Assembly: GCA_024278555.1 (NCBI GenBank)
Contig: JAJRSX010000110.1
Coordinates: forward strand, 1-29,539
Origin: a bacterium
GTDB taxonomy: Bacteria > CG2-30-53-67 > CG2-30-70-394
DNA length: 29,539 nt
Direction: 5' to 3'
Shown here: positions 1-29,539 of the stretch, in pieces
How positions within the stretch are numbered: position 1 is the first letter of the stretch
How the letters are laid out: each line of letters starts with the position of its first letter
The notes under the pieces: generated by a model
What the model saw: only the letters and a program-made list of their open reading frames with translations
Told to the model about the DNA's origin: nothing
Databases searched by the model: none
Position numbers and translations under genes: made by a program

Positions 1-604
1 CGTCCGGGTCGAGGGCGGCGGCCCGTTGCAGGTGGGTGCGCGCCGCTTCGGTGCGACCGAGGCGTGCCTCGGCGAGGCCGAGGTTGCTCCACGCCGGCCC
101 GAGGTCCGGGCTGAGGGCGACGGCGGTCTCCAGCTCGGTGAGGGCCCGCTCGTTATCCCCGAGACGCAGGTAGGCGGCACCGAGGTTGGCGTGGCCGCGG
201 CCGTTGGCCGGATCGAACCGGACGCCGGCGGTGAGCAGCCGTGCCGCACGCCGGTCCATGTGGGCGTGGAGGGCGTCGCTGCCGCGCCGCACCAGGTCGG
301 CGGCCACCGCCTGACGGTCACTGGGGCCGCCCTGCCGGCGGATCTGGATGGGGATGTCGAGGCGGTCCGCATTCACCCCGGCGCCGGCTGTGGCAACCGT
401 CGAGGTGGTGGCCGCTTCGGCCCCACCGGCCGGCCGGGCGGACGGCTTCGGCAACGGCGCGAACGGCTCGTGGCCGGTGCGCTGGCTGGCGGCGATCTCG
501 CTCGCCAGGCCGTCGAGAGGGTCGGCGGCGGCGGGAGAGAGGGCGACGAGGACGACGCATGCGATCCACCCACCCCACCGCAATCGGTCCGGCGGGACGC
601 TCAT
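1..604 (-). CDS. TPR protein, MshN-like, C-terminus beyond the window
   Basis: The visible 201 codons begin with an N-terminal signal or anchor (basic start, then a hydrophobic stretch ending ALSPAAA at about residues 12-27). A low-complexity Pro/Ala/Thr linker follows to about residue 90. From about residue 100 there are tetratricopeptide repeats, recognisable from NGRGHANLGAAYLRLGDNER and PAWSNLGLAEARLGRTEAA. The start ATG overlaps the secretin stop as ATGA, with GGGAGAGA upstream as ribosome site. In MSHA loci a TPR protein (MshN) is encoded near the secretin gene, and TPR pilotins of T4P assist secretin assembly. By position and fold this protein is inferred to be periplasmic or inner-membrane anchored and to work with the secretin. 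The TPR assignment is firm; the MshN name rests on context. The 3' end lies outside the window. Confidence 0.8.
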   Translation of the reverse strand, partial: MSVPPDRLRWGGWIACVVLVALSPAAADPLDGLASEIAASQRTGHEPFAPLPKPSARPAGGAEAATTSTVATAGAGVNADRLDIPIQIRRQGGPSDRQAVAADLVRRGSDALHAHMDRRAARLLTAGVRFDPANGRGHANLGAAYLRLGDNERALTELETAVALSPDLGPAWSNLGLAEARLGRTEAARTHLQRAAALDPD

Positions 605-2241
605 TCGTCTCTCCCCCATGCGTGCTCCGCAGCCCACCCGAGACGTGGAGTCGCGCCACCGAAGTGGTAGGTCGGGGTACGCCGGCTCAGGGGGTAGTCG
701 GCGGCGAAGTCCTCACCGCCGCGGACGATCCGGGGGGTGAGGAAGATCACCAGCTCGGAGCCCTGCTTCACCTGTTTGGTATGACGAAACAGGGCGCCGA
801 CAAACGGGAGGTCGCCGAGCAGGGGGACCTGATCGACCTCGTCGCGATCCTCCTGGCGGATGAGGCCGGCGATCACCAGGGTCTCGCGATCCTTCAGGCG
901 GACCACCGTGTCGAGCTCGCGCACCTTGAGGATCGGCGCGTTGGCGAGGATGTCGGCCCCCTTGGCGCCCGGGGGAAAGACGTCCTCGCCGGCGAAGTCG
1001 GTGATGCTCGGGTGGACCCCCATGATGATGGTGCCGTCGTCGTCGATCCGCGGGACGATGTCGAGGACCACGCCGATGGTGTACTTCTCCTTGTCCACGG
1101 TGAAGTTGTCCTGCTGCACCCCCGCCTCGGTGTTGGTCTGTCGGTCGAGAGAGAAGAAGGTCTGCTCCTGCGCCACCTTGATCACCGCCGGCTGGTTGTT
1201 GAGCGCCGCCACCCGCGGGCTGGAGACCACCCGCACCTGCCCCTGGGTGGCGATCGCGTCGAGGACCACCGCCAGGTCACGCGAGGTCGCGCCGACACGA
1301 AAGGCGGTCTCACCGCCGCCGAGGTTCTGGGAGAGGATCGGCGCCTTCGCCAACAGGCCGGCGGCGCCGCCGGTGAGCGACCCGGTAAAGCCGCCGGCGG
1401 CCGAGGCGACCGCGGACCAGTCGACCCCGAGGCGGTGGGCGTCGTTGAGCTCCACCTCGACGATCTTCGCCTCGATCATCACCTGGCGGTCCATTGCCCC
1501 CTCCACCGCCTGGAGGTAGGCGGCGACGCGGTCCATGAGGGAGGCATCCGCGGTCACCAGGACGGTGCCGGCGTCGCGGTTCACCACCACCTGCGCCCGG
1601 CTCCCCTTGGCGTTCGCCCGCACCAGGGCGGTGAGCCCCGCCTCCACCGCGCTCCACAGGTCGATGGAGGCTTGACGGCTGATCTGGGTGGACGCCTGGC
1701 TCTGGTCGCCGCCGCCGCTGTCACCGGAGCCGCCCCCCTCGGCGCCCCCCCCGGAGGAGATGGTGAGGGTCGAGTGGCCGTCGCGTTTGGCGTTGAGGTA
1801 GTCGAGGTGGAAGGCGCGGGTGACCACCCCCGGCTGAAACACATGGACCCGCCGGCCGTCGATCTCGTAGGCGAGGTGGAGCGGGGTGAGGAGGGCGTCG
1901 AGGGCCTCCGGCAGGGTCATCTGCTTGAGGTCGGCGCTCACCCGGCCGCCGACCCCGGGGTCGAGGACGAGAGAGAAGGCCGCGTCTTTGGCCAGGAGCA
2001 TGAGGACGTCACGCAACCGCCCGCCGTTTACCGCCAGGGTGAACCGCTCGGGTGGTGGCGTCGGGGTGGGCTCGGCTACCTGCACCACCTCCATCTGCTC
2101 CGGGGCGACGTGGGGAGCCATGGTCGCCACCGGCGGCGAAGGGGGGGCGGGGGTCGGCGCCGGAGCGTGAGCGCAGGCGCAGATCGACAGGGCCGCCACC
2201 CACAGGCCACCCCGCCCGAACCATCGGTAAAGCCGTCTCAC
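601..2241 (-). CDS. mshL: Secretin lipoprotein, MshL/PilQ/GspD family
   Basis: This 546-residue protein would form the outer-membrane gate of the pilus or secretion machine. It starts with GTG directly after the stop of the previous gene, and a strong GGAGGTGA lies 7 bases upstream. The N-terminus is a lipoprotein-like signal (AALSICAC, Cys at about 21-23) followed by a Pro-rich linker. An STN-type domain follows (about 65-135, LRDVLMLLAKDAAFSLVLDP). The linker near 165-185 is Gly/Ser-rich. The C-terminal half is the secretin domain, with VRVVSSPRVAALNNQPAVIK and the family signature VPLLGDLPFVGALFRHT near residue 480. Length and layout fit MshL (about 550 aa) better than GspD (about 650 aa, several N domains). 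It lies in a tight operon between an MshK-like gene and a TPR gene. Confidence 0.93.
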   Translation of the reverse strand: MRRLYRWFGRGGLWVAALSICACAHAPAPTPAPPSPPVATMAPHVAPEQMEVVQVAEPTPTPPPERFTLAVNGGRLRDVLMLLAKDAAFSLVLDPGVGGRVSADLKQMTLPEALDALLTPLHLAYEIDGRRVHVFQPGVVTRAFHLDYLNAKRDGHSTLTISSGGGAEGGGSGDSGGGDQSQASTQISRQASIDLWSAVEAGLTALVRANAKGSRAQVVVNRDAGTVLVTADASLMDRVAAYLQAVEGAMDRQVMIEAKIVEVELNDAHRLGVDWSAVASAAGGFTGSLTGGAAGLLAKAPILSQNLGGGETAFRVGATSRDLAVVLDAIATQGQVRVVSSPRVAALNNQPAVIKVAQEQTFFSLDRQTNTEAGVQQDNFTVDKEKYTIGVVLDIVPRIDDDGTIIMGVHPSITDFAGEDVFPPGAKGADILANAPILKVRELDTVVRLKDRETLVIAGLIRQEDRDEVDQVPLLGDLPFVGALFRHTKQVKQGSELVIFLTPRIVRGGEDFAADYPLSRRTPTYHFGGATPRLGWAAEHAWGRDE

Positions 2242-2751
2242 CTAGTCACCTCCATCCGCCACCGCATCGGTCTCCCATGGCTGAAACTCAAGCCATTGGT
2301 CCCCGTGGGGGGTGGTCAGGCGCACCCCGGTGGGGGCGATCGCCGCCACCCGCCCGTCGCCGATCGGCTCACCGACCGCCACTGCCGTACCATCCACCAG
2401 CGCGGTGGTCCGCCCCTGGGCGGTCAGCACCCCCTGCAGGCGCGGCCCACGACGCGTCGCCACCACCGCACCGTGTCGCTGGGCGAGGTGGAAGGGATCC
2501 GCCGCCGCCAACCGCCGGTGCGAAGAGGGACGCGCCAGCCACGCCGTCATCCGTGCCTCCGGCGGGCCGACGGGCGAAGCCCGCTGCTCCACCTCCTCCG
2601 CCGCTGCCGGCGGCGCGAGGTCGACCGGCGCCACCTGCGCCACCGCCCGTGGCGACGCGTCACCCATGAAAAAGAGGACGTTGCGCACCACCGCCACCCC
2701 CGCCAGGACGAGGAGCACACCGACCACCACCGGCATCGGGATGCGGCTCAC
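2242..2751 (-). CDS. MshK/PilP/GspC-like inner-membrane periplasmic protein
   Basis: The protein has 169 residues and a GTG start that overlaps the previous stop as GTGA. An N-terminal transmembrane segment (about residues 6-25, MPVVVGVLLVLAGVAVV) is followed by an Ala/Pro/Glu-rich linker. The C-terminal domain (about 85-160) has the pattern LQGVLTAQGRTTALVDGTAV ... VGEPIGDGRVAAI ... GVRLTTPHGD. This is the small beta-rich fold of PilP, MshK and GspC homology-region proteins, which connect the inner-membrane PilMNO complex to the secretin. Its place just before the secretin gene matches mshK-mshL order. The sequence is short and divergent, so the exact family name is uncertain; the topology and context are clear. 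Confidence 0.75.
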   Translation of the reverse strand: MSRIPMPVVVGVLLVLAGVAVVRNVLFFMGDASPRAVAQVAPVDLAPPAAAEEVEQRASPVGPPEARMTAWLARPSSHRRLAAADPFHLAQRHGAVVATRRGPRLQGVLTAQGRTTALVDGTAVAVGEPIGDGRVAAIAPTGVRLTTPHGDQWLEFQPWETDAVADGGD

Positions 2752-3281
2752 GACGCCCCCCCCGGGTCCACCGGCAGGGCCACCAGGAAGGTGGCGGCGA
2801 CCTGGTCGCCGTAGCGGCGCAGGGAGATCCAGCGGCACACGGCGGTCTCCTGGGTCCGCTGGAGGCGGCCCCACAGGGCGGCGACCTTGGCGTACGGCGC
2901 CACCACCCGCATGGCAACCTGCTCCAGGTGGAGGCCGGTGGTCGGGTCGTTCTCCGTCCCCGGACGGCGGACCTCGACCGTGTCGATGGCCAGGGCGGTC
3001 GCCGCCCGCGCCACCGCCTCCAGAAAGGTGGCGGCGGCCCCGGGGCGCAATCGATCGCGCAGCCAACCCACCTGCTCCATGGCGTCGACGAGGTGGCCGG
3101 CGGCGAGCTCCTCCGCGTGGTCCGCCACCCGCTCCAGCTCCCCCTCCTCGGTGCGCCACCCCCGCAGGGTCGCGGCCGCCCCCACCCCCACCGGACGAAG
3201 GAGCACCAGCCACACCATCCCACCCACCACCGGCGGGAGGAGGAGGGCGAGGGTCGTACGGGCCCCAACGCTCAGCTTCAT
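2748..3281 (-). CDS. MshJ/PilO/GspM-like inner-membrane protein
   Basis: The protein has 177 residues. It has one transmembrane segment near the start (about 10-30, LALLLPPVVGGMVWLVLL), a helical coiled-coil-like stretch (about 35-90) and a small ferredoxin-like periplasmic domain ending in a valine-rich beta strand (QVAATFLVALPVDP). This is the standard layout of PilO and GspM, the scaffold partners of PilN/GspL. ATG overlaps the stop of the PilM-PilN gene by four bases, and its own stop overlaps the next GTG, so translation is probably coupled. The MshJ name follows from order I-J-K-L; sequence alone supports only PilO/GspM-like. Confidence 0.75.
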   Translation of the reverse strand: MKLSVGARTTLALLLPPVVGGMVWLVLLRPVGVGAAATLRGWRTEEGELERVADHAEELAAGHLVDAMEQVGWLRDRLRPGAAATFLEAVARAATALAIDTVEVRRPGTENDPTTGLHLEQVAMRVVAPYAKVAALWGRLQRTQETAVCRWISLRRYGDQVAATFLVALPVDPGGAS

Positions 3282-4828
3282 ACGCCACCCCCGTCGCCAA
3301 CCGAGAGCTTCACCTCGAAGGGGTAGGTGGTGGAAGCGCTGGTGAGGGTGAGGTGGCCGCTCCCCCCCACATCCGGGGGGACCCGCTGGCGGCTGGAGAG
3401 GTGCAGGTCAACCCCGGGGAGGACCTCGACGCGGCGCAGGAACCGTTCGTACACGGCCGCCGCCTCGGCCTGGCTCGCCGCGACCACCGCCCCGTCAACG
3501 GTACACCCCCAGCCGTGGTCGCCCCGTTCGAGGCGGCAGCCGAGGAGGAGGGCGTCGTCGGCCGCCACCCGGCCAAGGAGGGTCAGGAGCTCGGCGGGGT
3601 CGGGCCCCCGGCGCCGATGCACGACGGTCTTGAGGTAGCGGTCGATCTCGTTGCGCGCACTCACCAGCCGCTGGTAGTCGGGCTCCACCTGGCGCTCGAT
3701 CGCCTCCCGCCGCGCCACCGCCTTCGCCATTGCCGCCTGGTTGGCCGCCAAGCGATGGTTCAGATCGACGATCCGCGGCCCCCCCACCACCCCCGCTCCG
3801 ACCCACAGCAGGGCCGCCGCGGCCACCGCCGCCAGGCCGGCACGGGGGTGGCGCTCGTCCACGGTGCGCTTCGGGAAGAGGTCGAGGGTCGACGGCAGGA
3901 GGGTGGCGAGGGCGGCGCCGCGGGCGATCAGCCTGAGGGACTCCTCGCACCGCCCCTCCACCGCCTGGTCCGGGGGCAGGGTCTCCCACCCGAGGGGGAG
4001 GTCGAGGAGCTCGCGCATCTGCTGCTTCACCCACTCCCAGGTGCGCGGGATGCCGCCCATGATCGCCAGCTCGATGGGCCGCCGGCTCTCCCGCTTCACA
4101 TACAGGGCGGAGCGCTGGATCTCCACCGCCAGCCGTTCGAGCTGCGCCTGCTCGCCGCCGGTGGGGACGGTGCGGCCATCGGGGTCGGTTTCGGGCTCGA
4201 TGCCCCGCATCAAGGTGCGGCTGAACAGCAGCCTTCCCTCATCAAAGACCACAAAGCCGGTGTCGTGACGGCCGATGGTGATCTGCGCCACCCCCCCGAG
4301 GCCCTCGAGCTGGTCCGGTAGGCGCAGCCGCGCGAGGCCGGCCACCTGGGTGGTGGTGGCACACACCGGCGTGCATCGCGCCGCTAGAATCCCTGCCTCG
4401 GCGGCCGCGACCACTGCCGCGTCGGCGGTGGTCACCACGACATTGGAGGGTCCCCCCTCCGCGGTTGCGTGGACCTCGTACCCCCAGGTCGGCAGGACCC
4501 CCTCCCCGACCCGCGCCGCTACCTCCCGCTGGACCAGCAGCGGCAGGTGTTGCGGCTTCACCGGCGGCAGGCTGCAGATCCAGTGGTTGCACCAGTGGGC
4601 GGCGATCGCCACCCCCACCCGCAGCCGGCGCCACCCCCCCTTGCGGATCGCCTCCGCGAGCGCGGTGGAGAGGGCCGAGAGGTCGTCCTCCGGGTAGGCA
4701 AAGGTGATTCCCTCCCCCACCGATTCGATCCCGCCTGGCCCGACGACCAACTCCTGCACCACCCCGCGGTCGCGAAGGAGCCCCACCCCAAGGAGGCGGC
4801 CGCCCCCCTGCTTGCGCAGCCCCCTCAT
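3278..4828 (-). CDS. MshI-like protein: PilM actin-like domain fused to PilN-like domain
   Basis: In this 516-residue protein, residues about 1-310 resemble the cytoplasmic actin-like domain of PilM/GspL, with beta-strand blocks VVVTTADAAVVAAAEAG and GGVAQITIGRHDTGFVVFDE and a conserved tail motif LAIMGGIPRTWEWVKQQM. A single hydrophobic segment lies at about 328-347 (AGLAAVAAAALLWVGAG). The rest (about 350-516) is a coiled coil (LAANQAAMAKAVARREAIE) followed by a small periplasmic domain like PilN. In most T4P systems these are two proteins; here they form one chain, giving a GspL-like topology. The protein should join the ATPase in the cytoplasm to PilO in the periplasm. Start and stop both overlap neighbouring genes. 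Confidence 0.83.
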   Translation of the reverse strand: MRGLRKQGGGRLLGVGLLRDRGVVQELVVGPGGIESVGEGITFAYPEDDLSALSTALAEAIRKGGWRRLRVGVAIAAHWCNHWICSLPPVKPQHLPLLVQREVAARVGEGVLPTWGYEVHATAEGGPSNVVVTTADAAVVAAAEAGILAARCTPVCATTTQVAGLARLRLPDQLEGLGGVAQITIGRHDTGFVVFDEGRLLFSRTLMRGIEPETDPDGRTVPTGGEQAQLERLAVEIQRSALYVKRESRRPIELAIMGGIPRTWEWVKQQMRELLDLPLGWETLPPDQAVEGRCEESLRLIARGAALATLLPSTLDLFPKRTVDERHPRAGLAAVAAAALLWVGAGVVGGPRIVDLNHRLAANQAAMAKAVARREAIERQVEPDYQRLVSARNEIDRYLKTVVHRRRGPDPAELLTLLGRVAADDALLLGCRLERGDHGWGCTVDGAVVAASQAEAAAVYERFLRRVEVLPGVDLHLSSRQRVPPDVGGSGHLTLTSASTTYPFEVKLSVGDGGGV

Positions 4829-6018
4829 CCCACCACCTCCATCATCCGGTACATGGGGAGGAAGATGGAGAGGGCGACCCCGCCGACGATGCCGCCGAGG
4901 AGCGCCAGGAGGAGCGGTTGGAGGATCCCGAGGGTCGACTCGATCACCCGCGGCACCTCCTCCCGGTAGTAATGGTTAGCCCGCGCCAGGGTGGCGTCGA
5001 GGTCACCGGTCCGCTCGCCCACCTCCACCATCCGCTGAAAGAGCGGCGGGAAGCGGCCGGAGGCGGCCACCGCCACGGAGAGAGGCTCGCCGCGGGCGAC
5101 CCGGTCACGCGCCGCCAGGAGCGCCTCACGATAGATCGGCGAGGGGACCACCCCGGCGGTGAGATCGAGGGCCTTCAGCAGCCCGACCCCGGCGGTGTAG
5201 AGGAGGCCAAGGAGGTGGGCGGCGGCGGCCACCGCCAGCTCGGCGCGCAGGGTGCCGATCCACGGCAGGGCGAGGAGCAGGCGGTCGAGGAGGCGACGGC
5301 CGGTGGGAAATGCCTTGGCCGTCAACACCCCCCCTGCGACCAGCACCACCCCCCCTACAATCACCGGCCACTGGCCCTGCATGAAGTGGCTCACCCCCAC
5401 CACGACCCGGGTGGGGAGCGGCAGGTTGACCCCCGCCTGTTCGAAGATCGGGGCGAACTGCGGCACCACGAAGGTGAAGACGAGGACCACCAGGGAGGCT
5501 ACCGCCACCACCAGGGTGAGGGGATACGACACCGCCTTGCGCACCTGCCGCCGAAGCTCGATCTGGTACTCGAGGTCACTGGCGAGGTCGTTGAACCGCT
5601 CCGCCAGGCTCCCGGTCGCCTCCCCCGCCGCCACCACCTGCACGTAGGTGTCGGGGAAGGCGAGCGGGAAGAGGGCGAGGGCCTCGGAGAGGTCACCGCC
5701 GCCGCGGACGCGCTCGTAGAGGGTGGTGAACATCTCCCGCTGGCGCGGCGGAGCATGGTCGATCAAATCCTCCAGGGCGGTGAGCAGCCCGATCCCGGCA
5801 CCGAGGACCGTGGCCAGGTGGTGGGTCACCTCCAGCCGCTCGCCGCGGGAGAGGGCGACGCCATGGTTGAGGCGACGGCCACGCTCCGGCCGGGCGGTGA
5901 GCAGAAAGAGGTCCTGCGCCCGTAGCTGCGCATAGAGCGCCTGCTCGTCCGCCGCCTCCACCACCCCGCCGGTGGCCTCCCCGGTGGCGGTGGCCGCCTG
6001 ATATCGAAAGATCGCCAT
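4825..6018 (-). CDS. mshG: Inner-membrane platform protein, MshG/GspF/PilC family
   Basis: The start is set at MAIFRYQAATATGEA, which gives 397 residues, the usual family size (about 400). Longer upstream reading into the 6019-6255 repeat-rich gap is implausible. Two homologous cytoplasmic helical domains are visible (about 60-180 and 265-380), each containing the family pattern around EALALFPLAFPDTYVQVVAAGEATG and SVAVAASGRFPPLFQRMVEVGE. The latter sits before GERTGDLD. Transmembrane regions lie near 160-190, 210-235 and at the C-terminus (LLLALLGGIVGGVALSIFLPMY). GspF/PilC proteins sit above the assembly ATPase and help extract pilin from the membrane. Its stop overlaps the next ATG as ATGA. 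Family assignment is firm; the MshG name follows from context. Confidence 0.93.
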   Translation of the reverse strand: MAIFRYQAATATGEATGGVVEAADEQALYAQLRAQDLFLLTARPERGRRLNHGVALSRGERLEVTHHLATVLGAGIGLLTALEDLIDHAPPRQREMFTTLYERVRGGGDLSEALALFPLAFPDTYVQVVAAGEATGSLAERFNDLASDLEYQIELRRQVRKAVSYPLTLVVAVASLVVLVFTFVVPQFAPIFEQAGVNLPLPTRVVVGVSHFMQGQWPVIVGGVVLVAGGVLTAKAFPTGRRLLDRLLLALPWIGTLRAELAVAAAAHLLGLLYTAGVGLLKALDLTAGVVPSPIYREALLAARDRVARGEPLSVAVAASGRFPPLFQRMVEVGERTGDLDATLARANHYYREEVPRVIESTLGILQPLLLALLGGIVGGVALSIFLPMYRMMEVVG

Positions 6019-6066
6019 GGGTCGCCTCGCTCGCCGCCTTATCGGTGAGCCACGCAGGGGACAAAA

Positions 6067-6093
6067 CCACGAAGGACACGAAGACCACGAAGG
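6067..6093. repeat. Three tandem 9-bp units (CCACGAAGG type)
   Basis: CCACGAAGG, ACACGAAGA and CCACGAAGG follow each other without spacers in the gap between the ATPase and platform genes. Short periodic tracts of this kind recur in intergenic DNA of many environmental bacteria. A second tract of three 9-bp units with different sequence lies at 22238-22264. Confidence 0.7.
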
Positions 6094-6103
6094 GCGGGCC
6101 CCC

Positions 6104-6190
6104 GGTAGGAGGGGGCCATGCCCCCGACCCCGGCCCGGAGGGCCGGCCGGCGCCACCGGCGCCGGATCGCGGGTGCAACCCGCTCCTACC
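6104..6190. repeat. REPIN-like pair of inverted REP elements
   Basis: On the plus strand the element opens with GGTAGGAGGGGGCC and ends with CCCGCTCCTACC. The two REP-like units are therefore head to head, each with its own stem (GGGGGC..GCCCCC, and GCGGGTTGCACCCGC on the opposite strand) and a palindromic GC-rich centre. This is the layout of REPINs, which are mobilised by RAYT transposases (TnpA_REP family) encoded elsewhere. The element lies between the minus-strand ATPase and platform genes and may form an mRNA hairpin there. It occupies most of the non-coding stretch 6019-6255; the rest of that stretch shows no gene. Confidence 0.75.
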
Positions 6191-6255
6191 GGTGTGCCCG
6201 GCCACGGCGGTGAGCCAACTCTGGCGTGCATGGCGCGGCGGTCACCACGCGGTGG

Positions 6256-7962
6256 TCATGTAACTCGGGCCACCTCTTCCAACGTCGTCACCCCCACCAT
6301 CGCCTTCTGGATCCCGTCCTGCCTGCACAGGGCCATACCGTTGGCCACCGCGGCGGCCTGGATCTCGGCGCTGCTTGCCTGCTTGTGGACCATCTCACGG
6401 ATGGCGTCGTCGACCACCAGGACCTCGAAGATCGCCGCCCGGCCGCGGTAGCCGCTCTGGTGGCAGGCGTCGCAGCCGGTGCCGCGAAAGAAGGGGAGGC
6501 CGAAGGCCTCGGCCATCCCCAACCGGGTGAGCTCCGCCTCGGAGTAGTCGACCGGCGCGGAGCACCGATTGCAGACCTTGCGCACCAGCCGCTGGGCGAT
6601 CACCGCGTTTACCGACGACGCCACCAGGTAGGGGGCGATCCCCATGTCGATCATCCGGGGCAGGGCTCCGGCGGCGTTGTTGGTGTGCAGGGACGACAGG
6701 ACGAGGTGGCCGGTGAGGGCCGCGCGCACCCCCAGCTCGGCGGTCTCGTGGTCGCGCATCTCCCCCACCAGGATCACGTCCGGGTCCTGCCGCAATAGCG
6801 CCCGGAGGCCGGCGGCGAAGGTCATGCCGGCGGCGGGGTTCACCTGGGTCTGGCGGATGATCGGCAGGCGGTACTCCACCGGATCTTCGAGGGTGAAGAT
6901 CGACCGGTCCATCGAGTTCAACGCCGATAGGGCGGTGTAGAGGGTGGTGGACTTGCCCGAGCCGGTGGGGCCGGTGACCAGGAGGACCCCGTTGGACCTG
7001 GCGATCAAGCCCTGGAAGAGGTTGAGGTGGTCGGGGGAGAAGCCGAGCTCCTCCACGGAGAGGACGACCCCCGACTGGTCGAGGATGCGGATGACCACGT
7101 TCTCCCCGTGGATCGTGGGGAGGGTGGAGAGGCGCAGATCGACCTCGCGATCCCCAACCTGGATGCCGATGCGACCGTCCTGGGGCACACGGGTCTCGGC
7201 GATATTGAGATCGGCGAGGATCTTCAGCCGCGCCACCACCGCACGCGCCAGGCGGACGGGGAGGACCGCGGTCTGGCGCAGCATCCCGTCGAGGCGCAGG
7301 CGCACCCGCAGCACCCGCTCCTCGGGCTCGATATGGATGTCGGTGGCCCGCTCGTCGATGGCGTCGCGCAGAAGCTGATCCACGAGGCGGATCAGCGGGG
7401 TGTCCTGCCCCTGCTCCACCGCCGCGGCGTCGTCGTCGAGGTGGGCGAGGACCTCCTCGGTGATCTGCTCCAGGGAGGCGGTGTGGCGCTGGTAGGAGCG
7501 ATCGATCGCCTGGTCGATCTCCTGACGCGACGCCCCCACCACCTCGACCTCCACGCCGGCAACACGCTCCACCTCGTCCACCGCCACCACGTCAAAGGTG
7601 TCGGCCATCGCCACCTGCAGGACGCCCTCCTGCAGGGCGATGGGGATCAGGTGGTGGCGGCGGGCGATCTCCTCGGGAACGCAGGCAACCGCCTCGGCGT
7701 CGATGACGATGAACTCCAGACGCACCCGGCGGCTTCCCGCCTCATCCGCCAGCACCGCCTCGACCACCTCCTCGGCGACAAAACCGAGGTCGACCAAGAC
7801 CTTGCCGAGGAGCTCGCCGGTGCGCTGTTGCTCGCGCAGGGCGACGTCGAGCTGGGTGCGGCTGAGGTGGCCGGCGACCACCAGCCGCTCGCCGAGGGGG
7901 AGGGGCCGACCCCCGGCAGCAGGGGCGGGCGACGAAGGTGCGGCGGTCGGCTGGTTGCTCAT
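6256..7962 (-). CDS. mshE: Pilus assembly ATPase, MshE/PilB/GspE family, with MshEN-like N domain
   Basis: The protein has 568 residues; the ATG is preceded by GAGGTGAG. Residues about 21-75 carry two consecutive repeats, PLGERLVVAGHLSRTQLDVA (22-41, extending to LREQ) and LLGKVLVDLGFVAEEVVEAV (51-70). They match the LGxxLVxxG...L..AL..Q pattern of MshEN c-di-GMP-binding domains, although the leading Arg of the first motif is not in register. The ATPase core has Walker A GPTGSGKST (331-339), Walker B with Asp box DPDVILVGEMRD, and His box LHTNNAAGALPRMIDMG. A tetracysteine zinc site is formed by Cys464, 467, 497 and 500 (CNRC, CDAC). This is an extension-type ATPase; no PilT-like retraction gene is visible. 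A repeat-filled gap separates it from the platform gene, but strand and role argue for one operon. Confidence 0.95.
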   Translation of the reverse strand: MSNQPTAAPSSPAPAAGGRPLPLGERLVVAGHLSRTQLDVALREQQRTGELLGKVLVDLGFVAEEVVEAVLADEAGSRRVRLEFIVIDAEAVACVPEEIARRHHLIPIALQEGVLQVAMADTFDVVAVDEVERVAGVEVEVVGASRQEIDQAIDRSYQRHTASLEQITEEVLAHLDDDAAAVEQGQDTPLIRLVDQLLRDAIDERATDIHIEPEERVLRVRLRLDGMLRQTAVLPVRLARAVVARLKILADLNIAETRVPQDGRIGIQVGDREVDLRLSTLPTIHGENVVIRILDQSGVVLSVEELGFSPDHLNLFQGLIARSNGVLLVTGPTGSGKSTTLYTALSALNSMDRSIFTLEDPVEYRLPIIRQTQVNPAAGMTFAAGLRALLRQDPDVILVGEMRDHETAELGVRAALTGHLVLSSLHTNNAAGALPRMIDMGIAPYLVASSVNAVIAQRLVRKVCNRCSAPVDYSEAELTRLGMAEAFGLPFFRGTGCDACHQSGYRGRAAIFEVLVVDDAIREMVHKQASSAEIQAAAVANGMALCRQDGIQKAMVGVTTLEEVARVT

Positions 7963-7997
7963 GAGGAGCTCACCTCATCCGACGCGGGCCTCGCCGC

Positions 7998-8042
7998 CCC
8001 AAACGGAAGCCGCCCCAAGATCGCGGCGGACTGCCGTTTGGG
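7998..8042 (-). repeat. Large imperfect hairpin between prepilin and ATPase genes
   Basis: Arms CCCAAACGG and CCGTTTGGG (9 bp, perfect) enclose a second imperfect stem GCCGCC/GGCGG around CAAGATCG. It lies in the 128-bp gap after the prepilin stop and before the ATPase start, next to a REP element. In the transcript it would form a stable structure that could terminate or stabilise the abundant upstream prepilin message. No U-tract follows on the minus strand, so simple intrinsic termination is not supported. Confidence 0.65.
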
Positions 8043-8060
8043 TTTACAGGCGCATCCCAC

Positions 8061-8091
8061 GGTTGAATCGCGGGCACGGCCCGCTCCTGCC
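8061..8091 (-). repeat. REP-like element abutting the prepilin stop codon
   Basis: Read on the minus strand this is GGCAGGAGCGGGCC, then GTGCCCGCGATTC, with stem GCGGGC/GCCCGC. It shares the head (GG[T/C]AGGAGC) and the ATTC/ATC-type tail with the units at 6104-6190 and 27907-27931. Its first base belongs to the TAG stop of the prepilin gene. Confidence 0.7.
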
Positions 8092-8657
8092 TATTGGATA
8101 CGGAAACCGATGTCGTCGCCGGCCAGCAGCGAGCCGCGCGAGGTCTGGAGGATCCCATCGGGGCCGGCGGAGACGACATAGACCGGGGTGGTCGATCCAG
8201 CGGAGAGGTTACCCACGTTGCACAGGTAGGCGTGATCCCACGGGTCCGCCTTGAACTCCGTCTGATAGGGGCCGTCCCATTTCACCTCGCCACTGGTGGA
8301 GTAGCTCGGGGCATTGGTGATGAGCTGGTCCTTCAACAGATCGGTAGTGCCGGTCCAGCCGGTCACCCCGCTCGCCACCGACGGCGCGGAGCCGTTCTCG
8401 GTCGTCAGATAGACAATGTCGTTGGTGCCGTCGGTCGTCGGCCACCGGCCGAGGTCCTTATAGAAGCTCGCCATGGCCGAGGCGATCTCCTTGCAGTCGC
8501 TCCGGGCCCGGGCGATCCGCGAGTCACGGATGTTCTTGACGATCGACGGGGTGGCGATCCCCGCGAGGACGGCGATCACCGCGATCACGATGATGATCTC
8601 GATGAGGGTGAAGCCGGCGGTCAGCGGTGTACGGCGGTGGGCATCGAATTTCTTCAT
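8091..8657 (-). CDS. Type IV prepilin-like protein, GspG-type
   Basis: The protein has 188 residues. A 15-residue basic leader (MKKFDAHRRTPLTAG) ends at a class III processing site G|FTLIE with Glu at mature position 5, followed by the hydrophobic helix IIIVIAVIAVLAGIATPS. The C-terminal part has WDGPY and KADPWDHAYLCN, the region that forms the calcium-binding loop in GspG pseudopilins, and ends in a beta strand with GPDGILQTS and DDIGFRI. Length is slightly above GspG (about 140). A strong AGGAG lies 7 bases before ATG, overlapping the previous stop, so it should be well translated. It is either the main pseudopilin or a pilus subunit; which of the two prepilins here is the major one cannot be told from sequence. 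Confidence 0.9.
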   Translation of the reverse strand: MKKFDAHRRTPLTAGFTLIEIIIVIAVIAVLAGIATPSIVKNIRDSRIARARSDCKEIASAMASFYKDLGRWPTTDGTNDIVYLTTENGSAPSVASGVTGWTGTTDLLKDQLITNAPSYSTSGEVKWDGPYQTEFKADPWDHAYLCNVGNLSAGSTTPVYVVSAGPDGILQTSRGSLLAGDDIGFRIQ

Positions 8658-8668
8658 CTCGCACTCCT

Positions 8669-8947
8669 TCAGCTACCTGCACTGGCCGCCACATGGGTCG
8701 TGTTGGCCACGGTTGTGGGGAATCCCCCGATGACTTGTTCCACGCCGGCGAGTCGGTCTGCGACGCGCTGCTGCTCCCCCTCCAGACCGGCCACCTGCGC
8801 CGTGGCACGCGCCACCCCCCATCCCATGACCACCACGGTCACCAGACTCGCCGCGAGCAAGAGGAGCCCGGTACGGAGGCGAACCGGCGGTGCCGGTGGG
8901 TGGGCGGAGACAAATGGGACATTCATGGCATCGATTGCGCTTGGCAC
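8669..8947 (-). CDS. Small bitopic membrane protein of the pilus operon
   Basis: The 92 residues run from a GTG start 6 bases after the HDOD gene; an in-frame ATG at 8926 is an alternative giving 85 residues. A Pro-rich cytoplasmic N-terminus (AHPPAPPVRLR) precedes one transmembrane helix (about 28-45, LLLLAASLVTVVVMGWGV). After it comes a short coiled-coil-like stretch (VAGLEGEQQRVADRLAGVEQ) and an Ala/Ser/Thr-rich end. This topology recalls minimal PilN/PilO-like assembly proteins, but no family is recognised. The stop overlaps the ribosome site of the next prepilin gene, so it is clearly embedded in the operon. Confidence 0.7.
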   Translation of the reverse strand: MPSAIDAMNVPFVSAHPPAPPVRLRTGLLLLAASLVTVVVMGWGVARATAQVAGLEGEQQRVADRLAGVEQVIGGFPTTVANTTHVAASAGS

Positions 8948-8953
8948 CTTTAC

Positions 8954-9793
8954 CTACATCGGTACCCCTTCTGTTTGACTCAAGCTTTTGTCGACCACCT
9001 CCCGGAGCCCCTCCAGGTCGACCGCGTCGTCGAAGAGGGCCAGGGCCGCGCTGCCGTCCCACCCCGCCGGCGGCGGCAGGGGGGCGAGGCCGCGCTCACC
9101 ACAGAGACCGTCGGCGAGGGTGACGCAGGCCGCCAGACGGGAGACCGGGGCCCCCTCCTCGGCCACCCGCTCGAGGCAATGGACCGCGCCGACCACCGCC
9201 ACGAGCGTCTCGGGCAGGGACCAGTGGAGGACCACCGCCGCCCCGGCATCGCCGTGGTCGAAGCCGAAGCGGGTCCGCTCCGCGGCCGCCAGGGCATCGA
9301 CATCCGACACGCCCTCCACCAGGGCGGTGTAACCGGCCTCGTCGGCGCGCAACAGGAGGACCATGCCGAGGTCGTGCAGCAGGCCGGCGGCCATGGCGTC
9401 CTCCACCGAGACCCTGCCGACGCTCTTGGCGATCGCCCCGGACGCCTGGGCGACCGCGTTGGCGTGGTCCCACAGGGCGCGGGTGAGGCCGGCGAACTCG
9501 CCGTAGACGCCGCGGGTGGAGAGCGCCACCACCAGGTTGCGCACCGCGTGGAAGCCGAGGGTCATCACCGCCGCCTCAACACTCCCGACCTGGCCGCGGC
9601 GGCCGTAGAAGGGGGAGTTGGCGACCCGCAGGAGCTGCGCCACCAGGGTGGGATCGCGGGCGATCACCGCGGCGATCTGCTCGGCCCCCGCCATCGGGTC
9701 GGCCATCGCCGCCATCAACTCGGTGACCACCGGCGGTGCCGAGGGGATGTCACAGCTTCCGGCGATCAGGGTGTCCAGGGTTGGGGTGCTCAC
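8954..9793 (-). CDS. HDOD-domain signalling protein
   Basis: The 279-residue protein starts at GTG with GAGGAGATT well placed upstream. The HDOD domain spans about residues 10-200. It shows IPSAPPVVTELMAAMADP near the start, IARDPTLVAQLLRVANSPFY, a central WDHANAVAQASGAIAK helix, GLLHDLGMVLL, and FGFDHGDAGAAVVLHWSLPE followed by a late His in AVHCLE. HDOD proteins are relatives of HD phosphohydrolases that usually lack complete catalytic residues and act in signalling, chemotaxis or c-di-GMP networks. Here some His/Asp pairs (HDLG) remain, so catalysis is neither shown nor excluded. It lies between the first prepilin and the small membrane protein, an unusual place for such a regulator. A link to control of the pilus machine is inferred from position. 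Confidence 0.9.
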   Translation of the reverse strand: MSTPTLDTLIAGSCDIPSAPPVVTELMAAMADPMAGAEQIAAVIARDPTLVAQLLRVANSPFYGRRGQVGSVEAAVMTLGFHAVRNLVVALSTRGVYGEFAGLTRALWDHANAVAQASGAIAKSVGRVSVEDAMAAGLLHDLGMVLLLRADEAGYTALVEGVSDVDALAAAERTRFGFDHGDAGAAVVLHWSLPETLVAVVGAVHCLERVAEEGAPVSRLAACVTLADGLCGERGLAPLPPPAGWDGSAALALFDDAVDLEGLREVVDKSLSQTEGVPM

Positions 9794-9831
9794 AGTCTCA
9801 ATCTCCTCAGGGGGTTGTCGTCCAGGTTTGA

Positions 9832-10701
9832 TCAGTCGTCGTGGTGGCCGCCGTCGCCGTCGTCGCCGCCACCGCCGCCGCCACCGCCGCCACCGCCGCC
9901 ACCGCCGCTGCCCGGCAGGTAGATCGCCGCGGTCGGCGACTGGGTGGTGGTCACCACCTCGCGGCCGGAGTAGTCGCCATCGGAGCCTCCGTCGCGTCCC
10001 ACGACCCGGATCGCGTGGACGCCGATGGGGAGGTCGCTCCCGGTGGGGGTGCGGAAGGCGTGGTCGGACCAGGTGAGCTCCACCGACGCCTCGTTGCCGC
10101 CGTTGGAATAATAGGCGTAGACCCGGGCGGTGTTGTCGTCGAGGGTGACCGCGTGGCCGGGGTCCAGGGCGCTGTCCGCCTCCACCACCACCGAGTAGGG
10201 GCGGTGGGTGGGGATCGCCGTCTCCGGCAGGGTGATGTCGTCGCTGGTTCCGCTGGTGCCGTCGCGACCGGGGCTGGTGAGCTGGCCGGTGGAGGCGTTG
10301 TAGATATAGTTGTGGCCCCAGGCGTCGGTGAGCCAGCTCCCGTCGGCGAAGCCGCCCACCAGGTACGGCCCCTCCCACCCCATGCCGACACCGCCGAGGA
10401 GGAGTCCGTAACCGGGCTGGCTCCCCTGCTGCACCAGGTCGGTGATCGAGGCGGGGAGCTGCCCCATGTCTGCGAGATAGCCGTCGTCGCCGCGGTCCGG
10501 GGTGCCGACCATCGCCCGGTAGAGGGCCTGCATCTCCTCTCGGGTCGCGGCCGCCCGGCGGTGGTCCATCTGGCTCACCACGCTCGGCACCATGGTACCG
10601 GCGAGGATCGAGATCACCGCGATCACCACGATGATCTCGATCAAGGTAAAGCCGGCGGGGCCCCCGGCACCGTGTCTCCCCTGGAGATGGACAAGGTTCA
10701 T
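9832..10701 (-). CDS. GspG-like prepilin with extra C-terminal domain and Gly14-Asp/His tail
   Basis: The ATG at 10701 is preferred over an upstream GTG (10719) because GAAGGGG lies 3 bases before it; this gives 289 residues. A 17-residue leader ends in G|FTLIE with Glu5, followed by IIVVIAVISILAGTMVPS. The first half is GspG-like (WEGPYLVGG, TDAWGHNYIYN, SPGRDGTSGTSDDITLP). Unlike ordinary GspG it continues for about 130 residues as a predicted beta-rich domain (YSVVVEADSAL ... VELTWSDHAF ... GVHAIRVVGRDGG). It then ends in LPGS, fourteen glycines and DDGDGGHHDD. It is the first gene of the pilus operon. The surface-exposed C-terminus suggests an adhesive or metal-binding subunit; this is inference. 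Confidence 0.88.
   Translation of the reverse strand: MNLVHLQGRHGAGGPAGFTLIEIIVVIAVISILAGTMVPSVVSQMDHRRAAATREEMQALYRAMVGTPDRGDDGYLADMGQLPASITDLVQQGSQPGYGLLLGGVGMGWEGPYLVGGFADGSWLTDAWGHNYIYNASTGQLTSPGRDGTSGTSDDITLPETAIPTHRPYSVVVEADSALDPGHAVTLDDNTARVYAYYSNGGNEASVELTWSDHAFRTPTGSDLPIGVHAIRVVGRDGGSDGDYSGREVVTTTQSPTAAIYLPGSGGGGGGGGGGGGGGDDGDGGHHDD
9865..9906 (-). repeat. Glycine codon tract built from 9-bp units
   Basis: Fourteen consecutive glycine codons are arranged mainly as repeats of GGT GGC GGC (read on the minus strand). The tract encodes the flexible linker before the Asp/His tail of the prepilin. Slippage by multiples of 3 or 9 would change linker length without a frameshift. Confidence 0.85.
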
Positions 10702-10792
10702 GACCCCTTCAATCGGCACGGCCGGGGCAGGTCATGACGTCGCCCGTTGGGCCAGGAGGTACCGACAACCTGTTCGCTCCGTTCCACACCTA

Positions 10793-10808
10793 GGTGATTA
10801 ACATCACA
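10793..10808. promoter_or_regulatory. CRP/FNR-family-like palindrome upstream of the pilus operon
   Basis: GGTGA-N6-TCACA differs at one position from the CRP/Vfr consensus TGTGA-N6-TCACA, and its core GTGAT-TAAC-ATCAC is a perfect palindrome. Its centre is 100 bp upstream of the prepilin ATG, a distance that suits activation from a site about 60 bp before a transcription start. No convincing -10/-35 was found between it and the gene. It overlaps a second palindrome, CACCTAGGTG (10787-10796). Confidence 0.5.
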
Positions 10809-10846
10809 ACTCCACGGCACCGGCTGGCCGATCCGTTCGACGCCGA

Positions 10847-11098
10847 TCAGGCAAACAGGTCGAGGAGGTGGGGCTCCTCTTCGCCGGCAGGAGGGTTGCG
10901 GCGACGGCGCTCCCGGTGGCGGTCCTCGGACCCCCTCTTGTCTTCCGGCCGCGCCCCCTTGCCCGGCTCGGCCACCGGCGACGCGGCGACCGCCTCGACC
11001 GCCTCCACCCCGGCCGCCCCGGCCACCGAGGTAGCAGTACCGTGCGACTGGGTCGCCGCCGGGGCCGCCTGGGGTGTGGGTGGGATCGCCTGCAACAT
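10847..11098 (-). CDS. Small hypothetical protein, charged C-terminus
   Basis: The 83-residue ORF is preceded by CAGGAGAGACG, a good ribosome site 6 bases before ATG. The N-terminal half is Ala/Pro/Val-rich and likely disordered (PPTPQAAPAATQSHG). The second half is strongly charged (PEDKRGSEDRHRERRRR) and ends in GEEEPHLLDLFA, a short acidic-amphipathic tail that looks like an interaction motif. No signal, membrane segment or known family is seen. It diverges from the flavoprotein fusion (about 195 bp apart) and lies upstream of the pilus operon in the same direction. Third-position GC is high, as in neighbouring genes, which supports coding. Opposite-strand frames here lack a start with a ribosome site. 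Confidence 0.55.
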   Translation of the reverse strand: MLQAIPPTPQAAPAATQSHGTATSVAGAAGVEAVEAVAASPVAEPGKGARPEDKRGSEDRHRERRRRNPPAGEEEPHLLDLFA

Positions 11099-11219
11099 CG
11101 TCTCTCCTGCCGGGCCAACCGGACCGGCCTCCTCTCCCCTTCGGCAGGAGCGAAAAACGGTGTTAGCCGGTCAGGCCCACTGGACCGCGTATTGCTAAGA
11201 AAGGAGCTGTACATTGCCG

Positions 11220-11235
11220 ATGCACGGGGGTGCAT
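11220..11235. promoter_or_regulatory. Perfect inverted repeat upstream of the flavoprotein fusion
   Basis: ATGCAC-GGGG-GTGCAT lies 59 bp before the fusion ATG. Six-base perfect arms around a 4-base centre would suit either a dimeric repressor or a small mRNA hairpin. No recognisable FadR or PsrA consensus matches. Confidence 0.45.
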
Positions 11236-11293
11236 AGCGCGTCTCCGGGATAGGCAGTCTTCGGATGACACGCGAACCGAGAGGAGCTCGACC

Positions 11294-14200
11294 ATGGCGC
11301 TGACGACCGAGGTGGTGATCATCGGGGCGGGGCCCGCGGGGGTGGCGGCGGCGGCGACCCTGGCGCGGGCGGGGGTGGAGGTGGTGGTCCTCGAGGGGGG
11401 ACGCCACCCGGGGGCGGAGAACTGGTCCGGCGCCGTCTACTTTTGTGAGAACCTGGCGGCCGACGACTGTTTCGGCGCCGACATTCTCGACCGCGCGCCG
11501 GTGGAGCGGCCGCTCTTTCGCCGCGGCCTCCTGATGACCGACGGCGTCGGCCTCACCGGGATGGCGCCGGAGGGGAGCGACCTCTTCCGCCACTGCGTCA
11601 CCGTCCAGAGGCCGCTCTTCGACCGCTACCTCGCCGAGCAGGCCGAGGGGCTCGGCGCCACCGTCCTCTCCGGCTGCCACGCCACCGCCCTGTTGCGCGA
11701 AGGGGGCAGGGTGGTCGGGGTGATGACCGACCAGGGGCCGGTCTACGGCGAGTGCTGCTTCCTCGCCGAGGGCGACGCCTCCCACCTGGTGACCCGCGAG
11801 GGGTACGAGGAGGTGGAGACGCCCCACTTCGCCCAGGGGGTGAAGGCGGTCCTGCGCCTGGACGCGGCGGAGATCGAGCGCCGCTTTCACCTCGCCCCGA
11901 ACCAGGGGGCGGCCTACGAGATCCTCCTGCGCAACCCGATCCTCGGCGGCCGCACCGCACGCCTCAACGCCGGCTGCTTCCTCTACACCAACCGCGACTC
12001 CCTGGCCCTGGGCTATGTCCTGCCGCTGGAGGCGGCGGGCGAGCAGTGGCGCGGTAACCACCACCAGCTCCTCGAACACATCCGCGCCCTGCCGGCCCTC
12101 GCCCCGTGGCTAGAGGGGAGCGAGCTCGCCGGCTTCGGCGCCAAGCTGATCCGCATCGGCGGGGTGGCCGAGAGCCCGCGCCTGGTGGACGACGGTCTGG
12201 CCATCGGCGGCGCCGCCACCGGCATCGGCGTCGACTTCCCCTGTCCCAACTTCACCGGCCCGGCCACCTTCATGGGGCTGACCTTCGCCCGCGCGGTGAT
12301 CGCCGCCCGCACCGCCGGCGAGGAGCTCGACACGGCGATACTCGAGCGCCGCTACGCCGAGCCGGTGCGCGCCTCCTCCTACGGCCGCGACGCTCGCTGG
12401 CTCACCCGCTGGCCCGGCTTCATCGAGGCCAACCGCACCTTCTTCTCCACCCCCATCGACTGGACCCTGCGCGGCGGTGCGCTCCTCGCCGAGCGCAACC
12501 TCCCCCTGAGCCAACGCCTGTGGGGGCTCGGCCGCTGCTTCGAGGAGCTGGCGGCGCCGAAGCGGATGGCGCGGGTGGTGGGGGAGCAGATCGACGCGGC
12601 CCGCGCCCTGCACCTCGGCCGCGCCGTACTCCGCGGCCCCGCCTGGCACCACCCCCTGCGGTGGCTGACCAACCTCCTGCCCGGCAGCGATGAGGAGGTC
12701 CCCGGCCAGGTCGTCTACCACCCCGCCGGCGTCGACGGGCCGCCGCCGGCGGGCGGTCGCCGCGGCCGGCGGCTCGCCGGCATCATGGCCGCCCTGGCGC
12801 GCCTCTACACCAACGACCAAGAGCCGTTGGAGCGCAAGCTCCCGGCGGCGGCAGGCGCGCTCTTCGACCACCTCTCGCTCCTCGACCTCCTCCTCCTCGC
12901 CGTCGCCCCGGTCGCGGCGTGGGGGATCGCGGTGGCGCGGCTCGCCTCCGACGGGGTGCGCTACAAGCTCCTCCACGTCGACCTCGACACCCTGTGGGGC
13001 GACCCGGCGAGCCGCCTCAAGCGGGGGCGCGAGAGCGCGCTCACCGTCGACCCGGCCACCGCCCCCGAGACCACCGGCTGGCCGGAGAAGATGGCGACCC
13101 TCGACCACGACCCAACCACCGCCCACATGCGCCTCTTCTGGCCGCCGGTGGGCGACACCGAGGCCGGCGAGCGGTTCCTCGACGCGCCGGTGTGGCGCCT
13201 CTGCCCGGTGCGGGTCTACGAGCGCGAGGCCACCTGGGTGGGCCAACCGCGGGTGGCGGTGAGCTCTGAGAACTGCCTCAAGTGCGAGTCGTGCTGGCGC
13301 GCCGACTCTACTGTCGACTGGTCGCGCACCCGCCACCACGTCACCTATCCCATCCTCGGCGAGGTGGCGGCCCGCTGGGCCCGGGAGCGCACCCCAACGC
13401 CGCCGCGGCCCCTCCACCCGCCGCGGCCTCACAACCGGCCGGCGCCCGCCTGGATCGGCGCCCTCGGCGAGGGGGTCGGGCCGCAGGTGCGCGACCGCCT
13501 CACCGCCGTACGCCTCGCCTGCAACGCCTACCACCAGCGGCTGGAGCAGACCCCACGGGTGGTCGACGGCCCCGCCCTGGCCGCCCTGGGTGAGGCGGTG
13601 GAGCGGGTGGCCCGCGCCTGGGAGGAGGTGGAGCACCCCCTCGCCCACACCGCCGCCGGGCCATGGCTCGCCCGCGGCCGCGACTGGGTCGAGCTCGCCG
13701 CCCACCACCTCGAAGGCCGCCACCTCTTCTGGGCGGAGAGCGACCTCGACTGCCTCTGCGAACACCACCTCGCCCCGGCGCTGACCGCCCTCCCCGGCCG
13801 CCGCCGGCCGCCCCTGCCGCCCCCCTCCCCCTTCCCCGGCGACCTCGACCCGCCGGAGTCGGTGGCCGCCCTGCGCGCCTCCCTCGACCTCGCCACCCGC
13901 AAGGGGCTGGAGGCAGGCGAGACGGAGGCGTCCGCCTGGGTAACGGCGCAGGCGGCGCCCCTGGCCGCGGCCACCCCGGAGGAGGTCGTCCACACGGTCG
14001 CCGCCCTGGAGCCCGGCCTCGCCTGGGCGATCGCCTCCCACCACCTCGCCGTGGCCCTGTGGGGTGACGCACCCACCCCGTGGCCGGCGGGGAGCTGGCT
14101 CACCATCGCCGGTGAGGCGGAGACGGAGCTGGCGATCGACGGCGACACCGCGACCCTGACGGTCCACGGTCGCGGCGTCGCCACCGCCCTGGCCACCTGG

Positions 14201-17200
14201 GTGGTGGTCACAACCGAGAGGGGGGTGGCCTGCTTCCCCCTCGCCAACGCCGAGGTGGTGCCGACGGCGACGGTGGGGGTACGCGCCGCCCGCCTCGCCG
14301 AGGTCCGCCTCCCCCCGACTCTGTTGTCCGGCGAGCGGCTCTACCGCGACCGGGGCGACCCCCACAGCGGGGCGCGATGCGCCGCCATCGCCTGCGCCTT
14401 CGCCGCCGGCTTCGGCGGCTACCTGACCGCCCGGGCGCGGGAGTACGCCGCCGGCCGGGTCCAGTTCGGCGACGCCTTCCGCGACCGCGAGGGGCGCACC
14501 GGGGTCGACAAGTTCGGCGCGGTGAAGGGGCTGATCGCCGACTGCGACGGCCGCCTCGCGGCCCTCGGGGCGCTGGCCCGCGCCAACGGCGAGGGCGCGA
14601 TCGACCCGGCGGCGGCCCTCGCCTACGCGGTGGAGTCGCTCACCCCAAACCGCGGCGCCTTCGCCTACAACGCCGGCCAGGCCTTCGGCGGCACCGCCTA
14701 CTCGGAGGACGACCTGCTGGCCAAGTACTACCGCGACGCCGCCACCCTGCGCCTCCTCTGGGAGGGGGTGCGGCCCACCCCGGATCCCACCCCACCTCTC
14801 CTGCCGCCGGAGCTGGACGACCCAGCCTACGCCGCCGCCCGCACCCGCTGGGACTCCCTGGCGTCGCGCGTCCACCCCTTCCTCGCCGACTCCCCCGGCG
14901 ACTCCGCCTCCCTCCTCGCCGGCTACACCACCGCCGCCGCGGCCCTGCTCCTCGAGTGGCGGCTGCATCTGCTGGCAGGCGTCGACTCCCTCCACCGGGA
15001 GGCGGTGGAGTGGCACCTACGGTGCGGCGAGGCGGCCCTGGCCGCCCTGCGCGAGGAGAGCCCCGACCTCAGCGGCGCGCCGCACCTCTTGCGCGCCCCG
15101 TTCACCGAGGTGGAGGCGGTGACCCCCTTCGCGGAGCTGATGGCCCGGGACGCCACCTACGCCTCCGCCGACTTCCTCACCCGCCCGGCGGACGACCTGC
15201 CCCTCCTCACCCCGGAGGCGGTGTGGTGCGACGAGACCCGGCGCGGCCGGTGGGAGACCATCCACACGGCGCTCGCCGACCTCCTCGCCGGCCACCCGGG
15301 CGACTACGCCCGCACCCTCGACGCGAGCCACCACCTCCCGGATGAGGACGTGGCGTGGTTCGCGGCGCGCGACTGGTACGCCACCATCGTCCCGGAGGCC
15401 CTCGGCGGGCTGGGGTGGAAGAAGGCGGACTACGCCCTGCTGAACTGGCAGGTGATGACCGAGGTCGACCCGTCGGTCTCCCTGCTGATCATGGCCAACA
15501 CCTCCATCGGCACCACCCCGGTGCTCCTGGGGCTGGAGCGGGAGCTCCCCGCGGCGGAGGGGGAGCTGAGCCAGGCGGCGAGCGAGCCGGCACGCCTCGC
15601 CGAGCTCGGCGATTCCCTCGCCCACCTCGTCGACGCCCTCGCCCACCCGGACCCGGCGAAGCTGACCCGCGACACCAAGGCGCTGGTCGCCCTGGTGGAC
15701 GAGCGGCTGCGCCACACGAAGGTGTTGAAGTACCTCGCCGGTGACCTCCTCATGGCCTTCTACGGCGGCGCCCAGGCAGGGAGGCGGCGCGACCTCGCCG
15801 GCTTCGCCGCCGGCCTCAAGCAGGCGCAGGCCCTCCTGCCCCCGCTGGCCGGGCGGATCGACGCGGCCCTCGCCGAGATCGACCTCCAGCGCGCTGCCCA
15901 CCTCCGCTACCTCCAGGGGCTCGCCTGCGGCCGCGTCGCCTGCTTCGCCCTCACCGAGCCCACCGCCGGCTCCGACTCCGGCGGCGTCACCACCCACGCC
16001 ACGATGGTGGAGTACGAGGTCCACGAGGAGGAGGACGGCCGCCTCTGGTTCGAGGTCGACGGGCAGCGGCGCAACCTCGCCGACGCCGCGCGGCTGCGCT
16101 TCGAGGACCACACGGTCCTCTACGAATACCGCCCGGGCCGGGTCGCCCCCCTGGAGCTCACCCACCCGGCCGACAGCGGCCCGGCGACCCCGCGGCGCTA
16201 CGACCACGATGGCACGCCGGTGGAGCTCTTCGACTGCGCGGCGGTGCGGAGGCGTGACGACGGCACCCCCTTCGTCCGCTTTTTTGAGGTGACCGGCGCC
16301 AAGATGTGGATCACCAACGGCCGCGTCGCCCACCAGATGGCCCTCTACTGCAAAACCGAGGCGGGGGTGAGCGGCCTGATGGTCGACCGCTTCGCCGAGG
16401 GGCTGGTGGTCGGCAGCGACGAGTCGAAGCTCGGCCAGTGCGCCTCGCCCACCAACGAGCTCTCCCTCAACCGGGTGCGGGTGCCGGCGGAGAACCTCAT
16501 CGGCTTCGCCGGCCACGGCCAGGTGAACGCCCTGGAGACCCTGAATGCCGGCCGCATGGGGCTGGCGGTGGCCTCCGCGGCGATGACCGCCCACCTCACC
16601 CGCTGGCTGGAGCGGTGGCTCGCCGGCCACCCGGACCGCCGCACCACCGCCGCGACCCGCTGCCTCGAACGGATGGCGGCGGAGGCGATCTGTAGCGAGT
16701 CGGTGGCCTTCTTCTGCATGGGGCTCTTCGACCACCACGGGGTGAAGAGCGCCCGCATGGAGTCGGCGGTGGCGAAGTTCTTCTGCTCCGAGTCGCTCCA
16801 CCGCGCCATCGACTTCGCCGAGCGCGCCCTGGGGGTCGACTCGGCGACCACCGCCTGGCCGGTGGAGAAGATGCGCCGCGACGCCCGGGTCCTGAACATC
16901 TACGAGGGGACCAACGAGGTGCAGCGCTTCCTGATCATCAAGGAGCTCACCCAGCTCGCCCGCGCCGGCAAGCTCGGCGAGGTGGCGCTGCCCGACGGCG
17001 CCGCATGGGGGCTGTGGGGGGAGGACCGCGCCACCCTCGCCGCGGCGCTCACCCGCGCGGTCGAGGCGGTGGGCGACGCCCTGTGGAACGACGGCGACCT
17101 GCAGCCGTGGTCCTTCGTGGCGGTGGAGATGGCCGCCAACCTCCTGGTCCGCTACGGACTCCTGCACCGCCTCGACCAGTGTCTCGCTGCCTCCGGTGCC

Positions 17201-19192
17201 TCCGACTTCACCCATCTCTTAGAGGCGGTGGAGCGGGAGCAGCAGCACGCCTTTGTCCGCCTCCAGCGCCGCTTCGAGGGGGAGGAGCGGTGGTGCACGG
17301 ACCACGCCCTGCCCCTGGCCACCTGCCTCTTCGAGCAGGCGGCCGCGGCCGCGGTGCCCGCGCCGCCCTTTGGGGCCGACCGCCGCCTCACCGTGGCGGT
17401 GGTGGCGGAGCGCACCCCCCACCTGCCGCCGCAGCCGAGGGTCGACGGCGACGGGGTACTCCTCCCGGACCGGGAGCTCGACCCGACCGTCGTCGATTGC
17501 CTCGCCCAGGTGGCGCGGTGGCGAGGGCAGGGGGTCTCGGTGCAGGCCGTCGCCCTCGCCGTCGGGGACGAGCACGCGGTGCGCGCCGCCCTGGCCGCCG
17601 GCTGTGGCCGCGCCACCCTGGTGGAGGCGGCCTCGCCCGCGAGCGAGGCGGCGTGGGCCGCGGCCCTGGCCGACACCCTCGCGGCGATGGAGGCGCCCCC
17701 CGATCTGATCGTCGTCCCCGAGGTGGGCGGCGCCACCGCCACCCCCCATCGGGCGGCGCTGCTGGCCGGCGCCCTGGCCCGGCGCGAGCGGCCGTGGCCC
17801 TACCTCGGAGGGGTGGTGGCGGGTGGGCCGCGCCTGGCCGGCGACGCAACGACCTGGCGGTGGCAACGGAGTGAAGGGTTCACCACCGCCCCGGCCGAGA
17901 CCCCTCTGGTGGTCGGCTGGAGCGGCAGCGGTCGTCGCCCGCGCGGCTCGGTGACCGCCCTCGGCCGCGCCTGGCGGGCGCGCCCGGCGCGGCTGACAGC
18001 GGAGCGCGATACCGCCCTGTCGGTGGCCTACCGGCCACCGTCGGTCGTCGCCCGCGGCGACCTCGACACCGCCCGCACCGCCGAGGCGGCCGCCGAGCTC
18101 ATCCGCACCCACGCCGCCGCCTGGGGGGTGGCGGCCGCCGCCCCGGCGCCGCGGTTTGCCGGTGGCCCGAGCGACGAGAGCCCCCCCTCCTTCACCGACC
18201 TCCCGTGGGTGGTGGCGGCGGAGAGCGCGGCCCTGCCCCTGGAGGAGGGCGCGATCGCCCGCGCCGCCGCCGCCGCCCGCGGCTGCTTCGGCGGCGAGGT
18301 GGCCGCCCTCTACCTCACCGACCTCGACGGCGAAGCGCTCGCCCGCCGCCTCAGCCGCTGGCAGGAGGCGGGGGTGGGGCGGGTGGTGGTCCTCCAGGCA
18401 CCGGCCGGACCGTGGCCGGCACCGCAGCTCGCCGCCTGGCTCGCCCCCGTCCTCGACCCGCCGCACATCGAGGGGGGGAGGTGGCTCGTGGAGGGCTCGA
18501 TCGGCGAGGCGGCCGCCTACCTCGGCGGCCTCGCGCCACCCGCCGGCGGCGTGCTCATCGGCGGCCTCCGCACCGGCGCGGGGGTGGTGCGACCGCTGGC
18601 CGGCGGGCGGCTGGAGGCGGTCCTCTCCGGCGAGACACCGCCGCTGGTCTCTCTCGATGCCGCCGAGGACGGGGTGGCGGCCGACTCCCTCGTCTGGTGG
18701 CAAAAGCGGCTACCGCCGGGGGGCCGTCGCGAGGGGTGGTGGGAGCCGCTCATCCCGCACCCGGTGGACCGGTCGCGGCTCACCGAGGCGCCGGTGATCA
18801 TCGACGTGGGCTACGGCGTGGACGACGCCGCCGGGATGAAGCGGGTGGTGCCTCTGCTGGAGGAGGCCCTGGCGACCGCCGGCCTCGGGCCGATCGCGAT
18901 CGGCGCCACCCGCAAGGTCACCCAGGATCTGAAGCTCCTGCCGGTTGCCGCCCAAATCGGCCAGACCGGCATCTCCGTGCGCCCCAAGCTACTCCTGGCC
19001 CTCGGCGTCTCCGGGGCGCCCCAGCACATGGACTGGATCGACCCCGGCGCCACCATCCTCGCCTTCAACCGCGACCCCCACGCCCCGATCATGCACTGGA
19101 ACGAGAGCCACCCCGGCCCCACCGTCCACCCGATCGAGGGCGACCTCTTCGACACCGTCCCCGCCTTCTGCGCCGCCCTGCAGACCGGATAG
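11294..19192 (+). CDS. Giant flavoprotein fusion: ETF-QO + two acyl-CoA dehydrogenase-like regions + ETF beta + ETF alpha
   Basis: A single 2632-codon frame starts at ATG with GAGAGGAG 7 bases upstream. Residues 1-690 are ETF:quinone oxidoreductase/FixC-like: FAD motif GAGPAG (11-16) and 4Fe-4S ligands Cys637 and NCLKCESC (Cys661, 664, 667), plus a hydrophobic stretch near 528-550. Residues about 700-1165 are a divergent acyl-CoA dehydrogenase (ALEPGLAWAIASHHLAVAL, YAAGRVQFGDAF, ending LLWEGV with Glu1157). Residues about 1180-1900 are a canonical acyl-CoA dehydrogenase (ALTEPTAGSDSGG from 1552, KMWITNG, IYEGTNEVQR with catalytic-type Glu1871). A helical linker reaches about 2025. ETF beta-like sequence (about 2026-2240) and ETF alpha-like sequence (about 2300-2632) follow; the latter has the FAD region QIGQTG (2554-2559), ALGVSGAPQH and AFNRDPHAPI. 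Electrons from acyl-CoA would thus pass to quinone within one protein at the inner membrane. Substrate is unknown. Confidence 0.93.
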   Translation: MALTTEVVIIGAGPAGVAAAATLARAGVEVVVLEGGRHPGAENWSGAVYFCENLAADDCFGADILDRAPVERPLFRRGLLMTDGVGLTGMAPEGSDLFRHCVTVQRPLFDRYLAEQAEGLGATVLSGCHATALLREGGRVVGVMTDQGPVYGECCFLAEGDASHLVTREGYEEVETPHFAQGVKAVLRLDAAEIERRFHLAPNQGAAYEILLRNPILGGRTARLNAGCFLYTNRDSLALGYVLPLEAAGEQWRGNHHQLLEHIRALPALAPWLEGSELAGFGAKLIRIGGVAESPRLVDDGLAIGGAATGIGVDFPCPNFTGPATFMGLTFARAVIAARTAGEELDTAILERRYAEPVRASSYGRDARWLTRWPGFIEANRTFFSTPIDWTLRGGALLAERNLPLSQRLWGLGRCFEELAAPKRMARVVGEQIDAARALHLGRAVLRGPAWHHPLRWLTNLLPGSDEEVPGQVVYHPAGVDGPPPAGGRRGRRLAGIMAALARLYTNDQEPLERKLPAAAGALFDHLSLLDLLLLAVAPVAAWGIAVARLASDGVRYKLLHVDLDTLWGDPASRLKRGRESALTVDPATAPETTGWPEKMATLDHDPTTAHMRLFWPPVGDTEAGERFLDAPVWRLCPVRVYEREATWVGQPRVAVSSENCLKCESCWRADSTVDWSRTRHHVTYPILGEVAARWARERTPTPPRPLHPPRPHNRPAPAWIGALGEGVGPQVRDRLTAVRLACNAYHQRLEQTPRVVDGPALAALGEAVERVARAWEEVEHPLAHTAAGPWLARGRDWVELAAHHLEGRHLFWAESDLDCLCEHHLAPALTALPGRRRPPLPPPSPFPGDLDPPESVAALRASLDLATRKGLEAGETEASAWVTAQAAPLAAATPEEVVHTVAALEPGLAWAIASHHLAVALWGDAPTPWPAGSWLTIAGEAETELAIDGDTATLTVHGRGVATALATWVVVTTERGVACFPLANAEVVPTATVGVRAARLAEVRLPPTLLSGERLYRDRGDPHSGARCAAIACAFAAGFGGYLTARAREYAAGRVQFGDAFRDREGRTGVDKFGAVKGLIADCDGRLAALGALARANGEGAIDPAAALAYAVESLTPNRGAFAYNAGQAFGGTAYSEDDLLAKYYRDAATLRLLWEGVRPTPDPTPPLLPPELDDPAYAAARTRWDSLASRVHPFLADSPGDSASLLAGYTTAAAALLLEWRLHLLAGVDSLHREAVEWHLRCGEAALAALREESPDLSGAPHLLRAPFTEVEAVTPFAELMARDATYASADFLTRPADDLPLLTPEAVWCDETRRGRWETIHTALADLLAGHPGDYARTLDASHHLPDEDVAWFAARDWYATIVPEALGGLGWKKADYALLNWQVMTEVDPSVSLLIMANTSIGTTPVLLGLERELPAAEGELSQAASEPARLAELGDSLAHLVDALAHPDPAKLTRDTKALVALVDERLRHTKVLKYLAGDLLMAFYGGAQAGRRRDLAGFAAGLKQAQALLPPLAGRIDAALAEIDLQRAAHLRYLQGLACGRVACFALTEPTAGSDSGGVTTHATMVEYEVHEEEDGRLWFEVDGQRRNLADAARLRFEDHTVLYEYRPGRVAPLELTHPADSGPATPRRYDHDGTPVELFDCAAVRRRDDGTPFVRFFEVTGAKMWITNGRVAHQMALYCKTEAGVSGLMVDRFAEGLVVGSDESKLGQCASPTNELSLNRVRVPAENLIGFAGHGQVNALETLNAGRMGLAVASAAMTAHLTRWLERWLAGHPDRRTTAATRCLERMAAEAICSESVAFFCMGLFDHHGVKSARMESAVAKFFCSESLHRAIDFAERALGVDSATTAWPVEKMRRDARVLNIYEGTNEVQRFLIIKELTQLARAGKLGEVALPDGAAWGLWGEDRATLAAALTRAVEAVGDALWNDGDLQPWSFVAVEMAANLLVRYGLLHRLDQCLAASGASDFTHLLEAVEREQQHAFVRLQRRFEGEERWCTDHALPLATCLFEQAAAAAVPAPPFGADRRLTVAVVAERTPHLPPQPRVDGDGVLLPDRELDPTVVDCLAQVARWRGQGVSVQAVALAVGDEHAVRAALAAGCGRATLVEAASPASEAAWAAALADTLAAMEAPPDLIVVPEVGGATATPHRAALLAGALARRERPWPYLGGVVAGGPRLAGDATTWRWQRSEGFTTAPAETPLVVGWSGSGRRPRGSVTALGRAWRARPARLTAERDTALSVAYRPPSVVARGDLDTARTAEAAAELIRTHAAAWGVAAAAPAPRFAGGPSDESPPSFTDLPWVVAAESAALPLEEGAIARAAAAARGCFGGEVAALYLTDLDGEALARRLSRWQEAGVGRVVVLQAPAGPWPAPQLAAWLAPVLDPPHIEGGRWLVEGSIGEAAAYLGGLAPPAGGVLIGGLRTGAGVVRPLAGGRLEAVLSGETPPLVSLDAAEDGVAADSLVWWQKRLPPGGRREGWWEPLIPHPVDRSRLTEAPVIIDVGYGVDDAAGMKRVVPLLEEALATAGLGPIAIGATRKVTQDLKLLPVAAQIGQTGISVRPKLLLALGVSGAPQHMDWIDPGATILAFNRDPHAPIMHWNESHPGPTVHPIEGDLFDTVPAFCAALQTG

Positions 19193-19214
19193 GTGAACGA
19201 GGCGCCGAAAACGG

Positions 19215-19230
19215 GGGCAGGGCCCTTTCT
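19215..19230 (+). terminator. Weak possible terminator after the fusion gene
   Basis: GGGC-AGG-GCCC followed by TTTCT lies 22 bp past the stop, between convergent genes. The stem is only four G-C pairs (extendable by G-U), so termination is possible but not secure. Confidence 0.35.
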
Positions 19231-19246
19231 TGGTGCAACGGCAGCG

Positions 19247-19897
19247 CTACGCCGCGGCGAGGGTGTCGAGGAGGGTCGTCCGGCGGGCGACGACCGCGTC
19301 GCGGACGGCGGCGTAGGGGACGCCCACCGCCGCGAAGAGGGCGGGCAAGGCCGGCGCCAGGGCGCGGATCTGACCCGCGAGGCGATCGAGACGGGCCGGG
19401 AGGGTGCGGACAAAGGCGCGCCGCGCCGCCGGCTCCAGCCGACTGAGCTCCTCGCGCAGGCGGCCGACGCCGAAGGCCACGTGGTCCGCCTCGTCCGCCA
19501 GGGGAACGCGGAGGGACTCGCGGGTGCCCGGGTCGGCGAGGGGCACGATCTCCTCCACCGCCCCACTCCCGAGGGCCTCGACGCCGAGGTAGAGGTCGGC
19601 GAGGAACTCCAGCCACGGCAACTCCGCGAAGTAGGCGCGGATCGCCTCGGCGGCAGGGGCGGGGATGGGGGGTGTCGGGTCGGTGCCGAGGCGGGAGATC
19701 CACTCCTCCTGGATCTCCACGTGGCGGCGCTCGTCCACCACCTGCTTGGCGAGGGCGGCGCGCGCCGCCGCGTCCGGCACCCGGCCGAGGCGATCGTCGC
19801 ACACCTCGCCGATGAGACCGTCCACCTGGGTGTAGAGGGCGAGGAGGCTCCCCATCGCCTGCCGGTACTGGGTGTTGGTGACGTCGCTGCCGTTCAT
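19247..19897 (-). CDS. Ferritin-like di-iron protein
   Basis: The protein has 216 residues, starting at ATG 19897 with GGAGG 9 bases upstream; the start overlaps the previous stop as ATGA. It is predicted to be all-helical, with two ExxH motifs, Glu56-Arg-Arg-His59 (VVDERRHVEIQ) and Glu136-Ala-Asp-His139 (LADEADHVAFG). Candidate lone ligands Glu31 and Glu107 lie in the helices before each. This is the ligand pattern of the ferritin-like superfamily (ferritins, rubrerythrins, R2-like oxidases, MiaE/PaaA-type). No signal peptide is seen, so it is cytoplasmic. The acidic substrate or role cannot be told. It is the last gene of a coupled trio with a cupredoxin and a B12-domain remnant, suggesting a metal- or oxygen-related job. 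Confidence 0.8.
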   Translation of the reverse strand: MNGSDVTNTQYRQAMGSLLALYTQVDGLIGEVCDDRLGRVPDAAARAALAKQVVDERRHVEIQEEWISRLGTDPTPPIPAPAAEAIRAYFAELPWLEFLADLYLGVEALGSGAVEEIVPLADPGTRESLRVPLADEADHVAFGVGRLREELSRLEPAARRAFVRTLPARLDRLAGQIRALAPALPALFAAVGVPYAAVRDAVVARRTTLLDTLAAA

Positions 19898-20406
19898 GGG
19901 ATCAACCTCCGTGGAGTGGGGACACCGGCGCTGGTGAGCGGACGCCGGTACTTGAGACGGCTCGCCGCCCGGAAGAGGCGTGAGCCCAGGAGGCGCCACA
20001 GGGGGCCGGAGACCCCGAGGGCGCGAAGGAGCCGCTGGCTGGCCGGGAGCGGCGGCGGGACGACGCCGGGGAGGACCCAGTTGCCCGCCTCCGCCGCCTG
20101 GCGGCAAAGAAAGGGGATGAGGAAAGAGGTGACGGCGGGCGCCGCCCGCAGGTGGTCCGGGAGGTAGTCGACGGTACGGGGGCAGGCTGCGTTGTCCATG
20201 TTGCGCAGGGCCAGGGCCACCGCATGCGGCCGCACCCGCGCCACCTCGCGGGCGAGGCGGCGCAGGGGGTGGCGCTCGAAGCAGAGGTCGACCACCGTCA
20301 CCTCGTGGCCCGCGCGCCGCGCCGCCGCTGCCACATAGGCGGTCCCCAGGGGGAAGATGGGGTCGGGGATCCGCTCCCGGTTGGCGGAGATGAGCAGCAG
20401 GCGCAT
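19894..20406 (-). CDS. Cobalamin-binding-domain protein, probably an internally deleted B12-binding radical SAM protein
   Basis: The protein has 170 residues, starting at ATG 20406, which shares TGATG with the cupredoxin stop. Residues 1-95 match the N-terminal B12-binding domain of radical-SAM enzymes: RLLLISANRERIPDPIFPLG, then YVAAAARRAGHEVTVVDLCF and ALALRNMDNA..TVDYLPDH. In full-length relatives (about 400-500 aa) a radical-SAM core with CxxxCxxC follows; here there is none. The remaining 75 residues (LRALGVSGPLWRLLGSRLF, SRLKYRRP) look like the extreme C-terminus of the same family. It therefore seems that roughly the catalytic middle was lost while the frame stayed open. It may be a decayed gene or a shortened functional protein; coupling to both neighbours argues that translation through it still matters. 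Confidence 0.65.
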   Translation of the reverse strand: MRLLLISANRERIPDPIFPLGTAYVAAAARRAGHEVTVVDLCFERHPLRRLAREVARVRPHAVALALRNMDNAACPRTVDYLPDHLRAAPAVTSFLIPFLCRQAAEAGNWVLPGVVPPPLPASQRLLRALGVSGPLWRLLGSRLFRAASRLKYRRPLTSAGVPTPRRLIP

Positions 20407-20831
20407 CACCGGCTCCGCACCACCAGGGTCGCCTCCATGCCGCGGGCCCGGTGGCTCTTCAGAAAGAGGAGGCGCTTGTCACAGTAGAAGGGGAAGCGCC
20501 CCGGGATGTGGGGGGTAAAGAGGACCACCACCTCCTCGCCGCCCGCCACGTCCCGGCGGATCTCCACCCCGGCGCCTGCGAGGGTGAAGTTGTGGGGGGT
20601 GAGACGATCGTCGTTCACCAGCCGCAGGCGGACGGGCTCGCCCACCTCCACCTCCACCACCGCGGGTTCGAAGGCGTAGCCGTGGAGGTGGAGGGTGATC
20701 GCCTGCTCCGCCGCCGCGGGGGTGGCCAGCACCAAGAGGACCACCCAGCCAATCCAGGAGGAGCTCGCAGCCGCCACGCGACGCGCCGCCCTCCGCACCC
20801 CTTCCCCCGCCGCTCGTCTTCGCCAAGCCAT
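20406..20831 (-). CDS. Secreted cupredoxin (type 1 copper protein)
   Basis: The protein has 141 residues. A long basic N-terminus (about 1-25) and hydrophobic segment (26-36) end in TPAAA|EQ, a Sec-type signal or anchor, so the mature part is periplasmic. The mature domain is a plastocyanin-like beta sandwich with ligands His80 (TPHNF), Cys117 (FPFYCDK), His127 (KSHRARGM) and Met132. The Cys-His spacing is wider than in plastocyanin or azurin, a variant met in uncharacterised cupredoxins. It is likely an electron carrier or copper-binding protein. GGGAG lies upstream of ATG 20831, and the inverted repeat CGGAG-GTCAA-CTCCG (20845-20859) sits over the leader. It heads a coupled trio, 185 bp downstream of purM. 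Confidence 0.85.
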   Translation of the reverse strand: MAWRRRAAGEGVRRAARRVAAASSSWIGWVVLLVLATPAAAEQAITLHLHGYAFEPAVVEVEVGEPVRLRLVNDDRLTPHNFTLAGAGVEIRRDVAGGEEVVVLFTPHIPGRFPFYCDKRLLFLKSHRARGMEATLVVRSR

Positions 20832-20981
20832 TGGCCATGTCTCCCGGAGGTCAACTCCGAATACACGACCAATGTAATATCATTTCGTCGTCTGTGGGGG
20901 GTGGCCGCCTCGGCGACCCAGCGGGACGCACCGTCCCCTCTCCCCAACCCTTCCCCCCCACCAACCGGTCCACCATCTCTC

Positions 20982-20996
20982 CACCCCCTCGGGGTG
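20982..20996 (-). terminator. Hairpin shortly downstream of purM
   Basis: CACCCC-loop-GGGGTG forms a perfect 6-bp stem about 20 bases past the purM stop. No U-run follows, so it is a candidate mRNA 3' hairpin or weak terminator only. The surrounding 20860-21016 stretch is C-rich intergenic DNA with an AT-rich patch at about 20865-20885; no gene is seen. Confidence 0.3.
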
Positions 20997-21016
20997 AGGG
21001 AGCCGGAGGGGAGCGG

Positions 21017-22045
21017 CTACGCGAACTCGACCCGCCCGTCGCCCGCCACCACCTCGCCGATGCGGTAGACCGCCTCCTGGCGGGCGGCGAGGTCCTTTTC
21101 GATTTGCTCCGTTGCCTCGGGAGAGGCGACGAGAACCATGCCGATGCCGAGGTTGAAGGTGCGCCGCATCTCCGCCTCGGGAACTTCACCGGCGTCGCGC
21201 AGGGCGGTAAAGACCGGCGGCTCGGGCCAGCTCCCCACGTCGATGCGCGCGCCGCAGCCGGCAGGCAGCGAGCGGGGCACATTCTCCAGGAGGCCGCCGC
21301 CGGTGATGTGGGCCATCGCCTTCACCCACCCCTGCTCCACCAGGGGCAGGACCACCGGCGGGTAGAGGCGGGTGGGGGTGAGGAGGGTCTCCCCCAGGGG
21401 CAGCTCCGTCCCCGGCAAGGGGTCGTCCACCGACAGACGGAGTCGCTCGAAGAAGACGTTGCGCGCCAAAGAAAAGCCGTTCGAGTGGAGCCCGGTGGCC
21501 GGCAGGCCGAGGAGCACATCGCCCGGTGCCACGGTGGCGCTGTCGAGGATCCTGGCCCGCTCGACAATGCCCACGGCAAAGCCGGCGAGGTCGTACTCGC
21601 CGGGGGGGTAGCAGCCGGGCATCTCCGCGGTCTCGCCGCCGAGGAGGGCACAGGCGCACCCCTCGCACGCCGCCGCGATGCCCTCGACCACCGCCGCCGC
21701 TTGGCCCTCGTCGAGCTTGCCGCAGGCGAAGTAGTCGAGGAAGAAGAGGGGACGGGCGCCGGTCACCACGATGTCGTTCACCGACATCGCCACCAGGTCC
21801 TGGCCGAGGGTGTCGTGGCGCGCCACCTTGCGGGCAACCTCCAGCTTGGTGCCAACGCCGTCGGTACCGGAGACGAGGACCGGCTCCTTCAGCCCGGTGG
21901 GGAGGGCGAAGAGGCCACCGAAGCCGCCGATACCGCCGATCACCCCGGAGGTCGCGGTGCGCGCCACCCGGGCGCGGATCCGGTCGACGAGACGGTTGGC
22001 GGCGTCGATGTCGACGCCGGCGTCACGGTAGGAGGGGGAGGACAT
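21017..22045 (-). CDS. purM: Phosphoribosylformylglycinamidine cyclo-ligase (AIR synthetase)
   Basis: PurM converts formylglycinamidine ribonucleotide plus ATP to aminoimidazole ribonucleotide in purine synthesis. The start MSSPSYRDAGVDIDAANRLV gives 342 residues, the usual size (about 345). Diagnostic parts are SGTDGVGTKLEVA (59-71), the MSVNDIVVTGARPLFFLDYF block, LLGGETAEMPGCYPPGEYDL, LPATGLHSNGFSLAR and AHITGGGLLENVPRSLP. All key ATP- and substrate-binding blocks appear intact. The ribosome site is poor. In many gammaproteobacteria purM is followed by purN; here it is followed by a cupredoxin gene and no purN is visible in the window. Confidence 0.97.
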   Translation of the reverse strand: MSSPSYRDAGVDIDAANRLVDRIRARVARTATSGVIGGIGGFGGLFALPTGLKEPVLVSGTDGVGTKLEVARKVARHDTLGQDLVAMSVNDIVVTGARPLFFLDYFACGKLDEGQAAAVVEGIAAACEGCACALLGGETAEMPGCYPPGEYDLAGFAVGIVERARILDSATVAPGDVLLGLPATGLHSNGFSLARNVFFERLRLSVDDPLPGTELPLGETLLTPTRLYPPVVLPLVEQGWVKAMAHITGGGLLENVPRSLPAGCGARIDVGSWPEPPVFTALRDAGEVPEAEMRRTFNLGIGMVLVASPEATEQIEKDLAARQEAVYRIGEVVAGDGRVEFA

Positions 22046-22398
22046 GGAGGGCTCGCGTTGCTCGCAGGCCTGCCTTCGGCAGGCGGGGGTGAGGGATGGG
22101 GGGTGGGGGATGAGGGGATGGTTGGCCGCTTCGCGGTCCCTAAGATTATTGCCCTTCTCGCCCTCGCCATGCACTCGGATTCATGGAAATCCGTTGGATA
22201 TAGACACGACATGAGAAAAGCGCCCTTCCATTGCAGTTCTCTGTGTCCTCTGTGTCTCTGTGGTGAAATGGCCTTCACGGCTGGCGCCCTGACCACCTGG
22301 TAATTCCTTCGATCCTGATGGGTGGATCCCCGTCCCCCCTGAGCCCTTGTCTCTTCCGATTGCCCTTCTCCGGTCATGAGCTAAGGGGATAGGCATAC
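22046..22398. other. Non-coding stretch upstream of purM with hairpin and G-rich run
   Basis: No convincing gene is seen. Next to purM lies the perfect hairpin GCCTGCC-TTC-GGCAGGC (22068-22084). A run of G-blocks (about 22084-22119, five blocks of three or more G) follows on the plus strand. The part from 22140 to 22380 is less GC-rich than its surroundings and contains a 9-bp tandem repeat. The purM promoter should lie here, but no clear -35/-10 pair was identified. Confidence 0.6.
22238..22264. repeat. Three tandem 9-bp units (YCTCTGTGT type)
   Basis: TCTCTGTGT, CCTCTGTGT and CTCTGTGGT lie in direct succession. The layout (three 9-bp units, intergenic) is the same as at 6067-6093 but the sequence differs. 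Such tracts are common in intergenic DNA of environmental bacteria. Confidence 0.6.
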
Positions 22399-22433
22399 AA
22401 AAAAACCGGCCCCAGCCAGTTGGCCGGGGCCGG
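22399..22433 (-). terminator. Rho-independent terminator of the DUF302-like gene
   Basis: On the minus strand the stem CCGGCCCC/GGGGCCGG with inner pairing GCCA/TGGC is followed directly by seven T. It is a textbook intrinsic terminator 27 bp after the stop codon at 22461. Confidence 0.95.
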
Positions 22434-22460
22434 AATCGTACCCGCTCATGCAGGGGGAGA

Positions 22461-23351
22461 CTACTTCTCGCAGATCGCCTTCATCGAGTCGGCAATGTTG
22501 CCGGGGGTGGTGATGATCTTGGTGAAGGTGGTCATGGTGAGCTCCGGCCAGTGGAGGGCGATGCGGTAGCGGCCGTGGAGGACGACCGCCTTGTTCCCCA
22601 CCACCAGGAGGTCGTAGGGCTGCGCGGCGATGTGCTTGGTGCCGATAATCGACAGGTACTTGCCCTCGTGGTCCATGGCGACGCCGTAGTCCACCACCTC
22701 CTTGCCCGGGATCTGGATCTTGTAGACCAGCTTGTTGCCGCCCTTGCCGGCGGCGAGGTTGGCGTCGATGGTGGAGACCGCCTCCTGGAAGGAGGAGAAC
22801 TTGCCCGCCTTCACCACGTCGTCAAACCGCTGCATCCCCACCATGTAGTGGTAGCGCGGCAGCTTGCTCCCCTTGATGTCGCCCCCGAACCCCTTGTCCA
22901 TGTTGCCGCCGGCGACGGTGGCGAGGGCGGCGGCGAGGCGTTTGGTGACCGTGGCGGCGAGCTGCGGGATCGCCTTCTTGCCGAAGTAGGCGCGGTGGAT
23001 GTACTCGGGGTTCTCGTAGGAGATCTCCACCTTGCCCGCCTCGTTCTTCCACAGGCCGACCCGGATGCCGGCGGCGAAGCCGGTGTTGTTACCGGTCTGG
23101 GCGATCGCCTGGAGGACCATCGGATGGGTGCAGATGACCACCATCTGGGCGTCGGGAGCGTCGCCGGGGGAGTACTTGCCGACCACCTGGAAGCCGGCGC
23201 CGCCGACCGCTGCCTCGACCTTGGCGGCGAGATCGGGCACTGCTCCCGCGACCTCTCCCACCAGCTTGTACGGGGCATACCCCGCCTCCGATGCCGTGGC
23301 CAGACCGACGGCCACCAGGGACACTGCCAACCAGCTCATGACACGACGCAT
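22461..23351 (-). CDS. Secreted protein with DUF302-like domain
   Basis: The protein has 296 residues, starting at ATG 23351 with GGAGGAGG upstream. A signal peptide (MRRVMSWLAVSLVAVGLATA, cleavage near SEA|GYAPYK) sends it to the periplasm. Residues about 30-130 resemble DUF302: KVEAAVGGAGFQVVGKYSPG, MVVICTHPMVLQAIAQTG, and a strand pair GIRVGLWKNEAGKVEISYEN. The second half (GFGGDIKGSKLPRYHYMVGM, VYKIQIPGKEVVDYGVAM, YDLLVVGNKAVVLHGRYRIA) has no family I recognise. It looks like another alpha/beta domain, and its last residues carry a single Cys (KAICEK). It is a single-gene unit with its own promoter and strong terminator, so it is probably expressed independently and well. Function unknown. 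Confidence 0.8.
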   Translation of the reverse strand: MRRVMSWLAVSLVAVGLATASEAGYAPYKLVGEVAGAVPDLAAKVEAAVGGAGFQVVGKYSPGDAPDAQMVVICTHPMVLQAIAQTGNNTGFAAGIRVGLWKNEAGKVEISYENPEYIHRAYFGKKAIPQLAATVTKRLAAALATVAGGNMDKGFGGDIKGSKLPRYHYMVGMQRFDDVVKAGKFSSFQEAVSTIDANLAAGKGGNKLVYKIQIPGKEVVDYGVAMDHEGKYLSIIGTKHIAAQPYDLLVVGNKAVVLHGRYRIALHWPELTMTTFTKIITTPGNIADSMKAICEK

Positions 23352-23380
23352 GGTGTTGCCTCCTCCGAAAGGGTGATGAT

Positions 23381-23403
23381 CGGCGTGGGACCACCCCACG
23401 CCG
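23381..23403 (-). promoter_or_regulatory. 5' hairpin of the DUF302-like mRNA
   Basis: CGGCGTGGG-GTGGT-CCCACGCCG gives a perfect 9-bp stem. With the promoter at 23411-23439 the transcript should start within a few bases of this hairpin, so it would form the very 5' end, a position known to stabilise mRNAs. Confidence 0.6.
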
Positions 23404-23410
23404 GTCGGTC

Positions 23411-23439
23411 AATGTAGGGAACCCCATCGGGGGGGTCAA
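23411..23439 (-). promoter_or_regulatory. Sigma70-type promoter of the DUF302-like gene
   Basis: TTGACC, a 17-bp spacer and TACATT on the minus strand. The spacing is ideal and five of six bases match at -35. It lies 60-88 bp before the ATG and overlaps the inverted repeat 23423-23455. Confidence 0.7.
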
Positions 23440-23455
23440 CCATTCCCCCGATGGG
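23423..23455 (-). promoter_or_regulatory. Long inverted repeat between fadL-like stop and next promoter
   Basis: Perfect 11-bp arms CCCATCGGGGG and CCCCCGATGGG flank an 11-base loop that holds the -35 of the next promoter. It starts 11 bp after the stop of the FadL-like gene. It may act as a terminator hairpin (no U-run follows) or as an operator. Confidence 0.65.
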
Positions 23456-23465
23456 TGGTACGCAT

Positions 23466-25820
23466 TTAGTACACCCAGCTCACCTGGAGATAGGCGGTGT
23501 CCTGGTTGTGGGTGATCTCGGCGTTGTCGTACTGGGAGTCGACCTTGGAGGTGCCGCCGGTCTTGAGCCCCTCCTCGAAGTCGTGCTCCCAGGCGAAGGA
23601 GAGCTTGGTGTGGGCGCCGACGTCGTAGGTGAGTCCGGCGGCCACCGTCTCGAAGCCGTAGGCGGGGAAGATCGGGGTGGCGTTGTCGGGATTCACCACG
23701 TTGTTGGCGTGGTTGTAGCCGACCCGCAGGGTGAGGTCGTCGGTCGCCTGAAAGGAGGCGCCGAGGGCGATGATGTACTGGTCGTCCCAGGCGAAGTCCT
23801 GGGCGAAGGTGAAGGAGTCGCCGCCCGAGTCCAGACCCAGGAAGGTCTCGATCACCGTGTTCGACCCCGCCCCATTCGAGCCGCCGCCGTCGATCCGCGC
23901 GGCGAACCGCTCGAAGGCGTCGGAGAAGTCGATCCAGGTGAAGTCCATGCCGAGGGTGAGGCGCTTCGTCGCCCGGATCTCCACGCCGACTCCCGCCTGC
24001 TGCGGCAGGTCGAAATCGATCTGGGTGTCCATCTTCTGCTTCACCGCGAGCTGCTGGCTCAGGGCGCCGAAGGCGGCGTTGAAGGCGTCCGCCTCGGGAA
24101 GCGAGGCGGAGACGCCGAAGCCCGCCTCCATCTGCGCCCGGAAGGCGGCGTCGGACCACGAGGCCGGGGTGAGGATGGCGCCGAGGGTGGCGGCGTCGAT
24201 CTGGATCCCCACCGCGTTGAGGAAGGCGACCTGGTCGTCGGTGGAGATCCCGCCGAAGTTCGGCACCTGGGCGATCGCGCCCGTGGAATCCTTGGCCACG
24301 TTGGCGCTCACGAAGGGGGTGGCGCCGACGCCGTCGCGGAAGCCGAGGAGGAAGGCGAACTGGTCGAGGAGGCCGTCCGCCGCGGTGGTGAGGGTGGTCA
24401 CGTCACCGGCGCCGCCGGAGATCCCGGCGTTGTCGGGCACCACGCCGGCGACGGTGGTCGGATCGGTGAAGCCGCCGAGGAGCTGGCCGATGGCGGCGCC
24501 GAGGTCCTCCTGGTCGTTGAGCTGGTTACCGTCACCGTCGGCGTCCGCGAGGCCGCCGTCGGTGTTGTAGGCGGTGGCGAGGCCCCCGAGGTTGGTGCCG
24601 AAGGCGTTGCCGATGTTGCCGAACAGGACCTGCTGCGCCATGGAGGAGCGGAAGCCGATGTTGAAGGCCTGGCGGAACTGGTCGGAGAAGTCGATCGCCA
24701 TGGTCCCGTGGTCCATGGAGATGCGCGTCTTCTGGCTGTAGTTGGCGCCGATCGCCAGCCAGTCGTTCACCTGCCAGCGCAACCCGAGCTTGGTGTTGTA
24801 GCCGAAGCCCGAGAGGCCGGACCCCTCGGCATAGCCGGCCATCTCCGAGAGGCCGAAGCCGGCGTCACCGAAGGTGGCGGCGAAGTCCGGGGTGAGGCTG
24901 CCCAACGCCGCGGCCACCGCGTTGGGGATGGCGCTCGCGTCCCCCCCCGCCGCGGCCACCGTCGCCGCGGTGAGATCACCCACCAGGGCGGGGCCGAAGG
25001 CGGCGTCACTGGCGACGCTGGAGAAGAGGTTGGCAATCCGCGTCGCCCCGTCCCCGTCGATGAGCATCTTCGGGAAGGTGGCCCCGGCGAAGAGCTGGCC
25101 GAAGGTGGTGGTGTTGCCGAACTCGCCGAACGGCTGCCCCTGGATCTGGCTGTCGGCGCCGGTGGTGGCGAAGTTGCCGTAGGTGGCGAAGCGCAGGACG
25201 CCGATGTTGAGGACCGGCGAGAGGGCCACGGTCAGGTTGGGGGTCACCTTGTAGGCGGCGGTAAAGGCGACCTTGCCCGCCTGCAGGGTGGCGTAGTTGT
25301 CGCGCCGCACCGCGTTGTCCTCGCTCAGGCCCCCGAAGCCGCCGTTGGGATCGGCGGCGTTGGTCATGAAGCTGTTGAGGCCACCCCCGAGATCCGATGG
25401 GGTGGTGTCGTTGAAGCCGAGGCCACGGTAGACGATGGCGTTGCCGCCGTTGCCCCACATCCCCGCCCCGACGACCAGGCGGCCGTTGAGCCGCCTGGCG
25501 TAGGCGAAGCCGGGGACGACGAAGTCGTGGCCCTCTTGGTACTCGAAGTAGCCGAACTCATCCGGGTTGACCCCATGGTCGTCGTAGCTCACCCGGGAGA
25601 TGAGGTAGCCGAGGCCGGCGTCGAACCGCCATGAGCCGATGCGGGTGAGGTTCGCCGGGTTGACCGCCTGGCTGAGGGCGTCGGACTCGGTGGCGTTGGC
25701 CACCCCGGCCATGCCCGCGGTCTCGCCCGAGTAACTCACCGAATAGATGGTGTTGGTCGCCTCGGCGCTGCCCACAACCACGAACAGAGCGAGGACGACG
25801 GGGATCAGGACACGCTTCAT
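23466..25820 (-). CDS. FadL-family outer-membrane transport protein, enlarged
   Basis: The 784-residue protein starts at ATG 25820 with GAGGAGGAG upstream. The signal peptide MKRVLIPVVLALFVVVGSAEA is followed by a mature N-terminus typical of FadL/TodX porins (SGETAGMAGVANATESDALS, then QAVNPANLT, the NPA motif of the hatch). Many aromatic-alternating strands follow, and the C-terminus reads TAYLQVSWVY, a beta-barrel end. FadL members carry long-chain fatty acids or hydrocarbons across the outer membrane. FadL is normally about 430-460 residues. Here an extra region of some 300 residues lies roughly between residues 390 and 600, with a calcium-type motif DADGDGNQLNDQED (426-439) and Ala/Gly/Leu-rich helices. 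Substrate unknown; a link to the acyl-CoA-oxidising fusion is plausible. Confidence 0.85.
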   Translation of the reverse strand: MKRVLIPVVLALFVVVGSAEATNTIYSVSYSGETAGMAGVANATESDALSQAVNPANLTRIGSWRFDAGLGYLISRVSYDDHGVNPDEFGYFEYQEGHDFVVPGFAYARRLNGRLVVGAGMWGNGGNAIVYRGLGFNDTTPSDLGGGLNSFMTNAADPNGGFGGLSEDNAVRRDNYATLQAGKVAFTAAYKVTPNLTVALSPVLNIGVLRFATYGNFATTGADSQIQGQPFGEFGNTTTFGQLFAGATFPKMLIDGDGATRIANLFSSVASDAAFGPALVGDLTAATVAAAGGDASAIPNAVAAALGSLTPDFAATFGDAGFGLSEMAGYAEGSGLSGFGYNTKLGLRWQVNDWLAIGANYSQKTRISMDHGTMAIDFSDQFRQAFNIGFRSSMAQQVLFGNIGNAFGTNLGGLATAYNTDGGLADADGDGNQLNDQEDLGAAIGQLLGGFTDPTTVAGVVPDNAGISGGAGDVTTLTTAADGLLDQFAFLLGFRDGVGATPFVSANVAKDSTGAIAQVPNFGGISTDDQVAFLNAVGIQIDAATLGAILTPASWSDAAFRAQMEAGFGVSASLPEADAFNAAFGALSQQLAVKQKMDTQIDFDLPQQAGVGVEIRATKRLTLGMDFTWIDFSDAFERFAARIDGGGSNGAGSNTVIETFLGLDSGGDSFTFAQDFAWDDQYIIALGASFQATDDLTLRVGYNHANNVVNPDNATPIFPAYGFETVAAGLTYDVGAHTKLSFAWEHDFEEGLKTGGTSKVDSQYDNAEITHNQDTAYLQVSWVY

Positions 25821-25878
25821 AACTCCTCCTCCGGTAGATGGATCGGGCCCCGGCCTGCCGCGGCCCGCAATGCGGCGG

Positions 25879-25907
25879 ACCGTAAGCACGGTGAGCGAAG
25901 GTGTCAA
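25879..25907 (-). promoter_or_regulatory. Sigma70-type promoter of the fadL-like gene
   Basis: TTGACA (perfect -35), 17-bp spacer, TACGGT as -10, on the minus strand 59-87 bp before the ATG. It suggests that the porin has its own transcript apart from the upstream DUF5666-like gene. Confidence 0.65.
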
Positions 25908-25913
25908 CGAAGG

Positions 25914-25925
25914 GGTGGCGCCACC
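25914..25925. promoter_or_regulatory. Perfect 12-bp palindrome GGTGGCGCCACC
   Basis: It fills the space between the stop codon of the DUF5666-like gene and the -35 of the fadL-like promoter (7 bp upstream of it). It could be a regulator site for the porin or a 3' hairpin seed; no T-run follows. Confidence 0.4.
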
Positions 25926-26996
25926 TCACCCGTCGAGGGTGATCTGCTCCGCCTCCACCGCGCCGGCCCCGTCGGCCCTCCCCTCCACCTCCACCTCGAC
26001 GTTGGGCATGAGGTGGGCGCGGGTCGCCATCCCAGACTCGTCACGCCGGATCTCGGTAGCGCTCGTGAGGCGCACCACCACCCCGTCCACCTCGATCTCG
26101 TCGTGGCTGGCCAGCCGGTCGACGGCGGTGATGAAGCCCTCGAGCTCCACCTGGCTACCCACCTCCTGCTGCTCGATCGGCGAGGACTTCACCTGGATGT
26201 CGCTGGCGGTGAGGGTCGAGCCGGAGAGAGACCCCTCCACATCCACGTCGCCCCCCTCGGCCAGCGTTCCGTCGATGGCGAGCCCCTGGGGAATCACTAC
26301 CGTCAGGGTACCGAGGGTGAAACCGAGGCGGTCCGCCGCCAGGTCGGCGACCACCCCCTCCACCTCCACCTCCACCGGCGCCGTGGGCTCGGTGCTCTGC
26401 CCCTTGCGCTCGATGCGGGTGGCGTGCAGCAGGCCGTCGGCGTCGTGCGAGCCGCTGATCTCAACCAGGTCGTCGACGTCGAGCTCATCGAGAGTGATGT
26501 CGTTTCCATCCTCGCCGTCGGCATCAAGCAGGGTGTCCACTGAGACCCACTGGCCGAGGAGCATCACTCTGCGGCCGGCCACATCCACCGCCTCCACCGG
26601 CGCGGTGAGGTTCGGGTCGTAGGTGACCGCCGTGGCAATGGCGGTCCCGGCCGTCGGGTCGCCGGTGAAGGTCACGGTGACCACCTGACCGATGCGCAGG
26701 GCGTCGGCGCCGGCCGCGGCACCGTTGAGGGTGACGGTGGCCATGTCGGAGATCACAAAAACGCCGCCGTTCACGGTGATCGTCGTCGCGGCGGTCGAGA
26801 TCGCGGCGGTGGTCACCGCACCGCCGAGGCTCGCCGCGGCCACCGTGCCGGTGGCGGTGATCGGCCCGCTGGAGATGCCGGTGCCGCCGATGCCGCCGCC
26901 GGCCACGTCGGTGGTCCCGCCGCCGCCACCGCCGCAGGCGGTGAGGAGGGCGAGGAGGAGAGGCCCTAACCAGCGGGCAGGATGGGAGAGGGTCAT
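25926..26996 (-). CDS. DUF5666-like lipoprotein
   Basis: The start at ATG 26996 gives 356 residues and lies one base past the upstream stop; an in-frame ATG at 27005 adds three. The signal peptide ends in the lipobox LLTAC (Cys21), followed by six glycines, so it is a lipoprotein with a flexible tether. The rest is several similar beta-rich modules of about 65-75 residues (GPITATGTVAAASLGG, APVEAVDVAGRRVMLLG.WVSVD, VEVEVEGVVADLAADRLGF, VELEGFITAVDRLASHDEIE). Each has an opening strand pair, a short charged turn and a V-x-V strand, the OB-like pattern of DUF5666. It is very acidic. Function unknown. It follows a DUF6502-like gene; I recall this pairing in other proteobacterial genomes but cannot check it here. 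Confidence 0.78.
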   Translation of the reverse strand: MTLSHPARWLGPLLLALLTACGGGGGGTTDVAGGGIGGTGISSGPITATGTVAAASLGGAVTTAAISTAATTITVNGGVFVISDMATVTLNGAAAGADALRIGQVVTVTFTGDPTAGTAIATAVTYDPNLTAPVEAVDVAGRRVMLLGQWVSVDTLLDADGEDGNDITLDELDVDDLVEISGSHDADGLLHATRIERKGQSTEPTAPVEVEVEGVVADLAADRLGFTLGTLTVVIPQGLAIDGTLAEGGDVDVEGSLSGSTLTASDIQVKSSPIEQQEVGSQVELEGFITAVDRLASHDEIEVDGVVVRLTSATEIRRDESGMATRAHLMPNVEVEVEGRADGAGAVEAEQITLDG

Positions 26997-26997
26997 C

Positions 26998-27822
26998 TCA
27001 TGCATCTTTCGAGAGGTCGTCTTCAAGGTAGTAGATCCCGAGGCCGGCGCGACAGCGCCCCTCACCCTCCACCCCCGGGGCGGTGTCGCGGTCGCGCTCG
27101 GCTAGCCAGGCGTCCAGCTCCTCCAGGAGCGCCTGGGAGCGGCGGGCGACCAGGGGGCGGAACTGCGCCAGGACCTCGGCCGGGAGGTTGTCGTAGACCA
27201 CCTTGCGCTGCAAAAGCGCCTCCTCGGGGGGGCTCTGGAGGTTGTGGTCGATGGTGGCGATCAGGTCGGCGGTGTCGGCCCCGAGGATGGCGAGCTTCTC
27301 CACCTCGCCGGTCGCCGGCAGGTAGGCGCGGGCGAGCAGGCGGACGGTGGAGTCGTCGAGGAGTTCGGCGGCGCCGACGCGGACCAGCTCGTCGAGGATG
27401 GCGCGCGGCGGCACGTCACCGGAGAACCGCTTCACCAGGGTGGCGAAGCTCGATCCGGCCCCCTCGAAGGGGAGGCGCGCCGGTCCCCCCGCGGGCTCGG
27501 TGAAGGCGGGGTCGCGCACCCAGCCGCTGATCACCCGCGCGGCGCGGTTGTACCGCTCCACCGCCACCGCGTCGTCCGGGGTGTCGAGGCCGCGCACCCG
27601 GCTCACCTCCTTGCGCGACAGGCCGGTAATCACCGAGATCCGCGACACCGACTGCTTGCGCCCGGGAAGGGTAAACTCCGCCCCCGCCACCTCCACGTAG
27701 ACCCGCTTGGCCAGGTCGGCAAAGGCGCCATACGGCAGGCCGTTGCGCAGGCAGATCCGCACCAGGGGGCGCAGCAGCCGGAGGATGGCCGCGGAGAGCG
27801 CGGCAGCGGGGGTAGAGGGCAT
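26998..27822 (-). CDS. DUF6502-like protein with helix-turn-helix
   Basis: The protein has 274 residues, starting at ATG 27822; there is no ribosome site and the -10 of a strong promoter ends 7 bases upstream, implying leaderless translation. The N-terminus is helical (LRPLVRICLRNGLPYGAFAD), then an HTH-like segment at about 59-79 (VSRISVITGLSRKEVSRVRG). A middle part with FSGDVPPRAILDELVRVGAA follows, then a C-terminal helical part ending near LLEELDAWLAERDRD. No membrane segment. The layout fits DUF6502, a poorly known family of presumed DNA-binding proteins. The palindrome at 27824-27843 over its own -10 suggests autorepression. It precedes the lipoprotein gene with a gap of one base. Confidence 0.75.
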   Translation of the reverse strand: MPSTPAAALSAAILRLLRPLVRICLRNGLPYGAFADLAKRVYVEVAGAEFTLPGRKQSVSRISVITGLSRKEVSRVRGLDTPDDAVAVERYNRAARVISGWVRDPAFTEPAGGPARLPFEGAGSSFATLVKRFSGDVPPRAILDELVRVGAAELLDDSTVRLLARAYLPATGEVEKLAILGADTADLIATIDHNLQSPPEEALLQRKVVYDNLPAEVLAQFRPLVARRSQALLEELDAWLAERDRDTAPGVEGEGRCRAGLGIYYLEDDLSKDA

Positions 27823-27823
27823 C

Positions 27824-27843
27824 TTTGGGAATATATCCCCAAA
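27824..27843. promoter_or_regulatory. 20-bp near-perfect palindrome, candidate operator
   Basis: TTTGGGAATA/TATCCCCAAA reads the same on both strands at nine of ten position pairs. It covers the -10 and the expected transcription start of the DUF6502-like gene, so a protein bound here would block initiation. Confidence 0.65.
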
Positions 27844-27857
27844 CTACAAATAGTCAA
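27830..27857 (-). promoter_or_regulatory. Strong sigma70-type promoter of the DUF6502-like gene
   Basis: TTGACT, 16-bp spacer, TATATT on the minus strand, in an AT-rich island. Only seven bases separate the -10 from the ATG, so the transcript should begin at or within a base or two of the start codon. Confidence 0.75.
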
Positions 27858-27906
27858 GCTAACCCTTTCATAAATAAGCCACGGAGGTAGAGGTACGCGA
27901 GCCGCG

Positions 27907-27931
27907 CCGCCGGCGGGAGCCGGCTCCTACC
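27907..27931 (-). repeat. REP-like element overlapping the ogt stop
   Basis: On the minus strand it reads GGTAGGAGCCGGCTCC followed by CGCCGGCG. It shares the GGTAGGAGC head with the other REP units of the window. The TAG within the head is the stop codon of ogt. Confidence 0.65.
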
Positions 27932-28433
27932 CGACCGCTGCCCCCTCCAATCGGAGGAGGTACCGCTTCCACGCCGGACCACAGGAGAAGCCGCCGAGGC
28001 CGGCGGCTCCGACCACCCGGTGGCACGGCAAGAGGACCGGCAGGGGGTTGCGCGACAGCGCCTGACCCACCGCCCGCGCCGCGCCCGGGCGGCCGAGGTG
28101 GGCGGCGAGGTCGCGGTAGGGCCAGGTGGCGCCGACCGGGATCGACCCCAACGCCCGCCACACCGCCCGCTGGAACGGTGTCCCCCCATCCAGACGCCAC
28201 GGCAACTCCGGTAGGAGCGGCGTCTCGCCGCGCAGGTAGGCGGCCAGCGACGACACCAGGGCCGGGAGCGGCCCGCCCGTGTCGACCTCCGCGCCGAGAC
28301 GCACCCGCACCACCGCGCCGGCCGCCACCGCCACCACCACCGGACCGGCCGGCGTGGCAAAGGCGCAGGTGCGCCGTTGCTCGCCCCCCGCCCGGTTGGT
28401 AGCGTCGTCCGCCGTCGCCACTGTCATTCCCAT
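27927..28433 (-). CDS. ogt: Methylated-DNA--protein-cysteine methyltransferase
   Basis: The protein has 168 residues, starting at ATG 28433 with GGGAGG 7 bases upstream. It removes the alkyl group from O6-alkylguanine (and O4-alkylthymine) onto its own cysteine. The C-terminal DNA-binding and active-site domain is complete: GGTPFQRAVWRALGSIPVG (83-101), TWPYRDLAAHLGRPGAARAV, RNP (128-130), active-site PCHRVVG with Cys137, and GFSCGPAWKRYLLRLEG. The N-terminal domain (about 20-75) is short and weakly conserved, as is usual. A REP-like sequence lies in frame inside the gene (28210-28232) and another forms its end. It is divergent from the helicase gene with 29 bp between starts. Confidence 0.95.
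   Translation of the reverse strand: MGMTVATADDATNRAGGEQRRTCAFATPAGPVVVAVAAGAVVRVRLGAEVDTGGPLPALVSSLAAYLRGETPLLPELPWRLDGGTPFQRAVWRALGSIPVGATWPYRDLAAHLGRPGAARAVGQALSRNPLPVLLPCHRVVGAAGLGGFSCGPAWKRYLLRLEGAAVG
28210..28232 (+). repeat. REP-like sequence inside the ogt coding region
   Basis: GGTAGGAGCGGC, TCT-type loop and GCCGCG match the head and stem form of the intergenic REP units. On the ogt strand it encodes the linker residues RGETPLLP between the two domains. Confidence 0.45.
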
Positions 28434-28462
28434 CGCCCATCCTCCCCCCCGGCCGCCCGACC

Positions 28463-29539
28463 ATGCCAGCCACCGCCCCCCTCCTCGACGCCCTCAACCC
28501 GCCCCAGCAAGAGGCGGTGGTCCACCGTGGCTCGCCGCTCCTCATCCTCGCCGGGGCCGGCTCGGGCAAGACCCGCACCCTCACCCACCGGGTCGCCCAC
28601 CTGCTCTACACCGGCGACGCCCGCCCCCACCAGATCCTCGCGGTCACCTTCACCAACAAGGCGGCGCGGGAGATGGCGGAGCGGATCGACGCCCTCCTCG
28701 GGGGGCCGGCGCCGGGGCTTTGGGCCCTCACCTTTCACGCCTTCGGCGCCCGCATCCTGCGCGCCCACGGCGAGCTCCTCGGCTACCCGTCGCGGATGAT
28801 CATCTACGACCAGCGCGACCGGCTGACGCTCATCAAGCAGGTGGTGAAGGAGCGCAAGATCAACGACAAGCTCTACCCGCCGACCGCCCTGGCGTGGCGG
28901 ATCAGTGAGCTGAAGAACCGCCTCGTGGGGCCCGACGACTACGAGGAAGAGGCGGCGGAGTTCGGCATCGAGCAGGCGACCCTGGCCGTCTACCACGGCT
29001 ACCAGGCACGCCTGGCAAAGGCGGGGGCGGCGGACTTCGACGACCTGCTCATGCAGCCGGTGCGGCTCCTGGCCAACCACCGGTCGGTGCGCGACCACTA
29101 CCGCGACCGCTTCACCCACATCCTCATCGACGAGTACCAGGACACCAACCGCGCCCAGTACCAGCTCGTCCGCCTCCTGGAGGGGGACAACAAAAACCTC
29201 TGCGTGGTGGGCGACGACGACCAGTCGATCTACGGCTGGCGCGGCGCCGATTTGAACAACATCCTCTCCTTCGAGGCCGACCACCCGGGCTGCCTCACCC
29301 TCAAGCTGGAGCAGAACTACCGCTCCACCCCGGAGATCCTGGAGGCCGCCAACCACCTCATCCGCCACAACCTCGGCCGCAAGGGCAAGGCCCTGTGGAC
29401 CGACCTCGACGCGGGTCAACGGCCGCGCCTCCACCGCTGCATGGACGAGGAGGAGGAGGCCCGCTTCGTCGCCGAGCAGATCGCCACCGAGCGCACCGCC
29501 GGCCGTCCCCTGTCCCACTTCGCGATCCTCTACCGCACC
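28463..29539 (+). CDS. UvrD/PcrA/Rep-type superfamily 1 DNA helicase, C-terminus beyond the window
   Basis: The frame is open from ATG 28463 to the window end (359 codons; full-length relatives have about 650-750). It is a 3'-to-5' ATP-driven helicase for repair and replication. SF1A motifs in order are Q-motif LNPPQQEAV (11-19), motif I AGAGSGKT (30-37), Ia ILAVTFTNKAAREM, Ib ALTFHAFGARILR, motif II DEYQDTN (223-229), motif III GDDDQSIYGWRGA (250-262) and the motif IV region LEQNYRSTPEIL. The form GDDDQSIY-GWRGA is shared by Rep, UvrD and PcrA, so the exact member is not decided by this part. Only 29 bp separate it from divergent ogt, another DNA-repair gene. No clear ribosome site precedes the ATG. 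Confidence 0.93.
   Translation, partial: MPATAPLLDALNPPQQEAVVHRGSPLLILAGAGSGKTRTLTHRVAHLLYTGDARPHQILAVTFTNKAAREMAERIDALLGGPAPGLWALTFHAFGARILRAHGELLGYPSRMIIYDQRDRLTLIKQVVKERKINDKLYPPTALAWRISELKNRLVGPDDYEEEAAEFGIEQATLAVYHGYQARLAKAGAADFDDLLMQPVRLLANHRSVRDHYRDRFTHILIDEYQDTNRAQYQLVRLLEGDNKNLCVVGDDDQSIYGWRGADLNNILSFEADHPGCLTLKLEQNYRSTPEILEAANHLIRHNLGRKGKALWTDLDAGQRPRLHRCMDEEEEARFVAEQIATERTAGRPLSHFAILYRT

Follow-up and report, generated by a model that had tools for sequence, protein, structure and literature searches.

A bacterial gene that appears to encode, in one chain, the parts for electron transfer from acyl-CoA to the quinone pool

Electron transfer from fatty acids to the quinone pool elsewhere uses four to six separate proteins. 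Many dehydrogenases reach the quinone pool through ETF, a diffusing hub whose docking has been hard to study because its encounters are transient. In acyl-CoA dehydrogenase (ACAD) dimers, each FAD is held by the middle and C-terminal domains of one subunit and by the RxxFG and QxxGG motifs of the partner. In classical ETF-QO (ETFDH), a single chain holds FAD together with one 4Fe-4S cluster bound by four cysteines. The FixABCX systems, including E. coli fixABCX and ydiO/ydiQRST, are made of separate proteins: EtfB/FixA, EtfA/FixB, a FixC-type QO and a FixX-type cluster protein, with a neighbouring ACAD in the ydi case. EtfD/EMO does the last part of this job, the transfer of ETF electrons to quinone at the membrane, and is built of CCG, Fer4 and membrane helices (PMC13083937). 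CasC of Rhodococcus jostii is a tandem ACAD whose N-terminal domain is used to bind FAD and whose C-terminal domain is the catalytic one (PMC8399759).

The window analyzed here is an entire contig of 29,539 nucleotides from a 3.06-Mb draft genome (211 contigs, reported 100% complete). One gene of the window appears, from its domains and motifs, to encode in a single chain the parts for electron transfer from fatty acids to the quinone pool, with two of the parts degenerate. The chain order is FixC-type FAD oxidoreductase, 4Fe-4S, ACAD1, ACAD2, ETF-beta-like and ETF-alpha. The features are as follows.

11280..11286, plus strand: ribosome-binding site AGAGGAG ahead of the ATG (sequence)
11294..19192, plus strand: whole fused gene, 2632 codons and stop (open frame, GC3)
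11294..12613, plus strand: FixC/YdiS-type FAD oxidoreductase domain, residues 1-440, GAGPAG at residue 11 (NCBIfam, 7koe_C, tree, pN/pS 0.30)
12857..12937, plus strand: most hydrophobic stretch, residues 522-548, Kyte-Doolittle 2.24 (hydrophobicity scan)
13121..13363, plus strand: Fer4_ETF_QO/FixX-like 4Fe-4S domain, residues 610-690 (Pfam PF05187, 2gmh alignment, motif)
13364..13828, plus strand: linker and helical region, residues 691-845, no family detected by hhalign (conserved in the sister species, pN/pS 0.46)
13829..14788, plus strand: ACAD1, degenerate acyl-CoA dehydrogenase domain, residues 846-1165 (hhalign, motifs)
15191..16963, plus strand: ACAD2, catalytic acyl-CoA dehydrogenase domain, residues 1300-1890 (Pfam, hhalign, motifs)
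16964..17383, plus strand: linker from ACAD2 to the ETF part, residues 1891-2030 (portion past 1966 conserved in the sister species)
17384..18043, plus strand: ETF-beta-like domain, degenerate, residues 2031-2250 (hhalign, motif comparison; no Pfam match)
18044..18763, plus strand: expected ETF-alpha N-terminal region, residues 2251-2490 (position; weak alignment, barely alignable)
18764..19189, plus strand: ETF-alpha FAD domain, residues 2491-2632 (PF00766, 1efv_A, hhalign)
23466..25907, minus strand: FadL/TodX-type outer-membrane hydrophobic-compound transporter (PF03349, synteny)

The frame is open without interruption from the ATG at 11294 to the stop codon at 19190-19192, giving 2632 amino acids, and the ATG is preceded by AGAGGAG at a distance of about 8 nt. 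Every step of 450 nt has its highest GC at the third codon position (GC3 0.90-0.99), so the gene contains no frame break. A check for internal starts at the domain borders gave weak GTG candidates only (residues 140, 772, 1276, 2083, 2175, 2361 and 2399), none of them exactly at a border. The single frame and the good start given in the preliminary description are therefore confirmed, and so is its order QO-ACAD-ACAD-beta-alpha, by Pfam, NCBIfam and profile-profile alignment. Pfam and NCBIfam recognize the FAD oxidoreductase, Fer4_ETF_QO, Acyl-CoA_dh_N/M/1 on the second ACAD and ETF_alpha, but ACAD1 and the ETF-beta part are missed by Pfam and are recognized solely by profile-profile alignment (hhalign), in which every wrong domain pairing used as a control gave E of at least 0.08. 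Models of residues 1966-2632 and 691-1890, predicted without an alignment, have a mean pLDDT of 40 and were left out of fold searches.

In a second species of the same genus, residues 1-840 (82% identity) and residues 1966-2632 (71% identity) are found on two different contigs, and in both cases the frame is still open where the contig stops. Its gene begins at the equivalent start, MALATEVVIIGAG, and the joins from QO to ACAD1 and from ACAD2 through ETF-beta to ETF-alpha are in frame there as well. The flanks match on both outer sides, with a pilin-like gene upstream and the genes at 22461 and 23466 and UvrD downstream. Residues 841-1965 are absent from this second assembly, so that full-length continuity rests on one assembly. 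This gap and the draft state of the source genome, with its 211 contigs, are what would speak for an assembly or frameshift artefact joining separate genes. However, GC3 has no frame break anywhere, the joins and flanking genes agree in the second species, and the only other ETF-alpha in the source genome is the canonical one. The artefact is nearly refuted, and we regard it as extremely improbable.

The N-terminal module was described at first as an ETF-QO. The four cluster cysteines of that description are present, as Cys 637, 661, 664 and 667 align with the cluster cysteines of pig ETF-QO (2gmh), but the assignment itself has to be changed: the FAD domain falls on the FixC/YdiS side and is followed by a FixX-like cluster domain, as in FixABCX. 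The best named families for residues 1-440 are YdiS (147 bits) and FixC (142 bits) in NCBIfam, and the best match among solved structures is FixC 7koe_C (E=4.9e-25). A maximum-likelihood tree of 28 rows places both fused proteins with 11 FixC proteins (100/100) and separates them from 15 classical ETF-QOs; their branch is long (2.4) and its exact position is unsure. Fer4_ETF_QO scores 19.2 and 23.1 bits on the fused protein and 25.1 bits in the genome search, close around the Pfam cut-off of 24 bits. The module resembles classical ETF-QO in having FAD and one 4Fe-4S cluster with the 2gmh cysteine pattern in one chain, but its FAD domain lies outside the ETF-QO clade and it is joined to its own electron donors. 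Residues 522-548 are a candidate membrane anchor or quinone-site helix.

ACAD1 and ACAD2 differ strongly in how well they are preserved. In ACAD2 the Pfam N, M and C domains are all matched (hhalign E=8e-45), while ACAD1 (residues 846-1165) has no Pfam match above the cut-off and its C-terminal domain aligns with the ACAD profile at E=1.2e-6 (hhalign). ACAD1 keeps RVQFG (1055), QAFGG (1129) and WEG (Glu 1157) and is without TEPxAGSD and WITNG. ACAD2 keeps TEPTAGSD (1554), WITNG (1672) and YEGT with the catalytic Glu 1871, and is without RxxFG and QxxGG. Among 60 ordinary ACADs, taken from loci fetched in the analysis, RxxFG has R in 60/60, F in 60/60 and G in 53/60; QxxGG has Q in 48 of 53 and GG in 50-51 of 53, and TEPxAGSD and WITNG are near invariant. 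With the partner contacts RxxFG and QxxGG on one domain and TEPxAGSD and WITNG on the other, the two carry complementary halves of one site, which suggests that they pair within the chain as a pseudo-dimer holding one FAD and one active site (Glu1871). Two ACAD domains are indeed present, as the preliminary description had it, but they are probably not two dehydrogenases. Some doubt on a single active site comes from Glu1157, which aligns to the catalytic place of ACAD1, although the M-domain pocket is missing; ACAD1 may hold a second, weak active site. Two ACAD domains for one FAD and active site are described for CasC and for the alpha2beta2 steroid ACADs ChsE4/5, Scd1AB and IpdE1/2 (PMC8399759), and the motifs of the fused protein are divided in that way. 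The likeness to CasC is one of described organization, and the account of CasC is of a fusion of two ACAD domains, in which neither an ETF nor a quinone part is mentioned. Unlike CasC, the fused protein keeps a Glu at the catalytic position of ACAD1, and its ACAD2 has two large inserts. Relative to ordinary ACADs these inserts cover residues ~1415-1537 and ~1571-1660 (15536-16273) and belong to no known family.

In the ETF module the FAD side is the better preserved. The ETF-alpha FAD domain is over the cut-off for PF00766, matches 1efv_A at E=2.6e-12, aligns in hhalign at E=8.5e-19, and keeps GATR, GQTG (2556), SGAPQH (2573) and NRDPHAP (2592). The ETF-beta of the preliminary description probably survives as a fold, with a weak match to EtfB over residues 2060-2142 (hhalign E=1e-4) and no Pfam match, but it is degenerate: the conserved nucleotide-binding motif after DLI is lost (DLIVVPEVGGATATPHRA vs DLILCGKQAVDDNASFVGPAL), the stretch reading PPDLIVVPEVGGATATPHRAALLAG here vs DLILCGKQAVDDNASFVGPALAEF in related EtfBs. 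This loss bears on whether the protein could be a FixABCX-like bifurcating complex with an added ACAD pair, in which electrons of NADH or acyl-CoA would go partly to quinone and partly to a low-potential carrier. Since bifurcation depends on a second FAD, carried by FixA/EtfB, the loss of the motif argues against it. The FixC/FixX-type N-terminal module would fit such a complex, since FixABCX bifurcates electrons in Azotobacter (PMC5861303). We consider bifurcation very unlikely. The fused protein also differs from FixABCX and the E. coli systems in being one chain, in the order C-X-ACAD-ACAD-A-B.

Purifying selection is seen in all parts, domains and linkers alike, that the two species share: pN/pS ranges over 0.30-0.55, with the QO FAD domain at 0.30, FeS at 0.33, the linker to ACAD1 at 0.46, ETF-beta at 0.55 and the ETF-alpha FAD domain at 0.34. 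Identity between species is strongest at the cofactor domains (QO FAD 86%, FeS 88%, ETF-alpha FAD 84%). Such selection, on linkers too, argues against post-translational cleavage of the chain into ordinary separate proteins, and a free ACAD2 without RxxFG and QxxGG would still need ACAD1. Cleavage could nevertheless occur in the proline-rich linkers around residues 700-720 and 836-855. The strong degeneration of ACAD1 and ETF-beta agrees with cutting or with a related reading, in which some modules are inactive, for example with ETF-beta and ACAD1 as scaffold and the ETF module as a structural tether. Cutting or partial activity of this kind is in our judgement unlikely.

We favour, with somewhat more confidence than doubt, a membrane-associated, self-contained tethered acyl-CoA:quinone oxidoreductase with an ACAD pseudo-dimer and a tethered ETF. 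The cofactor sites of three redox modules are kept for this: GAGPAG and four Cys; TEPTAGSD, WITNG and YEGT; and the ETF-alpha FAD motifs. ACAD1 and ACAD2 would fold together into an intramolecular pseudo-dimer that has a single FAD and a single active site, to which ACAD2 supplies the catalytic Glu1871 and the flavin-ring pocket and ACAD1 supplies the partner contacts to FAD. From the reduced ACAD FAD, single electrons would move on to the FAD of the ETF module at the C terminus. The covalently tethered ETF module would then swing to the N-terminal FixC/FixX-type module (FAD and 4Fe-4S), which would reduce quinone at the membrane. We infer all of these functional steps, namely pseudo-dimer folding, membrane attachment, electron order, intramolecular transfer, acyl-CoA oxidation over reduction, and the substrate. 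What the sequence shows directly is one frame, its domains, cofactor motifs that are lost in a complementary way, and two ends that a second species conserves. Channelling at the membrane by the tethered ETF, put forward in the preliminary description, is plausible. A more specific proposal, for which we see the chances as even, is that ETF, here a tethered swinging domain instead of a diffusing carrier, docks in turn on the ACAD pseudo-dimer and on the FixC-type QO of the same chain, and that the ETF-beta nucleotide was shed because tethering makes it dispensable. If the tethered arrangement is true, tying dehydrogenase, ETF and QO together would fix their stoichiometry, the whole transfer path could be visible in one cryo-EM sample, and the protein would show how far tethered parts can decay (the ETF-beta nucleotide, half of each ACAD).

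Also encoded in the source genome are an ordinary EtfB/EtfA on another contig and a FadE-type ACAD, the latter accompanied by genes for a thiolase and a hydroxyacyl-CoA dehydrogenase (both named from sequence). An EtfD/EMO-like protein (L113 4132-6288, minus strand), which has Fer4 and two CCG domains, is present as well and is unrelated to the fused protein. In the sister genome the EtfD/EMO-like protein (L112 3062-5491, plus strand) adjoins canonical EtfBA. The sole Fer4_ETF_QO match in the source genome is the fused gene, and a classical ETF-QO of ~575-600 aa is found in 4/5 sister-class genomes searched. With canonical FadE, EtfBA and an EMO-like protein elsewhere and the sole Fer4_ETF_QO in the fused chain, the fused protein looks like a second, self-contained route parallel to FadE-EtfBA-EMO and not the only acyl-CoA route of the cell.

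The direction of electron flow cannot be read from the sequence, and the same centres could serve an anaerobic respiratory reductase, in which quinol or another donor reduces enoyl-CoA (or aryl-acryloyl-CoA). A second oxidative route is partly redundant beside the canonical one, which would fit a reductase. Quinol, however, is a poor donor for enoyl-CoA unless aided by bifurcation or membrane potential, and no such part is seen. ACAD-fold enzymes with ETFs do also act as reductases, as in Bcd-EtfAB and CarCDE (PMC5861303). Against the reductase stands the FadL/TodX-type transporter 4 kb from the fused gene, whose adjacency is conserved in the sister species and which suggests a hydrophobic acyl substrate. 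We judge the reductase unlikely and prefer the oxidative, tethered oxidoreductase. Beside the transporter gene lies a companion gene (22461-23399, minus strand), and its order next to the fused gene is kept in the sister species. A DUF6502 protein is encoded at 26998-27822 (minus strand, E=8e-97). Upstream of the fused gene, a Type II secretion/MshE-type pilus cluster (601-10719, minus strand) encodes a secretin, T2SSF, T2SSE with MshEN, and pilin-like proteins.

The architecture is real, is assembled from known parts and, within the scope of these searches, is undescribed. The rarity suspected in the preliminary description stood up in 386 genomes sampled across the domain, where no other such fusion was found, the sister species aside. 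Outside the genus, nothing in these genomes corresponds to residues 401-1650 and 1891-2490 except short, weak ACAD-like or chance matches. A peptide-pattern search of 84,980 genomes matched only the sister species, and literature searches of open-licence papers returned nothing on a fusion of the ACAD-ETF-QO kind. Fer4_ETF_QO occurs in 76 of the 386 genomes, the longest other frame being 889 aa, and ETF-alpha in 303, in frames of 282-633 aa among the matches listed. The other long ETF-QO frames (up to 889 and 832 aa) were rejected as fusions, being inside the classical ETF-QO clade; gene picking reduces the 889-aa frame to an ordinary ORF of 575 aa. In one genome (G032), a 1033-aa ACAD frame was rejected as well, since it appears to be an ordinary ACAD whose frame extends through non-coding sequence upstream; a long ACAD frame of 1458 aa is also present there. 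ACAD, EtfBA, FixC and FixX are clustered as separate genes in E. coli ydiO/ydiQRST and in one sampled genome (G038). In another (G051), a 505-aa frame is seemingly a FixC-FixX fusion, with the FAD domain and a C-terminal cluster motif, and is possibly a simpler relative of the N-terminal module.
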